From Methylomonas sp. UP202 (GTDB taxonomy: Bacteria > Pseudomonadota > Gammaproteobacteria > Methylococcales > Methylomonadaceae): DNA of 64,000 bases. The notes under the pieces were generated by a model that did no database searches, was not told the DNA's origin, and saw only the letters and a list, made by a program, of their open reading frames with translations. Position numbers and translations under genes: made by a program. Positions 1 to 64,000 of this stretch are shown here, one piece after another; positions within the stretch are counted from its first letter, which is position 1; every line of letters starts with the position of its first letter. The stretch covers positions 4,453,547 through 4,517,546 of the forward strand of contig NZ_CP123897.1 in the NCBI RefSeq assembly GCF_029910655.1, written 5' to 3'.

Positions 1-367
1 CAATAATGACTCGCACCACCAGCGGCACGCTTTGCTTACCGTCGAACATGTAATGCCATTTGGCCGCGTTGTTGACCAGTTGATCCATCGCCAGCAGCGC
101 GAAATCGATACGCTGATGCACCAGCACCGGCCGCATGCCTGCCAGAGCCGCGCCGATGCAGATGCCGGTCATGCCGTTTTCGGCCAGCGGCATGTCCAAC
201 ACCCGCTCGGCGCCGTATTTCTCGCGTAAGCCCTGAGTGGTGGCGAAAATGGTTTTCGGATCGGGCACTCCCTCGCCGATCAACAGCATGTCCGGAAACC
301 GCGCCAACCCGTCATCCAAGGCTTCGCGGATCGCCGCGCCGTAACTCAAGGTCAAGATCTCAGACAT
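1..367 (-). CDS. TPP-dependent 2-oxoacid dehydrogenase E1 beta subunit (3' end outside window)
   Basis: The start codon and about the first 122 residues are present; the rest lies beyond the left edge. The N-terminus begins MSEILTLSYGAAIREAL and contains an MPLAENGMTGICIGAALAG-like stretch, matching the pyrimidine-binding half of E1 beta subunits of the pyruvate/acetoin dehydrogenase family. Such subunits pair with E1 alpha to form the thiamine pyrophosphate site that decarboxylates a 2-oxoacid. Its ATG lies inside the end of the E1 alpha gene (8-base overlap), so the two are translationally coupled. No E2 or E3 gene is visible. In this sugar operon the pair may transfer an acyl carbanion to a sugar instead of feeding a lipoyl E2; that is inference. 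Confidence 0.85.
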   Translation of the reverse strand, partial: MSEILTLSYGAAIREALDDGLARFPDMLLIGEGVPDPKTIFATTQGLREKYGAERVLDMPLAENGMTGICIGAALAGMRPVLVHQRIDFALLAMDQLVNNAAKWHYMFDGKQSVPLVVRVII

Positions 368-1328
368 ACACATGCCGCTCCATGCTCGCTAATGCCGGCG
401 CCGGGCCGGCCAAGGCTTCGGAGAAGGCCAAAGCAATCTCGGCGCCGATCTGTTGTTCCAGCGCCAGCAGGATTTCGGCGCCGACGCGGGCATCGGCCAA
501 GGTCCGCCCGGTATGCAACAGCGGACAGCGCTGTTTCCAGGCCAACAGTTCGCCGGGCATGCGGTAGCCCAGCTCGTCGTCCTCGTTGGGACCGCAATGT
601 TCCGGCCAGCGATGGGTATGCAATTCCAGGAACTGCGGGCCCTCGCCGTTGCGGGCGGCGGCGAGGGCGTTTTCCGCCAGCGCATGGACGTGTTCGACTT
701 TATTGCCGTCGCCGCTGACGGCCTGCAAGCCGTGAGCGGCAGCAATTTGATAGATGTCGCGAGCCGGCTGGCGTTCGTATAACGGCGTCATCACCGAGTA
801 TTGGTTGTTCTCGCAAACCATCACCAGCGGCAGTTTTTTCAGTACCGCGAAATTCATGGTCTCGTGCAACACGCCTTCCTCGAAACAGCCGTCGCCGAAA
901 AACACCACCACGACGTTGTTTGAATTCCGGCGCTGTTCGCCCCAGGCGTAGCCGGCAGCGACCGGCACCGTGCCGCCGACGATGGGTGTGGAGGCGATAA
1001 AGCCGGCCGATAAATCACTCAAATGCATCGAACCGCCACGCCCGCCGCAACATCCAGCGGCTAAACCGTACAGTTCTGCGATCAGGCCGACCAGACTGCC
1101 ACCCTTGGCCAGATAGTGACCGTGGCCGCGATGGTTGCTGAATACCTTGTCGCTCTCGGTCAGATGCGCGCAAACGCCGACCGCGATGGCTTCCTCGCCG
1201 ATGCACAAATGGGTCGGGCAACGCATGTGCTGCTCCGCGTAGCGGGCTGCGATGGCCTCTTCGGCACGGCGGATGCGCAGCATCCGGTAATACAAATCTT
1301 GCAGTTCGGCGGTTGTCGGCACGTTCAT
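360..1328 (-). CDS. TPP-dependent 2-oxoacid dehydrogenase E1 alpha subunit
   Basis: A 322-residue protein of the E1 alpha family (pyruvate/acetoin dehydrogenase type). The thiamine pyrophosphate motif is clear: GDG at residues 145-147 followed by NN at 174-175. The HRGHGHYLAKG segment (66-76) and the GGRGGSMH segment (95-102) are family hallmarks. The length is usual for short bacterial E1 alpha subunits. It forms the TPP site together with the downstream beta subunit. The start overlaps the stop of the upstream nucleotidyltransferase-kinase gene by four bases (ATGA). The operon holds sugar-nucleotide type genes and no lipoamide acyltransferase, so a role in central metabolism is doubtful. 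A C-C bond-forming step on a sugar is my favoured guess. Confidence 0.88.
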   Translation of the reverse strand: MNVPTTAELQDLYYRMLRIRRAEEAIAARYAEQHMRCPTHLCIGEEAIAVGVCAHLTESDKVFSNHRGHGHYLAKGGSLVGLIAELYGLAAGCCGGRGGSMHLSDLSAGFIASTPIVGGTVPVAAGYAWGEQRRNSNNVVVVFFGDGCFEEGVLHETMNFAVLKKLPLVMVCENNQYSVMTPLYERQPARDIYQIAAAHGLQAVSGDGNKVEHVHALAENALAAARNGEGPQFLELHTHRWPEHCGPNEDDELGYRMPGELLAWKQRCPLLHTGRTLADARVGAEILLALEQQIGAEIALAFSEALAGPAPALASMERHVYV

Positions 1329-2845
1329 TTGAGCAAGGTGGTGATGTATTTGAACAAAGCCACCGCCCGCACCGGCTCGCGGTTGCAGACGATTTGCACG
1401 TCCAGCGCCGCCGCCGCGCTACCGGCGAACAAGGCCGCGTCCGGCGCCAAGCCGGCGCCCAGACACAAGCCGGCCACCGACAAGAAGGCATCGCCGGCGC
1501 CGATGCGGTCCACCACTTTGGACGACAGGGCCGGAATCTTGTACTGGGTCTTGGCTTGATCCAGCAGCAACGCGCCCTTGGTGCCACGGGTGATCGCGAT
1601 GTGGCTGGCCGCCAGCCTGTCGGCCAACTGTCCGGCCAGTTCCTCGATCGCCCCGCCTCTGTCGTGTACCGCCAAACGCAATTCCGGTTCGTTCATCGAC
1701 AGAAAATTGGCGCGCGGATAGCGGGTGATCAAATGGTAACCGCGATTGCCGCTGTTAACTTGGGCGTTGACGGCCAGGAACTTGGCGCCGGCGCACAAGG
1801 CCGCGACCATGTCGCCGGAAATGAAACCGTTGCCGAAGTCCGGCACGATCACGACGTCGAAATCGCGCAAATGCCGTTCCAGCCAGGCCACGATCTTGCG
1901 GTTGACTTCCACCGGCAACGGGGCGTCGTTGTAAAAATACACCTCGAACAACTTGGCGATGTCGGCATCGACGTAGCGGCGCTTGACGATGGTCGGCCGA
2001 TCCTGGCTAAAGAAAAACACCGGATCGATGTTGGGATTCAAATTAGTGCGGATGAAGTCTTCGTGGCTTTTAGTCGCGCCCAACCCGGACAACAAGGTCA
2101 CGTTGCCGGCAAACTCGGCCACGTGGTTGGCGACCGCGATCGCGCCGCCGGCGAAGCGTTCGTAGTCGTTGTATTTGACCGAAAACACGTTGCCCTTGCC
2201 GGACTGGCCCAAGGCCGAGGTGTAATGGTATTCGTCGACGATGGCCTCGCCGACCACCAGCACGTTCAAGCCCTGCAAGCGCTTAAGCTGGTCTATCATC
2301 GCGTTGGCGGAAATCCGCTCCTTGAATTCGTCCAAGTAAGCGGAAATTTCCGGCGAGAACACCTCGAAATATTCGTTCAGCAAACGGGTGGAACTGGAGG
2401 TCAGTTCGTCGGTGAAAAACACCTTGCCGCCGTGGCGCTCGACCGCGTCCTGCTCGTGCTGAATATTGCCGGTCAAATCGTCGCTGGTGCTCTTGTAGTC
2501 GCTGCCCTTGACGTACAAATCCGGCTTGACCGCATCCAGCACGTTGACGGCGGTCACGGCATGGTTGATCGCCACGCTATCCACGCAAGCCAGCGCGGCA
2601 ATGTTTTCGGCGCGCAAATATTGGTTGAACACCGGCCTACCGGGGCCTTTGTTGACGTATTCGTCGGCGGTGACGCTGACCAGCAGCGCGTCGGCCTCGC
2701 GGGCGGCGGCCTGTAAATGGCGGATATGGCCGATGTGCAGCAAATCGAAGGTGCCGTGGCACAGCGCCACGGTTTTTCCCGCCGCCTTCAATTCGGCGGA
2801 ACGCTGGGCCAGTTGCTCGATCGAGACGATTTTGGATGTCGACAT
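1325..2845 (-). CDS. Fused nucleotidyltransferase-PfkB sugar kinase (HldE-like, reversed domain order)
   Basis: A 506-residue two-domain protein. Residues 1 to about 140 form a cytidylyltransferase-like domain with the HGTFDLLHIGH motif (30-40). Residues about 165-506 form a PfkB/ribokinase domain with a GAGD catalytic motif at 449-452. The heptose enzyme HldE carries the same two activities but with the kinase first and the nucleotidyltransferase last; here the order is inverted. By analogy the protein would phosphorylate a sugar phosphate at C1 and then activate it as a nucleotide sugar. The SIS isomerase immediately upstream supports a heptose-like pathway. The substrate is unknown. The domain calls are firm; the pathway is inferred. 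Confidence 0.85.
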   Translation of the reverse strand: MSTSKIVSIEQLAQRSAELKAAGKTVALCHGTFDLLHIGHIRHLQAAAREADALLVSVTADEYVNKGPGRPVFNQYLRAENIAALACVDSVAINHAVTAVNVLDAVKPDLYVKGSDYKSTSDDLTGNIQHEQDAVERHGGKVFFTDELTSSSTRLLNEYFEVFSPEISAYLDEFKERISANAMIDQLKRLQGLNVLVVGEAIVDEYHYTSALGQSGKGNVFSVKYNDYERFAGGAIAVANHVAEFAGNVTLLSGLGATKSHEDFIRTNLNPNIDPVFFFSQDRPTIVKRRYVDADIAKLFEVYFYNDAPLPVEVNRKIVAWLERHLRDFDVVIVPDFGNGFISGDMVAALCAGAKFLAVNAQVNSGNRGYHLITRYPRANFLSMNEPELRLAVHDRGGAIEELAGQLADRLAASHIAITRGTKGALLLDQAKTQYKIPALSSKVVDRIGAGDAFLSVAGLCLGAGLAPDAALFAGSAAAALDVQIVCNREPVRAVALFKYITTLLK

Positions 2846-2849
2846 AAGC

Positions 2850-3413
2850 CTACTTTTTAATCAATTGATCGGTGATGTGGTGCAGCACGAACAAATGCGC
2901 CAACTCGACCATGCCGTAATGGCTGCTGTCCAGCCAGACATTCCAGCGCCCTAACCGGCGCAGCGGATTGTCGGGCTTGAAACCGCTCAGGGTCAGTACC
3001 GCGAGTCCCTTGGCATTGGCCGCCGCCACCGCGTTGACGATGTTGGCCGACTGCCCGGAGCTGCTGATCGCAATCAGCAAATCGTCGGGATAGGCAAAAG
3101 CCGAGACTTGCTTGGCGAACGCCTGTTCGTAACCGAAATCGTTGGTAAAGCAGGTCAGAGGCGCCGCTTCGTGCAATGTCACTGCGCACAAGCCGCCGAC
3201 GTTGCGCAGATCGGTGATGACATGGCTGGCTATCGCCGCGCTGCCGCCGTTGCCTAAAATGATGACTTTGGCCTGTTGCTGCTTGACCCGCGCGAATTCG
3301 GACAAAACGTCGGCGACAACGCCTTCGCCATCCAATTCGGCGCCGGCCGCATCGCTGAAACGGCAGCCCGCCATCAGTTCGGCAAATTGTCCCGCGGCTT
3401 GTACTAACGGCAT
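2850..3413 (-). CDS. SIS-domain sugar-phosphate isomerase (GmhA-like)
   Basis: A 187-residue protein that is almost entirely one SIS (sugar isomerase) domain. It has the ILGNGGSAAIASH phosphosugar-binding segment and the ISSSGQSANIVNAV segment typical of phosphoheptose isomerase GmhA and DiaA. Length fits GmhA. GmhA converts sedoheptulose 7-phosphate to D-glycero-D-manno-heptose 7-phosphate. Here the gene sits between an epimerase and a kinase-nucleotidyltransferase, which reproduces the heptose-activation order, so isomerisation of a ketose phosphate is likely. The GmhB phosphatase step has no candidate in the visible operon. The substrate could be other than sedoheptulose 7-phosphate. Confidence 0.82.
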   Translation of the reverse strand: MPLVQAAGQFAELMAGCRFSDAAGAELDGEGVVADVLSEFARVKQQQAKVIILGNGGSAAIASHVITDLRNVGGLCAVTLHEAAPLTCFTNDFGYEQAFAKQVSAFAYPDDLLIAISSSGQSANIVNAVAAANAKGLAVLTLSGFKPDNPLRRLGRWNVWLDSSHYGMVELAHLFVLHHITDQLIKK

Positions 3414-3422
3414 CGCGACCTC

Positions 3423-4409
3423 CTATTTATCCAGGTATTTAAACCAGTCCGCGGTGGCGTCGGCGATCGAGGCCGAGGTCCACAGCGGCGCTTCCCGCCA
3501 ATAATCGATGTGCGCCAGCATGTTGGCGACGCCTTGTTCGAAACTGACTTGCGGTTGCCAGCCCAGTTTCTCGCGAATCTTGCGAGTGTCGGCGAAGGTG
3601 CAGTCCGGCTCGCCGGGTCGTTTGGGAATATATTCCACCGGGCCGCCCAACAAGCCGACCAATTGATTCACGCTGTAAGTGCCGCCGCTGCCGACGTTCA
3701 TCACTTCGCCGGCTAAGCCCGACTCGGCGGCGGCGATAAAGGCATTGGCCACGTCGGTGACGTAAGTAAAGTCGCGGGTTTGGGTGCCGTCGCCGACCAC
3801 GGTAAACGGCTTGCCGTTGAGCTTTTGCGCCAAAAACACGCCGAACACCGCGCCGTAAGCCCCGGTGGTGCGGGCGTGCGGGCCGTAGACGTTGAACAAG
3901 CGTAGCGATAGCGCCGGCAGGCCGTACAACTGCGCCCAGTGCAGCACTAATTCTTCCCCCAAATATTTGGTCAGCGCATAGGGATATTGCGGCTTGACCG
4001 GCGCGGTTTCCGGCGTTGGGAACTGTTCGGCCAGGCCGTAGCAGGACGACGAAGCGGCGTAGACAAAACGCGTGACCCCGGCGGCACGGGCCGCTTCCAG
4101 CACGTTGAAAGTGCCGTCGACATTGGTTTCGTAATAGGCGCGCGGCTTTTCGATGGACGGTACGATGTCGGCCAAACCGGCCAGATGAAACACCCAATCG
4201 ACGCCGTCGAATAAAGGTGCGATGGCGGCAAATTCACGAATATCGGCCTGTTGAAACGCGAAGCGATCCCGGCCCAGCAAATCGGCGATGGTTTCCTTGC
4301 GGCCGCCGATCAGGCTATCGATGACTTGGACCGAATGGCCCAGGCGCCACAGTTCGCGGCTGAGATGACTGCCGATAAAGCCGGCGCCGCCGGTAACGAT
4401 GACCTTCAT
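3423..4409 (-). CDS. NAD-dependent sugar epimerase/dehydratase (extended SDR)
   Basis: A 328-residue extended short-chain dehydrogenase. It starts with a Rossmann motif GGAGFIGSH (7-15) and has the catalytic serine region AASSSCYG (118-125) and the YxxxK pair Tyr144/Lys148. The family covers UDP-glucose/GlcNAc 4-epimerases, dTDP-glucose 4,6-dehydratases and heptose epimerases, all acting on nucleotide sugars in the cytosol. An SPSSM-like signature of dehydratases is not seen; the sequence reads more like a 4-epimerase of the WbpP/GalE type. It lies ten bases downstream of the radical SAM gene and ten bases upstream of the SIS gene, in one operon. Confidence 0.85.
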   Translation of the reverse strand: MKVIVTGGAGFIGSHLSRELWRLGHSVQVIDSLIGGRKETIADLLGRDRFAFQQADIREFAAIAPLFDGVDWVFHLAGLADIVPSIEKPRAYYETNVDGTFNVLEAARAAGVTRFVYAASSSCYGLAEQFPTPETAPVKPQYPYALTKYLGEELVLHWAQLYGLPALSLRLFNVYGPHARTTGAYGAVFGVFLAQKLNGKPFTVVGDGTQTRDFTYVTDVANAFIAAAESGLAGEVMNVGSGGTYSVNQLVGLLGGPVEYIPKRPGEPDCTFADTRKIREKLGWQPQVSFEQGVANMLAHIDYWREAPLWTSASIADATADWFKYLDK

Positions 4410-4418
4410 GATTTGTCC

Positions 4419-5519
4419 TTAAATGAAATTGACATGGGCGGGCTGGTTGTCGGCCAGTTTGTCCAAATATTGATTAACCGCTTCCATCCGGCAGTTTTTG
4501 CGGCATTCGTGGATGTCCAGTTCCTTGGCGATGTACTGCCAGTTTTGCCGGCGTTTGTCGCCTTCCCAAATGGCCTGAAAACTGAGTTCGGCAATATTGC
4601 CGTAGGCAAAACGCGAGTCGGTCAAATAGGCGCTGCAGCCGTAAACCTCGCCGTCGGCCATGATGTAGGCCCAAAAATACGGCGTGGCGTGACAGGTTTG
4701 GTAACGTTGCTCGTCCGACTGGCTGTAATTTTTCATGGTTTGTTCGCGAAACACCACGTTGAAGCCGTCGCCGTTAAAGGCCGCCAGTTCTTCGGCCATG
4801 CCCAGCAAATCGTCGTAGCGCAGATTTTCGTAGAGCCGAGTCTCGCTGAACAGGTGTTGGGAATAGGGTTTGACCACCAGATAATCCAGGCCGATGTCCT
4901 TGCAAATCCCGGCCAAAATGGCGATTTCGCCGCGGTTTTCGGGTAACAGCAAAATCTGCGCGCCTAGCGTGCAAGCCAGGCCGTTGGCGCGCTTATGCGC
5001 GACCGCCGCGCGTAGACTATTCAACACTAAATCGAAATCGGCCGCTTTGGTACGGTGTATCGCCGCGTAAGTCTCGGCGCTGCCGGCGTTCAAGGAGACT
5101 TTAATCCACGAGGTCAGCGGCAGCGACTGCTCGATAAACTTGGCGTTCATCAAAGTGCCGTTGGTGGTGAACGACACGTCGATGCCGGCATCCACGGTAG
5201 CTTTGACGATTTCGTTAATGTCCTTATGCAGCATAGGCTCGCCTTCGCCGGCGTACATGATGCTTTTCACGCCCAGCCGGCCCATTTCCGCCAAACGATC
5301 CGCCAGAATGTTGACGTCCAATCGCTTGGCCTGATAGCCGATGTAATCGACCGCGCAAAAAGTGCAGCGATGGTTGCAGGCGCCGACCGGCGAGATTTCC
5401 ATGTAGATCGGGTAGACCGATTTGGCGAGTTCCCAGTCCTGCCTGCCGTCCAGCCATTGAGCGACGCGCTTGGGGTGGTACACCAATTTATGACTGTCGA
5501 TGCCGTATTTGTCCGTCAT
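4419..5519 (-). CDS. Radical SAM protein with SPASM-like C-terminal cysteines
   Basis: A 366-residue radical SAM enzyme. The 4Fe-4S motif CNHRCTFC gives Cys48, Cys52 and Cys55. The C-terminal third has further cysteines in a CSAY segment and a CRKNC segment, as in SPASM or twitch domains that hold extra clusters. Such proteins act on peptides, sugars or cofactors by hydrogen abstraction. It is the first gene of the six-gene minus-strand operon running to the left edge. Its role may be to modify the sugar or a carrier made by its neighbours; nothing in the sequence fixes the substrate. Start is the only ATG in a good position, with a poor ribosome binding site. Confidence 0.85.
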   Translation of the reverse strand: MTDKYGIDSHKLVYHPKRVAQWLDGRQDWELAKSVYPIYMEISPVGACNHRCTFCAVDYIGYQAKRLDVNILADRLAEMGRLGVKSIMYAGEGEPMLHKDINEIVKATVDAGIDVSFTTNGTLMNAKFIEQSLPLTSWIKVSLNAGSAETYAAIHRTKAADFDLVLNSLRAAVAHKRANGLACTLGAQILLLPENRGEIAILAGICKDIGLDYLVVKPYSQHLFSETRLYENLRYDDLLGMAEELAAFNGDGFNVVFREQTMKNYSQSDEQRYQTCHATPYFWAYIMADGEVYGCSAYLTDSRFAYGNIAELSFQAIWEGDKRRQNWQYIAKELDIHECRKNCRMEAVNQYLDKLADNQPAHVNFI

Positions 5520-5722
5520 ATTTTTGTCGCTTGCCGGTGAAAAACGCTATTGTCCCAGTAAAAGCGATAATTGTGCCAACGGGATACCTATTAAGTGTAG
5601 CGTCCGGCCGGACGAATGCGGAAATGTCCGCGCGCACCATCAACATCCAATGCAGGCTTACCGGAACCGCTTGCCGCAGCGCGCACCTAGCCAATCAGCC
5701 GAGTTTCTATCAAAAATTTTGA

Positions 5723-5752
5723 TTGACATCACAAAATTTCGCTCGATAGAAT
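5723..5752 (+). promoter_or_regulatory. Sigma70 promoter for the PEP-CTERM gene
   Basis: TTGACA at 5723-5728 and TAGAAT at 5747-5752 are separated by 18 bases: a full -35 box and a -10 with one mismatch. It faces the nidogen-domain gene and would give a leader of about 110 bases. The divergent region 5520-5870 holds nothing else I recognise except the AAGGAGAG ribosome site just before 5871. Confidence 0.65.
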
Positions 5753-5870
5753 GGAACCGTCGCAATAATTGTCACACGATTGTCATAAATATAAGGCGAA
5801 AAGCTGGAAAACAATGGGGGCAAACACTTGCGCGACACCAGTCCATCACAATTGCAGCAAGGAGAGTGGA

Positions 5871-7067
5871 ATGAAAGCACTGATAGTCGGCGGAATTCTG
5901 TCCCTGACGTTAGCGGTACCCGGTTCGGCGAACGCCGTTTCGTTGTTGACGCTGGCGGACGGCACATTCGGCGAGATAGCCCTGACCCCTAACGATGACG
6001 AATCGAGTTCGATGTTGAATCTGCCGTTTGCCGTTAATTTTTACGGAAACGTGTTCAACAACTTTTACGTGAACAACAACGGCAATATCACGTTTCAGTC
6101 GCCGCTATCCGAATTCACGCCCAGCAGTTTCCCGATCTCCGAACAACCGATGATCGCGCCCTATTGGGCCGATGTCGATACGCGTTGCGACGGTTGCGGC
6201 AACGTTTACGTCGGCGCGCCGAACAGCAATACGACCATCGTCACCTGGAACAACGTCGGTTACTACAGCGAACACGCCGACAAAACCAATAACTTCCAAC
6301 TGGTGTTGCGCAACCAGCAAAACGGCGACTTCGACGTCGAATTTCGCTACGACCGGCTGGAATGGACCACCGGCGACGCCAGCAACGGCAGCAACGGCTT
6401 AGGCGGCACCCCCGCGCAAGCCGGTTTCGACGCCGGCGACAACGTCAATTACTTCACGCTGCCGGGTTCGTTCACCAGCGATATTCTCGATATTGCCAAT
6501 AACACCAATGTCGTCAACGGCGACCCCGGCTTCTGGTCGTTCAGCATCCGCAACGGTTTGACGCCCGGCGCAACGCCGTCCAACCCGTTGTTGCCGGTTG
6601 TCGTAGACGGCGCTTTTGTCTTCGATTTCAATGTTCAGCCTGAACAACCCATCTTTATCGACCCTGAGGTAGCGGTCGGTTACGACTACGAAGTCACATC
6701 CGGTCCCAACATTGCTTCCGTTCTGTTGCCCACCAATCTCGGGGACGGAATTTACGATCTGTACCTTTGGGAGAATACGGAGTACGTGTTCGCGGCGGCA
6801 TTGACCGCAGGCATTGAGTACTTCTTCGAACCCGGCGGCGTCAGCCGCTTCCGAATTCTGGGCATCGAAGTCAGCGCGGGCCTGGATCCCAACAATCCGC
6901 AAGCCTTCGTAACCGGTCTGACCTTCGTCGGTGCCGGCGCGGTCAGCCTGACTCAAACACCGCTGGTCAGCCAAGTGCCGTTGCCCGCTTCCGGACTGCT
7001 GATGTTCTCCGGATTGCTGGCTGTCGGTTCCATGAAACGCTCGCGATCCGCACGTTCGGCCGGCTAA
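5871..7067 (+). CDS. Exported PEP-CTERM protein with nidogen-like domain
   Basis: A 398-residue exported protein. The start at 5871 is chosen over an in-frame upstream ATG at 5769 because it follows AAGGAGAG and begins a clean signal peptide (MKALIVGGILSLTLAVPGSANA). Residues about 30-190 resemble the nidogen (NIDO) extracellular domain: an FYGNVFNNFYVNNNGNITF strand and an APYWADVDTR segment. The C-terminus has VPLPASG, a hydrophobic helix and a basic tail (KRSRSARSAG), the tripartite PEP-CTERM sorting signal in a VPLP variant. Such proteins are processed by an exosortase and go to the surface or the exopolysaccharide matrix. No exosortase gene is in the window. Adhesion or matrix structure is a likely role. 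Confidence 0.85.
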   Translation: MKALIVGGILSLTLAVPGSANAVSLLTLADGTFGEIALTPNDDESSSMLNLPFAVNFYGNVFNNFYVNNNGNITFQSPLSEFTPSSFPISEQPMIAPYWADVDTRCDGCGNVYVGAPNSNTTIVTWNNVGYYSEHADKTNNFQLVLRNQQNGDFDVEFRYDRLEWTTGDASNGSNGLGGTPAQAGFDAGDNVNYFTLPGSFTSDILDIANNTNVVNGDPGFWSFSIRNGLTPGATPSNPLLPVVVDGAFVFDFNVQPEQPIFIDPEVAVGYDYEVTSGPNIASVLLPTNLGDGIYDLYLWENTEYVFAAALTAGIEYFFEPGGVSRFRILGIEVSAGLDPNNPQAFVTGLTFVGAGAVSLTQTPLVSQVPLPASGLLMFSGLLAVGSMKRSRSARSAG

Positions 7068-7415
7068 CGGGTCAGTCGCTACTCCAAAGAGGGGCGGCCG
7101 TCGCAAGGGACCGCCCCCACCCTAATGACGGAGTGAAGACTCCTCCCATCCCACTCGAGTTCGAAACGGCGCGTTGACCGCGCCAATGATTTTCGCCCAC
7201 CTTTACCAAGCTTTACACCCAGCTACGGCTCGACCGTCTTGCCAAGCGTCCGCGCAACACCTAAACTGAACACCGGCTCACTAGCGAGCCGCGATCCCGC
7301 CGCCGAATTGTTCAGGCTCGGGAAGATTTACCCACCTACCGCTGTCGAAGCCATCGCCACTACTGCCGGTCGGAATGTTTACTAGTACCAACCGTAATCA
7401 ACCGATACCGTTGCC
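7068..7415 (+). other. Intergenic stretch with one GC hairpin
   Basis: Between the PEP-CTERM gene and macA. A hairpin with arms GGGGCGG (7091-7097) and CCGCCCC (7111-7117) may end the upstream transcript, but no T run follows. I see no gene, and no convincing -35/-10 pair for macA. Confidence 0.4.
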
Positions 7416-8633
7416 ATGCCGCCAAACCCGGAGAATAACCGTAGCCGTCAACGTCGGCCCGCGATCATTTTGCTGTTGCTGTTGACTACCGCGATCGCGG
7501 CTTATCGCTGGCTGACGCCCACTAATAAGTCCACGGATGCCGACCGCCCCGCGTTAGCGACCGTCACGCTCGGGGACATTGAGGAAACCGTCACCGCTCA
7601 AGGCAAGCTCGAACCCAAGGAATACGTGGATGTCGGCGCCCAAGTCACCGGTCAGTTACAAAAAATCCAAGTCAAAATCGGTGACGATGTCGAGGCCGGC
7701 CAACTACTGGCGCAGATCGATCCGCGAATTTATGCGGCTCGGGTCGCCGCCGACGAAGCCAATATCAAGAACCTGCAAGCGCAATTGCGCGGTCAACAAG
7801 CGCAAGCACTGTTCGCCCGTCAGCAATACGAACGCAACCGGGAATTGCTGGTCAGCCACGGCGTCAGCGTCCAGGATTTTCAAAACAGCGAATTCACGTT
7901 GAAAAACGCCGACGCCACCGTCGCGGCGCTGGAAGCGCAAATCGAGCAATTGCAATCGACGCTGAACGGCGATAAAACCAATTTGGGCTACACCAAAATC
8001 TACGCGTCGATGGCCGGCACGATGGTCGATCAAAAGGCCCGCGAGGGCCAAACGTTAAACGCCAATCAAACCACGCCGATGATCCTGCAGTTGGCGAAAC
8101 TGGACACGATGACGGTACGCGCCCAAGTCGCCGAAGCCGATGTGATGCGGCTCCGCCCGGCCATGGCGGTATATTTCACGACGATGGGCTCGGGCGAGCG
8201 GCGTTGGCAAGCCACGGTCAGGCAAATACTGCCGACGCCGGAAGTCATCAACAACGTCGTACTGTATAACGTGTTGGTCGACGTCGACAACCGCGACCGG
8301 CAATTGATGACCGGCATGAGCGCCCAGATGTTTTTCGTGCTGGGCAAGGCCGAGCAAGTCCCGCTAATACCGATCAACGCGCTCGGCGCCCGCGACCGCC
8401 GCAACGACAGCGACTTGGGAGACGCCTATCGCGTCAAGGTCGCCGGCCCGGACGGCGGCGAGAAAGTCGTCCAAATCGGCTTGCGCAATCGCCGTTTCGC
8501 CGAAGTTCGGGCCGGACTGGCGGTCGGCGACCGGGTCGAACCGCCCGCCGGCGGCGAAGACAAGATCAAAAACCGCCGTAAGGACCCCGGACCGCTCGGT
8601 CCGAACGCGGCGCCCGGAGTACCGCGCCTATGA
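7416..8633 (+). CDS. macA: MacA-like periplasmic adaptor of a tripartite efflux pump
   Basis: A 405-residue HlyD/RND-type membrane fusion protein. An N-terminal membrane anchor (residues about 15-33) is followed by a biotinyl-lipoyl half-motif (GDIEETVTAQGKLEPKEYVDVGAQ), a long coiled-coil hairpin (about 110-185), the second lipoyl half and beta-barrel domains. In MacAB-TolC this protein bridges the inner-membrane ATPase MacB and the outer-membrane channel for export of macrolides, peptides or lipids. Stop and start overlap with macB in ATGA. The C-terminus (GEDKIKNRRKDPGPLGP and beyond) is longer and more charged than usual. Substrate unknown. Confidence 0.88.
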   Translation: MPPNPENNRSRQRRPAIILLLLLTTAIAAYRWLTPTNKSTDADRPALATVTLGDIEETVTAQGKLEPKEYVDVGAQVTGQLQKIQVKIGDDVEAGQLLAQIDPRIYAARVAADEANIKNLQAQLRGQQAQALFARQQYERNRELLVSHGVSVQDFQNSEFTLKNADATVAALEAQIEQLQSTLNGDKTNLGYTKIYASMAGTMVDQKAREGQTLNANQTTPMILQLAKLDTMTVRAQVAEADVMRLRPAMAVYFTTMGSGERRWQATVRQILPTPEVINNVVLYNVLVDVDNRDRQLMTGMSAQMFFVLGKAEQVPLIPINALGARDRRNDSDLGDAYRVKVAGPDGGEKVVQIGLRNRRFAEVRAGLAVGDRVEPPAGGEDKIKNRRKDPGPLGPNAAPGVPRL

Positions 8634-10567
8634 ACCCGACGCCGTTGCTGCAACTGACCGACATTCAGCGCGTCTATCCGAACGGCGACGCCACGGTTCG
8701 AGCGCTGGACGGCGTCTCGCTGACGATTTGGCCCGGCGAATTCGTCGCGATCGTCGGCCAATCCGGGTCGGGCAAGTCGACGCTGATGAATTTGATCGGC
8801 TGCCTGGACCGTGCCGACGCCGGCGCTTACCGGGTGCTCGGTCGCGACGTGGCCGACCTGGACCCCGACCAACTGGCCGCGCTACGGCGGGATAGCTTCG
8901 GTTTCGTATTCCAACGCTACAATTTGCTGAATACCGCCACCGCCACCGAAAACGTCGAGATACCTGCCCTCTACGCCGGTCTACCGAAGCTCGAGCGCCG
9001 ACGACGCACCTTGCAGCTGTTAAGCAAACTGGGTCTGGCCGAGCGTGGCGAGCACCGACCGATGCAACTTTCCGGCGGCCAGCAGCAACGGGTCGCAATC
9101 GCCCGTGCCTTGATAAACGACCCGCCGGTGATTCTGGCCGACGAACCGACCGGCGCGCTGGACAGTCACAGCGGCATGGAGGTGATGAGTCTGCTCGGCA
9201 ATCTGCACACCGAAGGCCGCACGGTATTGTTGATCACGCACGACGAAAAAATCGCGGCCCATGCGCAACGCGTGATTCATATCGCCGACGGCAAGATCGT
9301 CGGCGACGGGGAAGCTCATATTCGCGGTTCGGCCGTGCCGCCGCCGGCGCACCCCGGCATCGGCGGCGCCGGGCTGGCGGCGGAACTGGGCGAAGCAGCC
9401 AAGACCGCGCTACGCTCGCTACGCGTCAACCTGTTTCGCACCGCGCTAACCTTGCTGGGCATCGTCATCGGCGTCGCCGCCGTCGTGACCATGCTGGCGG
9501 TCGGCCAAGGCAGCCAGGAAAAAGTGCTGGAGCAAATGCGGGCGATGGGCACCGACATCCTATCGATCCGCCCCGGCCTGCCGGGCTTTCGCGGTGGCGG
9601 CGACGTGGCCACCTTGACACTCGCCGATACCGACGCGATCGCGGAACTGGCCAACGTCGCATCGGCCGCGCCGGAACGCAACGGCCGGATGACCGTGCGT
9701 TACGGTAGCGTCGATTACGCGACCAGCGTGCAAGGCGTCGCGTCCAGCATGCCGTGGGTACGCGACTGGCCGGTCGCGCTTGGCGATTTTTTCGACGAGC
9801 GCGACCAGCGGCGCTACGCACCGGTGGTGGTATTGGGCGAAACGGTACGCAAACTGTTGTTCGCCGAAGGCGAAGACCCGCTGGGCCGTTTCGTGATGAT
9901 AGGCAATATTCCGTTCGAAGTGATCGGGGTAATGGCAACCAAGGGTGCCGACGCCCAAGGCAGCGACCGCGACGACGCGGTGTTCGTACCGATTACGACC
10001 GGCCTGACCCGTTTGTTCGGCCAGAAGTATCTGGGGGGCGTCACGGTGCGGGTCGAGGACGTCGTTAAGATCGACGCCACCCAACAAGCGATCACCGATT
10101 TGCTGATCGCCCGTCACCAGACCGAGGATTTCCGGATACGCAACATGGCCTCGATTATCGAATCGGCCACCGAAACCCAGAATACCTTTACCTTGATGCT
10201 AGGCATTGTCGCCGCTATTTCCTTGCTGGTCGGCGGCATAGGCGTCATGAACATCATGTTGGTCAGCGTCACCGAACGCACCCGCGAAATTGGTATCCGT
10301 ATTGCCACCGGCGCCCGGCGCCGCGATATTTTGTTGCAATTCAACACCGAAGCCGCGGTGGTCTGTACCTTGGGCGGATTAATGGGCGTGTTGCTGGGAT
10401 TTGCCGCCGGTTACGTTTTGAAGTACTTCGAGATGGCGGTGCTGTTTTCGCCGCTACCGGCGATCCTCGCTTTTTCCTGCGCCTTCGGTACCGGCGTGTT
10501 ATTCGGCTACCTACCGGCCCGCAAGGCCGCCTTTCTGGATCCGGTCGTGGCCTTGGCGGCGGAATGA
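8630..10567 (+). CDS. macB: MacB-like ABC transporter (ATPase-permease fusion)
   Basis: A 645-residue MacB-family mechanotransmission ABC protein, the usual length. The N-terminal ATPase has a Walker [10 protein letters not shown] (43-51), the signature LSGGQQQR and the Walker B region [12 protein letters not shown] transmembrane helix follows near residue 275 ([20 protein letters not shown]), then a periplasmic domain and three C-terminal helices with the family motif [21 protein letters not shown] split among them. It uses ATP in the cytosol to drive movement of substrate captured in the periplasm through MacA and the outer-membrane partner encoded next. It overlaps both neighbours by four bases, so the three proteins are made together. 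Confidence 0.93.
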
Positions 10568-11958
10568 CCAAGAAAGCCCGACATCCAGCGTTCCTACTTG
10601 CGTTACTAAGCCTGAACGCCGGCTGCAACCTGTTGTCCGACTACCGACGTCCCAGCGCCGAAACGCCGACGCATTGGCGGGAAGCGCGCGCGGTCGATCC
10701 GGCCGATATCGATGAGCAATGGTGGCGAGCTTTCTCCAGCGAGCAACTCAACCATTTGATCGGCGAAGCCTTGGCCGCCAACAAGGATCTGGCCGCGGCC
10801 GTTCAACGGATAGCGCAAGCGCGCGCTCAAGCCAGAATCGCCGGTGCCGACCTCTGGCCCAGTGCGACGTTGGACGGCAACTTCAGTGACAGCCGCAACG
10901 AACTGAGCGACAGCCAGAAAACCAGCGGCCAAATCGACATCGCTTACGAGGTGGATTTGTGGGGCGCCAATCGGGCCAAGCGCGACGCCGGCGGCGCTCG
11001 CGTGCTGAGCCAGCTGTTCGCCCGCGACGCGCTACGGCTGGTCGTAATGGCCGACATCGGCCAGACCTATTTCAACCTGCTGGCCCTCCAAGAACGCCGG
11101 CAAATCGCGGCCGATTTCCTGGAAACGGTCGGCGCGATCTTGACTATCGTCGAAGCTCGCCAACGAGCCGGCGCCGCCTACGAACTGGAAGTGGCCCAGC
11201 AACGCACGGCCCATGCCAATGCCCGCGCCAGCCTAGACCAGCTGATCCAGCAACAAGCGCTCGCGGAAAACAGTTTGGCGATTTTACTCGGCCACCCGCC
11301 GCAACATTTACACTTGGCGCCGGCGCGATTCGCCGATCTGGCGACACCGAGCATTCCCGCCTCGCAGCCCGCCGACCTATTACAGCGAAGACCGGACATC
11401 GGTCAATTGGAAATGGAGCTGGTGGCCGCCAATGCCGATATCGCCGTGGCGCGCGCCGCGTTTTATCCGAAGTTGCAGTTAAGCCTAAGCAGCGTGCTTG
11501 CCAACCCGCAACCCGCCGGCGTGGCGGCGAGTCTGGCGGCCGGACTTTCCCAGCCGCTGTTCCAAGGCGGGCGCTTGGAAGCCGCTCTGGACTACGCATT
11601 AGCCGCGAATGCCGAGTTGATCGAAAACTACCGACAAACCGTGTTGACCGCCTTCAAGGAAGTCGAGGACGCCGCCGCGACCTTCGCCAACAGTCGCCGC
11701 CGTCTGCAAGCCCTACAAAGCGCTGCGGAGAAGGCCAAGTTGGCTTACCGGATTTCCGAGGACCGTTACCGTTTGGGCGCGGTGGATTTCCAAGCATTGT
11801 TGAATGCGCAGAGCAGTTACCTGGGCACCGAAAACAACCGCGTCCAAGCAAGATTGGATGTGTTGACCGCTCAAATACAAATGTATAAAGCTTTAGGGGG
11901 TGGTTGGTCGCTGGCCGAGCAAAACACCGATCCGACGGCGCAAGTCTTGTCGCCCTAG
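10564..11958 (+). CDS. Outer-membrane factor lipoprotein (NodT/OprM type) of the MacAB pump
   Basis: A 464-residue TolC-superfamily outer-membrane efflux protein. The signal sequence ends in a lipobox (LNAGC, Cys21), so it is a lipoprotein as in the NodT/OprM branch. Two outer-membrane-efflux repeats follow, with the LLQRRPDIGQLEMELVAANA segment typical of the family. It completes the tripartite pump with the two genes upstream and shares an ATGA overlap with macB. The transcript ends before a convergent TolC-like gene at 12097; the 138-base gap has no clear terminator with a T run. Confidence 0.9.
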   Translation: MTKKARHPAFLLALLSLNAGCNLLSDYRRPSAETPTHWREARAVDPADIDEQWWRAFSSEQLNHLIGEALAANKDLAAAVQRIAQARAQARIAGADLWPSATLDGNFSDSRNELSDSQKTSGQIDIAYEVDLWGANRAKRDAGGARVLSQLFARDALRLVVMADIGQTYFNLLALQERRQIAADFLETVGAILTIVEARQRAGAAYELEVAQQRTAHANARASLDQLIQQQALAENSLAILLGHPPQHLHLAPARFADLATPSIPASQPADLLQRRPDIGQLEMELVAANADIAVARAAFYPKLQLSLSSVLANPQPAGVAASLAAGLSQPLFQGGRLEAALDYALAANAELIENYRQTVLTAFKEVEDAAATFANSRRRLQALQSAAEKAKLAYRISEDRYRLGAVDFQALLNAQSSYLGTENNRVQARLDVLTAQIQMYKALGGGWSLAEQNTDPTAQVLSP

Positions 11959-12096
11959 CTAACAAGAAAACGCAATCACGCAAGTCGGGGCGCGCGGCGC
12001 CGCTGCTGCTTTTCTCAGCCTGTCGGCCCACTAATCAGGGCAACTTCGGCGGTTCTCCTACCCGTACCGACCGCAATTCCTCCGGTATTGTCGTTG

Positions 12097-13602
12097 TCAA
12101 CGAATGTTAGCGAGCACGTCGATGCCGTGCAGATGTTTCAACTCGGCTTCCGCCACCAGATAATCGAACAATTTATCCAAGCGCTGGGTTTGGGTCGCAT
12201 CCAGATTGCTTTCCAGATTCCGGTATTCCATCGGGTTCATCGTGCCAAGCTCCACACTTTTCCGGCCGGCTTCCAGTCGGCGTTCCTGAACCTTGCGCAA
12301 TTTGTCCAGCAGTTCGATCTGCTCGGTCAATTTGGTTAATTTATTTTGAAATTGCCTGGATTGGCTGCGGGTATCGTCGATCGCGCCGCGCAATTGCTCG
12401 TCCAACATGGTCTTGTCGTGAGAGGCCACCTTAACGGCGGCATCGCGAGCCTCGAAATTGGGCAACTCGACTTGCACTTCCACGCCCACGGTCACCAAGT
12501 CGTTGATTTCCCTGGATTGCGAAGTACCGACCGACTTGATGTAGGGACTGTAACCGGCCCAGGTCGAGACGGTGGGTTTCCAGACATCTTCGTGCTTGTC
12601 GATTTCGACCGCTTGTTGAACTATCTGGATATTGACTTCCTGGGTTTGGAACTGCAAGGCCCGATCGATATCGTAGGCGTGAACATCGCTCTTGCCCGGC
12701 TCCAGCGGATAGTCGTCCAATTCCACGCCGGTGGCATTCTTGATATCCAGCCAGCCCAGCAACTCGTTCATTTTGGTATCCATCGCCTCGCGGGTGTCGC
12801 CGGCGGTCAATTGCTGATTCAGCAAATTGCCTTCCTCGATCACGACACCGACTTCGGAAGCGCGCCCCAATTCGAAATTGCGTTGTTGGGTTTTGCTCTG
12901 GTCGCTGATCGCCTCGAGTTTGCGAGTCTCGATATCCAGCTTATGTTTCTGCACCAGCGCCGCCAGATAGGCCTTATAAACCGAGAACATCACATCCTGT
13001 TCGGTACGGTTCAAACGCGCCTCGGCTAACTGTATACCCAAGCGGCTCTTGGCTGCCTCGTACTTGAATTCGGATTTGTACCACCAGGGCGCGGTCCAGC
13101 GCAGACTCATATAGGTGCGTTCCGAATTGGAACGGATCGAGGTGGGATTGGCCGGGTCGACGTTGACCACATTTTCGATCTGGCTGGTATCGCCGAACTG
13201 ATAACTTTCATTGACGGTGAATTCGACCTCGGACGCGTATTTGGCGTCCTCGGCGTCGTAGTTCAAACGCGCCGACCGCACGTCGCGACGCGCTTTAACG
13301 ACCGAAGGGTTGTGGCACAACGCCATTTTGATCGCGCCCGGCAAGCTCAAGCGACCGACCGACTGGCGCGGTATACCTTCGCAAAATGCGGGCGCGGCGA
13401 CTTCGCCGCTGTCGGCTTCCGCATCGTCGCCATAAGGCCAAGCCTGAGCCGAGGGCATGCCGGCGCAGGTCATCGCCGCACCGATCAGCCAAGCCCGAAT
13501 CCAGTCGCGGCTTCTGGCTCCGGTTTTGTCTAGACGTCTATCACCGATCTCCGCCCCGTTCGAAGCTTCGACACTCATCTTCGCCGATTTTCTATTCATC
13601 AT
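12097..13602 (-). CDS. TolC-family outer-membrane protein of a glycoconjugate cluster
   Basis: A 501-residue outer-membrane efflux protein with an N-terminal export signal (WLIGAAMTCAGMPSAQA, about residues 37-54) preceded by an unusually long charged stretch. Two coiled-coil repeats (about 90-270 and 320-490) are typical of TolC-like trimeric channels. Unlike the outer-membrane factor at 10564 it has no lipobox. It is the last gene of the minus-strand cluster starting near 19845, and its start overlaps the stop of the HlyD gene by four bases. It probably forms the outer-membrane exit for the product made by the cluster. Confidence 0.82.
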   Translation of the reverse strand: MMNRKSAKMSVEASNGAEIGDRRLDKTGARSRDWIRAWLIGAAMTCAGMPSAQAWPYGDDAEADSGEVAAPAFCEGIPRQSVGRLSLPGAIKMALCHNPSVVKARRDVRSARLNYDAEDAKYASEVEFTVNESYQFGDTSQIENVVNVDPANPTSIRSNSERTYMSLRWTAPWWYKSEFKYEAAKSRLGIQLAEARLNRTEQDVMFSVYKAYLAALVQKHKLDIETRKLEAISDQSKTQQRNFELGRASEVGVVIEEGNLLNQQLTAGDTREAMDTKMNELLGWLDIKNATGVELDDYPLEPGKSDVHAYDIDRALQFQTQEVNIQIVQQAVEIDKHEDVWKPTVSTWAGYSPYIKSVGTSQSREINDLVTVGVEVQVELPNFEARDAAVKVASHDKTMLDEQLRGAIDDTRSQSRQFQNKLTKLTEQIELLDKLRKVQERRLEAGRKSVELGTMNPMEYRNLESNLDATQTQRLDKLFDYLVAEAELKHLHGIDVLANIR

Positions 13603-14840
13603 TCTTCAAATTTGACTTTATCGCCGGATTGCAAACCAACTTGTCCGCTCAATACCACGCGCTCCCGCTCGCCGAGCCCGGACGAAATCGCTACCATGCC
13701 ATCCATGCTGGCGCTGTAGGTGACCTGCTTCAATTCCAAACGCCGCTCGGCATTGACCGTCATGACGACGCCGCGCTGTCCGGAATAATTCAGCAAGGCT
13801 TTTTCCGGTATCGCTAGGGCCTGAAACGGATAATCGAAGCGGCAATAGCCGTTCATGCCGCGCGCCAGCGGTATCGATTCGGTCGGCACCCCTTCCAATT
13901 CCAACCAAACGTTGAACGTATAGGGGACTGTCGCCTCGGCCTTGCCGGCAACCGCGATGAAGTTGTCGATTTTAATCACCTTGGCGGCGAACGGCTTATC
14001 GGGATAGGCCTGCAAATAGACTTCCGCCCGATTGCCGGCTTGTATCGTCGAAAAATAGCGCTGATCGACCGAAGCCTTGAACATCAAGGTATCGCCCAGC
14101 GACATCAAGCCGTTCTTAGGGCCTAGGATGTTCTCGCCCGCATAGGTCGCCACCTGGACCACTTCGCCGTCGATCGGCGACAGGATGTCGGTCTTGGCGC
14201 CGCGACTGCTTTGCTTGGCGTCGCCGAAGATGTTCTTGCTGCGCGACTCGAACGATTGGCTCAAACTTTCCTGCGCCTTATTCAATTCGATTCGGGCCTG
14301 ATTCATGTCCGCTTCGTACTGCGCCAAATCGGTTTGGGCGATGATGCCGCTTTTGAAGGCCTCTTTCTCCCGCAAATAATCGCGGCGGGCCTTTTCGTAG
14401 GCATTCCGTTTGTCCTCGACATCCAAACGGGCCAAACGGGTCGGACTGCCGCCGTTATCCAGACGTAGCAACAGATCGCCGACCTTGATTTTCGCGCCGC
14501 TCTCCACATACACATCGGTCACGATACTGGCGACTTCGATATTGATCGGCACCTCGTGCAAAAAGCCGATTTCACCGGCCGCCGACACGGTCCTAACCAT
14601 TTCCCGCTGGCTCGGCAACGCGGTTTCGACTGGAATCTCCGCGTTCATTTTGCGCAACATGGCCGGATAACCCATCGCCGAGCTCCACAAGCGGGAATTG
14701 GGCGATTTATAGGTCGGCACGATCGCCGCGTACAGCAAGTAGGCGCCCAACAGAATTAGGCCTACGTAAAGCCAAAACCAACCGGAAACGCCGGATAGTA
14801 TCGATAGTGGTTTAGGACTTTTCACGAGTAACCGAACCAT
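13599..14840 (-). CDS. HlyD-family periplasmic adaptor
   Basis: A 413-residue membrane fusion protein. One transmembrane helix near residues 22-42 (FWLYVGLILLGAYLLYAAIV), then a lipoyl half-motif (EVASIVTDVYVESGAKIKVGD), a coiled-coil hairpin (about 145-215) and the second lipoyl/barrel half. The start overlaps the end of the GT4 gene by 29 bases; a GTG five codons later is an alternative start. With the TolC protein downstream it would span the periplasm. No ABC ATPase, RND pump or MFS permease lies in the cluster, which is odd for a pair of this kind. It may work with an inner-membrane polysaccharide machine or an unlinked transporter. Confidence 0.82.
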   Translation of the reverse strand: MVRLLVKSPKPLSILSGVSGWFWLYVGLILLGAYLLYAAIVPTYKSPNSRLWSSAMGYPAMLRKMNAEIPVETALPSQREMVRTVSAAGEIGFLHEVPINIEVASIVTDVYVESGAKIKVGDLLLRLDNGGSPTRLARLDVEDKRNAYEKARRDYLREKEAFKSGIIAQTDLAQYEADMNQARIELNKAQESLSQSFESRSKNIFGDAKQSSRGAKTDILSPIDGEVVQVATYAGENILGPKNGLMSLGDTLMFKASVDQRYFSTIQAGNRAEVYLQAYPDKPFAAKVIKIDNFIAVAGKAEATVPYTFNVWLELEGVPTESIPLARGMNGYCRFDYPFQALAIPEKALLNYSGQRGVVMTVNAERRLELKQVTYSASMDGMVAISSGLGERERVVLSGQVGLQSGDKVKFEE

Positions 14841-16005
14841 ATACGTTAGACAAGGCGTCTATGATACGCCGCCAATCGAAATATGTCCTCGCGTGGGCCG
14901 CTCCGGCATTGACCAAACGCTCGGCCAATTCGGGGTTTTCGAGTACTTTCAATACCGCATCCGTCAGCGCCTTGGCGTCGCGTTGCGGCACCAGCAAGCC
15001 GGTTTCGCCATCGCGAATCACGTCGGAGATGCCGCCGACATCGCAAGCCACCACCGGCGTCAAGTAAGCCAAGGCCTCGACCAACACAATGCCGAGACCC
15101 TCGGTGTCGCCCCGGCTATCGACAATGGACGGCAACACGAACACGTCGGCCTCGCGATACAATTGTTCCAATTGCTCGTTGGTCACGACGCCGTGGAAGC
15201 TGACGCTGGCTTCGATACCAAGCGTTTGGGCCAAGGCCTTCCACTCGGCCGCCTTGTCGCCGTCGCCGACGATATGCAAGCGCGCTTGGGTGTGCTTGAC
15301 GATGTCCGGCCACGCATTCAGCAAATAGCCGACACCTTTGCGCTCGATTAGACGGCCGACATACAACACGTCCTTGACCGGCTTGGCGCGGTTTTTCTCG
15401 ACGGGTTTGATCTCGACCGTGGCGCCGAACGGAATCACGTGTATCGATTCCACCGGAACCCCGGTCAGTGCCGCGAGCTGTCCGGCGGTATAGTTGGAAT
15501 TGCAGATCAAGGCCTGGGCGTGCCTGACCGCATGGCGAATGAAATAGGCGACGAACGGAAACTTCTTGGATAGCAGCAGTTCGGCGCCGTGAAACGTCAG
15601 CACGACGGGCGTGCGATGCGCCATCGCCGCGAAATAGCCCCAGATCCCATGCGGGAACGGCCAATGGACGTGAATAACATCGTAATTGCCGCGCCGGCAA
15701 AATCCGATCGCCTGGACCAGACCGGACAGAATATAAAACCCGGCCACGAACAAATACAGCGGATTGCGAATCCGGTTGGGCGCGCCCTGAAAATGGGTCA
15801 AATTTTCGAAGCGCTTGAAAAAATAACGGAAGCGGTAAACCGGCACGCCTTGCACGCTATGGTTTTCCCGGCCTTCGTAGCTGGGCGCGAACACCTCGAC
15901 CCGGTAACCGCGCTCGGTCATGTATCGGTTGCACTCGACCAAAAACGAACCGTTACGGTCGTCTTCGCCGAGCGCATACACCGAAGTCATCATGCACACT
16001 TTCAT
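14812..16005 (-). CDS. GT4-family glycosyltransferase
   Basis: A 397-residue group 1 glycosyltransferase with the GT-B fold. The N-terminal half has the acceptor-side motif VLTFHGAELLLSKK; the C-terminal half has VLYVGRLIERKGVGYLLNAWP and the EGLGIVLVEALAYLTPVVACDVGG nucleotide-sugar site with its E-x7-E pattern. It is cytosolic and transfers a sugar from a nucleotide donor to a lipid-linked or growing glycan. It sits between the GT2 enzyme and the export adaptor, so it probably extends the same product. Donor sugar unknown; the neighbouring genes suggest an acylamino sugar. Confidence 0.88.
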   Translation of the reverse strand: MKVCMMTSVYALGEDDRNGSFLVECNRYMTERGYRVEVFAPSYEGRENHSVQGVPVYRFRYFFKRFENLTHFQGAPNRIRNPLYLFVAGFYILSGLVQAIGFCRRGNYDVIHVHWPFPHGIWGYFAAMAHRTPVVLTFHGAELLLSKKFPFVAYFIRHAVRHAQALICNSNYTAGQLAALTGVPVESIHVIPFGATVEIKPVEKNRAKPVKDVLYVGRLIERKGVGYLLNAWPDIVKHTQARLHIVGDGDKAAEWKALAQTLGIEASVSFHGVVTNEQLEQLYREADVFVLPSIVDSRGDTEGLGIVLVEALAYLTPVVACDVGGISDVIRDGETGLLVPQRDAKALTDAVLKVLENPELAERLVNAGAAHARTYFDWRRIIDALSNVYGSVTREKS

Positions 16006-16008
16006 GGT

Positions 16009-16869
16009 TTAGCGATCTCCGGTTTTTAAAATGAATTCGACGGCGGCGCCAATGGCCAGCAATAACACGCTGGTCAACGCCAATCCGGTCGCCGCGACAC
16101 CGCCGAGCACACCCTGACCGAGCAAGGCAATCGCCAGCGCCGCTACCGCGCAATAACCGAAAAACAGCAAGGGCCGATCGCCGTAAGCCAGCAATAATTT
16201 AACCGTCACCAGATCGGCGATAGCGATCGAAAAACGCTTGAGTCCAAAATTGGATCGGCCGTAACGGCGTTGATGCCACTGAGTAACCACTTCCTTGAAC
16301 CGGCAGCCGCGTTTCTGCGCCAGGATAGGCACCAAAAACCGGTGCCAATCGGAACGCAGCCGCAAATCGCTCAGCTTTTCGCGGCGAATCAACTTGATCC
16401 AGTTCATGTCGTGCAAGCGCACCCCAAACAAGTACCAGTTGATCCAATTGTAGATTTTCGAAGCCAACAATTTGCCGTCGCCTCTGTCCTTCCGCCAGCC
16501 GACCACCACGTCGGTCTCGTCGTCCATCGCGCCGTACAGCACCGGAATGTCGTCTTCCGGCAAGGACTCCAGATCGGACGGCACCAGACACACGTAGCGG
16601 CCGGCGGTGTTGGGATAGGTATCGACAATCGTCGCGGTAATCCCCATCTTGTGCGGCCGTCTGACCAATTTGATCGGAACGTCGCCGGAGCGGCCGGCAA
16701 AGGCCGCCACCGCCGCGCCGGTACCGTCGGTGCTGCCGTCGTCGAAAAACACGATCTCGGCCGACACGCCCAGATTTTCGACAGCTTGCAACGCGCCGCT
16801 CAGAAAGCGTTCGACGTTACCGACCTCGTTATACGCCGAGGTGACAATGGATAATTCCGGAGCCGCCAT
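16009..16869 (-). CDS. GT2-family glycosyltransferase with C-terminal membrane helices
   Basis: A 286-residue GT-A fold glycosyltransferase of the dolichol-phosphate-mannose-synthase type. It has SIVTSAYNE near the N-terminus and the metal/nucleotide motif FFDDGSTDG at about residues 40-48. The last 60 residues hold two hydrophobic helices (LLFFGYCAVAALAIALLG and GVAATGLALTSVLLLAIGAAV), as in GtrB/ArnC-like enzymes that make polyprenyl-phosphate sugars at the inner membrane. It lies ten bases after the fused acyltransferase-aminotransferase gene and three bases before the GT4 gene. Either a polyprenyl-phosphate glycosyltransferase or a chain-building transferase. Confidence 0.85.
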   Translation of the reverse strand: MAAPELSIVTSAYNEVGNVERFLSGALQAVENLGVSAEIVFFDDGSTDGTGAAVAAFAGRSGDVPIKLVRRPHKMGITATIVDTYPNTAGRYVCLVPSDLESLPEDDIPVLYGAMDDETDVVVGWRKDRGDGKLLASKIYNWINWYLFGVRLHDMNWIKLIRREKLSDLRLRSDWHRFLVPILAQKRGCRFKEVVTQWHQRRYGRSNFGLKRFSIAIADLVTVKLLLAYGDRPLLFFGYCAVAALAIALLGQGVLGGVAATGLALTSVLLLAIGAAVEFILKTGDR

Positions 16870-16878
16870 GTCGCCGCC

Positions 16879-18687
16879 TTATGCCTGGAAAAAACGCTGT
16901 ATCGTGGCCGCGACGTAATCGATCTGATCGCGGGTGATTTCCGGGAACATCGGCAACGACAAAATGTTGGCGGCGGCCTCCTCGGTACGCGGAAAATCGC
17001 CGGCCGAGTAGCCCAGGTAAGCCAGCGCCGGTTGCAAATGCAACGGCGTCGGATAATGCACGCCGCTGTCGATGCCGTTGGCTTTCAGGAACGCGGACAA
17101 TCCGTCCCTATCCTGGCAACGCACCACGTACAAGTGGTAAACCGGCTCGCAGCCTTCCGCGACGGCCGGCAACGTTAACGGTAAACCGGCCAGCTTTTCT
17201 TGATAATGGGCGGCGGCGGCCTGCCGACTGGCGGTCCATTTCGGCAAATGCTTGAGTTTGACGTTGAGCAACGCTGCTTGCAAGGTATCCAAACGACTGT
17301 TGCGGCCAACGATTTCATGCAAATATTTAGTCGAACGGCCGTGATCTCGCAGTTTTGAGATTCGGGCCGCCAATTCGGAATCGTTGGTGGTCACCGCGCC
17401 GGCATCGCCGTAGGCTCCCAAATTTTTACCGGGATAGAACGAGAAACAACCGACGTCGCCAATGCCGCCGACGGTCTGGCCGTTGATCGTCGCGCCGTGC
17501 GCCTGCGCCACGTCTTCTATAACCCGTAATCCGTGTTTTTTGGCAATCGCCAGAATTTCCGGCATCGGTGCCGGATGCCCGTACAAATGCACCGGAATGA
17601 TCGCCTTAGTTTTGGCGGTGATTTTGCTTTCCAACGCGGCCGGATCGATTTGATAAGTTAGCGGATCGATGTCGGCAAATACCGGGGTGGCACCGGACAG
17701 AGCGATCGCTTCGGCGGTCGCGATAAAGGTGTGCGGCGTCGTGATGACTTCGTCGCCTTGGCCTATGCCCAAGCCCATCAAGGCCAGTTCCAGCGCATCG
17801 GTACCGCTGCCGACGCCGATCGCGTAAGCGGTTTTGCAATAGCTGGCAAAACTTTGCTCGAATTCGGCGACTTCCTGACCGTTGATAAAGCGATTGTTCA
17901 AAATCACCCGATCCATCGCCAGACGGAATTCCTGTTTGTGGCGCTGATACTGGGCACCGAGATCGGCAAACGGCACGCGACGGGCGGGCGCATCGGTCGG
18001 CGCGGCTCCATCGGTTTTGTAGGGACTTTGCGGCATCAACTCGTATTGGCATTTAACGCCCTCGACCTCGCCGATTTTCTTGGCCGGCACGCCGAACAAA
18101 ATCGCGCCGTCCTCGGTCGATTTGGTGATCACACTGCCGGCCCCAACCAATACCCGTTCGCCGATTTCGAGATTCGGGCTGACCGTCACGGCCGCGCCCA
18201 AAATCGCGCCGCGGCGGATCACCGGTCCGTTCAGACATTCCTTGGCTTTGTCGCAAGTCGGATGCGGCACGTTAGTGGTGATGACTCTAGGCCCCAGCCA
18301 GACATCGTCCTCCAGCACGGTGTATTCGCACAAACCGGCTTGGGCCTGCAGACGCACGTTGTTGCCGATCTGGCAGTGGTGCTCGATGACGACGTTGACG
18401 CCGACCGAACAATGATCGCCGAGGTTGGTGTTCTCGCGAATAAACACGTAATGGCTGACATGGCAATGGCTACCCAGCGCCGTGCCGGCGTAAATGATCG
18501 TGTTCGAACGAATATGGGTATCGTCGCCGATCACGGTCTCCAGTTCGCCGGGCTGATAGCCCTTGGGCGGATAACCGATGATGCAAAAATCCTCGATGAC
18601 GACGTTCTTGCCGAGCTTGACGTTGGGGTGGACGATGGCAGTCGGCGCCACGCTGGCCGACGACTGCGAATTTTCTGAATTGGACAT
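16879..18687 (-). CDS. Fusion of hexapeptide acyltransferase and DegT/DnrJ aminotransferase (WbpD-WbpE-like)
   Basis: A 602-residue bifunctional protein. Residues about 15-205 are a left-handed beta-helix with hexapeptide repeats, as in the N-acetyltransferase WbpD/WlbB. Residues about 236-602 are a PLP aminotransferase of the DegT/DnrJ/EryC1/StrS family with [13 protein letters not shown] (291-303), EDVAQAHGA (391-399) and the PLP lysine Lys421 in [10 protein letters not shown]. Together with the Gfo/Idh/MocA dehydrogenase just upstream this matches the WbpB-WbpE-WbpD series that builds 3-acetamido sugars such as UDP-2,3-diacetamido-glucuronic acid. In known systems acyltransferase and aminotransferase are usually separate proteins; here they are one. 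WbpA-type dehydrogenase is not in the window. Confidence 0.88.
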
Positions 18688-18723
18688 GAATTAAAAATCT
18701 CGTGGGTCGAAAAACTGAAGGGG

Positions 18724-19845
18724 TTACTTGCGCGGTTTACGAAGATCCTCGGCCGTGTCGCTCCGTCTGCGCATTTCCGCCCGGCCCAGTCGACTATGCG
18801 TCGGCTGAAAGCGCAACCAGACTTCGCGACTGGTCGCGGCGGACTCGTAAATCGCGCTGATCAAGCGCAACGACTTCAAGCCTTCGAGACCATCCACCAT
18901 CGCACCGCCGCCGTGATTGATCACGTGGACCACGTTGCGCAAATATTCCAAATGGCCGAAGCCATAGACGTTGGGCGGATTCTGGTTGAACTCTTGCAGC
19001 ACCAGCTCGTCGTCGGGCGTCGGCTCTTCGAACAACCACGTCTTCATCTGGTTAACGGCGAAACCGCCGATCTCGACAGTACCGTGTTCGCCAAGGATGT
19101 TGATCGACGCCTCCAAATCTTTCGGCCGGGCCGCCGTGGTGGCTTCGATGACGCCCAGCGCGCCGTTACGGAAGCGTAGCACCGCGACGCCGGTATCCTC
19201 GACTTCGATATCCACCAGACTACGCGCGGTGTATGCGAACACCGAATCGACGTCGCCGCACAGCCAGGTCAATAAATCCACGTGGTGACTGGCTTGATTG
19301 GAAAACACGCCGCCGTCCCACAACCAAGTGCCGCGCCAGCCGTCCTGATCGTAATAGGCCTGATTGCGCATCCAGCGCACTCGGGCGGTGGCCATCGCAA
19401 TCTTGCCGAAACGCCCGGCCTTCATCGCTTGATGCAGCTTTTGCACCGGCACGTTGTATCGGTTTTGTTTGACGACGAACAGTTTGACTTGGGCACGATC
19501 GCAAGCCTCGATCATTGCCTCGGCATCGTCCAACGTTAACGCCATCGGTTTTTCGACGACTACGTGTTTTTTGTATTCAACGACTTCCAACACGTGCTGA
19601 GCATGGCAACCGGTCGGCGTCAGCACGTTGATCACATCAATCTTGTCGCCCATCGCCGCCATCATTTCGTGCAGGTCGGTGAAGTGCGGCACGCCGTATT
19701 TGCTGCCGAACAATTCCGCCCGTTCCTCGGTGACGTCGCAAACCGCCACCAATCTAGCGCCTTCCACGGGTCCCGACAGTACCTCCGCATGCCGAGAGGC
19801 AATCCGACCGCAACCCAATAACGCAAAATTCAGTGTATTTTCCAT
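18724..19845 (-). CDS. Gfo/Idh/MocA-family sugar dehydrogenase (WbpB-like)
   Basis: A 373-residue NAD(P)-dependent oxidoreductase. The N-terminal Rossmann fold has LLGCGRIASRHAEVL, and VVEKPMAL carries the conserved EKP motif; the C-terminal Gfo/Idh alpha-beta domain follows. Start set at 19845 (MENTLNFALLGCG) because GGGAAG precedes it, whereas the ATG eleven codons upstream has no ribosome site. WbpB-type members oxidise the 3-hydroxyl of UDP-GlcNAc-uronate to a keto group, which the fused aminotransferase downstream would aminate. The last 25 residues are unusually basic (RRRSDTAEDLRKPRK). First gene of the tight part of the cluster. Confidence 0.85.
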   Translation of the reverse strand: MENTLNFALLGCGRIASRHAEVLSGPVEGARLVAVCDVTEERAELFGSKYGVPHFTDLHEMMAAMGDKIDVINVLTPTGCHAQHVLEVVEYKKHVVVEKPMALTLDDAEAMIEACDRAQVKLFVVKQNRYNVPVQKLHQAMKAGRFGKIAMATARVRWMRNQAYYDQDGWRGTWLWDGGVFSNQASHHVDLLTWLCGDVDSVFAYTARSLVDIEVEDTGVAVLRFRNGALGVIEATTAARPKDLEASINILGEHGTVEIGGFAVNQMKTWLFEEPTPDDELVLQEFNQNPPNVYGFGHLEYLRNVVHVINHGGGAMVDGLEGLKSLRLISAIYESAATSREVWLRFQPTHSRLGRAEMRRRSDTAEDLRKPRK

Positions 19846-19917
19846 TTTCTTCCCGAATAACTCATCCCCACAGAACATAAACGCGGAATTGCCGATTCCG
19901 CACCCTAAAACTTTAGA

Positions 19918-21210
19918 TCAACCGTGCTTAAGCGCAAATGCCATCACGCTGTCGGCCAGACGGCCCGCCTCGGCATCGTCCGCGATCACCGACCAGTAGT
20001 AAAGGCAATAGGCGACTTCGCCATAATTGATTTCCTTGACCTTGCCGAAGAAACTTTCCTGGCCCAGGCCGGTACGCGTATTGCCTTCGGCCGACACTTC
20101 GCCGCTAGTCAGAATACGCGGTTTCAACCAAGCCATACCCAAGCGCACCGCGTCGAACAACTGCTGGCGCAAACGAGCATCGTCGGAATAGGACCAGGCA
20201 ATTTGCAGATTCATCAATGTGACAGCCTGGTAGCTACTATCGTGACCGCCCTTTTCGACGAATACGCCATCGCCGCGTTGAGCCGCCACCACGTCGCGCA
20301 AAAATCCGTTACCGATCACAACCAAACTAGGATCGTCCAACAATTTGCCGTTCAACTGAAATGCCAGCGCATCAAACACCAGTCGGTTGGCGGTGTGACC
20401 ATCTTGGCGCAGCATTTCATCGGTATTTTGTCTAAGCCAAGCCATCGCCTGGCGGACCTTAGGCAACAAAGCCTCCAAGCGCGCTGTATAGGCCGGCTGG
20501 CTGTTATCCTCTTTCAGTATCCACAGCATTTGCCCGTAAGCTTGCAGAAAAAAAGTGTCGGCATTGATCGCCGTGCGCGGCGATGCACCCTGGCCATTAT
20601 GAAAATATCCGCTCGGATCTTGCTTGCCGAACGCAAATTCCGCGGCCCGCGCTGCTTTTTCAAACAATTCGGGATTTGCTTCCACCAAAGCCAACGCCAA
20701 TACCCAGCCGGCATCGCGCTGAGCCGCGACATCGGAAAACTCGTCGATATTCCTCCCGGCCGCCCCGCTGGCATCGATACGGCGGGGATTGCCCTTATAG
20801 GCTAGAAGTTGGCGAAACGTGGCGTTCGACGCCAGCGTTCTGATGACGGCACGTTGCGCCTTGACGGGACTGGTGGATAACGGAGAGGTCGCTACCGGCG
20901 ACTGGATTGCAGCGCTTGGCGCGCCTGCGTCGCTTTGGGTGGGCTTGGGCTGTTCGAGGGTTTGAAACGTCGCGTCCAGCTCGGAGAGAGCAGCGGCTAA
21001 TCCGCGCAAATCGTTGTGTTGGCGAGCTTGCTCGATGGCTTGCACCTGAGCGTCGGTGACTCGCAAATCGAACCCGCGCCGTTTTAACCCTTCGTAATGC
21101 TGCTTGAGTTCGTCATAGCGGTCGCGCAAAGCCCGCTTGTCCAACTCTTCGGCATGCCCGAGCGTCGCAATGCCAAGCAACGCCACAAGCGCCCAACGAT
21201 ACCAATGCAT
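19918..21210 (-). CDS. Exported helical protein of unknown function in glycan cluster
   Basis: A 430-residue protein I cannot name. Start at 21210 (MHWYRWALVALLG) is favoured by GGAGG nine bases upstream; it opens a signal peptide cleaved near GHAEE. Residues about 20-90 are charged and helical; a Ser/Pro/Thr-rich linker (about 90-120) leads to a 300-residue helical domain with repeated aromatic and small residues. That pattern resembles alpha/alpha-toroid proteins such as polysaccharide lyases or glycoside hydrolases, but I see no catalytic signature. It lies 72 bases upstream of the dehydrogenase gene, on the same strand, so it probably acts on the exported product in the periplasm. Confidence 0.65.
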   Translation of the reverse strand: MHWYRWALVALLGIATLGHAEELDKRALRDRYDELKQHYEGLKRRGFDLRVTDAQVQAIEQARQHNDLRGLAAALSELDATFQTLEQPKPTQSDAGAPSAAIQSPVATSPLSTSPVKAQRAVIRTLASNATFRQLLAYKGNPRRIDASGAAGRNIDEFSDVAAQRDAGWVLALALVEANPELFEKAARAAEFAFGKQDPSGYFHNGQGASPRTAINADTFFLQAYGQMLWILKEDNSQPAYTARLEALLPKVRQAMAWLRQNTDEMLRQDGHTANRLVFDALAFQLNGKLLDDPSLVVIGNGFLRDVVAAQRGDGVFVEKGGHDSSYQAVTLMNLQIAWSYSDDARLRQQLFDAVRLGMAWLKPRILTSGEVSAEGNTRTGLGQESFFGKVKEINYGEVAYCLYYWSVIADDAEAGRLADSVMAFALKHG

Positions 21211-21340
21211 TTGTCCATTCCTCCGGAAAAACTCCGGCGTCCAAGCAAAAAGCACAAGTATAAGTTAAAAATGTGACAATTCCGGTAAAACCAGTATTTT
21301 AACGAAATCTTAATCGAGCGACTCTTCTCGTCGAGAGCGG

Positions 21341-21952
21341 TTAATCTTCCGGCCCAAAGCACTGTGGGTAGTCGTGACAAACCTCGCAGGAGGGCGCCCG
21401 ACAGACATACAATCCTTCGGCCTCGCAAAGCTGCTTATATAAAAACTTTTTCCACTTCATATCCTTGCTGTTGCGCGCCACCAATTCCGGAAAATTCCGC
21501 CGCAACATGTCGGACAAGTCCTTGCGAGACCATAAGCCGAGATCTTGCCAAAGATGATCGCTGCCCAAGCAAGCCGAAACGATCAACGAGATCAGAATTT
21601 CCCGCTCGGCGACCTCGCCCTCGACGGCGAATTGCCGCAACAACACTTCCAAATCCTGTTTTTCCAGCATCCTGGCATAATCCAGCACGCTACCGGACAC
21701 CGCCTTTTCCGCCAACGAATAACCGGCGAATTTGCCCGCCAGCAACTGCTTAAAATCGTCGGGGTCCAAACCCATTCGATCCGGCAATACGCCGTCTCCA
21801 ACCGCCCAACTGGCGATAATTTGCGCCAGCCAGACGCGATTGGGCGTCTGGCCGACACGGGCCAAAAGATCGTCGTGGATCGCTTGCCTGGACTGTTTTT
21901 TTGCCGCCAAATCGGCTTCCGCCGACGGCGCTAGGACGGGTATGCAATTCAT
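21341..21952 (-). CDS. nifQ: Molybdenum-processing protein NifQ
   Basis: A 203-residue NifQ protein. The C-terminus carries the diagnostic C-x4-C-x2-C-x5-C set (Cys184, Cys189, Cys192, Cys198), which holds the Mo-Fe-S cluster. NifQ delivers molybdenum to NifEN/NifH for FeMo-cofactor assembly. Start at 21952 follows GGAGGAAAG, so the longer reading frame beginning at 22039 is rejected. It is the last gene of the nifB operon, 29 bases after the FeSII gene. Confidence 0.9.
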   Translation of the reverse strand: MNCIPVLAPSAEADLAAKKQSRQAIHDDLLARVGQTPNRVWLAQIIASWAVGDGVLPDRMGLDPDDFKQLLAGKFAGYSLAEKAVSGSVLDYARMLEKQDLEVLLRQFAVEGEVAEREILISLIVSACLGSDHLWQDLGLWSRKDLSDMLRRNFPELVARNSKDMKWKKFLYKQLCEAEGLYVCRAPSCEVCHDYPQCFGPED

Positions 21953-21981
21953 CGACTTTCCTCCGGCCGGGGTTAACCGGG

Positions 21982-22332
21982 TTAGTATTCGACCCGGATA
22001 TCTTCGTCTCTGACGATCATCTGGCAGGCCAGACGCCACTCAGGCGGCAAGTCATCAACGATCATTTGCTCCAATTGCTCGTTGGTTACCTTGCCAAGCT
22101 CCTTCAACAACGCTTTTTCCTTTTCGGTCATGGTTCCGCCCATCCTTTCCATCTTTTTATCGATGCCGGTGACGCGAACGGCGCAGGTTCCACACTCGCC
22201 ATCCTCGCATTCGAACTTGATGGGGATCTTGTTTTCCAGAGCCAACTTCAGGATAGTTTGCGTATGACTGCCGGCTACCGCATATACGGTTTTATCCCGA
22301 TATTCGGGACTGGTAAAGGTCACTAATGCCAT
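21982..22332 (-). CDS. Shethna-type FeSII 2Fe-2S protective ferredoxin
   Basis: A 116-residue 2Fe-2S protein with ligands Cys42, Cys47, Cys50 and Cys103. Between the third and fourth cysteine lies a lysine-rich helical stretch (GGTMTEKEKALLKELGKV) and then DLPPEWRLACQ and IVRDEDIRVEY. From memory this closely follows the Azotobacter FeSII (Shethna II) protein, which also has a TDKERNVLKSVGK loop and a DLPPTYRLACQTIVTDED ending. FeSII binds oxidised MoFe and Fe proteins in an inactive, oxygen-stable complex and releases them when oxygen falls. A strong AGGAGG site precedes the start. Placement in the nif operon of an aerobe fits this role well. Confidence 0.82.
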   Translation of the reverse strand: MALVTFTSPEYRDKTVYAVAGSHTQTILKLALENKIPIKFECEDGECGTCAVRVTGIDKKMERMGGTMTEKEKALLKELGKVTNEQLEQMIVDDLPPEWRLACQMIVRDEDIRVEY

Positions 22333-22353
22333 GTCTGCCTCCTGTAAAGTGGG

Positions 22354-22893
<540 letters not shown>

Positions 22894-24174
22894 TCAGGCC
22901 AAATCGGCGAAATTCACGGTGCGGTTGGCTCGGGCGCCGGTCAATTCCTGCGCCAGTTCCAAGCCAAAGGCTTTGCATTCCAAAATTTCGTCGTCGGTCG
23001 GGATCAGTTTCACCCGCAAACCGGGAATCGGCACCCGCAATTTCAAGCCGCGCAGACGGTCCTCGACCAGACGCACGCCTTCGCCGGTCCAGCCGTAGGA
23101 GCCAAACACCCCGCCCAACTTGTTTTTTAGATTGACCACGGTCAGCGAGGACAACAAATCCCAAATCGGCTTGACCGCGTCGCCGTTGATCGTCGGCGTA
23201 CCCAGCACCAAGCCGTCGGCCTCCTCAATCAAATCGACGAAAGGCGCCACTTCTCCGCCCTCCAGGTCGTACAGCGATACCCGCACGTCCTCGACTTGCA
23301 TCGCGCCTTGGTAAATCGCTTCCGCCATGCGCCGGGTATTCCCGTAGGAACTGATGTAAAAAATCAGCAGAGTCTTCTGATTGGGACTGAGCTCGTTATG
23401 TAGGGCCGGGCTGGACAACTGCCGGTAGCGCTGGATGTAATGCTGCGGCCGGTCGCGCAAAATCGGGCCGTGCGTGGGAGCGATCAGCGTCAGCGGCAAC
23501 GGCTCGATCAGCTCCAGCGCGCGTACCACGTATTCCTTGAACGGCCGCATGATGTGGGCGTAGTAATACTCGAACGAAAACCGAAAATCGCCGACGCAAT
23601 CGTTATACAAACGCTTGTCGCAAAAATGGCAACCGAATACGTCGCCGGAAAACAAGATGGCTTCCTCCGGCGCGTAGGTACACTGAGTATCCGGCCAGTG
23701 CAGGTAAGGTGTGTGCAAAAACTCCAGACTGCGGTCGCCGAGCGAGACCGAATCGCCGGTCAACACCGGCGTAAAGCTCAGCTCGTTCTGTTTCAGCAAA
23801 CCCTTCAGCATGGATTGCGCTTTTTGCGAGATGAACAATTGCGCTTGCGGCGCTCGCCGCATCAGTTCCGGCAATGCGCCGGTGTGATCCGGTTCCAGAT
23901 GATTCAGAACAATGACCTTGATTTCCGAGTAGTCGGCCACGCTTTCCAGACGGGCGAAAAAATCGCCGGCGAAGCCTTCCTTGACGGTATCGATGACCGC
24001 GACACCCTCGCTGCCGCGAATGATGTAGGCGTTATAACTGGTGCCGTTGGCCGTCTTCAGAATGATGTCGAAGGTACGCAAGTTTGGGTCGAACGCGCCT
24101 ATCCAATGCACCCGCTCCGACAACGACACCGCTACCGGTACGCCGTCATCGTTTTCCAGCTTTAGGGTGTTCAT
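22894..24174 (-). CDS. fprA: Flavodiiron protein (A-type flavoprotein)
   Basis: A 426-residue protein with an N-terminal metallo-beta-lactamase-like diiron domain and a C-terminal flavodoxin domain. Diiron ligands sit in NHLEPDHTG (His92, Glu94, Asp96, His97). The FMN loop is IFYISSYGNTRRMAEAI. No rubredoxin or flavin-reductase extension. Flavodiiron proteins reduce O2 to water or NO to N2O. Start at 24174 gives an ATGA overlap with nifO; a GTG three codons earlier is less likely. Its place inside the nif operon suggests oxygen scavenging next to nitrogenase, fed by one of the local ferredoxins. NO reduction is the alternative. Confidence 0.9.
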   Translation of the reverse strand: MNTLKLENDDGVPVAVSLSERVHWIGAFDPNLRTFDIILKTANGTSYNAYIIRGSEGVAVIDTVKEGFAGDFFARLESVADYSEIKVIVLNHLEPDHTGALPELMRRAPQAQLFISQKAQSMLKGLLKQNELSFTPVLTGDSVSLGDRSLEFLHTPYLHWPDTQCTYAPEEAILFSGDVFGCHFCDKRLYNDCVGDFRFSFEYYYAHIMRPFKEYVVRALELIEPLPLTLIAPTHGPILRDRPQHYIQRYRQLSSPALHNELSPNQKTLLIFYISSYGNTRRMAEAIYQGAMQVEDVRVSLYDLEGGEVAPFVDLIEEADGLVLGTPTINGDAVKPIWDLLSSLTVVNLKNKLGGVFGSYGWTGEGVRLVEDRLRGLKLRVPIPGLRVKLIPTDDEILECKAFGLELAQELTGARANRTVNFADLA

Positions 24175-24593
24175 GGCTTGCACGCCTCGGCGTGGACCTG
24201 CCTAGGACAAGTCTCCAAATCCTTGCCGGACGGTATTTTCAAACCCAACCAGCGATCGACCTGGGTTTCGTCAAAGCCGCATACCCGAGTGCCGTTCACC
24301 TCCATCAGCGGCCGGCGGATCAGCAAAGGTTGCCCAACCATCAACGCGATCGCCTGCGCTTCATCCAAACTATCCGGATCGATCAAACCTTGCTTGACGG
24401 CCGGCGCGGCTCGGTTAAACCAGTCCGCGACCGGCATGTCACCAAAAAACGCCCTCAACAGACCGGGTTGTTTGGCCCAGGGATGCTGCAACAAATCATG
24501 CACGACCAACACGTGGCCGGCCGCGTTAAGCAACTGTTTCTGCCGGGTGTTGTTCAAACAACCCGGTTTTTCGTAGAAATGGACGATGGCCAT
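24171..24593 (-). CDS. nifO: Nitrogenase-associated ArsC-family protein NifO
   Basis: A 140-residue thioredoxin-fold protein of the ArsC/Spx superfamily, nitrogenase-associated branch. It begins VHFYEKPGCLNNTRQKQLL with a single N-terminal cysteine, and has the conserved PLLIRRPLMEVNG segment. NifO affects molybdenum distribution between nitrogenase and nitrate reductase in Azotobacter. Start at 24593; the frame extends further upstream across the ferredoxin gene but that part is a shadow. It lies five bases after the ferredoxin gene and overlaps the flavodiiron gene by four bases. Confidence 0.82.
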   Translation of the reverse strand: MAIVHFYEKPGCLNNTRQKQLLNAAGHVLVVHDLLQHPWAKQPGLLRAFFGDMPVADWFNRAAPAVKQGLIDPDSLDEAQAIALMVGQPLLIRRPLMEVNGTRVCGFDETQVDRWLGLKIPSGKDLETCPRQVHAEACKP

Positions 24594-24598
24594 CGCCG

Positions 24599-24883
24599 TC
24601 AATGGGCTTGCAGTTCCGCCATCGCTTCCGCCATGCGTTCCGGCGGGATACCGGTCAACGAACCGGGAGGATTGATTGCTTCGCCTTGAGCGTCGAGTAT
24701 CGCGCCTTCGATCGGGCAAATGCTGGCGCACTGGGTATCTTTGTAATCGCCCTCGCACTCGGTGCATTTGCGCGGGTTGATTTTGAAATGCCCGGCCGAT
24801 TCCGACATATAAATCGCCTTGCTGGGGCACAAAGGCTCGCAGGCGTAGCAGTTCACGCAGGTTTCAATAATTTTCAATGCCAT
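24599..24883 (-). CDS. 2[4Fe-4S] ferredoxin of the nifB-linked (FdxB/FdxN) type
   Basis: A 94-residue ferredoxin with two 4Fe-4S sites: Cys9, Cys12, Cys15, Cys19 and Cys40, Cys43, Cys52, Cys56. The second site has an eight-residue insertion between its second and third cysteines, as in Chromatium-type and nif ferredoxins. Such ferredoxins donate electrons to NifB radical chemistry or nitrogenase. AGAGGTGA precedes the start at 24883. It is separated from nifB by a strong 14-base-pair hairpin. Confidence 0.88.
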   Translation of the reverse strand: MALKIIETCVNCYACEPLCPSKAIYMSESAGHFKINPRKCTECEGDYKDTQCASICPIEGAILDAQGEAINPPGSLTGIPPERMAEAMAELQAH

Positions 24884-24925
24884 GACGTCACCTCTTGGCG
24901 AATGTGTGCTGAATGGGCGGGTTAC

Positions 24926-24956
24926 CCGCGTACGCAAGCCTTGCTTGCGTACGCGG
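24926..24956 (-). repeat. Perfect 14-bp hairpin between nifB and the ferredoxin gene
   Basis: Arms 24926-24939 (CCGCGTACGCAAGC) and 24943-24956 (its exact complement) with a 3-base loop. It begins 18 bases after the nifB stop and ends 42 bases before the ferredoxin start. No T run, so it is more likely an mRNA-stabilising, processing or REP-type element than a terminator. Confidence 0.7.
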
Positions 24957-24974
24957 CGTAAATCCGGTCCGTAG

Positions 24975-26468
24975 TTACGCGGTTGCGCGTTGGTCGTCTT
25001 TCACCTCGTCCAACTTGCCGGCGGCGGCCAATTCCTTGTACACCGCCATCACCGCATCTTCGATCGGCTCCATCGCGTGCTCGCCGTTGGGCACGATGCC
25101 GGCTTGTTCCAGCATGTCCCAAGGCTCGTAGCCGATTTTCGAACACAGCACCACTTCGCAACCTTCCAGCGCCCGGATCGTGCGCTGCAATACGCTTTCG
25201 CCGTCGCCGCAAGTCTCGTCGCCGCTGCAATACAGATCGGTTTTGCGGTGGCTCATGAAACGCACGCCGTCGGGAGACGCTTCGTAGATCAAGAACTCTT
25301 TAGCATGGCCGAAGTGCTGGTTGATCACGCCTTGGCCGCTGGTGGCGATGGCCATCAGCACTGGGCGGGTGTTCAGTTTGGGCTCGTCGGCATGGCTGGC
25401 GGCTTTTTCGGCTTTGGCGGCGCGCTTGCTGTGCATTTCCTCGGCAATCGCTTCGTGGATGACCTTGCGTTTTTCCATCGCGGACTGGTAATCGATTTCC
25501 ATCGCCTCAATTTTGTCCATCGTGAACTCGTCTCCGCGGTCTTCGCCCAACAGACCAACCGCGTCGGCCCGGCATTGCCGGCAGTGGCGCATCATGTTCA
25601 TGTCGCCGGAGCAAGAATCCTGCAGATCCATCAGTTCATCTTGGGTCGGACCGCGTTGGCCCATCACGCCGTAGAAAGTGCCGTGCTCGGCTTCGGCGAT
25701 CAACGGCATCACGTTGTGCAGGAAAGCGCCCTTGGCTTTAACGATTTTGCTGACTTCAGCCAAATGCTTGTCGTTGACGCCGGGAATCATTACTGAGTTA
25801 ACCTTGACCAGAATGCCTCTGGCCGTCAGCATTTCCAGGCCTTTTTGTTGCTGCTCGATCAAAATCTTCGCGCCTTTCACGCCTTTGATGCGTTTGTTTT
25901 CCCAGAAAATCCAAGGATAAATTTGCGCACCGATTTCCGGATCAACGCAGTTGATCGTGATCGTGACGTGGTCGATATTGTGTTTGGACAATTCCTCGAC
26001 CGATTCCGGCAAGGCCAGACCATTGGTCGAAACGCACAGCTTGATATCCGGCGCTTCGGCACTGAGGCGGCGGAAGGTTTCGAAAGTCCGTTCCGGATTG
26101 GCCAGCGGGTCGCCGGGGCCGGCGATACCCAGCACGGTCATTTGCGGAATATTGGCCGCGACCGCCATGGTTTTCTTGACCGCTTGCTCCGGCGTCAGCA
26201 ACTCCGAAACCACGCCCGGACGCGATTCGTTGGAGCAATCGTATTTGCGGTTGCAGTAATGGCACTGGATGTTACAGGCCGGCGCCACCGCCACGTGCAT
26301 GCGGGCGAAGTAGTGGTGAGCGTCTTCCGAGTAACACGGATGGTTTTCCACCTTGGAACGAATCTCGTCCGACAAATGCCCTAATTGGTCATCGGACGTA
26401 CCGCAAGAGTGGGAAGAACAGCCGCCTGCGCTGGCTGCGGGAGTTTCGTTTAATACTGGCAATTCCAT
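24975..26468 (-). CDS. nifB: FeMo-cofactor biosynthesis radical SAM protein NifB
   Basis: A 497-residue NifB. The radical SAM motif CNIQCHYC gives Cys65, Cys69 and Cys72, followed by NRKYDCSNESRPGV, a NifB hallmark. The C-terminal region (about 375-480) is a NifX/NafY-like domain, the longer NifB architecture of Proteobacteria. NifB builds NifB-co, the 8Fe-9S-C precursor of FeMo-co, from two 4Fe-4S units and SAM. Start at 26468 (MELPVLNE) follows GAGGTA; the ATG 14 codons upstream lies at the predicted transcription start and is rejected. First gene of an operon expressed from a sigma54 promoter. Confidence 0.95.
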   Translation of the reverse strand: MELPVLNETPAASAGGCSSHSCGTSDDQLGHLSDEIRSKVENHPCYSEDAHHYFARMHVAVAPACNIQCHYCNRKYDCSNESRPGVVSELLTPEQAVKKTMAVAANIPQMTVLGIAGPGDPLANPERTFETFRRLSAEAPDIKLCVSTNGLALPESVEELSKHNIDHVTITINCVDPEIGAQIYPWIFWENKRIKGVKGAKILIEQQQKGLEMLTARGILVKVNSVMIPGVNDKHLAEVSKIVKAKGAFLHNVMPLIAEAEHGTFYGVMGQRGPTQDELMDLQDSCSGDMNMMRHCRQCRADAVGLLGEDRGDEFTMDKIEAMEIDYQSAMEKRKVIHEAIAEEMHSKRAAKAEKAASHADEPKLNTRPVLMAIATSGQGVINQHFGHAKEFLIYEASPDGVRFMSHRKTDLYCSGDETCGDGESVLQRTIRALEGCEVVLCSKIGYEPWDMLEQAGIVPNGEHAMEPIEDAVMAVYKELAAAGKLDEVKDDQRATA

Positions 26469-26505
26469 GATGAGTACCTCGCTTGGATGGGTTACGAAGT
26501 GAGGT

Positions 26506-26521
26506 AGCACAGGCTATGCCA
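26506..26521 (-). promoter_or_regulatory. Sigma54 (-24/-12) promoter of nifB
   Basis: On the minus strand TGGCATAGCCTGTGCT has the GG-N10-GC spacing required by RpoN, with a full TGGCA -24 element and TGC at -12. It would start transcription close to 26497, about 30 bases before the nifB start codon. NifA boxes lie upstream. Confidence 0.8.
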
Positions 26522-26603
26522 GTTCTAAAATATCTATAAACCTATGACTTTAAATAACTTTTTTTCGACAATCCCGATTTGCCCTTGGAAAGGGTCGGCG
26601 CAA

Positions 26604-26619
26604 TGTTTGCAACGACACA
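26604..26619 (-). promoter_or_regulatory. NifA upstream activator sequence (proximal)
   Basis: TGT-N10-ACA, the exact NifA consensus, 83 bases upstream of the -24 element of nifB. The intervening sequence is A/T rich, as needed for DNA bending by IHF, though I do not claim a specific IHF site. Confidence 0.75.
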
Positions 26620-26635
26620 AACCCCGGAATCCATT

Positions 26636-26651
26636 TGTAAGAATTTTTACA
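26636..26651 (-). promoter_or_regulatory. NifA upstream activator sequence (distal)
   Basis: A second exact TGT-N10-ACA, with five-base palindromic arms (TGTAA/TTACA), placed 32 bases from the proximal box, about three helical turns. It ends just before the stop codon of the HD-GYP gene. Confidence 0.75.
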
Positions 26652-26658
26652 TTGATTT

Positions 26659-27786
26659 TCAAAGGGGATTTGTGGCTGGCCCTCGATCGGTGTCCGCATA
26701 GCATTCGGCGATCTCCCGAATTTGGGCTTCTATCCGAAAAAACTCGGCCAGCATGTCCGGATCGAAATGACCGACGTGGCAGTCGCGCATCGTCGCCAAT
26801 GCCGATTCGTGCGGCATCGGCGGTTTGTATACCCGCCGGCTGATCAACGCATCGTAAACATCGGCGATGGCCATCAGCCGAGCCGGTATCGGAATGGCAT
26901 CGCCCGACAAGCCGTTGGGATAACCGGAACCGTCCCATTTTTCGTGGTGCCCGTAGGCAATCTGTTTGGCCGCGTCCAAAAAGCCGACCCGCATGCCCAG
27001 TTGCCGTTCGGCGCGTTCGATAGCCTCGCGGCCCAGGGCCGGATGATTTTTCATGATCTCGAACTCGTCCGCGGTTAGCCGACCTCCCTTTAGCAAAATC
27101 CGATCAGGAATGCCGACCTTGCCGATGTCGTGCAACGGCGCCGATTTGCAAAAAATCGCCACATCGGCTTCGCTCAAGCGCCCGACAAAGCGCGGGTGGC
27201 CGAGCAGTGCCTCGGCCAAGGCTTTTACATAAAACTGGGTACGCCGAATGTGATTGCCGGTTTCCGGATCGCGGGTTTCCGCCAATGCGGTGACGACGTG
27301 TATCGTGGCATCCTGAATGGCCAGTACTTCGGCGATGCGGCGGCGTATTTCGGTTTCCAAAAACGCGTTTTGATCGCGCAGAAAATCGGCGGCCGCCTTC
27401 AGAGCCAGATGGTTTTTGACCCTGGCCAACACGATAGGCGGGCTGACCGGCTTGGCGATGTAATCGACCGCGCCCAGTTCCAAGCCGTATCGTTCGGCTT
27501 CTTGCTCGGTCTTCGCGGTAAGAAAGATCACCGGAATTTGGGCGGTGCGAACGTCGGCCTTCAACAGCCGGCACACTTCATATCCGTCCATTTCCGGCAT
27601 CATCACGTCCAGCAAGATCAGGTCGGGCGGCCCGTCGCCGGCGGCGATCCTTAAACCGTGCGGACCGCTACCCGCCACCTTGACCCGGTAATAAGGCTTT
27701 AACAAGCCACTGATCAACACCAGATTGTCCGGCGTATCGTCGACTACCAGCACGGTTGGGCGTATCAATCGTTCGTTGGATCGCAT
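26659..27786 (-). CDS. Response regulator with HD-GYP domain (c-di-GMP phosphodiesterase)
   Basis: A 375-residue two-domain regulator. The receiver domain (about 10-125) has the phospho-acceptor Asp60 in ILLDVMMPEMDG and the conserved lysine in YIAKP. The HD-GYP domain (about 165-350) has HDIGKVGIPD and HHEKWDGSGYP. Such proteins hydrolyse cyclic di-GMP when phosphorylated. Four bases separate it from the hybrid kinase gene upstream, so the kinase is its likely partner. The gene ends next to the NifA boxes of nifB; any readthrough would enter the nif operon. Confidence 0.92.
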   Translation of the reverse strand: MRSNERLIRPTVLVVDDTPDNLVLISGLLKPYYRVKVAGSGPHGLRIAAGDGPPDLILLDVMMPEMDGYEVCRLLKADVRTAQIPVIFLTAKTEQEAERYGLELGAVDYIAKPVSPPIVLARVKNHLALKAAADFLRDQNAFLETEIRRRIAEVLAIQDATIHVVTALAETRDPETGNHIRRTQFYVKALAEALLGHPRFVGRLSEADVAIFCKSAPLHDIGKVGIPDRILLKGGRLTADEFEIMKNHPALGREAIERAERQLGMRVGFLDAAKQIAYGHHEKWDGSGYPNGLSGDAIPIPARLMAIADVYDALISRRVYKPPMPHESALATMRDCHVGHFDPDMLAEFFRIEAQIREIAECYADTDRGPATNPL

Positions 27787-27790
27787 GGCG

Positions 27791-30700
27791 CTACTCCGTT
27801 TCCGCGTCGGTTTCGTTCAATAGTGCCAAGGCTTTGGCAAACTCGAAGTTGTCGACAGCTTTACGCAGTTCGGCATACCGATGCGGAAACGCGCCGGCAA
27901 ACAGCTGGGCATTTGCCGCCAGATAATCGCCGGACTCGGCATCGTCGTCGCCGAGCAGCGCCTTCAGCCGGTTTAACGCAGTCTGAAATTCGCCCGCGGC
28001 GGGCGGCGGCGCCTCCACCGCCGCCTCTTCCGGCAACCAGGGTTGCAAACCCACCGACAGCACCTGGAGTTGATCGCCGATAGCGGCCAACAGCGGAGCG
28101 AATGCTTCCAGCGCCTCGCCGCCGCGCAAACGGGATTCCAATTGCTCCGCCAGTTCCGCGACCGGCAATGCGCCGATGTTGCCGGCCAAGCCTTTTAAGG
28201 TATGCGCCCGGCGTCGCGCAGTCTCGCGATCGCCGCCGGTCAAGGCCGCGCCGATCGCCTCCGCGGCGTCGGCCTGACCTTCGACGAATTTTTTCAGCAT
28301 GGCCAAATAGAAGTCGGTTTCGCCCAACATGCGCCGCAAGCCGGCCGCGCTGTCCAAGCCAGGCACGTTTTCCGGCACCGGCGAGCGCGCCGTCGGCTCG
28401 GGCGGCCGTCTCGGCGGCCGCACCAGCCAACGTTTTAACAAGGCCAGTAAATCGTCCGGCTCGATCGGTTTGGCAATGTGGTCGTTCATCCCCGCCGCCA
28501 GGCACTCGTCGCGGTCTTGCGACATCGCGTTGGCGGTCATCGCCAACACCGGCAAATCCACCAATTCCGGGATTTTGCGAATCTCGCGAGTGGCCTCGAC
28601 GCCGTTCATGATCGGCATTTGCATGTCCATCAGCACCGCGTCGTAACTGTCGCCGCGCAATTTGGTCAGCGCTTCCGCGCCGTCGCCGGCCACATCCACC
28701 CGGTAGCCCCAGCTCTGCAACAACTCGCGGGCAATCTGCTGATTCATTTCGTTGTCTTCGACCAGCAACAGTCGCCCCGCGCAATCCACAGTCGGCAACG
28801 GCATCGACTCGGGAACCAATTGCGGCGCGGGACCGCCAGCCAGCGCTCGAATCACGCTGTCGAACAGGGATGAAGCGTTGACCGGCTTGATCAGTACTTC
28901 GTCGATGCCGGCCACGCTCGCCCCCGCCAACACTTCCTGACGATCATAGGCCGTCACCAGGATCAACTTGGGGCGCGGAGTCAGGCCCATGCCGAGAATG
29001 TTACCGGCTAACGCGATGCCGTCGGTCTTCGGCATCTGCCAATCCACGAAAATCAGTTCATACGGTCGGTCGACCTTGATCGCCTCGCGGATCGCGGCGA
29101 CAGCGGTTTCCGCCGAATCGGCCTGATCCGCCGAAAATAACATGCCGGTCAGCAACGACACCAGCACCGAGCGGGCGTTTTCATTGTCGTCCACGACCAG
29201 CAAACGCTTCCCGCGCAAATCCGGCCGGGCCAGCGGCTTGGATCGCTCCTTGCCCTTGCCCAACCACACCGTAAACCAGAATTCCGCGCCTCGGCCCGGC
29301 TCCGAGTCCACGCCGACTTCGCCGCCCATCAATTCGATCAGTTTTTTACAGATCGCCAATCCTAGGCCGGTACCGCCGTATTTGCGCGTCGTCGAACTAT
29401 CGCCTTGCCGAAACGGTTGAAACAGCGCGTGAATTTGCTCACCTGATAGACCAATACCGGTATCCCGCACCGCGAAGCGCAGCTTGACTTCCCGCCCGCT
29501 ATCCCGGTCCTTGCGTATCACGACGGAGACTTCGCCGTGTTCGGTAAATTTCACCGCATTGGAACCGAAATTGATCAACACCTGCCCCAAGCGTAGCGGA
29601 TCGCCGATCAACACCATCGGCACATCTTCCGCCACGTCGCAGATCAGCTCCAAGCCTTTCTCGTCGGCCTTACCCCGCACCAGGCCGGTCACGGTGTCCA
29701 GCATCCTCTCCAGATCGAACTCGATATTTTCGACCGCTAATTTGCCGGCCTCGATCTTAGAGAAATCCAGAATGTCGTTGATGATGCCGAGCAAATGGTG
29801 GCTGGATGCCTGGATGCGCTGTAAGTAGTCGCGTTGTTGGCTGCTAAGCTCGGTTTTCAAGGCCAAATGACTCAAACCGATGATCGCATTCATCGGCGTG
29901 CGAATTTCGTGGCTCATATTCGCCAAGAAATCCGCCTTCATTTTGGCCCCGTCTTCAGCCAGCTCCTTGGCCTTGCGCAAGGCCTCCGCCGCTTCGCGTT
30001 CGATGCCGATGTCATCCACCAAAGCGACAACGCCGTTGGCGGGATCGACGCCGTCCAGCGCCCGCGCCGTCACCCGCGCCCAGAACAGACTGCCGTCGCG
30101 GCGCAGCAGTTGTTGCTCGCGCCTATAGCTGCCGCCGTTCAGCATGTCTCGGTCGGCCGCCTCGCCGCCGATCCGGTCAGACTCGTCGTCGGCATACCAC
30201 AAATGGGTCGAGCGGCCGTCCAATTCGCCCGGCGAGTAGCCGAAGATGCTTTCCAGTTGCCGATTGCAGCGCAAAACGATCTCGACTCGCAGCAGCGCAA
30301 TGCCGGACGACGCCGAGTCGAAAATCGCCCGCTGTTCGGCGTTGGCAATTCGCAACGACTCTTCGATTTCGCGTTGCACTTGCAACTGCCGGGTCAACTG
30401 GCACTGTGCTTCGATGCGCTCGGTAATGTCGTAGAACCAGCCCAGCACGGCCTCTTCGTCCCGATACACGATCGGCATATAAGACGCCAACATCCATAAG
30501 GTGCGGCCATTGCGGGTACGGATTTCGACCTGCCTGTCCATCACGCACCGGCCTTCGGCCAATTCCGCCAAGATTTCCCGATACTCCTCCGGGCGGGTGT
30601 AGTAGCGACCGGGATCGTCGCCGGTCGCGTCGACATTGTCGATAACCTCCCCGTAGCGCTGGTTGTAAAACACCACTTCCCGACCCTGTCGAGTCGCGAT

Positions 30701-31882
30701 CCGCACTGCGATCGGGCTGAAATCCAGAATGTCCAGCAAGCGCTGCTGATTGGCGCGAATATCGGCTTCGTGCCGCTTGCGCTCGGAAATATCGCTGAAT
30801 AACACAAACCGGTACCACAAGCCGCCGCGTTCATCGATGACATCGTTGCCGTATGCCAGACAAGGCAATATTGAACCATCGGCGCGCCGCAAGCCGACCT
30901 CGCCCCGGTAACCGCCGCGTAGCACGTCGGCGTCGCCTGAAGCAATCCAATCCCGAAACGAACGACCCACGACCTCGGGGTCGGTGAGACCAAGCATGCT
31001 CAACATAGCCGGATTGGTGCCAGTGACGACCCCAGCCCGATCCAGCATCAACAAGCCCTGGCTGGTCGATGCCAAAATTGCCTGAATTCGACAGCGTTCC
31101 GAGGTAATTCGCCCGATCAGAAAAGTCACGGTCGCGCCGCCGACGATCAAGAGCGTGACAACGACCGCAACCCCAATCGCCATGCCGGCCGAGTCCACCG
31201 TCACAGCCGATTCCGCCAAGGTTTGCGCCGGCCGCCGGACAAAATTGGCTGCGGCCATCGCCACGTAATGCATACCGGAAATCGCGCCGCCCAGGCAGAC
31301 TCCGCCTAGCAGGGACGGCAGCCAATTCGCACGCGACCCCGCCCGGCGCTGCCGGCTCAGCCAGGGCTTTAACAACATCGCGGCAATCGCCAGCAACACG
31401 GCGACCAGCAACGAGGCCACGAACAAGCTACGGTCGTAGCGCAAGGCGCCATCCAATCGGACGGCCGCCATGCCGGTGAAGTGCATCACGCCGATCCCGG
31501 CCGCCAAAATCGCGCCGCCGAGGATTTTTCCCGTCGCCGAATCGCCGCTATCCGCCAACGTGCGCAACGCCGCCCCCGCCGCGACGATCCCAGGCACTAA
31601 CGAAAGCAAGGTCAACCAGGGGTCGTAGCCGACCGGCACTTCCAAACGAAACGCCAACATCCCGATAAAGTGCATGGCCCAGACGCCACCACCCAACATC
31701 AACGCTCCGGCCAATAACCAAATTCGACGCCGACCGTGAGACTGGCGCGCCATGGTTTCCAATGCGCAAAACGACGCGAACACCGCGATCAGCACCGAAC
31801 ACGCGACCATCGCAAGATCTAAGTGCCCATGCATCAAGCCGTAAGATAAGTCGCTGGGTTCCAGGAAGAAATGTTCGAGCAT
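27791..31882 (-). CDS. MHYT-sensor hybrid histidine kinase with PAS, two receivers and Hpt
   Basis: A 1363-residue membrane kinase; start at 31882 follows CGGAGA, with a 17-codon upstream extension rejected. The N-terminal 240 residues form an MHYT sensor with seven helices and MHFIGM, MHFTGM and MHYVAM motifs, thought to bind copper and sense a gas such as O2, CO or NO. Three PAS/PAC units follow, then HisKA ([14 protein letters not shown]), an HATPase with GGTGLGLAI, two receiver domains (VDWQMP and MDMQMP aspartates) and a C-terminal Hpt ([10 protein letters not shown]). It can run a full phosphorelay and probably passes phosphate to the HD-GYP regulator four bases downstream. A diatomic-gas sensor beside nitrogenase genes is suggestive. 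Confidence 0.92.
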
Positions 31883-31993
31883 CGCGTCTCCGGGCCAATG
31901 CCCTCCGCCGTTCAAAGTAGGCCGGCCGGCCACACCCCGTCAGTTTAGTCGATAACGCGCGGTTTCAGCGGATGGCTAGCGGTTCGCCCCTGC

Positions 31994-32356
31994 TTAAGAC
32001 GGACCGGACAGATATCCCGACAACCAGCGGCCCAGCACCTCGCGAATATAGGCGCGTTCAAGCTCGGTCAAAACTCTGCCGCGCGGAATGCGATGCCATT
32101 TTTCCAGGCATGTTCGGCAACAACAGGCGGTGGCGTGCTGAGCGACGAAAACCGGGTGGCCCCGATACGGGGTTTGCTTGCCGTCGTTGACCGGTTCGGC
32201 GGCGGCCAGACGCTTGGCGACGAAATCGTCGGCATGCCGCAACACCGTGTCCAGGCCCTTGTCGCGCAGGTATTTCAAATCCTTGTCCGGCAAGCGAAAT
32301 TGGGCGCGGAATCCGGCCCTCGACAAGGCCGCGAACAACTCGTCCAGGTCCCGCAC
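31994..32356 (-). CDS. DUF4186 family protein
   Basis: A small protein of about 120 residues recognised from the conserved stretches RGHPVFVAQHATACCCRTCL and KWHRIPRGRVLTELE. A cysteine cluster (CCCRTC) could bind metal. The start is taken as the GTG at 32356, eight bases after the stop of the upstream gene; a longer frame from 32449 overlaps that gene and lacks family similarity. Function unknown. It follows nifJ and the dihydroorotate-dehydrogenase-like gene with tight spacing, so co-expression with them is likely. Confidence 0.75.
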   Translation of the reverse strand: MRDLDELFAALSRAGFRAQFRLPDKDLKYLRDKGLDTVLRHADDFVAKRLAAAEPVNDGKQTPYRGHPVFVAQHATACCCRTCLEKWHRIPRGRVLTELERAYIREVLGRWLSGYLSGPS

Positions 32357-32363
32357 GCAAAAA

Positions 32364-33369
32364 CTAGCGCAGCACGCCGACGGCCGGCGTATAACTGTCC
32401 AGCACCTGCACATAGTTGGCGCGCTCGTAGGCACTTGGGTCGATGGCATGTTGTTGACTGACGCTACCCTTCATTTGCGCGACCGAGGTATATTCGTGCT
32501 CGCGTAGCCAGATCAGCAATTCGTCAAGCAAATCGGTCAGCCGGTCGGCACCGTGCTCCAGCAACACACTGCACAAATGCACGACGTCGGCGCCGGCCAG
32601 CAAGGCCTTGACCACATCCTCGCCGCGATGAAAGCCGCCCGTTACCGCCAGCGACAAATTGACTCGCCCGTACATTAACGCGGTCCAGCGTATCCGCAGC
32701 AAGGCTTCGGCCGGCGTGGACAATTCCAGTTTCGGCACGACTTGCAGTGTATCCAGATCGATATCCGACTGGTAAAACCGGTTGAACAGCGCAACGCCGT
32801 CCGCGCCGGCCGTCGCCAAGCGCCGCACGAAATGCAGCGGCGAACTGAATTGCGGCGATAGCTTCAGCGTCAACGGAATGTCGATCTGGCTTTTCAGCTC
32901 CCGCAGTATATGCAGATAACGCTCCTCGACCGCTTCGCTGTCATCCTCGGCATTGGCCGCCAGATGGTAGATATTCAGTTCCAGCGCGTCGGCCCCGGCC
33001 TGTTGCAACGCCACCCCGTATTCCAGCCAACCGCCCAGCGAAGTACCGTTCAGGCTGGCAATGACCGGGATGCTTAACTCGCCTTTCAACTTATGCAAGT
33101 GCTCGAGATAGCGCTCTTGATAGGTTTTGATCTGATCCGGCACCGGATGAAAGCTGTCGGCTTCGCCATATCCTAGGGCTTGGCCGTAGTAAAACCGTTC
33201 CATCTGCAATTGCTCGGCTTCGATTTTTTCCTCGAACAACGACGGCATCACGATGGCCGACGCGCCGGCATCCTGCAAGCGGCGGGCGCCGTCCAGATCC
33301 TTGGCCAGCGGCGATGCCGACGGCACCAGCGGGTGAGCCAACTTCAGGCCCAGATATTCAGTCGTCAAA

Positions 33370-33377
<8 letters not shown>
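32364..33377 (-). CDS. Dihydroorotate dehydrogenase-like flavoprotein
   Basis: A 337-residue TIM-barrel flavoprotein of the dihydroorotate-dehydrogenase-like group. It has [17 protein letters not shown] at the N-terminus, [35 protein letters not shown] and [22 protein letters not shown], the FMN phosphate-binding part. Start at 33377 follows GGAGAG; it overlaps the nifJ stop by eight bases. Members next to pyruvate oxidoreductases are not thought to act in pyrimidine synthesis; the real substrate is unknown. It may pass electrons to or from the same ferredoxin pool as NifJ. Confidence 0.82.
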
Positions 33378-37005
<3,628 letters not shown>

Positions 37006-37337
37006 GACACAACCTTGATGCTAAGGTGAATGGCGCCGCCGGGCGGCAGCCGCTGAATGCGCTAGCGTCCGTCTCCGATTCGCCGGCGGACAGGGTCCGG
37101 CGTAGCAAACTTTAGCGGGTGGGCGAGGCTCTCCGACCGGTAAAGTTTTCGACGCCGTGATTAACCCTACTAAGCATAGTCAAAAAATGCTTGCGCAAAA
37201 TTTGGTCAATTTGATGACAGCCTAATGGCAACGGCGAATGGCGGCGATTGGCAACCGCTTAATCACAAACTTATCCACAGCTTTTGTGCATAACCGTACT
37301 TTAGGACAATAGCCTGAAAGTGGCGGCCATAAGGAAT
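37006..37337. other. Intergenic region upstream of nifJ
   Basis: 332 bases between nifJ and a membrane-protein gene on the same strand. It must hold the nifJ promoter, but I find no confident sigma54, sigma70 or NifA site. A single perfect TTATCCACA (DnaA-box sequence) lies at 37271-37279. Confidence 0.4.
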
Positions 37338-37868
37338 TCAATCGCGAATCGGTATCCGCCCCAATTTCTGCTCGATGCCGAGAACGGCACGGTTAAGTAG
37401 ATAAAAATGCCGGTCCTCGACAAACTGCAAGCCCAACATGTAGAAAATCGGTCCCCAGAACGGGTTGACCAGCATGCCGCCGAGCACGCTTTTAGCGGTC
37501 CTCGACAGATTCCGTAACGGATTGAACGCCACCGCCAAGGTTTGCCTGGGGTGCTCGGCAAACACCTCGGCAATCGGCTGCAATTGACACAGTTCGCGTT
37601 GCTCCAGTCCGGCCGAGGACACCGCCAGTTTTTTAGCCATTTTGGCAAAATGCCATCGCGCAACCGTTGCCGACACCGCAAACACCAGGGCCATCAACGG
37701 TAACAGAATTTTCGGCGGTAGCAACGGCGCGAATATCGGCGCCAGCAGCACGAGACCATATCCCAACATCACCAGATCCTCGCCGCGTTCGACGTCGCGG
37801 TCCAGATGCTCGACTATACCGGCGACTCGATTGCCGGCCTGTAACGGATAACTGTCTGATTCAACCAT
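37338..37868 (-). CDS. Membrane protein of unknown function
   Basis: A 176-residue protein with two adjacent hydrophobic helices at about residues 32-67 (LVMLGYGLVLLAPIFAPLLP and ILLPLMALVFAVSATVA). The rest is soluble, with AFNPLRNLSRTAKSVLGGMLVNPFWGPIFYMLG near the C-terminus, which may touch the membrane. A strong GGAGG site precedes the start. I do not recognise the family and no partner is evident. Confidence 0.65.
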   Translation of the reverse strand: MVESDSYPLQAGNRVAGIVEHLDRDVERGEDLVMLGYGLVLLAPIFAPLLPPKILLPLMALVFAVSATVARWHFAKMAKKLAVSSAGLEQRELCQLQPIAEVFAEHPRQTLAVAFNPLRNLSRTAKSVLGGMLVNPFWGPIFYMLGLQFVEDRHFYLLNRAVLGIEQKLGRIPIRD

Positions 37869-37928
37869 GTCGCTCGCCTCCGCAATGAATTCGAGAGGGT
37901 TCGATTTAATGCTTGTCGCGGGAAAAAG

Positions 37929-38411
37929 TCAATCTTCTGAAACAGTAACGGCCGGCAACGGCCAACGCGCTTGCAACACCTCGGCCCGCCACTGGAAAAT
38001 CCGCTGTAATCGCATTCCGATCAGGCAGTAATGCAACAATTCACCCATCCAGCCCCAGCGCATCGAGTAAAACACGATGTCCGCCACTTCTACTCCGCTT
38101 CGGCAAGGCGTCACGACTACTTCGTGGCTAAAGAAAGCGAAAGGACCGACGCGCTGCTGATAGACAAAACGTCGCGGCGGTTCGCAATAGCACACTTCGG
38201 ACAACCAAGCCATCGGCCATCCGAAAACCGCGCGCATTCGGTATGCAATCAGTAAACCAGGATAAATTTCCTCCGGCACCGGCGAGGCAATATCGACGTG
38301 AAAAAAATCCGGGGTAATCTCGTTGAGATGTTGAGGCGACGAGAAAAAACGCCAAGCCTGTTCGGGAGCCACATTCAGATGCTGAGATCGGTGAAGGCGA
38401 TGAATAACCAT
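37929..38411 (-). CDS. SRPBCC/ligand-binding protein (START-like fold)
   Basis: A 160-residue protein resembling the cyclase/SRPBCC superfamily: HRSQHLNVAPEQAWRFFSSPQHLNEITPDFFHVDI at the start, then FVYQQRVGPFAFFSHEVVVTP and a DIVFYSMRWGWMGELLHYCLIG helix that closes the pocket. These proteins bind hydrophobic ligands, often next to cell-envelope or pigment genes. Start at 38411 (MVIHRLHRS) is taken because the similarity begins there; the upstream extension to 38492 is not family-like. Substrate unknown. Confidence 0.75.
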   Translation of the reverse strand: MVIHRLHRSQHLNVAPEQAWRFFSSPQHLNEITPDFFHVDIASPVPEEIYPGLLIAYRMRAVFGWPMAWLSEVCYCEPPRRFVYQQRVGPFAFFSHEVVVTPCRSGVEVADIVFYSMRWGWMGELLHYCLIGMRLQRIFQWRAEVLQARWPLPAVTVSED

Positions 38412-38500
38412 GACGTAGTGAGTTCTATATCCGGTTGGACTAAACGCCAATCTACCGCGAAAAAGGTCAAACGCCAGTATAAACCGGCGCAAGTATCGCT

Positions 38501-38869
38501 TTAACGGTCGCCGTCGCGGTCCGGATCGCGAATTTCGGCAATCAGATCGCCCAAATTCTCTTTTTGTCGCAAAATGAAATTTCTACTTTCCACGGCGGTG
38601 CGGCCACTGACGGTCAATAATTCCTTGCGGTATTTGTGCGCAAAATAGCCGCTGGCAATGCCTGCCACGAACAAGCCCAGCGGGCGCCTGACGAAAGCTT
38701 TGGCGATACTCCGACTGGCATGGCTGATGCCGGAAATCACAATGCCCATCACCACACCTTTAACCAGTATTTCGCCGTTGGTCGGCGGCGCCATCCTCGC
38801 CGACTTAGGTTTACGGATTTTCTTTTGCGGCATTTCCGCGCCTGCTTCCAGTGGTTTTTTCTGTTTCAT
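38501..38869 (-). CDS. Small membrane-associated protein of unknown function
   Basis: A 122-residue basic protein. A lysine-rich N-terminus is followed by two moderately hydrophobic glycine-rich segments (LVKGVVMGIVISGISHA and LGLFVAGIASGYFAHKY), then a charged helix ending in EIRDPDRDGDR. Start at 38869 follows GGAG. The pattern recalls small magnetosome or phasin-like membrane shapers but no family is recognised. Confidence 0.6.
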   Translation of the reverse strand: MKQKKPLEAGAEMPQKKIRKPKSARMAPPTNGEILVKGVVMGIVISGISHASRSIAKAFVRRPLGLFVAGIASGYFAHKYRKELLTVSGRTAVESRNFILRQKENLGDLIAEIRDPDRDGDR

Positions 38870-39082
38870 CCCGCGACTCCAGTACAAATTGATCGAAACC
38901 GTCCTAACGTCCCAACAGAAGGCATGCCTGAAAACGCAAATGCTGCTTGACCGGCATATCGCTATTCTCTAATCTTCCGCGACTTTTGGCGGCCGGTCAA
39001 ATTTCCTTAACCGGCGTTCGGTTCGGCTCGACCCGCGCTATCGTCGCGGCTCGAACTTTGCGTCCGCGGAAATAATCCGTCA

Positions 39083-40450
39083 ATGAACAGTCCAAGCGAA
39101 ATGCCGGCGGAAAACGCCGAACTTCCAGAATCCGAAACTGCCTTCCACCACGGAATACCGATGCCCATGCCGCTTTCGCCTATCGCCACTATTCCCTTTC
39201 GCGCCGAACAATTGAACGGCTCCTGCCGCTGCGCTTCGTTAAACCGTAAGGCCTTGCGCAAATCACTAGCGGACTCGATGAACGGCGATGCACTGTACCG
39301 CATGCTGACCGAGGAGCGGCCGCATTTGTGCGCCGACGTACCGGTATTCGTCAGTCAATCGGATCTGGATCGGCAAGCGGAAATCATTGCCGCACTGGAA
39401 CGGGTAATCGCATTACCGGCGTTTCGGGAACAGGTATTGAGCCGCGCGCCGCTGAGTGCCGCTCACCAAACCCAAGCTACCGGTGTATTTCTGGGTTACG
39501 ACTTCCATCTAGGCACCGATGGCCCACGTTTGATCGAGATCAATAGCAACGCCGGCGGTGCGCTGATCAATGCCCTGCTGATCCGCGCCCAGGACACTTG
39601 CTGCGAAGTCGCCGACCATCGGCAACCGGGCCGCCCGCCCATAACTCCGCCCGCGCCGGAAGCGGCCTTCGTCGAGATGTTTCTCAGCGAGTGGCGCGCG
39701 GAACGCGGGATTCAAGCGCTGCGGACCATCGCCATCGTCGACGAGCAACCCGAACAACAATACTTGTATCCGGAGTTTTTGCTGTTCAAACAACTGTTCG
39801 AAGCGCACGGTTTGCAAGCCTGGATTCTCGACCCCAGTGCTCTGGAATATCGGGACGGCGGCGTCTGGCACCAGCAAACCCGAATCGACCTGATCTACAA
39901 CCGCTTGACCGATTTCGGCCTGGACGAACCCCAGCATGCGGCATTACGCGCGGCATACCTGGCCGGCGCCGCCGTGGTCACGCCGCACCCGAGAAACCAC
40001 GCCTTATACGCCGACAAGCGCAATCTGATCTTGCTGAGCGACGACGACTATTTACGAACCCTGGGCGTGGATAACCAAACCCGGGCGGTATTGCGCGAAG
40101 GCGTCGCCAAAACCATAGCCGTCGCATCGGAAAACGCCGCTGCCTTGTGGGCGGAACGCAAACGGCTATTCTTCAAGCCCGCCCGCGGCTACGGTAGCAA
40201 AGCGGCATATCGGGGGGATAAACTGACCAAACGGGTGTTCGAGGACATTCTGCAAAACGATTACGTTGCCCAATCGATCGTCCTACCCAGCGAACGCCGC
40301 ATGGACAGCGGCGATTTGAAACTGGATTTGCGCCACTACGTGTATCGGGGCGAAACTCAATTGGTCTGTGCCCGGCTCTATCAAGGCCAAACCACCAACT
40401 TCCGGACGCCCGGCGGCGGCTTCGCGCAAGTCGTGGCGATTGCCGAATGA
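39083..40450 (+). CDS. Predicted ATP-grasp ligase (circularly permuted type)
   Basis: A 455-residue cytosolic protein. Hallmarks of the ATP-grasp fold are visible: LIEINSNAGGALINALLIR (about 152-170), FFKPARGYGSKAAYRGD (about 370-386) as the nucleotide loop, and QGQTTNFRTPGGGFAQVV at the C-terminus, where metal ligands sit in this fold. The order, with the acceptor-binding part first, suggests the circularly permuted group that includes glutathionylspermidine-synthase-like ligases. The enzyme would join a carboxylate and an amine with ATP. It stands alone on the plus strand; the convergent macrodomain gene ends two bases after it. Substrate unknown. Confidence 0.68.
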   Translation: MNSPSEMPAENAELPESETAFHHGIPMPMPLSPIATIPFRAEQLNGSCRCASLNRKALRKSLADSMNGDALYRMLTEERPHLCADVPVFVSQSDLDRQAEIIAALERVIALPAFREQVLSRAPLSAAHQTQATGVFLGYDFHLGTDGPRLIEINSNAGGALINALLIRAQDTCCEVADHRQPGRPPITPPAPEAAFVEMFLSEWRAERGIQALRTIAIVDEQPEQQYLYPEFLLFKQLFEAHGLQAWILDPSALEYRDGGVWHQQTRIDLIYNRLTDFGLDEPQHAALRAAYLAGAAVVTPHPRNHALYADKRNLILLSDDDYLRTLGVDNQTRAVLREGVAKTIAVASENAAALWAERKRLFFKPARGYGSKAAYRGDKLTKRVFEDILQNDYVAQSIVLPSERRMDSGDLKLDLRHYVYRGETQLVCARLYQGQTTNFRTPGGGFAQVVAIAE

Positions 40451-40452
40451 GA

Positions 40453-40962
40453 TCAAACCCGCTCCAGCAAATGCCGATATATCGCCAGTTCGGCCGCGCC
40501 GAAACAGCAAAAAATCACGTCGGCATCGTAATGCACTGCGTCGAAAAATTCGTTAACCTCCGCTACCGCTATTTCGGCGGCGGCTAGTATCGGAAAACCG
40601 TAAGCGCCGGTACTGATGCAGGGAAAGGCGATAGACGACAAAGCGTGCTCGCCGGCCAACGTCAACGAATTGTGGTAACACGCAGCCAGTAGCTCGGCTT
40701 CTCGATGAGAACCGCCTCGCCAGACCGGACCGACCGTATGAATGACGAATTTGGCCGGTAAGCCGAACCCTTCGGTAAGTTTCGCCTGCCCAACCTGACA
40801 GCCGTCCAAGCGGCGACAGGCGGCCAACAACGCCGGACCGGCGGCCCGGTGTAGCGCACCGTCAACCCCGCCGCCACCCTGCAGCGAGGCGTTCGCGGCA
40901 TTGACGACGGCATCCACCGCCAACGTGGTAATATCCGCTTGCACGGCCTGCATAATCCGCAT
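40453..40962 (-). CDS. Macrodomain protein (ADP-ribosyl or O-acetyl-ADP-ribose hydrolase)
   Basis: A 169-residue single macrodomain. It has ADITTLAVDAVVNAANASLQ, GGGGVDGALHRAAG and FPCISTGAYGFP, the ADP-ribose binding loops of the YmdB/MacroD class. Such enzymes remove acetyl from O-acetyl-ADP-ribose or ADP-ribose from acidic residues. Start at 40962 (MRIMQAVQAD); the longer frame to 41082 runs into the divergent DUF2905 gene and is rejected. Convergent with the ATP-grasp gene. Confidence 0.9.
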   Translation of the reverse strand: MRIMQAVQADITTLAVDAVVNAANASLQGGGGVDGALHRAAGPALLAACRRLDGCQVGQAKLTEGFGLPAKFVIHTVGPVWRGGSHREAELLAACYHNSLTLAGEHALSSIAFPCISTGAYGFPILAAAEIAVAEVNEFFDAVHYDADVIFCCFGAAELAIYRHLLERV

Positions 40963-41024
40963 TAAAACTCCCGGCCGATTTGGGCCTGAAACGCAGTCCG
41001 CCTGAAAAGGCGGAGGATAATCTA

Positions 41025-41237
41025 ATGGTAGGCAAAATTTTGACGATTGCCGGCGCCGGTCTGTTATTGCTCGGCTTGGCAATAAGCCATGCGCCTTGGC
41101 TGTTGAATTGGTTCGGCAAACTACCCGGCGATATTTCGATTCAAACCGAAAACAGTCGAGTCTTCATTCCGATCACGTCGATGCTGGTCGTCAGCCTGTT
41201 GCTGAGCTTGCTAAGCCATCTGATTTTGCGGAAATAA
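41025..41237 (+). CDS. DUF2905 small membrane protein
   Basis: A 70-residue protein with two transmembrane helices (ILTIAGAGLLLLGLAISHA and MLVVSLLLSLLSHLIL) joined by NWFGKLPGDISIQTENSRVF, the DUF2905 core. GGAGG stands eight bases before the start. Common in bacteria, role unknown. It is 14 bases upstream of the hydrolase gene and probably co-transcribed with it. Confidence 0.88.
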   Translation: MVGKILTIAGAGLLLLGLAISHAPWLLNWFGKLPGDISIQTENSRVFIPITSMLVVSLLLSLLSHLILRK

Positions 41238-41251
41238 CGTCATCCGTCTCT

Positions 41252-41758
41252 ATGAAACACTTAGTCATCTACAACCACGGCATGGACAGTATTCCCTGGG
41301 GCGAGAAGGCCTTGGCACTGGCCAACGTCGCCGAGCGGCGCGGGTTTCGTTTCAAAAGCATCGATTATCGGCCCAACAACGATCCGGACTGGCGGGTTTC
41401 CCGACTGCTGGCCGAAAATTTGCCAGCGCACGATAAGCTGGTTTTGGTCGGTTCGAGCATGGGCGCCTATGTCGCCACGGTCGCCGCCGAAGCACTGAAT
41501 CCGCACGGCTTGTTCTTGATCGCGCCCGCCTTCTATCTGCCGGGGTACGCCCGCGACCGTTTCGCACCGGGGACTACGAATATCGAAGTCTTTCACGGCT
41601 GGCGGGACGACGTGGTCCCACCGGAACATGCCTGGCGATTTTGCCGGGAACACGGTGCCCGCTTGCATCTATACGACGCCGATCATCGCTTGCTCAGTAT
41701 TCTGCCGGCGATGAGCGCGGCCTTCGACCGCTTTCTCGCGGCGTTAAGCGTCGACTAA
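41252..41758 (+). CDS. Small alpha/beta-hydrolase-fold protein
   Basis: A 168-residue protein with the nucleophile elbow GSSMG in VLVGSSMGAYVATVAAEAL, an APAFYLPG segment, WRDDVVPPEHA (acid residue) and DADHRLLS (histidine). This is a complete minimal catalytic triad as in YqiA-like esterases. Start at 41252 (MKHLVIYNHGMDS). Substrate unknown. Confidence 0.82.
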   Translation: MKHLVIYNHGMDSIPWGEKALALANVAERRGFRFKSIDYRPNNDPDWRVSRLLAENLPAHDKLVLVGSSMGAYVATVAAEALNPHGLFLIAPAFYLPGYARDRFAPGTTNIEVFHGWRDDVVPPEHAWRFCREHGARLHLYDADHRLLSILPAMSAAFDRFLAALSVD

Positions 41759-41790
41759 TCCATAGCACAAGCACATCGGAAACCGACCGA

Positions 41791-42132
41791 CTAGTAACGC
41801 CCGTTACCCAACCAAGCACCCGCCGCCGCGCCAACGCCGGCCGCCAACGGATCGCCGCCACCGAACTGATAACCCATCGCCCCGCCGACCACGCCACCCA
41901 ATAGTCCTGTCGGTGAACGCTGTTCGTAACGGTAATAGACCGGCGGTGGCGGCGGTGCATAATAGCGAGGTACCGGTACGTACTCGACAACTCTAGGCGG
42001 CATGTAGATGATCCGCTCCCGAATTATCGGGCCGTGCCCATGGTGGTGATGGCCGTGATGCCAACCGTGACCGTCGGCGCTAACCGCTGACGAAAATATC
42101 AAGCCAACAATCATGAATTTCAAAGTGTTCAT
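41791..42132 (-). CDS. Exported His-rich glycine-zipper protein
   Basis: A 113-residue exported protein. A signal peptide (MNTLKFMIVGLIFSSAVSA) is followed by a histidine-rich stretch (HGWHHGHHHHGHG), a proline/tyrosine-rich middle (YYAPPPPPVYYRYE) and a C-terminal glycine-zipper segment (GLLGGVVGGAMGYQFGGG, AAGVGAAAGAWLG) like that of Rick_17kDa/SlyB envelope proteins. The histidines could bind metal. GGAG lies before the start. Envelope location likely; role unknown. Confidence 0.72.
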   Translation of the reverse strand: MNTLKFMIVGLIFSSAVSADGHGWHHGHHHHGHGPIIRERIIYMPPRVVEYVPVPRYYAPPPPPVYYRYEQRSPTGLLGGVVGGAMGYQFGGGDPLAAGVGAAAGAWLGNGRY

Positions 42133-42462
42133 CGCATAGCTCCTTTTCCTGGGTGCTTGGACCAGAGCATGCGCCGCGACACTTAATGTTGACTTAAAAT
42201 CGACCCTCGGGCGACTAAACAGATAATAGAACTTACGCCATCTCGATTGCCGGGCCGGGCAGGCACACGTCGAATGCCTTACTCCGCCAGCAAGGTAATC
42301 GCCAGTCGTTGTTAATCGTGCGCGTCACAGTTAGTTTGGACCACAAAACGTCCATTGCCGGCGTCCTTGAGTAGATGGTTGGTACGCGGCTTCCCCGTGA
42401 CTAAACCGATCCTTCAATTCGCCGTCGGAACAGGCGACCTTATCGGCGACGCTGTAGTTTTC
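42133..42462. other. Gene-free stretch
   Basis: 330 bases between the glycine-zipper gene and the 3' end of the Maf gene. I see no reading frame, strong hairpin or promoter beyond the ribosome site of the glycine-zipper gene. Confidence 0.4.
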
Positions 42463-44994
42463 TCAACCGACATCCGCCGAACCAACCGCCGAGTCGGCTC
42501 TGATTTTGGCTAATTGCAAGCGCATCGCCAAGGCCGCCTCCAATCCCGGCTTGTTCGTCAACAAGTGATCGAGCATCAATTCAGCCGCTTCGTAAATACC
42601 CTGATCCAGATATAAACGCGCCAATTTCAACTGAGCCGCACTATCGTCCGGAAACCTGCGAATGTAGGCATTGTAAGTGTCGATCGCCACCAGAATGTCG
42701 CCGTGTAAGCGCTGAATTTCAGCGTACCAAGGCTGGTAAAGCGGATTCAACCGCGACAGGCATTCCAGTGCCAGATTGGCGTAATACACGTCATCGCGCT
42801 CGACCGCGATCACGACGATACGCGCCAGCGCTTCTTCCAACAACGAGTCCCCACCGTCGACAATCTGGCGATACGCATCCAGCGCCGCATCGTGATCGCG
42901 TGCCAACTCAGCCAAATAACCGGTTATCAGTGCTTGATACGGCGCGACATTTTCCGGTTCAGGGTGTTTTCGCAGACTATTTCGCAAGTCCGCCAATTCT
43001 TCGACTTTTTGGTGTTTGAATAGCATCCCCGCCCGTTGCCTCAGGTTTTGCAAGCTGCTTTGGCCTTTGGCTTGAACAAAATGCCGGGTTTCCCTATCGT
43101 GCAGTACCCGTAGATAGGCGCTATCCAATTCGGCCAGCTCGTGTTGCAGCGCCGCCGGGATTAATTCCGCCGCGAAACGCCGGCGCCATAAACGGACGCG
43201 ACCGAAACTTCGATCCTTACGGGCTTGAGCAATCAACACGCTAAAATCCGGATGCAAGGCCAGCTCCTGTTGCCTGGCCAATACTCTGTCGATCGAGGCT
43301 TCGATCAATTGCAGCAGCTTAGCCGCGCCGTCGCGATAGGCATCGTAAAATACGTTACCAAGCTGTTTTGCCTCTTCGGCGGTCCAATCCTGGTCGTTAA
43401 ACGGTTTCGCCAGCTTGATAAAACGGCGTATGCCGAACTTCTTAACCAAGCGGCTGTAGTGGCGGTGTTCGCGCTTGAGCTTTTTCTCGATTTTATCGAG
43501 CTTCTGCTTGTCCTTGTACTCACCAATCACGCCGTGTTCGTTGTACATCGTGTCGTTGATACGTCGGGCGTCTTCCACCAGTTTGGCGATGGAGCGAATC
43601 TGAAATCGCGCTCTACGCAAATCCGTCAAGGCCTTGACGTAATACGCGGCTTCCTCGTCGGAACCCGCCAGGCGTGATTGAACAATGTCGGCTACATCAA
43701 CCGCTGTTTGCGGCAAATCGAGTTCTGCAAGCGCTACATAGCCTATGCCGTCGACTTTGGCGGCATGCTCGGACACATTGACGATGTCGCAACCGGCGGC
43801 GGATAGATGACGGGCTTGCAACGCTAGCGAGTGTATCGCTTGGGCAAAGTCGCAACTGGTCGGCGCCATGCCGCCAGCGTTTGTCTGCACTTGCAGGGAC
43901 GTCAAATTGAAGCGCGGCCCGGCCAGAGCTTCGTTACTGCCTTTGGCATGGGTAAAGCCGTCGCGGGTAAAACATAAATCAACACCGGCCAGTACGATTC
44001 GCCGGAAGCCAAAACGATAAGCCACCTGCAGTGCTGTGTTCGTCACGGTCGGTCCAACGCTTTCCAGGTTGGGGCAATTCAGATCGCTGGTCCAGGGCAA
44101 GCGATCGCCTAAATACAAGGCCAGGCCTCGCCATTGATTTAACAGGGTAGGCACGGTGTGATGGGAACAGACGAAAACGGTGCGCTCGTCGAACTCCAGC
44201 ATTTCCTTGCTAATATCGAAGCTGAGTTCGGTCGGATCGACCGAAAAAATGAAGTCGGGATATAGATCGGCTTGCAACAATTGTCGGGCGATCCTGGAAA
44301 CGGCAAAAACGACCAAACGGTCGCGATGGGTCCTGACCCAAGGCAGCGCGCTATCCAAGGACGGGCCGCCGGCCAACAGAACCACAGTTTTACCGGCGAA
44401 GGCCCCCGCCAACAATTTGGCGGGCAATTTGTTGTCGGCAATGTTATGGATTTGCCGGGCAATGAATGCCTCCGCGCCTAATTCGACGCTGGTCTGCCAA
44501 TGCAGTTGCGACAATAGTTCGGTAACATGCCAACTCAGCTCGGCATATTCCTCTATATAGTCGTCCTGGGCGCAGATTGCATTGTATGACCGGACCGCAT
44601 CGATATAGAAATAGTCGGTAATCTTAAAGCGACCGATAGCGTCCACCCAATCGCTCATCGCGATACAGGCCATACGCTCGTCCATACCCGTCAATAAACC
44701 GTTAGCGTCGAGCGCCGCTAGTACCGACTCCAGTTCGATAAACAGATAGCGGGTTCCGTTAGGTAGCGGCCTCGCTTGCAAATAACGAAGCAGTAAACCG
44801 GAATCGGTGCCGATTATGACGTTTAACGCGTCTTCTTCGAACAAAGCCTTGCCGAACTTCGTATCGAATAGCACCTCGGCGCTAACCTTATCGAAGCCGT
44901 GCCGATTCAGGTTGTAATAGTACCGTTCCCCGAAATCGTTAACGCACAATGGCCCCAAGCGTTGTTCTTCCGAACCCTGTTCGCACTGTGTCAT
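42463..44994 (-). CDS. Flagellin-modifying Maf-type glycosyltransferase (DUF115/MptE-like) with TPR tail
   Basis: An 843-residue protein of the motility accessory factor (Maf) family. The central DUF115 domain has AGKTVVLLAGGPSLDSALPW, IFSVDPTELS and RRIVLAGVDLCFTRDGFTHA, the signature of Maf proteins that attach nonulosonic acids (pseudaminic or legionaminic) to flagellin Ser/Thr. An N-terminal Maf domain lies before it. The C-terminal 200 residues are helical repeats of TPR type (PYQALITGYLAELARDHDAA, RFPDDSAAQLKLARLYLDQG). It is directly downstream of a flagellin gene, and NeuB/NeuD/nucleotidyltransferase genes lie 6 kb upstream, so target and donor genes are both at hand. Confidence 0.85.
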   Translation of the reverse strand: MTQCEQGSEEQRLGPLCVNDFGERYYYNLNRHGFDKVSAEVLFDTKFGKALFEEDALNVIIGTDSGLLLRYLQARPLPNGTRYLFIELESVLAALDANGLLTGMDERMACIAMSDWVDAIGRFKITDYFYIDAVRSYNAICAQDDYIEEYAELSWHVTELLSQLHWQTSVELGAEAFIARQIHNIADNKLPAKLLAGAFAGKTVVLLAGGPSLDSALPWVRTHRDRLVVFAVSRIARQLLQADLYPDFIFSVDPTELSFDISKEMLEFDERTVFVCSHHTVPTLLNQWRGLALYLGDRLPWTSDLNCPNLESVGPTVTNTALQVAYRFGFRRIVLAGVDLCFTRDGFTHAKGSNEALAGPRFNLTSLQVQTNAGGMAPTSCDFAQAIHSLALQARHLSAAGCDIVNVSEHAAKVDGIGYVALAELDLPQTAVDVADIVQSRLAGSDEEAAYYVKALTDLRRARFQIRSIAKLVEDARRINDTMYNEHGVIGEYKDKQKLDKIEKKLKREHRHYSRLVKKFGIRRFIKLAKPFNDQDWTAEEAKQLGNVFYDAYRDGAAKLLQLIEASIDRVLARQQELALHPDFSVLIAQARKDRSFGRVRLWRRRFAAELIPAALQHELAELDSAYLRVLHDRETRHFVQAKGQSSLQNLRQRAGMLFKHQKVEELADLRNSLRKHPEPENVAPYQALITGYLAELARDHDAALDAYRQIVDGGDSLLEEALARIVVIAVERDDVYYANLALECLSRLNPLYQPWYAEIQRLHGDILVAIDTYNAYIRRFPDDSAAQLKLARLYLDQGIYEAAELMLDHLLTNKPGLEAALAMRLQLAKIRADSAVGSADVG

Positions 44995-45061
44995 GTTTGG
45001 AACCCCGGTTAGTCGGCATCTCGACCATTATCCCGTTTGCACGGCTAAACTCAAGCCGGCG

Positions 45062-45916
45062 TTATTGCAACAACTGCAACACGCCTTGCGTTACTTTGTT
45101 GGCCTGCGCCAGCATCGCGGTTCCAGCCTGTTGCAAGATTTGGCCGCGACTCAAGTTCGAAGTTTCCGAAGCAAAATCGGCATCCATAATCCGCGAACGC
45201 GCCGAACTTTGATTTTCGATAGACGATTGCAAGTTGGAGATCGTCGTCATAAACCGGTTCTGAATCGCACCCAAATTGGAACGGAACACGTCGACTTTTC
45301 GAATCGCGGTATCGATTGCGTTAATCGCCGACCGAACGTTGTTTGAGGTCGCGTCGGAACCGATCGACAATTTAGTGCCGAACAAGGCGCTTAAGCTATT
45401 AACGGTCGCCAAATCCGAGACTGTCACCGAAATTTGGTTGTCGGTCGCGGTGTTGGCACCGATCTGAAAATTGGCATTTTTTAACGAACCGTTCAAAATT
45501 TTCTTGCCGTTGAATTCGGTATTTTGAATGATACGCTTGACCTCGGCACCCAATTGCTTGAATTCCGTCTGCAATTTTTGTCGGTCTTCGGTACTCACCG
45601 CCGCCCGGTTGGCCGCTTGCACGGCAAGGTCGCGCATGCGCTGCAAAGTCTCTGTGATGGTTCCCATCCCCGCCTCAGCGGTTTGCGCCATCGAAATGCC
45701 GTCGTTGGCGTTGCGCATCGCGACCGTCATGCCGCGAATTTGCGACGTCATTCTATCGGCTATCGCCAAGCCGGCCGCATCGTCCTTGGCGCTGTTGACT
45801 CGCAAACCAGAGGACAGACGTTCCATCGACGTTTGCAAACTGTCGTTCGTCCTGCTTAAAAACTTTTGGCTGTTCAACGAAGCGATGTTCGTATTAATGA
45901 CCATTGATGATGGCAT
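45062..45916 (-). CDS. fliC: Flagellin (copy 1)
   Basis: A 284-residue flagellin with the conserved N-terminal coil (VINTNIASLNSQKFL, RLSSGLRVNSAKDDAAGLAI) and C-terminal coil (QSSARSRIMDADFASETSNL, QAGTAMLAQANKVTQGVLQL). The variable centre is short (about 160-200) and lacks outer D2/D3 domains. It forms the filament after export by the flagellar type III system. It closely resembles copy 2 at 49191, differing mostly in the centre and scattered sites. The start is MPSSMVINTN; the ATG four codons later is possible. A weak sigma28-like pair (TAAAGTAA-N11-GGCATGAA) lies at 45982-46008. Confidence 0.95.
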   Translation of the reverse strand: MPSSMVINTNIASLNSQKFLSRTNDSLQTSMERLSSGLRVNSAKDDAAGLAIADRMTSQIRGMTVAMRNANDGISMAQTAEAGMGTITETLQRMRDLAVQAANRAAVSTEDRQKLQTEFKQLGAEVKRIIQNTEFNGKKILNGSLKNANFQIGANTATDNQISVTVSDLATVNSLSALFGTKLSIGSDATSNNVRSAINAIDTAIRKVDVFRSNLGAIQNRFMTTISNLQSSIENQSSARSRIMDADFASETSNLSRGQILQQAGTAMLAQANKVTQGVLQLLQ

Positions 45917-46517
45917 GATCGTTCTCCCGGTTTATCCTGAATGAAGTAGGCATGTTTGCCGCCATCCAGAATCAATCACTTTTCATGCCAACAAATAAAA
46001 TTACTTTATTTTCAATAAATTATAAAATTTTGCTTCGTGAAACATCGCCTATCTATCCGTAGCGGCAACGGGATTTTGCCGCTACGCTTGCCGCCAACGC
46101 CGGCCGGCGACAATTTTTTGACGACACGCCGCCGTACAATTATCGGACGCGCCTAATAATCTTCCCTCGCCGCTCAAAGCAGACTGAGACAAGTGTCGAC
46201 GGGATTTTGCCGAAGCTTTACCGCAGTAAAATGATTGGCCTCGCAAGTGGCCGTTGAACACTAAAACCGGCGACCTAACATTTCCGGCCCTGCCATTTTT
46301 ACGACACGTTCAGATTGATAGCTATTTTCGAGATCCGAAGAATTCCGGAGGCGGGGATCAGCGAGAAAGCTGATTTGGCATTTCGATAGGATAAAGAATG
46401 AGTTTACTTCTACTTGGAGTTGACGCACGAAAAGCTCAAGCAACACCCCCTTAGCACAGGATTGAACCAATCTCGCGGAAGCCGATCTTGGGCAGTTTTC
46501 TAAACTGGCGATTGAAC
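45917..46517. other. 600-base gene-poor gap between flagellin 1 and fliT
   Basis: It holds the flagellin 1 promoter region near its left end, an A/T-rich patch (45985-46030), the strong hairpin at 46058-46086 and a second copy of ACGGGATTTTGCCG at 46199-46212. A 69-codon frame at 46261-46470 has no start signal or similarity and is probably chance. I recognise no gene. Confidence 0.45.
46058..46086. repeat. 11-bp perfect hairpin
   Basis: Arms CGTAGCGGCAA (46058-46068) and TTGCCGCTACG (46076-46086) with loop CGGGATT. No T run on either strand. It lies about 140 bases upstream of flagellin 1 and could be part of a transcript end, an operator or a small RNA. Confidence 0.6.
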
Positions 46518-46841
46518 TTAACCAGCGCGATAGGCGCGTAACGCCCGCTTGCCTTTTTCGAAAGCCAATTGATTGGTCTTGGCTTGAGCTTGAAGTTGTT
46601 GGATCTGCGCCAGAAACGCGTTATCCAGTTCGGCCACGTTCCGCGCGAACTGCTTCGCCTGAGGTTTTTCCGATTCGGCTAGCGGCATCGTCGCTAACGC
46701 CTCCAGCCAAGCCTGCCTCTCGTTCAATAAAACCGACAAATTTTCCCAGTCCTCCTGGGTTATGTGGCCTTTTATGGCTGCGTTAAATTGCTCCAGACGC
46801 TCTTGCCAGGCCAAGAAATCAACGCGAGGACCGGTTGCCAT
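46518..46841 (-). CDS. fliT: FliT-like flagellar chaperone
   Basis: A 107-residue helical protein directly after fliS, its start sharing a base with the fliS stop (TGATG). Position, size and composition (three helices with WQERLEQFNAAIKG, LLNERQAWLEAL, KTNQLAFEKGKRALRAYR) match FliT, the chaperone of the cap protein FliD and a modulator of FlhDC in enterics. Sequence is poorly conserved in this family, so the call rests mainly on synteny fliD-fliS-fliT. Confidence 0.72.
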   Translation of the reverse strand: MATGPRVDFLAWQERLEQFNAAIKGHITQEDWENLSVLLNERQAWLEALATMPLAESEKPQAKQFARNVAELDNAFLAQIQQLQAQAKTNQLAFEKGKRALRAYRAG

Positions 46842-47227
46842 CACGCAATCGCATCCCAAGCTTCCTTAATGTCGCGCATCAATGTCGCGACTTCGTTAAG
46901 CTTGTCTTCGCTGTTTTCGCGACTGGCTTCCAATAGCCGGATATTCATATAGTCGTATAGTTGGCGCAGATTGGCCGCGATTTCGCCGCCACGTTCCAAA
47001 TCCACGGCTTCGTTCAAGCCGCCAACGATGCCGATCGCCTTGGAGATGTAGATGCTTTTGGCCTCCATGTCATGATGGGCTATCGCGCCCTTCGCGGAGT
47101 TGACTCTAGCCAAGAAACCCTCCATCAACATCTGAATCAAACGATGCGGAGAATCCTCTCCGAGACCGCTGGAAGTGTGCACATCGGCATATTGCCTAGC
47201 ACCTCTCTTATGGGCATCTATATACAT
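46841..47227 (-). CDS. fliS: Flagellin export chaperone FliS
   Basis: A 128-residue helical protein with the FliS hallmarks: an early tyrosine (ARQYADV), SPHRLIQMLMEGFLARVNSAKGAI, ISKAIGIVGGLNEAVDLERGG and LRQLYDYMNIRLLEAS. FliS binds the flagellin C-terminus in the cytosol and stops early polymerisation. It sits 19 bases after fliD and overlaps fliT. Confidence 0.93.
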   Translation of the reverse strand: MYIDAHKRGARQYADVHTSSGLGEDSPHRLIQMLMEGFLARVNSAKGAIAHHDMEAKSIYISKAIGIVGGLNEAVDLERGGEIAANLRQLYDYMNIRLLEASRENSEDKLNEVATLMRDIKEAWDAIA

Positions 47228-47245
47228 GGGAATCCCCCTTCCGGT

Positions 47246-48649
47246 TTATAAATTATTGATCCAACTTGTCAAAAATGAACCAGTCGAATTAAATTGCCCG
47301 ACCAGCACATCCATCGCGGTAAATTGCTTTTGCAAGGATTTCTGAAAGTTATCCATCCTAACCTGCACGTCGGTCCGCCTATCTTCCAATGTGGTTAATT
47401 GCTTTTTCAACGAGCTTTGCTGAGTATCCAAGTTACCGCCGGACTGCAACAAGCCCGTTAACGTCGAGTCCAGACGGGTGGCAACACCGTCGCTCGAAGA
47501 AAACACATCGCCAACCGAATCGAAATCGGCCGCCAACGCGGTATCCAACTGGGTGCTGTCCAAGGACATCACACCGTCTTTATCGATTTTGACACCAATC
47601 AACGCTAAAGAGTTGTAATTGCCTGTCGCCGACGAAACCACCGAGGTCGTATTTGTCCGCACTTGGCTGGTGACATAACGTAAGGTGGCATCGCCAATTA
47701 ACGCGCCGTTACCGTCGCCGCTGCCATCGGTACTGCCGCCGTATTTGCCAAGGTCTTTGGTGGTGGTGTGCAGTTTGTTGTAAGCGGTAACGAAACTGTT
47801 GATAGACTTGGTAATCGCGGCCTTATCCACACCGATGTCTATGTTTACCGAAGTACCAGGCTCCTGGGACTGTAAATTGAGCGTCACTCCCGGTAAGACA
47901 TCGGTGATAGTATTGCTGCTACGCGTTGCAGTCTGTCCGTCCACCTTAATAATCGCGTCTTGGGCAACCGATGGGTTATCGAAATTCGTCGAAAACAACT
48001 GAGACAGCCCGGAAGTATCCGTATCGTTGCCGTCGCTATCGCTACCACTGACAGTAAACGCATTCGTCGTGCCGCTGTTTTTGGCTGTCAACACCAGTTT
48101 AGATACCGTGCCGGTTCCGGCGGCATTGTCGACATTAACGATGCTGGCGCTGACGAAACTATTGTCCGAAGCGCTGTTGATCGCATCGCGCATTTTCTCC
48201 AGCGTATTGTTACTACTGTCCACGGTCAGGCTGAATGTCGAACCCGAGGTCGCGGTAAACGATAAAGTACCGGTACCGACCGTCGTAGTCGTAATATCGG
48301 AAAACTCGGCTTTGGCGATCGACTTTTGAGCCTTGGCCAGCTGGGTCACTTCCAGCGAATATGAACCGGCAACCGCCGAGGCTCCGGCGGTTGCCTTCAA
48401 AATAGATTCGTCGGAGGAGGAAGCGGTGTGGGTCTTAAAAACACTACCGTCTTTCAACGAAGCGAGCGCCGTCTGAAAGTCTGACAGTCCGCTCTTCAAC
48501 GTACCCAAGCCGCTCAACCGAGAGTTGGCGGCGTCCTCCTGACGCTGAATCGCGTTGAAGGCCGGCTGGCCCTCAGCGGTTACCAATTGAGAGACCAGCG
48601 AATTAATGTCGATACCGCTACCGATACCTGTCGTGGAAACTATGCTCAT
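47246..48649 (-). CDS. fliD: Flagellar hook-associated protein 2, filament cap FliD
   Basis: A 467-residue FliD. The N-terminal domain has GIGSGIDINSLVSQLVTAEGQPAFNAI; the middle is Ser/Thr/Gly/Asp rich; the C-terminal FliD_C coil ends with FTAMDVLVGQFNSTGSFLTSWINNL. FliD forms the cap under which flagellin folds at the filament tip, and can act in adhesion. It follows flaG by 34 bases. Many serines and threonines in the middle could be glycosylation targets. Confidence 0.95.
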   Translation of the reverse strand: MSIVSTTGIGSGIDINSLVSQLVTAEGQPAFNAIQRQEDAANSRLSGLGTLKSGLSDFQTALASLKDGSVFKTHTASSSDESILKATAGASAVAGSYSLEVTQLAKAQKSIAKAEFSDITTTTVGTGTLSFTATSGSTFSLTVDSSNNTLEKMRDAINSASDNSFVSASIVNVDNAAGTGTVSKLVLTAKNSGTTNAFTVSGSDSDGNDTDTSGLSQLFSTNFDNPSVAQDAIIKVDGQTATRSSNTITDVLPGVTLNLQSQEPGTSVNIDIGVDKAAITKSINSFVTAYNKLHTTTKDLGKYGGSTDGSGDGNGALIGDATLRYVTSQVRTNTTSVVSSATGNYNSLALIGVKIDKDGVMSLDSTQLDTALAADFDSVGDVFSSSDGVATRLDSTLTGLLQSGGNLDTQQSSLKKQLTTLEDRRTDVQVRMDNFQKSLQKQFTAMDVLVGQFNSTGSFLTSWINNL

Positions 48650-48683
48650 GACACCCTCCTCAACGAACCGCCGCTATCCCACG

Positions 48684-49121
48684 CTAAGCCCGATCCTGAA
48701 TAACCGAACCTTGATGCCCGTCTAACTCTTGCATTCGCCTGATAAACGCCAACATTTCCTCCGACGGAATTTGCCTTACCACATCGCCGGTTTCGCTATC
48801 GACAATCTTGACGACCAATTCTTGCGTTGAATCGTCCACTTTAAATTGCAGATTGCGGGTTACGGCCTGCAACAGCGAATTGCCTTGATCGGCCGCCTGC
48901 TTTACCGTATCCAATGTCACTTTAGCGTCGTTCTGCTTGTCCTCGTCCTGTTTCGAATTCAAAGAAGACGCCGTTGAATCGCTTTGCAACGCAGACACCG
49001 CCGAACTGGCTTGATTCGCCTCGGTTCTAGTGCTGGAAAACGACTTTTCATCCGTTTGCTTATCGGTTTTCACAACAGTCAAGGGGGCTAGCTTCAGCAC
49101 ATTTGAAATTTCACTATTCAT
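48684..49121 (-). CDS. flaG: FlaG family protein
   Basis: A 145-residue protein with a disordered Ser/Gln/Asp-rich N-terminal half and a conserved C-terminal FlaG domain: LQFKVDDSTQELVVKIVDSETG and VVRQIPSEEMLAFIRRMQEL. FlaG affects filament length in polar flagellates. The start at 49121 is preceded by GGTGAG; a GTG three codons upstream is the alternative. It heads the flaG-fliD-fliS-fliT run. Confidence 0.88.
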   Translation of the reverse strand: MNSEISNVLKLAPLTVVKTDKQTDEKSFSSTRTEANQASSAVSALQSDSTASSLNSKQDEDKQNDAKVTLDTVKQAADQGNSLLQAVTRNLQFKVDDSTQELVVKIVDSETGDVVRQIPSEEMLAFIRRMQELDGHQGSVIQDRA

Positions 49122-49155
49122 GATGCTCACCCTATGTTGTCAGTGTTAAAGGAAC

Positions 49156-49178
49156 GATTGCGCCATGACGGCGCAATC
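49156..49178 (-). terminator. Hairpin terminator after flagellin 2
   Basis: Arms GATTGCGCC (49156-49164) and GGCGCAATC (49170-49178), loop of five bases, 12 bases beyond the flagellin 2 stop codon. The T tract after it is broken (GTTCCTTT), so termination may be partial and some readthrough into flaG is possible. Confidence 0.65.
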
Positions 49179-49190
49179 TTCCTATCCAAA

Positions 49191-50039
49191 CTACCGGAGC
49201 AAACTCAAGACGTTTTGCGTAGACTGATTCGCTTGCGCCAACATTGCGGTACCCGCTTGTTGCAGAATTTGCTGTCTACTCAAGTTCGATGTCTCTGTCG
49301 CGAAGTCCGCATCCAGGATCCGGGATCTTGCCGCGCTTTGATTCTCGATCGACGAGTTCAAGTTGGCAATTGTCGTTGTAAACCGGTTTTGAATCGCACC
49401 CAATGTAGATCTAAAAGTATCTATCTTTTTGATCGCGGTATCAATCGCTGTCATTGCCGATCTGACGTTTCCAGAGGTCGCCATCGACCCAATCGACAAT
49501 TTGGTACCGAACAAGGCGCTCAAGCTGTTGACCGCGGTTAAATCGGAAATATTCACGGAAACCTGGTTATCCGTGGCGGTATTGGCACCCACTTGAAAGT
49601 TAGCGTTTTTCAACGAACCGTTCAAAATTTTCTTACCGTTGAATTCGGTATTCTGAATGATACGTTTCATCTCCAAACCCAATTGCTTGAATTCGGTTTG
49701 TAATTTCTCGCGGTCGGAAGAACCGACCGCCGCCCTGTTGGCCGCCTGTACGGACAAATCGCGCATCCGTTGCAAGGTATCGGTGAGAGCGCCCATGCCG
49801 GACTCCGCCGTTTGCGCCATCGAAATACCGTCGTTCGCGTTACGCACCGCCACCGTCATACCCCGGATTTGCGATGTCATCTTGTCGCTAATCGCTAAAC
49901 CGGCCGCGTCGTCTTTCGCGGAATTCACCCGCAAACCGGAAGATAAGCGCTCCATCGAAGTCTGCAAAGACATGTTGGTATTGCTCAAAAACCTTTGACT
50001 GTTCAACGAAGCTACGTTTGTGTTGATTACCATTGCCAT
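49191..50039 (-). CDS. fliC: Flagellin (copy 2)
   Basis: A 282-residue flagellin, very similar to copy 1: VINTNVASLNSQRFL, RLSSGLRVNSAKDDAAGLAI and QAGTAMLAQANQSTQNVLSLL. The start at 50039 (MAMVINTN) follows GGAGGGTAACATC; the ATG five codons upstream lies over this ribosome site. A good sigma28 promoter precedes it. As in copy 1, the centre is short. The two copies flank the cap and chaperone genes. Confidence 0.95.
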   Translation of the reverse strand: MAMVINTNVASLNSQRFLSNTNMSLQTSMERLSSGLRVNSAKDDAAGLAISDKMTSQIRGMTVAVRNANDGISMAQTAESGMGALTDTLQRMRDLSVQAANRAAVGSSDREKLQTEFKQLGLEMKRIIQNTEFNGKKILNGSLKNANFQVGANTATDNQVSVNISDLTAVNSLSALFGTKLSIGSMATSGNVRSAMTAIDTAIKKIDTFRSTLGAIQNRFTTTIANLNSSIENQSAARSRILDADFATETSNLSRQQILQQAGTAMLAQANQSTQNVLSLLR

Positions 50040-50135
50040 GATGTTACCCTCCAAAATCCGAAAACTGAGCCGCCGCCGGAATTATTTGTTTTGGTTGATT
50101 TACGAAAAAAAGGTTTGTTTTCAAACTCGCTGGAT

Positions 50136-50162
50136 GTATCGGCCCCGATTTGAAATCCTTTA
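50136..50162 (-). promoter_or_regulatory. Sigma28 (FliA) promoter of flagellin 2
   Basis: On the minus strand TAAAGGAT (50155-50162), an 11-base spacer, then GCCGATAC (50136-50143). This matches 6 of 8 and 7 of 8 positions of the FliA consensus TAAAGTTT-N11-GCCGATAA with the correct spacing. Confidence 0.75.
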
Positions 50163-50172
50163 ACCCTCGTCA

Positions 50173-51225
50173 TCAAAAATATTTGGCGAATTCGCCCTGC
50201 GCGCGCAGAAAATCGGCTTCCCGACCAATATCCAGCCAATAGTCGTTCACCGGAAACATAGACACCGTCTCGCCTAGCGCGATTTGCTGATTAAACAGCG
50301 TCGGCATATCCAGGCTTTTCTGGCCGGCGATCCCTGCAATCAAACTGTGATCGAGCACATAGATTCCGGCGTTGGCCAAGCAGCTCTGCAACGGCTTTTC
50401 CTCGATACCGACGATCCGTTGCTGTTCCAACATCACGACGCCGTAAGGAATCTGATACTCGTACTGGCGGACGCACATCGTCGCGATCGCTTGCTGTTCG
50501 TTGTGGTAAGCCAACAGTCGCGAAAAGTCGATCTGGGTCAAGATATCGCCATTCATGACGATCAACGGCACGTCCGGCAAGCTATCAGGCAGTAACCCGA
50601 TCGCACCGGCCGTCCCCATCGGCTCGACCTCGTCGATATACCGAATGCTTATCCCCCAGCGATCACCCTCTCCGAAGTAATCCTTGATCTGGTCGGCCCG
50701 GTAATGCACCGCGATAAAGAATTGGCGGAAACCCGATTTCACGAAATTTTCGATGATGGTTTCCAGAATCGGCTTTCCGCCGATTTCTAGTAATGGTTTC
50801 GGCCTATCGTCGGTATAAGGCCGCAGCCGTTTGCCGAATCCCCCCGCCATCAAAAACACCGGATTCGGAAAAGCCGGCTGCTTGTATAAAGCCTGCAGCG
50901 ATTCCAAGCGCACCACTCGGCCACGCTCGTCCACCACCGGCAACTGATACAAATGATGCCCCTCCATCACCGCGATCAATTGGGTCTTACTGTCGGTCTC
51001 GCTGGCCACCTTAGGCCGCTTGTTCATCACTTCGCCGACCGGATGCTCCAGCGCCAGGCCCCGAATCAAGGCTCGGCGAATGTCGCCATCGGTAACCACC
51101 CCGACCAAGCGCCCGTCTTCATCCACTACCAACGCGATTTGCAGCGCGCCACGGTCGATCACCTCTATCGTGGTCCGTAACGTTGCTTCCGGACTTATCA
51201 CTACCTGCTGCCAATGCTGTTTCAT
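50173..51225 (-). CDS. CBS-domain sugar nucleotidyltransferase (PtmE-like)
   Basis: A 350-residue protein. Residues about 1-115 hold two CBS domains (LVVDEDGRLVGVVTDGDIRRAL, LYQLPVVDERGRVV). Residues about 120-350 form a nucleotidyltransferase with LMAGGFGKRLRPYTDDRPKP, the nucleotide-binding loop. This layout matches PtmE of Campylobacter, which makes GDP-glucosamine for legionaminic acid synthesis. Overlap with neuD is ATGA. The CBS pair could sense adenine nucleotides. A mannose- or glucose-1-phosphate transferase is the alternative, but the NeuB/NeuD neighbours favour the nonulosonate route. Confidence 0.82.
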   Translation of the reverse strand: MKQHWQQVVISPEATLRTTIEVIDRGALQIALVVDEDGRLVGVVTDGDIRRALIRGLALEHPVGEVMNKRPKVASETDSKTQLIAVMEGHHLYQLPVVDERGRVVRLESLQALYKQPAFPNPVFLMAGGFGKRLRPYTDDRPKPLLEIGGKPILETIIENFVKSGFRQFFIAVHYRADQIKDYFGEGDRWGISIRYIDEVEPMGTAGAIGLLPDSLPDVPLIVMNGDILTQIDFSRLLAYHNEQQAIATMCVRQYEYQIPYGVVMLEQQRIVGIEEKPLQSCLANAGIYVLDHSLIAGIAGQKSLDMPTLFNQQIALGETVSMFPVNDYWLDIGREADFLRAQGEFAKYF

Positions 51226-51866
51226 GATTCTATATTCTTGAGCTGCGATCGGGCCGGATAGACAATTTGCCGGGCCTCGACGTCGCGCGTCACGACACTG
51301 CCGGCACCTATCACGCTACCCGCGCCCACGCGAATTCCTTGGATTACGACCGCGCCGGCACCGACATGTGTCCTATCGCCAATTTCGACACCTCCGCTTA
51401 ACACCGCGCCCGGTGCGACATGCACATGGCGGCCGATTACGCAGTCGTGCTCGACGATGGCACCGCTGTTTACGATGGTGTTCTCAGCAATATGCGTGCC
51501 TGCCTGAATTATGGCGCCCGCCATGATTTGCACGCCAGCCGCCAATTCCACGCTCCCCGCCAAAAAACACGTCGGATCGACGACATGACCGAAGCGGTAA
51601 CCGCGCTCGGCGAATGTCTCGAAAAGTCGAGACCGCGTGCCGGCGTCACGGGGTAGCGAGCCAAGCCCGTTTATCAGCGCAATGTCTTCTGAGCCGTAAT
51701 CGGCAACGACCTCATCCCCGCCCAATACAGGTAGGTCGAGCCAACTATCACCTTGTCGCTTGGCCGGGTCGGCGACCCCCAGAATATCGACCTCCAGGCG
51801 CCGCAAAATATCCAACAACACCTTGGCATGCCCCCCGCTACCGAGCATCATCACCGGCAACTTCAT
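51222..51866 (-). CDS. neuD: NeuD/PglD-type sugar O- or N-acetyltransferase
   Basis: A 214-residue acyltransferase with an N-terminal Rossmann-like domain (MMLGSGGHAKVLLDIL) and a left-handed beta-helix of hexapeptide repeats (IVNSGAIVEHDCVIGRHVHVAPG, IGDRTHVGAGAVVIQG). The start at 51866 overlaps the neuB stop (ATGA). NeuD acetylates sialic acid; the PglD branch acetylates UDP-amino sugars. In this operon either acetylation of the nonulosonic acid or of its precursor amino sugar is possible. Confidence 0.85.
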   Translation of the reverse strand: MKLPVMMLGSGGHAKVLLDILRRLEVDILGVADPAKRQGDSWLDLPVLGGDEVVADYGSEDIALINGLGSLPRDAGTRSRLFETFAERGYRFGHVVDPTCFLAGSVELAAGVQIMAGAIIQAGTHIAENTIVNSGAIVEHDCVIGRHVHVAPGAVLSGGVEIGDRTHVGAGAVVIQGIRVGAGSVIGAGSVVTRDVEARQIVYPARSQLKNIES

Positions 51867-52933
51867 GAAATCAAGTCGTCTACTTGATAGGCGCGCGGGC
51901 TGGTTTGTCCCAACATCCGCCAATATTCCATCGGGCTCAAGCCTGTGCCCGGCCGTTTGGCCGCCAAATTTTCGACGCTGAACGGCTCGCCAATCGCAAT
52001 ATCCGCGGCTGCCACCAGACTTTTGCGTACCACATCGCGATTTTGCAACTCGATCGGTTGCGGGATTTTGCCTGCACCTCCCAAAGCCAACTCGACTGAG
52101 CGAATAGCCGCTACCATTTGCGTGAGTTCCGCCGGTTCCAGCGAAACCCGATGATCCGGCCCCTGCAAGCCTCTATCCAACGTAAAATGTTTTTCGATCA
52201 ACACCGCGCCGCGTGCCGCCGCGGCAATAGGCACCGCCAACCCCTCGGTATGATCGGAATATCCCACCCGCAAGCCGAACGCTTGCGCCAGCGTATCCAT
52301 CGCCCGCAGTTGAACGTGTTCCAGCGGCGTCGGATACTCGCTGGTGCAATGCAGCAACGTGACTTTTTCTCGCAGTGCCGCCTGGCCGGCGTCGCAGCCG
52401 TAAGCTTGCCGAAACCGCGCCAAACTCGGCCGCTCCCAACCTAAGAAGCCGAAGGCCAACACCCCCAGCGCGGTCTCCACCTCACCCAAAGTCGCCATGC
52501 CGGTGGACAACACAAGCTCTTTTCCGGTCGCGGCGTGAGCCAGCAAAAATGGACCGTTGGTAATTTCACCGGAAGGTACTTTCAGTTGCCTAACGCCGAT
52601 TTCGCCGGTCAAGAATGCCAAGCTGTCGAAATCGAACGCGGTCGATAAAAACTCGATACCGTGCTCGGCGCAGTAGTCGCGCAATCGCACGTGGAATTCG
52701 TATTTCAGCTCCAGTTTCCGCAGCATCGCCAGTTGGCTCTCGCCGGCATCGGTGGTTTCTCGCTGATAGGCCGCCTTGCCGGCCTTACCGGTCACCAGTT
52801 TGTCGGCTTTAAAGGTTTGAAATTTGACCGCATCGGCGCCCGCCGCCACCGCAGCGTCTATCAACGCGATTGCGGTGTCCAGGTCACCGTTATGATTCAC
52901 GCCGGCTTCGGCGATGATATAGATACTCGTCAT
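51863..52933 (-). CDS. neuB: Nonulosonic acid synthase NeuB (sialate/legionaminate type)
   Basis: A 356-residue NeuB. The TIM barrel has IIAEAGVNHNGDLDTAIALIDAA, VKFQTFKADKL, FLSTAFD, KVPSGEITN, LSTGMATLGEVE, LHCTSEYPTP, GYSDHTEG and IEKHFTLDR; the C-terminal SAF antifreeze-like domain is RDVVRKSLVAAADIAIGEPF. It condenses an N-acetylhexosamine with phosphoenolpyruvate. The product may be sialic, legionaminic or pseudaminic acid; the PtmE-like neighbour favours legionaminic. It lies 18 bases after a small membrane-protein gene. The C2-epimerase, dehydratase and CMP-transferase genes are not in the window. Confidence 0.93.
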   Translation of the reverse strand: MTSIYIIAEAGVNHNGDLDTAIALIDAAVAAGADAVKFQTFKADKLVTGKAGKAAYQRETTDAGESQLAMLRKLELKYEFHVRLRDYCAEHGIEFLSTAFDFDSLAFLTGEIGVRQLKVPSGEITNGPFLLAHAATGKELVLSTGMATLGEVETALGVLAFGFLGWERPSLARFRQAYGCDAGQAALREKVTLLHCTSEYPTPLEHVQLRAMDTLAQAFGLRVGYSDHTEGLAVPIAAAARGAVLIEKHFTLDRGLQGPDHRVSLEPAELTQMVAAIRSVELALGGAGKIPQPIELQNRDVVRKSLVAAADIAIGEPFSVENLAAKRPGTGLSPMEYWRMLGQTSPRAYQVDDLIS

Positions 52934-52951
52934 CCTGTCGTTCTCAAAAAC

Positions 52952-53443
52952 TCAATCGAACACGTCGCCCCAATCCGGCGGCGGGTTGCCGGCGGCGGAC
53001 TTCTCTTTTTCATCGGAAGGCTCGGTCTCTTGTCCGCTGTTGTCGTCCGGCGACTCTTCGCCGGCTACTTCGGCCGTCTCGGAACCCGGCATCGAACTGA
53101 GATAACTGTTCAGCAAGCGGCACAAACCGTCGTAAAAGCCGCTAACCGCCTGCTGTTGCATTTGCTGCTCAAAAAAACCGTGCAAAAACTGTTTTTCGGC
53201 CAAAATCAGACTTTCGGATAACTCCCGCGCCTTTTGCTCGTCCAGCCGGTATTTGCCGACGAGCATCTCAGCCATTTGATCGCCGCGCTGGCCCTGCCGG
53301 TCCTTGATATCGTCCAACAAATGCTCCAGCTCCGCCTGACTCTGTTTGCGCTTGCGCCAAGCGACCAGCATCAGGGCAACCAATGCGATCAACAGCACCA
53401 ACAGCAGATTGACCAACACCACGACCAGCAGCGATTCGTCCAT
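52952..53443 (-). CDS. Single-pass membrane coiled-coil protein (unknown)
   Basis: A 163-residue protein. An N-terminal transmembrane helix (LLVVVLVNLLLVLLIALVALMLVAW) leads to a basic turn (RKRKQ) and a long cytosolic helical part (about 35-115) with heptad-like spacing, then a low-complexity acidic tail (EVAGEESPDDNSGQETEPSD). Start at 53443 follows GAGGAG. It pairs with the similar protein encoded upstream and follows the vWA gene. I know no name for this family. Confidence 0.72.
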   Translation of the reverse strand: MDESLLVVVLVNLLLVLLIALVALMLVAWRKRKQSQAELEHLLDDIKDRQGQRGDQMAEMLVGKYRLDEQKARELSESLILAEKQFLHGFFEQQMQQQAVSGFYDGLCRLLNSYLSSMPGSETAEVAGEESPDDNSGQETEPSDEKEKSAAGNPPPDWGDVFD

Positions 53444-53444
53444 A

Positions 53445-54071
53445 CTACTCCTCTGCCTCGCCAGCGACATTGATCCGGATGCTGTGTTCGGCTTCCGCGA
53501 ACACTTGCAACATTTTCTTACTGCTGTTTTCCAATTCCAGCGCCGTCTGATTGCCGCTAAACACGCGGGTATATTCGGCGGAAATTTCGTCTATGGTTTT
53601 CATCGCGGTGTCCAGCTGTCGAACCAGTTGTTGGTTGATGCGCTCCATGGCCGCCAGCTTGTCGACCTGCCCAACGGCGCCGCTTGTCGGCTCGGGGTGA
53701 TCGACCAATAGATTCTGGTACGGCTCGGCCAATTCGTCGATTTTTCTCTCGATGTCGGCCAGTGTCGCCAAATCCCGCTGTAAAAACAGCCTAAATATTT
53801 GCTGGAACAAGGCCCTCTCGGCTTTGAGTACCGCCGCCAGCACCGATTCGACCGTTTCGACCGGCAAACCGCAGTCTTCGCCTAGAAATTGTTCCAACCG
53901 ATGTTGTTTGACCAAACTTTGCTCGTCCATTTGATCGATAAAGCGGTCGACTTCCGCCATTTCCCGGCCACGCCGGTTCCGAGACAGGAAAAACAACACT
54001 GCCATGAACAGTACCAATACGACTAGGGCTTCCGCCATCAGCACCACGACGACCGAGTCGAGCTGAATCAT
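53445..54071 (-). CDS. Single-pass membrane coiled-coil protein (unknown)
   Basis: A 208-residue protein built like its neighbour: N-terminal transmembrane helix (VVVVLMAEALVVLVLFMAVLFFL), a basic RNRRGRE turn and a long helical cytosolic region with repeated acidic and leucine positions (LAALADIERKIDEL-like, DKLAAMERINQQLVRQLDTAMKT). Its start overlaps the vWA stop by four bases. The two small proteins may be distant paralogues that form a membrane complex with the vWA protein. Function unknown. Confidence 0.72.
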   Translation of the reverse strand: MIQLDSVVVVLMAEALVVLVLFMAVLFFLSRNRRGREMAEVDRFIDQMDEQSLVKQHRLEQFLGEDCGLPVETVESVLAAVLKAERALFQQIFRLFLQRDLATLADIERKIDELAEPYQNLLVDHPEPTSGAVGQVDKLAAMERINQQLVRQLDTAMKTIDEISAEYTRVFSGNQTALELENSSKKMLQVFAEAEHSIRINVAGEAEE

Positions 54072-55840
54072 GCCAACCTCTCCAATAACGCTTGCTGTTT
54101 GCGAAATTGCGCTTGTTTAAAGGCCCGGTAACCGAAATAACCAGTTCCGGCGATCAGCAGGTTCAACCCCAGCACAATGCCGGTAACCTGCAACCAATTG
54201 GTCTCGCTCACGGGCTCTCCATGAGCGTCCTCGCTCTCTCCCGCGGCCGCATCGCCGTGCGCCGCGCCGTGCTCCGCATCGGCCGCAACATCCGGTTCGG
54301 CCGGATGTGTCTCGGAGGCGGTCGGCTCGGCGACAAACCAACTATCGTCTATCGTGACCGGCGGCACCAACGGTTCCAACGTGTTACCGTCCTTGCCGCG
54401 GGCGGTAACACTAAAGCTGACTTGTGTCGTCCCGCCGACCGGAATGTCGGCCAAAACCAAGTCCCAGCGCCCGTCGTGCGCGGTCAACGCTCTGGATTCG
54501 CCGGCTTGACCCGCTCGGCCGATGCTGACGTTGACGGACATCCCGATCGTGTCCAGGAGAGCGGTATCGGGAACCAAGGTCAGCGTGACCCGACGCGCGG
54601 CAATATCGATCTGCTTTTCGACGGCAATCGGTGCCGCCACCACTTCAAACTCATGGACGATTTCACGCCGGAAAGTCTTGCCGTCGGCCACTACCCGTAA
54701 CAGATGCTTACCGAGCCCCGGATTCAGCGCATTCCAACCAAAGTAGCCCGCTTCGCCAGTCGCCGCCATATTGGTCGGCGTCTGCTGGTCCACGGTAACC
54801 TGCAAGCTCAGCATCGCCAGAAAATCCGCCCTGTCAATCAATTGGCCGCCATCGGTAAAATGCGCTTTGACGGTCAAACCCTGCTTTTCGGTTAAGAAAT
54901 TCGGCAATTCGCCCAGTTGCAATTTCAAGTCGGTCACGATCATGACCCGGTTATCCGGGTCCACCTCCGCTTCCAGGCGCCATTCGCCGGCGCGCGGCTC
55001 TCTGACGGTTATCAGATCGTAATTGGCGCTCTCCAGCCAGGACACGTTGCCGGAGGCGCTTTGCTTGCCGAGCTTTCCGCCGTCCGGCATCCACAACAAA
55101 GTCGGCGTCGCGCCGGGCTTCTTGAACACCAGCACCGAAAACTCTTTGATGCTGGCGTCCACCTCGAAGCGATTTCCCGCCAACGGCAGACTGTCCTTGG
55201 GCGCGGCCTTTTGCGCCATCTTAACGAAAACCCGCTGTAACTGGTCGGCCGACTCGGCGACTTCGGCCCATCCGCCGGTATCGCCCGCCAAGCGTTGCAA
55301 CAACTCCTTATCAGCTTGAGCGGACAACGCGATGGTCTCGACCTTGACCCGCATTTGCTGCAAGCGCGGTATCCATTCGCTGAGGATACGTTCGCGCGAA
55401 TCGGCACTCTCCATAATGTCCTTGGAAATATCGACGAAACCATCGGTCAGTAAAATCAGATGTTTATTTCCCGTTCCCGCAAACCCACCGTCCAAGACGC
55501 TTTTTATCGCGTCCTCGATATTGGTATAGAGTCCGCGCGAGTGAATATTCGCGGTAGCCTTGCCGGCTTGCTGTTTCCAAGCGGGTGAAACCGCGTCGCT
55601 AGCCGAAAGGACCTCGGTTTTTTCAGCGAACAAACGTAAACCGGCCTTGGCATTATCCGGTAATAAGTTGACCAGCAAACGGCTGGCTTCAATGCGCAAA
55701 TTATGCGGATCGTTTTGCTTCATACTGCCGGACACGTCGATCAGCACTTGAATCTCGTCGGTTGCCGACACTTGCGCCTGGAGACATGCGCTCCAGGCGA
55801 CCAACCAGCCGATCACCGCAAAAATTAACGCTTTGGCCAT
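54068..55840 (-). CDS. Membrane-anchored von Willebrand factor A domain protein
   Basis: A 590-residue envelope protein. A signal peptide (1-22) is followed by a vWA domain (about 28-215) with the metal site DVSGS (Asp35, Ser37, Ser39). Beta-rich, probably Ig-like domains occupy about 230-500, then an acidic Ala/Glu/His-rich linker, a C-terminal transmembrane helix (VTGIVLGLNLLIAGTGYFGY) and a short basic cytosolic tail. Most of the protein is thus periplasmic. The much longer open frame up to 56599 runs antisense to pgk and is rejected. It resembles the layout of VWA proteins linked to MoxR/AAA ATPases, but no MoxR gene is here. First gene of the run leading to neuB. Confidence 0.82.
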   Translation of the reverse strand: MAKALIFAVIGWLVAWSACLQAQVSATDEIQVLIDVSGSMKQNDPHNLRIEASRLLVNLLPDNAKAGLRLFAEKTEVLSASDAVSPAWKQQAGKATANIHSRGLYTNIEDAIKSVLDGGFAGTGNKHLILLTDGFVDISKDIMESADSRERILSEWIPRLQQMRVKVETIALSAQADKELLQRLAGDTGGWAEVAESADQLQRVFVKMAQKAAPKDSLPLAGNRFEVDASIKEFSVLVFKKPGATPTLLWMPDGGKLGKQSASGNVSWLESANYDLITVREPRAGEWRLEAEVDPDNRVMIVTDLKLQLGELPNFLTEKQGLTVKAHFTDGGQLIDRADFLAMLSLQVTVDQQTPTNMAATGEAGYFGWNALNPGLGKHLLRVVADGKTFRREIVHEFEVVAAPIAVEKQIDIAARRVTLTLVPDTALLDTIGMSVNVSIGRAGQAGESRALTAHDGRWDLVLADIPVGGTTQVSFSVTARGKDGNTLEPLVPPVTIDDSWFVAEPTASETHPAEPDVAADAEHGAAHGDAAAGESEDAHGEPVSETNWLQVTGIVLGLNLLIAGTGYFGYRAFKQAQFRKQQALLERLA

Positions 55841-55933
55841 GAATCTATCCGCGAAAGAGGGCAATAGATTGCAAATATAGTTCAAGCCTCCCACGGGAAG
55901 ACGACTTTTATTCGGCTGGCGCCGGTTACACTT

Positions 55934-55939
55934 TATAAT
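55934..55939 (+). promoter_or_regulatory. -10 box of pgk promoter
   Basis: A perfect TATAAT 31 bases before the pgk start. The -35 position (TTCGGC at 55911-55916, 17-base spacer) is weak. The region 55841-55969 is divergent and must also carry the start of the vWA operon. Confidence 0.5.
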
Positions 55940-55969
55940 GGCGACACTATTACACACAAAGGAGAGCTT

Positions 55970-57142
55970 ATGTCTATCAAACGAATGGTCGATCTGGATC
56001 TGGCAGGCAAGCGCGTGTTGATCCGCCAGGATTTGAACGTGCCGGTGAAGGACGGCAAAGTCACCAGCGATTTGCGTATCCAAGCCAGCGTACCGACCGT
56101 GGAAAAAGCCTTGGCCGGAGGCGCGGCGGTCATTTTGATGTCGCATCTGGGCCGTCCCACCGAAGGCGAATACGACGAAGCTTCCAGCTTGAAACCGGTC
56201 GCCGAACGTTTTTCGCAATTGCTCGGCAAACCGGTGCGGTTGGTGAAAGATTGGCTGGATGGCGTGGATGTCGCGGCCGGCGAAGTCGTGCTGTGCGAGA
56301 ACGTCCGCTTTAACAAAGGCGAGAAGAAAAACAATGCCGAGCTGGGCCAAAAGATGGCCAAATTGTGCGATATCTTCGTGATGGACGCCTTCGGCACCGC
56401 CCACCGCGCCGAAGCCTCCACCCACGCCGTCGCCGAATACGCGCCCGTCGCGTGTGCCGGCCCGTTGCTGGCGGCGGAGCTGGACGCGCTGGGCAAGGCG
56501 CTGGAAACCCCGGCTCATCCGCTGGTCGCCATCGTCGGCGGTTCCAAGGTGTCCACCAAGCTGACCGTGCTGGAATCCTTGTCCACCAAGGTCGATCAAT
56601 TGATCGTCGGCGGCGGCATCGCCAATACCTTCATCGCGGCGGCTGGCTATAACGTCGGCAAATCGTTGTACGAAGCCGATTTAATCGCGGAAGCTCAAAA
56701 ACTGATCGCGGCCGCCAAGCAACGCGGCGCCGACATCCCGGTACCGGTTGACGTGGTCTGCGCCAAGGAATTTTCGGAATCCGCCGCGGCAACGGTCAAA
56801 GCCGTTAGCGACGTGGCCGACGACGACCTGATCTTGGACATCGGGCCGGAAACCGCCCGGCAATATGCCGACATTCTGAAAACCGCCGGCACCATCGTTT
56901 GGAACGGCCCGGTCGGCGTGTTCGAAATCGATCAATTCGGCGAAGGCACCAAATCGCTGTCGCTGGCGATTGCCGAAAGCCCGGCGTTTTCGATTGCCGG
57001 CGGCGGCGACACCCTGGCAGCCATCGACAAATATGCGATCGCCGACAAAGTGTCTTACACATCGACCGGCGGCGGCGCCTTCCTGGAATTCCTGGAAGGC
57101 AAGGAATTGCCGGCCGTGGCGATTCTGAAAACCCGCGCGTAA
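55970..57142 (+). CDS. pgk: Phosphoglycerate kinase
   Basis: A 390-residue phosphoglycerate kinase. It has [16 protein letters not shown] (substrate loop), [15 protein letters not shown], the lysine-rich RFNKGEKKN segment, [21 protein letters not shown] and the C-terminal GGGDTLAAI nucleotide loop. It converts 1,3-bisphosphoglycerate and ADP to 3-phosphoglycerate and ATP in glycolysis. AAAGGAGAG precedes the ATG. In many bacteria pgk is grouped with gap and pyk; here it stands alone. Confidence 0.97.
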
Positions 57143-57155
57143 TCGCGGCAAGCTA

Positions 57156-57185
57156 GGCGAGGCGAGGCCAACCGGCCGCCTCGCC
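57156..57185 (+). terminator. Possible bidirectional hairpin terminator after pgk
   Basis: GGCGAGG (57156-57162) pairs with CCTCGCC (57179-57185), with an inner GGCC/GGCC pairing around loop AACC and a small bulge. It lies between two convergent genes. No T run on the plus strand, so strength is uncertain. Confidence 0.45.
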
Positions 57186-57198
57186 ACTTATCGGTTAT

Positions 57199-57972
57199 CT
57201 ACATGCCCGCCACCTTTTTTTCGTCTTCGTCCTGGAAATTGCGATAGTTGATCGATATTTTTAGGCCGGCAAAGCGGCCGGACATTTTGACCAACTCGGA
57301 CGTGGCCTTATCGAAGGTCAGGCGCACTTCGCTCAAAGCCCGATCTTCGTAACCTTCCTCGATCTCGCGGGCATCCAAGCGGAAGTGGTATTTATAAATT
57401 TCCTGCTTGTCTTCATTCTCGACTTCAAGCGGCTCACCCAATTGTTTGACCACGACAGCCTTTTTCGGCAGTTTTGCGGCGATTTTTTCCATTTGGTCCG
57501 CTTTGGCTTTCAACTGCTGTTTTTCCTCATTGATCTCGGCACCGCCCAACGAACGGAACGACGCTTCCAAAAACTCCGGCGGCGCAATCTGTAAAAACAG
57601 ATTGGAAAAGGTCCAGTCGGTGATTTTGTCTTCTTTATTAAAGGCCAGATCCAAATAAAAACTGATTTCCGGATTGATCGGCTTGCCGTCCTTGTCGATC
57701 TTGCGAAACCAATAGCGCCATTTTTTGCCATCGCCGATTCTTTCCTCGCTGCTGGCGTGCAACTTGGCCAACGACACGAAATCTTGGCTTAGCAACCTCG
57801 GCTCCTTGAAATGCACGGTGAAATCGTCTTTAGACGTCACCGCGAAATAGCGGTCGAATTCATCCATTTGCAGATAAGTCTGATAGGCGTGCAGCCAGTG
57901 CAGGCAGCCGGTCAACGTGGAGAGCAGGCCAAAGGCCAACACTAATCGAAAAATGCGGGTGACTTTTTTCAT
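57199..57972 (-). CDS. Lipoprotein of unknown function
   Basis: A 257-residue lipoprotein: signal sequence with lipobox LTGC (MKKVTRIFRLVLAFGLLSTLTGC). The mature part is rich in charged residues with an EKQQLKAKADQMEKIAAKL coil in the middle and beta-rich ends. Start at 57972 is chosen because the lipoprotein signal begins there; the longer frame overlaps hslO. It ends convergently with pgk. I do not recognise the family. Confidence 0.78.
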   Translation of the reverse strand: MKKVTRIFRLVLAFGLLSTLTGCLHWLHAYQTYLQMDEFDRYFAVTSKDDFTVHFKEPRLLSQDFVSLAKLHASSEERIGDGKKWRYWFRKIDKDGKPINPEISFYLDLAFNKEDKITDWTFSNLFLQIAPPEFLEASFRSLGGAEINEEKQQLKAKADQMEKIAAKLPKKAVVVKQLGEPLEVENEDKQEIYKYHFRLDAREIEEGYEDRALSEVRLTFDKATSELVKMSGRFAGLKISINYRNFQDEDEKKVAGM

Positions 57973-57980
57973 GCGCGTCC

Positions 57981-58862
57981 TCAATGTCTGGTCGGCGACG
58001 GCAGGCCGCTGTCGACCGCCGAATTGTTCAGTAAATGCTCGACATCGACTTTGTCGTAGCGGTATTGGGCTCCACAGAACTGGCAATCGACTTCGATGTC
58101 GTCGCGTTCGCGCAAAATAGCCTCCAACTCGGACCGTCCCAACGCCGATAAAGTGCCGGCAATTTTTTGCCGCGAGCAACTGCATTGAAATGCCACCGGC
58201 TCGGCTTCGTATAGTCTGACCTGTTCCTCGTGAAATAAGCGATGCAAGATGTCCTCGCAGTCCAGGCCCAGCAATTCGTCGGCGGTGACGGTGCCGGCCA
58301 GGATTTCCAAACGTTCCCAATCCGCTTTGTCGGCGGATTCCCCAGGCAAGGCTTGCAGAAGCAAGCCGGCGGCATGCGTGTTATTCGCAAACAACCACAA
58401 GCGGGTATCGAGCTGCTCCGACTGCCGAAAATAAGTCGTCAGTACCTCGGCCAAACTGTCTTCGGTGAACGCGACGATGCCTTGGTAGGGTTCGCCGCTG
58501 TCGGACTCCACGGTTAACACTAGTCGGCCACCGTCGCCGATCATTTCCCGCAACGTTTCACCGTTCACCTCGGGTTGACTGCGCACCAGCCCGCGAATCC
58601 GCCGCTCGTTGCTGGATTGGGCGACCAGCGCGCGCAGATCGCCGCCGCCCTGCACCTGCAAAATCATCGCGCCCTTAAACTTGATGGTCGCCGACAATAG
58701 CACCACCGCCGCCAGTGCCTGTCCAAACTGAGCGTCGACCGCGTCGTTCGGCAAAGACTGATGCTGCTTAGCATCTTGCAAGCTGTGTTGCAACCTGACC
58801 CATACGCCGCGCGCACCGGCTTCTTCAAATAGAAACCGCCTTAAACAATCTTGTTGTGTCAT
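57981..58862 (-). CDS. hslO: Redox-regulated chaperone Hsp33
   Basis: A 293-residue Hsp33. The N-terminal domain has [17 protein letters not shown] and LRALVAQS; the zinc/redox switch is a CxC-CxxC set at Cys227, Cys229, Cys260 and Cys263. Oxidation by peroxide or hypochlorite releases zinc and activates holdase function in the cytosol. Start at 58862 ([10 protein letters not shown]). Next to it, divergent, is msrA, another oxidative-damage gene. Confidence 0.95.
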
Positions 58863-58939
58863 ATCGTTCCGAAACCTATCCAAATCGAGACGGGATTATA
58901 ATCCCCGCCATGCTTCGATTCGACCACGGGATGTCCACC

Positions 58940-59596
58940 ATGTCTATTCTGTTTAAAAAATCCGCAATGCCCAGCCCTGAACAAGCCTTACCCGGCCGCC
59001 GCAATCCGATTGCCAGCGGCAGTAAGCATCACGTCAGCGGCAACGGCTACCACCCACCGTTTCCGGCATCCATGCAACAAGCCGTCTTCGGTCTGGGCTG
59101 TTTTTGGGGCGCCGAGCGAAAATTCTGGCAACAGGCCGGCGTACATGCGACGGCGGTTGGCTATGCCGGCGGATTCACCCCCAACCCCACCTACCAGGAA
59201 CTCTGTACCGGGATGACAGGTCACGCCGAAGTCGTTTTGGTGGTATTCGATCCGGCCCTACTCGATTACCGCCACTTGCTCCAGGTTTTCTGGGAATCGC
59301 ATGACCCGACGCAAGGTATGCGCCAGGGCAACGACGTTGGCACCCAATATCGTTCGACCATTTACTGCTACACCGAACAGCAACTCGCCGAAGCGCTGGC
59401 CAGCCAACAACAATACCAACAACGCCTTAGCGCGGCCGGCTTCGGCTCGATCACGACGGAAATCGCCCCGGCGCCGACCTTCTACTATGCCGAGGAAGAG
59501 CACCAGCAGTACTTGGCCAAAAACCCGGACGGTTATTGCGGTTTAGGGGGATGCGGAATTTCCTTCGCGGAACCGCTCGATGTACGAAAAAGCTAA
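58940..59596 (+). CDS. msrA: Peptide methionine sulfoxide reductase MsrA
   Basis: A 218-residue MsrA with the catalytic GCFWG motif (53-57, nucleophile Cys54), [51 protein letters not shown] and a C-terminal resolving cysteine in YCGLGGCG. The start at 58940 (MSILFKKS) matches the E. coli enzyme as I recall it; ATGs at 58910 and 58931 are alternatives. It repairs methionine-S-sulfoxide. Confidence 0.93.
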
Positions 59597-59761
59597 GGCA
59601 TTATCAGGCTTGATATTATTCCCGCCAACCGGGATTCCCAGAGTTTTTCCGGTTGACTTTTAGGAAAAAATCCTTCAATTTACGCGCTTGGCGTGGCTTA
59701 GCCTAGGCTGTGAGCGACCGGTAGCGGGCGTTTCGGGCAGTCATCCAAACAGAGCTTTAAA

Positions 59762-59773
59762 ACTAATATTAGT
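59762..59773. promoter_or_regulatory. 12-base perfect palindrome in the xoxF leader
   Basis: ACTAATATTAGT lies 57 bases before the xoxF start. Its centre could overlap a -10-like TAATAT. A TF operator is possible. The 233-base region 59597-59829 also holds the AGGAGG ribosome site; no clear -35 is seen. Confidence 0.4.
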
Positions 59774-59829
59774 CTTAACAACACAAAATCGTACTCTGTG
59801 TACATCCGCAGATTACCAGGAGGAAACAT

Positions 59830-61683
59830 ATGAAGAAGCCTGTAACAAACTGGCTGCTTGCTTCGACTGTAGCTACTATTCTTGCTGCACCAACTGTCTC
59901 TACCGCTAACGACGACTTAGAAAAATTAACCCAAAACCCAGCCAACTGGGCTTCTTGGGGCGGCGACTACGCCGGCACTCGTTATAGCAAACTGTCGCAA
60001 ATCAACGCTCAAAACGTTAAAAATCTGCAACCGGCTTGGTCTTTCTCCACCGGCGTTCTGCGCGGTCACGAAGGCGGTCCCCTGGTTGTTAACGGCGTTC
60101 TGTACATCCACACTCCGTTCCCTAACACCGTTTACGCGATCGACCAAAAAACCAAAGCGGTCATCTGGGAATTCACCCCAACCATGGATGCCGACGTGAC
60201 CATCCCTGTCATGTGCTGCGATACCGTTAACCGCGGCTTGGCTTACGGCGACGGCAAAATCTTCCTGCAGCAATCGGACACCGTACTGACCGCGCTGGAT
60301 GCTAAAACCGGCAAACGTATTTGGAGCGTGCAAAACGGCGATCCGAAACTGGGCATGACCAATACCAACGCCCCTATCGTTGTTAAAGACAAAGTTCTGA
60401 CCGGTATTTCCGGCGGTGAATTCGGTGTTCGCGGCTTTCTGGCGGCCTACGACATCAAAACCGGCCAATTGGCGTGGAAAGGTTACAGCATGGGTCCTGA
60501 CAAGGACACTCTGATCAAACCGGGCAAATCCACCACCTGGCAAGACGGCAAAGTCACCCCACTGGGACCTGAGTCCAGCTTGGCTACCTGGAAAGGCGAC
60601 CAATGGAAAATCGGCGGCGGCACCACTTGGGGCTGGTACTCTTACGATCCTAAACTGAACTTGGTCTATTACGGTTCAGGCAACCCATCTACCTGGAACC
60701 CTGTACAACGTCCGGGCGACAACAAATGGTCGATGTCTTTGTGGGCGCGTGACGCCGACACCGGTGAAGTTAAATGGGTTTATCAAATGACCCCGCACGA
60801 CGAATGGGACTACGACGGTATCAACGAAACCGTTCTGGTCGATCAAGAAGTCAAAGGCAAAATGCACAAAACCATCGTGCACTTCGACCGTAACGGCGTG
60901 GGATATACCCTGGACCGCGAAACCGGCGAATTGTTGGTTGCCGAAACCTTCGACAAATCCGTCAACTGGCTAACCCATGTCGACATGAAATCAGGCCGCC
61001 CACAAGTGGTACCTGAATTCTCTACCGAACATAACGGTGAAGACGTCAACACCGTTGGCACTTGCCCTGCAGCTTTGGGTGCGAAAAACCAACAACCGGT
61101 TTCTTACTCTCCACAAACCGGCCTGTTCTACATCTCAGGCAACCACTTGTGCATGGAGTACGAACCGTTCGAAGTTAGCTACACCGCCGGCCAACCTTAC
61201 GTTGGTGCAACTCTGAACATGATGCCGGCTGGCGCCGATGTTCTGACTGGTAAAAAAGACGGCACCACTAACCTCGGCCAATTCACCGCATGGGATGCTA
61301 AAACCGGCAAAATCGCTTGGTCCAACAAAGAGCAATTCTCTGTTTGGTCAGGCTCTGTTGCTACCGCGGGCGGGGTCGTATTCTACGGCACCCTGGAAGG
61401 TTACCTGAAAGCGGTTGATGCCAAAACCGGTAAAGAATTGTACAAATTCAAAACCCCATCCGGCATCATCGGTAACGTTAATACCTGGGAATTCGAAGGC
61501 AAACAATATGTTGGCGTTCTGTCAGGTATCGGCGGCTGGGCAGGTATCGGTATCGCGGCCGGTCTGGACGACGGCTCCTCATCAACCAACTCGGAAGGTT
61601 TGGGCGCGGTGGGTGCGTACAGAAGCTTAGGCTCCTACACCAAATTGGGTGGTACACTCACAGTGTTCGCCCTGCCTAACTAA
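59830..61683 (+). CDS. xoxF: Lanthanide-dependent PQQ methanol dehydrogenase XoxF
   Basis: A 617-residue periplasmic quinoprotein; signal peptide 1-26. The eight-bladed PQQ propeller is complete: vicinal disulfide Cys129-Cys130, metal ligands Glu197 and Asn285, catalytic Asp327, and Asp329 in [10 protein letters not shown]. The extra Asp329 (Ala in calcium MxaF) marks the rare-earth form, of the XoxF5 kind. It oxidises methanol to formaldehyde or formate with electrons to a cytochrome c. A strong AGGAGG site and frequent use of GTT, AAA and CTG codons differ from the neighbours and suggest high expression. It is followed by a strong terminator and xoxJ; no cytochrome xoxG is adjacent. Confidence 0.96.
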
Positions 61684-61710
61684 GATCTAACCTTAAGATC
61701 CGCGTTAAGC

Positions 61711-61744
61711 AAGCCTTGGCCGAGCAATCGGCCAAGGCTTTTTT
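61711..61744 (+). terminator. Intrinsic terminator between xoxF and xoxJ
   Basis: A perfect 13-bp stem (61711-61723 with 61728-61740), loop GCAA and a T run to 61744. It ends 30 bases before the xoxJ start, so xoxF is either monocistronic or xoxJ receives only readthrough. Confidence 0.9.
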
Positions 61745-61774
61745 GTGGCTTCATGAAAACGAAGGAAGAAGACT

Positions 61775-62623
61775 ATGACTTACAATCGATGCGTAGCCGC
61801 GCTGGTACTGAGCTGCGCGGCCGTTACCGGCCAAGCCGACGAGAATAAATTTCGGGTTTGTGCCGACCCGCTGAATCCCCCTTATTCCACCAAGGAACTT
61901 AGCGGCTACGAAAATAAAATCGCGGCCCTGTTCGCCAAACAACTGGGTCAGGAACTGGAGTTCACCTGGTTTCCGGAACGGATGGGCTTTGTCCGCAACA
62001 CCTTGAAAGCCGAAAACGACAACGGCCAGGGTTTTAAATGCGACGTGATCATGGGCGTGCCGGCGGGTTTCGATTTGACCGATACCACCAAACCCTATTT
62101 TCATTCGACTTATGTGTTGTTGATCGCCAAAGGCCGAGGCTGGGACGATATCCACGACCCGATGCAACTAACGCAACTGCCGTTGGAAAAGCAGGAAAAG
62201 CTGAAAATTGCGATGTTCGATCGTGGGCCCGGCACCGAATGGTTGCAACGCAACGGCTTGCTGGAATACGGCGTTCCTTATCAAAGCATGACCGGCGACG
62301 GCGAACACAATACGGCGATGCAAATTGAAGCCGATCTGAGCACCGGCAAGATCGATATGGTGATTTTGTGGGGACCGATGGCCGGCTACGTTCAATCGAA
62401 AAACCCGAAGAACCAGTATATCGCCATTCCGATGCAGTCCACGCCGGGCATGCGCTTCGATTTCTCAATCGCGATGGGCGTGCGACAAGGCGACAGCAAG
62501 CGCAAACAACTTTTGAACGACCTGATTGCCAAGAACTTCGATGAAATTCAGCAAATCATTGCCGGCTACCGGATTCCGTTATCGCCGATTCCCAGCACTC
62601 CCGCCAAGCAAGACGACGACTAA
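61775..62623 (+). CDS. xoxJ: XoxJ-type periplasmic solute-binding protein
   Basis: A 282-residue periplasmic binding protein of family 3 (quinoprotein-dehydrogenase-associated). Signal peptide ends near GQADEN. The family-specific core FRVCADPLNPPYS, GYENKIAALFAKQLG and FPERMGFVRNTL is present. MxaJ/XoxJ proteins are thought to help assemble or activate the dehydrogenase. GAAGGAAGAAG precedes the start. The stop overlaps the convergent malQ stop by four bases. Confidence 0.9.
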   Translation: MTYNRCVAALVLSCAAVTGQADENKFRVCADPLNPPYSTKELSGYENKIAALFAKQLGQELEFTWFPERMGFVRNTLKAENDNGQGFKCDVIMGVPAGFDLTDTTKPYFHSTYVLLIAKGRGWDDIHDPMQLTQLPLEKQEKLKIAMFDRGPGTEWLQRNGLLEYGVPYQSMTGDGEHNTAMQIEADLSTGKIDMVILWGPMAGYVQSKNPKNQYIAIPMQSTPGMRFDFSIAMGVRQGDSKRKQLLNDLIAKNFDEIQQIIAGYRIPLSPIPSTPAKQDDD

Positions 62624-64000
62624 TGCGGACCTCGGCCGAACAAGCGTATCAAGTGTTCGAAATGGCCGGCTTTGTCGCCGGTTAATTGCGACCAATCGAA
62701 ACGCCAGCGCCAGTTACCCTCGGTGGTACCTGGCGTATTCATCCGGTCGGCGGAGCCAAGTTTCAAGATATCCTGCATCGGGATAATAGCCAAGTTGGCT
62801 ACCGAGCCCAACGCGGCATGAATTAAGGCACTAGGCATCGGCAGACTGGACCAGCCCAAATAGTCGTATATGCGCTGCTTGTCGGTATCGTTAAGCGCGT
62901 CGAACCAGCCTTGGGTGGTGTCGTTGTCGTGCGTACCGGTGTACACCACGCAGTTACGCCGGTAATTGCAAGGCAAATAGGGATTGCGAGCGTCGTCGCC
63001 GAATGCGAACTGCAAAATTTTCATACCGGGCAAATTAAAATCGTCGCGCAAGGCTTCTACTTCGGGGGTGATGATACCCAAGTCCTCGGCGACCAAGGTT
63101 AAAGCCGGAAAATGCTGTTGAATCGCTGCCAACAGCTCGCCACCCGGCGCCGTCACCCAGCGACCGTTGACTGCGGTATCTTCGCTGGCCGGGATTTCCC
63201 AAGCCGCTTCCAAGCCCCGAAAATGATCGATCCGCAAAATATCGAACATTTCATACTGCGCTTCTATCCGATCCAGCCACCATTTGAAGCCGGTCTTTTT
63301 CAGGTAGACCCAGTTGTAATGCGGATTGCCCCAACGTTGCCCGAACTCGGAAAAATAATCCGGCGGCACGCCGGCCACGACATCCATTTCACCCAACGGG
63401 TTCAATTTGAAAGCTTCGCGGTTGGCCCAGACGTCGGCACTGTCGTAGGACACGAAAATCGGAATATCGCCGAACATCAACACGCCTTTACTGGAGGCAT
63501 AAGCCTTTAGCTCGTCCCATTGCTTGAAAAACACATATTGCTCGAACTTGATGCCTTCGATGACCGCCTTCAACAACTGCCGGGACTCGCTCAAGGCATC
63601 CGGCTTACGTTGCTTAAGACCATCCGGCCATTCGTTCCAACTTTTGTGTCCGAACACGTTGCGTAGCGCTATGAACAGCGCAAAATCGTCCAGCCAACTC
63701 GACTTGTCCTGGCAAAACTGCTTGAAATCCTGCTGGGCCGATACATCCGCCAGCACTTGAAAGCCGTAAAACGCCTTAGTCACCAGACAGCTTTTGCTCA
63801 ATTCACCATGACCGGAGCAATCGTTGCAGCGGTCCGCCAGTTGCAGCCAACCTCTATCCACCAACCAGTCAATACTGATCAAGGCCGGGTTTCCGGCATG
63901 AGCGGATAAACATTGATAAGGAGAACCGTCGCCATGCGGCATGCCTAACGGTAGGGTTTGCCAGATCGTGGCGCCGACATCGTGCAGAAAGTTGACGAAG
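62620..64000 (-). CDS. malQ: 4-alpha-glucanotransferase MalQ (5' end outside window)
   Basis: At least 460 residues of a GH77 amylomaltase. The N-terminal WQTLPLGMPHGDGSPYQ segment continues beyond the window edge, so the true start is not visible. Catalytic regions: LRIDHFRGLEAAWEIP (nucleophile Asp), VAEDLGIITPEVEAL (acid/base Glu) and TGTHDNDTTQGWF. It disproportionates maltodextrins in the cytosol; in methanotrophs this accompanies glycogen metabolism. Confidence 0.93.
   Translation of the reverse strand, partial: FVNFLHDVGATIWQTLPLGMPHGDGSPYQCLSAHAGNPALISIDWLVDRGWLQLADRCNDCSGHGELSKSCLVTKAFYGFQVLADVSAQQDFKQFCQDKSSWLDDFALFIALRNVFGHKSWNEWPDGLKQRKPDALSESRQLLKAVIEGIKFEQYVFFKQWDELKAYASSKGVLMFGDIPIFVSYDSADVWANREAFKLNPLGEMDVVAGVPPDYFSEFGQRWGNPHYNWVYLKKTGFKWWLDRIEAQYEMFDILRIDHFRGLEAAWEIPASEDTAVNGRWVTAPGGELLAAIQQHFPALTLVAEDLGIITPEVEALRDDFNLPGMKILQFAFGDDARNPYLPCNYRRNCVVYTGTHDNDTTQGWFDALNDTDKQRIYDYLGWSSLPMPSALIHAALGSVANLAIIPMQDILKLGSADRMNTPGTTEGNWRWRFDWSQLTGDKAGHFEHLIRLFGRGPH

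What the first reader, a model, noticed from the sequence alone, without database searches (positions are those of the whole stretch)
1..5519. Six-gene sugar operon that mixes a heptose-type pathway with an orphan TPP E1 pair and a radical SAM enzyme
Seen: radical SAM/SPASM, epimerase, GmhA-like SIS isomerase, kinase-nucleotidyltransferase fusion and E1 alpha/beta, all within ten bases or overlapping. Known: GmhA and HldE activities activate heptoses; E1 enzymes normally pass an acyl group to a lipoyl E2. Inferred: without E2/E3, the E1 pair could add a two-carbon acyl unit to a sugar, giving a branched or higher-carbon nucleotide sugar, with the radical SAM enzyme making a further change. This is the best candidate here for an undescribed biosynthetic system.
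Basis: partly seen in the sequence, partly recalled or inferred. Interest (0 to 1): 0.72.

Follow-up and report, generated by a model that had tools for sequence, protein, structure and literature searches.

The report
Heptose-type operon with E2-less E1 carboligase
A methane-eating bacterium carries a tightly packed set of genes that probably builds an unusual branched sugar for its surface coat, using a relative of a central-metabolism enzyme that appears to have been repurposed to stitch two carbons onto a sugar; related gene sets occur in many kinds of bacteria and in some phages.

Summary
Six genes (radical SAM, epimerase, GmhA-like SIS, nucleotidyltransferase-kinase fusion, E1 alpha, E1 beta) lie 9, 9 and 4 bases apart or overlap by 4 and 14. 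To the left come the rest of E1 beta, a second radical SAM, glycosyltransferases, a sulfotransferase and legionaminate-type genes, and no E2. The two E2 genes found in the genome sit beside AceE-like and SucA-like E1s. In 82 loci around the fusion gene, 37 carry E1, 19 a transketolase-type enzyme, 3 an acetolactate-synthase-like enzyme, 23 none; no E2 was found. These are the three ThDP classes that a 2025 review lists as branching keto-sugars (PMC12247030). The E1 pair groups apart from E2-linked E1s, with conserved Arg/Trp residues and a C-terminal extension. The radical SAM's best-ranked solved relative is DesII, which makes a keto-deoxysugar. Best reading: the operon makes a C2-branched, heptose-based nucleotide sugar for a surface glycan. 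E1-type carboligases in antibiotic sugar pathways are in print; the heptose-type chassis, DesII-like partner and breadth were not found in my searches. No biochemistry was tested.

The parts
4419..5519 (-). rSAM1: radical SAM/SPASM enzyme, 366 aa, CX3CX2C, C-terminus HVNFI; DesII/BlsE-like
3423..4409 (-). NAD-dependent sugar epimerase/dehydratase, 328 aa (GalE/LegB-like, below both NCBIfam cut-offs)
   Evidence: Pfam PF01370 3.7e-63; GalE 181 bits of 262 needed, LegB 168 of 475; many columns 61 of 61
2850..3413 (-). GmhA-like SIS isomerase, 187 aa; D68 aligns with the second glutamate of the AEEL stretch of phosphoheptose isomerase 2i22
   Evidence: gmhA model 93 bits of 209 needed; PDB phosphoheptose isomerases; D68 in 56 of 56 rows, H178 in 55 of 56
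1325..2845 (-). Nucleotidyltransferase (N-terminal) - PfkB kinase (C-terminal) fusion, 506 aa; order reversed from HldE
   Evidence: Pfam PF01467 at 29-143 and PF00294 at 194-484; rfaE domain II model matches 17-154 and domain I model 187-484; HxGH in 82 of 82 rows, GAGD in 81 of 82
360..1328 (-). E1 alpha, 322 aa, E2-less subfamily (loop RWPEHCGPNEDDELGYR)
   Evidence: Pfam PF00676 1.1e-52; group with two other E2-less E1s 100/98; subfamily residues
1..373 (-). E1 beta, N-terminal part; continues left of the window (complete 358 aa at L002:16844-17920)
   Evidence: Pfam PF02779 and PF02780; H86, R88, W128, R179 in 28 of 28 module rows; residues 331-358 lie beyond the end of 1w85_B

Best explanation
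The operon makes a C2-branched, higher-carbon nucleotide sugar for a surface glycan. Proposed order: (1) the SIS protein turns a ketose phosphate (sedoheptulose 7-phosphate by analogy) into an aldose phosphate; (2) the kinase half of the fusion puts a phosphate on C1 and the nucleotidyltransferase half makes the NDP-sugar; (3) the epimerase and the DesII-like radical SAM enzyme rearrange the ring and leave a ketone, probably beside a deoxy position; (4) the E1 alpha/beta pair, working without lipoyl E2, decarboxylates pyruvate (or a similar 2-oxo acid) on thiamine diphosphate and adds the two-carbon unit to that ketone, giving a tertiary alcohol and a branched (about nine-carbon) sugar; (5) the downstream glycosyltransferases and sulfotransferase build and decorate the glycan. 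Shown here: gene content, lack of E2, recurrence, the distinct E1 subfamily and the DesII-like relation. Inferred: every substrate, the nucleotide base, the order of steps 3 and 4, and the final product. My separate odds: E1 is an E2-independent carboligase 0.8; its acceptor is a sugar of this chassis 0.6; the radical SAM makes the ketone 0.35.
For: Contiguity and overlap, conserved in 5 of 5 Methylococcaceae loci. No E2: own genome, 0 of 82 and 0 of 25 loci. TPP enzyme in 59 of 82 fusion loci, and in 29 of 37 with at least 8 kb on both sides, against 1 of 11 LegB control loci, that one lying on what looks like the contig of module locus L046 (29/37 v 1/11 p 6e-5, v 0/10 p 8e-6). The three TPP kinds seen (E1 37, transketolase-type 19, acetolactate-synthase-like 3) are the three that PMC12247030 lists as branching keto-sugars. 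E1 alpha tree: 28 module rows with two other E2-less E1s at 100/98, all 8 E2- or lipoyl-linked rows outside. E1 beta residues H86, R88, W128, R179, chosen for setting 28 module rows apart from 7 E2-linked rows (R88 and W128 among them), also hold in both E2-less relatives and are absent from the other 9 rows; in a second sample of 26 E1 beta proteins R88, W128 and R179 are in 26 of 26, H86 in 23 of 26 and the GPF-type C-terminal extension in 25 of 26. Radical SAM family ranked nearest to DesII, with BlsE next by profile; both act on nucleoside-linked sugars. From the E1 side, 14 of 25 loci show a heptose-type kinase: fusion gene 11 (one weak), HddA-like 3; S. magneticus pairs the same E1 class with HddA-like, HddC-like and SIS genes.
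Against: No activity, substrate or glycan is known. 23 of 82 fusion loci show no TPP enzyme in the stretch held, 8 of them with full flanks, so the chassis may work without one. The TPP place is not strictly either/or: 0 of 82 loci hold both E1 and transketolase, but 5 of 25 E1-anchored loci do (L196, L197, L202, L209, L211). 8 of 37 E1 loci have no close radical SAM in view. DesII is tied within about one Z unit with the peptide enzymes SuiB and SkfB, and its profile match covers only residues 30-208. In the E1 beta tree two module rows (L065, L074) fall with S. magneticus on the side of the E2-linked group (95/81), so the module E1 beta is not one group, and these two lack the C-terminal extension; an Agrobacterium E1 pair without annotated E2 groups with E2-linked ones and lacks the signature. 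SIS, fusion and epimerase score below the NCBIfam cut-offs for GmhA, HldE and GalE, so heptose is an analogy. One E2-less relative sits beside NRPS-type genes, not sugar genes (S. griseofuscus).
Confidence: 0.55

Rival explanations
1. The TPP pair acts first, as a private transketolase-like enzyme: it transfers a two-carbon ketol or acyl unit onto an aldose phosphate to make the ketose phosphate that the SIS protein then isomerises. The product is a linear higher sugar, not a branched one.
For: Split transketolase genes, or parts of them, take the TPP place in 18 of 82 loci and a fused one in L064; canonical heptose synthesis draws on sedoheptulose 7-phosphate made by transketolase (established knowledge); the extra Arg/His of E1 beta could bind a sugar phosphate.
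Against: Acetolactate-synthase-like enzymes, a class that uses pyruvate as donor, also occur (3 of 82). Pyruvate as donor would give a 1-deoxyketose that a GmhA-type isomerase could not turn into an aldose (chemistry, not tested). 23 of 82 loci show no TPP enzyme. In A. oryzae the E1 genes lie between an SDR and two aminotransferases (L021), which suits a late step.
Confidence: 0.17
2. The E1 pair is an E2-independent carboligase or decarboxylase for a different building block of the same glycan (for example a legionaminate-type sugar or an acyl substituent), and the SIS/fusion/epimerase genes make a separate, unbranched heptose-like sugar.
For: The locus also holds LegB, DegT, epimerase_2 and CMP-transferase genes; 11 of 25 E1-anchored loci show neither the fusion gene nor HddA in the stretch held, several of them on short contigs.
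Against: E1 alpha follows the fusion gene directly or overlaps it in 17 of 37 E1 loci, and the pair recurs with two different heptose-type activation routes.
Confidence: 0.15
3. An ordinary 2-oxo acid dehydrogenase E1 that borrows the E2 of the AceF-like or SucB-like complexes elsewhere in the genome.
Against: The two E2s have their own long E1 proteins next door; the subfamily carries a C-terminal extension starting where 1w85_B, solved with the E2 binding domain, ends; it is present in 25 of 28 module rows and 25 of 26 rows of a second sample; no E2 near E1 in the loci examined.
Confidence: 0.05

Closest known systems
alpha-KADH2 (E1-type) sugar-branching carboligases: AviB1/AviB2, Pau11/Pau12, KbDH
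   Same: Two-gene E1 alpha/beta in a sugar pathway, proposed or (KbDH, in vitro, with ketone analogues) shown to add a C2 unit from pyruvate to a ketone (PMC12247030, PMC4425429, PMC4753412)
   Different: Those serve sugars of actinobacterial antibiotics; here the pair sits with SIS, a nucleotidyltransferase-kinase fusion and a radical SAM enzyme in a surface-glycan locus. Sequence placement with them was not possible
YerE-like enzymes (yersiniose, erwiniose)
   Same: ThDP enzyme adding a C2 (or longer) unit to a nucleotide-bound keto-deoxysugar of Gram-negative LPS (PMC12247030); acetolactate-synthase-like relatives occur in 3 of 82 related loci
   Different: Decarboxylase-type single protein, not an E1 pair; acts on CDP-3,6-dideoxy-4-keto-glucose
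GmhA / HldE heptose pathway
   Same: SIS isomerase, PfkB kinase and nucleotidyltransferase with HxGH and GAGD motifs kept
   Different: All below NCBIfam cut-offs; fusion order reversed; Asp aligned with a Glu of GmhA; the epimerase scores 107 bits of 275 needed for the heptose epimerase model
DesII (TDP-4-amino-4,6-dideoxyglucose ammonia-lyase)
   Same: First-ranked solved relative of rSAM1 by profile and by fold
   Different: 16% identity over the fold alignment; 32 bits of 450 needed for the DesII family model; rSAM1 has a SPASM domain by Pfam
NCBI 'sporadic carbohydrate cluster' proteins (TIGR04323, TIGR04324)
   Same: Both models are passed in related locus L035, which has the same radical SAM, epimerase, SIS and fusion genes with a split transketolase
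   Different: Named, but my one search for the names found 0 papers; none of the ten proteins of the window operon and its left neighbours run against NCBIfam lists them (best 25 shown)

Membership tests
alpha-KADH2 sugar-branching carboligase | E1 alpha and beta as a two-gene pair | tested here: met
alpha-KADH2 sugar-branching carboligase | No E2 partner nearby or free in the genome | tested here: met
alpha-KADH2 sugar-branching carboligase | Encoded within a sugar/glycan gene cluster | tested here: met
alpha-KADH2 sugar-branching carboligase | Sequence group with AviB1, Pau11 or KbDH | not tested
Grouping shown only with two other E2-less E1s
alpha-KADH2 sugar-branching carboligase | Carboligation of pyruvate with a ketone | not testable with these tools
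   needs enzyme assay
Pyruvate/acetoin dehydrogenase E1 (E2-linked) | Groups with E2-linked E1s and ends at the canonical E1 beta C-terminus | tested here: not met
   Window rows lie outside the 8 E2/lipoyl-linked rows in both trees; 28 residues after the end of 1w85_B. That this end contacts the E2 domain is recalled
GmhA (TIGR00441) | Score above curated cut-off | tested here: not met
   93.3 bits, cut-off 209.45
HldE (NF008454) | Score above cut-off and kinase-then-nucleotidyltransferase order | tested here: not met
   170.8 bits of 521; order reversed
DesII (TIGR04426) | Score above curated cut-off | tested here: not met
   32.2 bits of 450; fold and profile similarity only
LegB (TIGR04180) | Score above cut-off, for the operon's epimerase | tested here: not met
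   168 bits of 475; the separate gene at L002:1952-2932 does pass, 524.8 bits

The most novel reading that the evidence does not exclude
A phylum-crossing chassis for branched, heptose-based (about C9) surface sugars: an isomerase/kinase/nucleotidyltransferase core activates the sugar, a DesII-like radical SAM enzyme with an invariant H-x-N-F-I tail creates the ketone, and one (sometimes two) of three kinds of ThDP carboligase (E1 pair, split transketolase, acetolactate-synthase-like) adds the side chain, so that swapping the ThDP enzyme diversifies the surface; phages carry a compact version.
Probability: 0.33. Interest if true: 0.82.

Novelty: new variant of a known kind. Interest (0 to 1): 0.62.

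Why it matters
C2-branched sugars are described in the papers I saw from a set of antibiotics and from LPS sugars such as yersiniose (PMC12247030, PMC4753412). If the reading is right, a much larger reservoir of branched, higher-carbon surface sugars exists in environmental bacteria and phages, and an E2-independent E1 subfamily gets a recognisable signature (E1 beta R88, W128, R179, usually H86; GPF-type C-terminus) that can be searched for and tested. It would also offer a radical SAM route to a keto-sugar acceptor outside antibiotic pathways.

Tried and rejected
Considered and rejected: E1 as part of a nearby dehydrogenase complex (no E2). Strict mutual exclusion of E1 and transketolase: it looked so in 82 loci (0 with both; in the 37 full-flank loci, 19 E1 and 9 TK without overlap, hypergeometric p 4e-4) but failed in the E1-anchored sample (5 of 25 hold both). 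A first regular expression for the E1 beta signature in that sample matched only 13 of 26 rows; aligned column by column the cause is mainly W106, which varies, while R88, W128 and R179 hold in 26 of 26. A literature description of the whole cluster: searches gave antibiotic precedents and, in the listings, no paper that I recognised as being on this chassis; Krug et al. 2024 (doi 10.1002/anie.202403535), PMC544256 and two others are not held, so a mention there cannot be excluded.

Led nowhere: placing AviB1/KbDH in the tree; finding the nucleotide used by the fusion from sequence; Pfam names for the HAD/APH-like pair c5 of L035 (0 families; the names are my reading); reading the Streptomyces loci L133 and L137 (L133 turned out to have an E2 match). 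In the fold list of rSAM1 two sugar-acting radical SAM enzymes recalled by me (AprD4, NeoN) are not among the 50 rows shown; that is not evidence against them.

The E1 trees use 28 module rows each (27 loci and the window) although 37 loci carry E1; fused, long or low-scoring E1 genes were dropped. The 54 radical SAM rows were chosen for scoring over 535 bits, and some loci give two. Alignment A2 holds the window protein and 35 of 46 candidates, A3 the window's E1 beta and 17 of 21. ORFs at contig edges were read without a start codon.
Full report
What is there. The window is G000:C1:4453547-4517546 of a 5.68 Mb genome in two contigs; relatives with the same genes are Methylomonas and Methylobacter by record title. 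The six genes are on the minus strand and packed with gaps of 9, 9 and 4 bases and overlaps of 4 and 14. Pfam and NCBIfam give radical SAM/SPASM, NAD epimerase, SIS (best model gmhA, 93 bits of 209 needed), CTP_transf_like plus PfkB (best model HldE, 171 of 521, domains in swapped order), E1_dh, and Transket_pyr plus Transketolase_C. None reaches a named-enzyme cut-off of NCBIfam.

Left of the window. E1 beta is complete at 358 aa. Then come a second radical SAM of the same family (463 aa), GT1_2 proteins of 606 and 1060 aa and a third radical SAM, two smaller GT1_2-like proteins (one below its cut-off), a sulfotransferase, a CTP_transf_3 protein, an epimerase, a DegT aminotransferase and an epimerase_2 protein; two further proteins (275 and 542 aa) match no Pfam family. 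The epimerase passes the LegB cut-off. No E2 is among them. A NeuB gene, two flagellins, FliD and an MptE-like/TPR protein lie further right in the window at 42-53 kb, so legionaminate-type genes lie at both ends, and flagellin is one possible target of the glycan. Flagellin-like genes also lie in 4 of 82 related loci (cluster c20: L050, L052, L057, L059; the name is my reading of the sequence).

No E2 to serve. The whole-genome search gives two strong PF00676 matches, the operon's own E1 alpha and a frame of 956 aa about 2 kb from an E2, plus four weak ones (23-26 bits) in frames of 629-706 aa that I take for DXS and transketolase genes. The only other E2 found lies beside a 969-aa protein that I read as AceE.

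How widespread. Titles include Gammaproteobacteria and other Pseudomonadota, Nitrospira, Nitrospina, Omnitrophota, Elusimicrobia, Chlamydiae, Myxococcota, Acidobacteria, Verrucomicrobia and others; many are metagenome bins and their names may be wrong. Within the order, 16 of 301 genomes have the fusion, own genome included. SIS is found in 63 of 82 loci, the epimerase family in 63 and a radical SAM protein scoring over 400 bits in 46; many stretches are cut by contig ends.

The TPP place. By my HMMs, 37 loci carry E1, 19 transketolase-type (18 with split genes or parts of them, one fused in L064), 3 an acetolactate-synthase-like protein and 23 none; in the 37 loci with at least 8 kb on both sides the numbers are 19, 9, 1 and 8. 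As a background, 11 LegB loci from the same phylum gave one TPP enzyme, and that locus lies on a contig of the same length as module locus L046 and carries an E1 beta and a radical SAM of the module. Fisher p is 6e-5 counting it, 8e-6 without it; relatedness of the loci makes these optimistic. A HAD-like/APH-like pair or fusion (c5) is in 10 loci, all of them among the 19 transketolase-type loci and none among the 37 E1 loci. L035 carries NCBI's 'sporadic carbohydrate cluster' proteins above cut-off.

Why branching. A 2025 review of ThDP enzymes that form tertiary alcohols (PMC12247030; abstract, introduction, the sections on alpha-KADH2 and transketolases, and passages of the rest seen) names three classes that branch keto-sugars: YerE-like decarboxylases in LPS, E1-type pairs in secondary metabolites (KbDH tested in vitro with pyruvate and ketone analogues), and split-gene transketolases (13 sequences, all Streptomycetes, none characterised). 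The same three kinds occur in the loci here. Passages of PMC4425429, PMC4753412 and PMC8234114 describe AviB1/AviB2 and, in the first two, Pau11/Pau12. PMC4753412 notes that C-4 branched octoses also occur in Gram-negative LPS, there through YerE.

The E1 subfamily. In IQ-TREE trees of 39 E1 alpha and 39 E1 beta proteins (annotations), the 28 module E1 alpha rows form a 100/98 group with two E2-less relatives (S. griseofuscus beside NRPS-type genes, S. magneticus in a glycan locus), apart from all 8 E2- or lipoyl-linked rows. In that tree S. griseofuscus falls among the module rows and S. magneticus just outside them. In the E1 beta tree the 8 linked rows form a 100/100 group with an Agrobacterium row without annotated E2; 21 module rows, the window's among them, form a 100/99 group, while 5 others go with S. 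griseofuscus and 2 (L065, L074) go with S. magneticus nearer the linked group. So the subfamily is clear for E1 alpha and for the window's E1 beta, but the module E1 beta rows are not a single group. H86, R88, W128 and R179 of E1 beta are in 28 of 28 module rows and in both those relatives, and in 0 of the other 9 rows; the positions were picked for separating module from 7 linked rows, so only the two relatives, the lipoyl row and the Agrobacterium row are a fresh test. In 26 E1 beta proteins of a second sample, R88, W128 and R179 are in 26 of 26 and H86 in 23 of 26 (that sample was itself fetched with a model of the module rows). E1 alpha has P38, R186 and G246 in 28 of 28 and in both relatives, and D250 in 28 of 28 and one of the two. 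E65 and H134 of E1 beta are kept in every row. The AlphaFold2 model of E1 beta (mean pLDDT 83.8) aligns over 7-330 with residues 1-324 of 1w85_B, the E1 solved with the E2 binding domain, so its last 28 residues are extra; 25 of 28 module rows end in F-x-G-P/H-F/Y, one of the other three being cut by its contig end, and 25 of 26 rows of the second sample end in a similar GPF-type tail. That the extension blocks E2 docking is inference.

From the E1 side. A search with 18 aligned E1 beta sequences in 398 genomes of the phylum gave 28 matches in 23 genomes. In 25 fetched loci no E2 was found, the fusion gene is present in 11 (one weak, 276 bits) and an HddA-like kinase in 3; several stretches are short. 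In S. magneticus the same E1 class sits with HddA-like (133 bits of 600), HddC-like (131 of 300; a mannose-1-phosphate guanylyltransferase model scores higher, 160 of 440) and SIS genes. So the class is linked to two different kinds of heptose-type activation. Five of the 25 also hold a split transketolase, which weakens the idea of a strict exchange.

Phages. Relatives of the fusion gene, some partial, occur in 18 viral contigs. In L106-L108 it is followed by SIS, a compact TPP-like pair and a radical SAM protein. In L106 the set lies between genes matching a portal protein and a major head protein, and both TPP-like halves match PHROG 34187 of unknown function. That phages carry rfaE, glycosyltransferase and radical SAM genes is in print for pelagimyophages (PMC7029224, passages).

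Verdict.

Noticed in passing
L106 (viral contig, 1-17356); similar L107, L108: Phage contig with fusion gene, SIS, compact TPP-like pair (PHROG 34187) and radical SAM between a portal and a major head protein match: a virus-borne sugar module. Phage rfaE and radical SAM genes are in print (PMC7029224).
   Followed up: partly
window 42463-52933: MptE-like/TPR protein, two flagellins, FliD, CBS-nucleotidyltransferase and NeuB: probably a flagellin glycosylation region whose partner legionaminate-type genes lie left of the window.
   Followed up: partly
window 33370-37005: 1211-aa pyruvate:ferredoxin/flavodoxin oxidoreductase-type protein, another TPP enzyme in the same window.
   Followed up: no
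L214 (G437:C66): Two E1 alpha/beta pairs in tandem beside HddA-like and HddC-like genes.
   Followed up: no
L029, L034, L036: Module loci in which the fusion gene is followed by a HAD-like protein and an enolase-superfamily sugar-acid dehydratase-like protein, with (L029) or without (L034, L036) an acetolactate-synthase-like enzyme (family names for L034 and L036 and the HAD name are my reading, L029's other two proteins were run against models).
   Followed up: partly
L071, L077, L087, L094: Very short transketolase C-part (about 160-185 aa), seemingly lacking the third domain, paired with a normal-length N-part.
   Followed up: no
G000:C1:1657848 and 1670755: Two frames of 629 and 637 aa about 13 kb apart with the same weak PF00676 match; probably two DXS-like genes (identity not checked).
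   Followed up: no
L131:8923-10969: Streptomyces griseofuscus plasmid E1 pair of the same subfamily beside a condensation-domain protein and an ACP, no sugar genes annotated nearby: this E1 class may serve non-sugar acceptors too.
   Followed up: partly
window 5769-7067: Divergent gene with a NIDO domain upstream of the operon; its C-terminus resembles a PEP-CTERM anchor (my reading).
   Followed up: no
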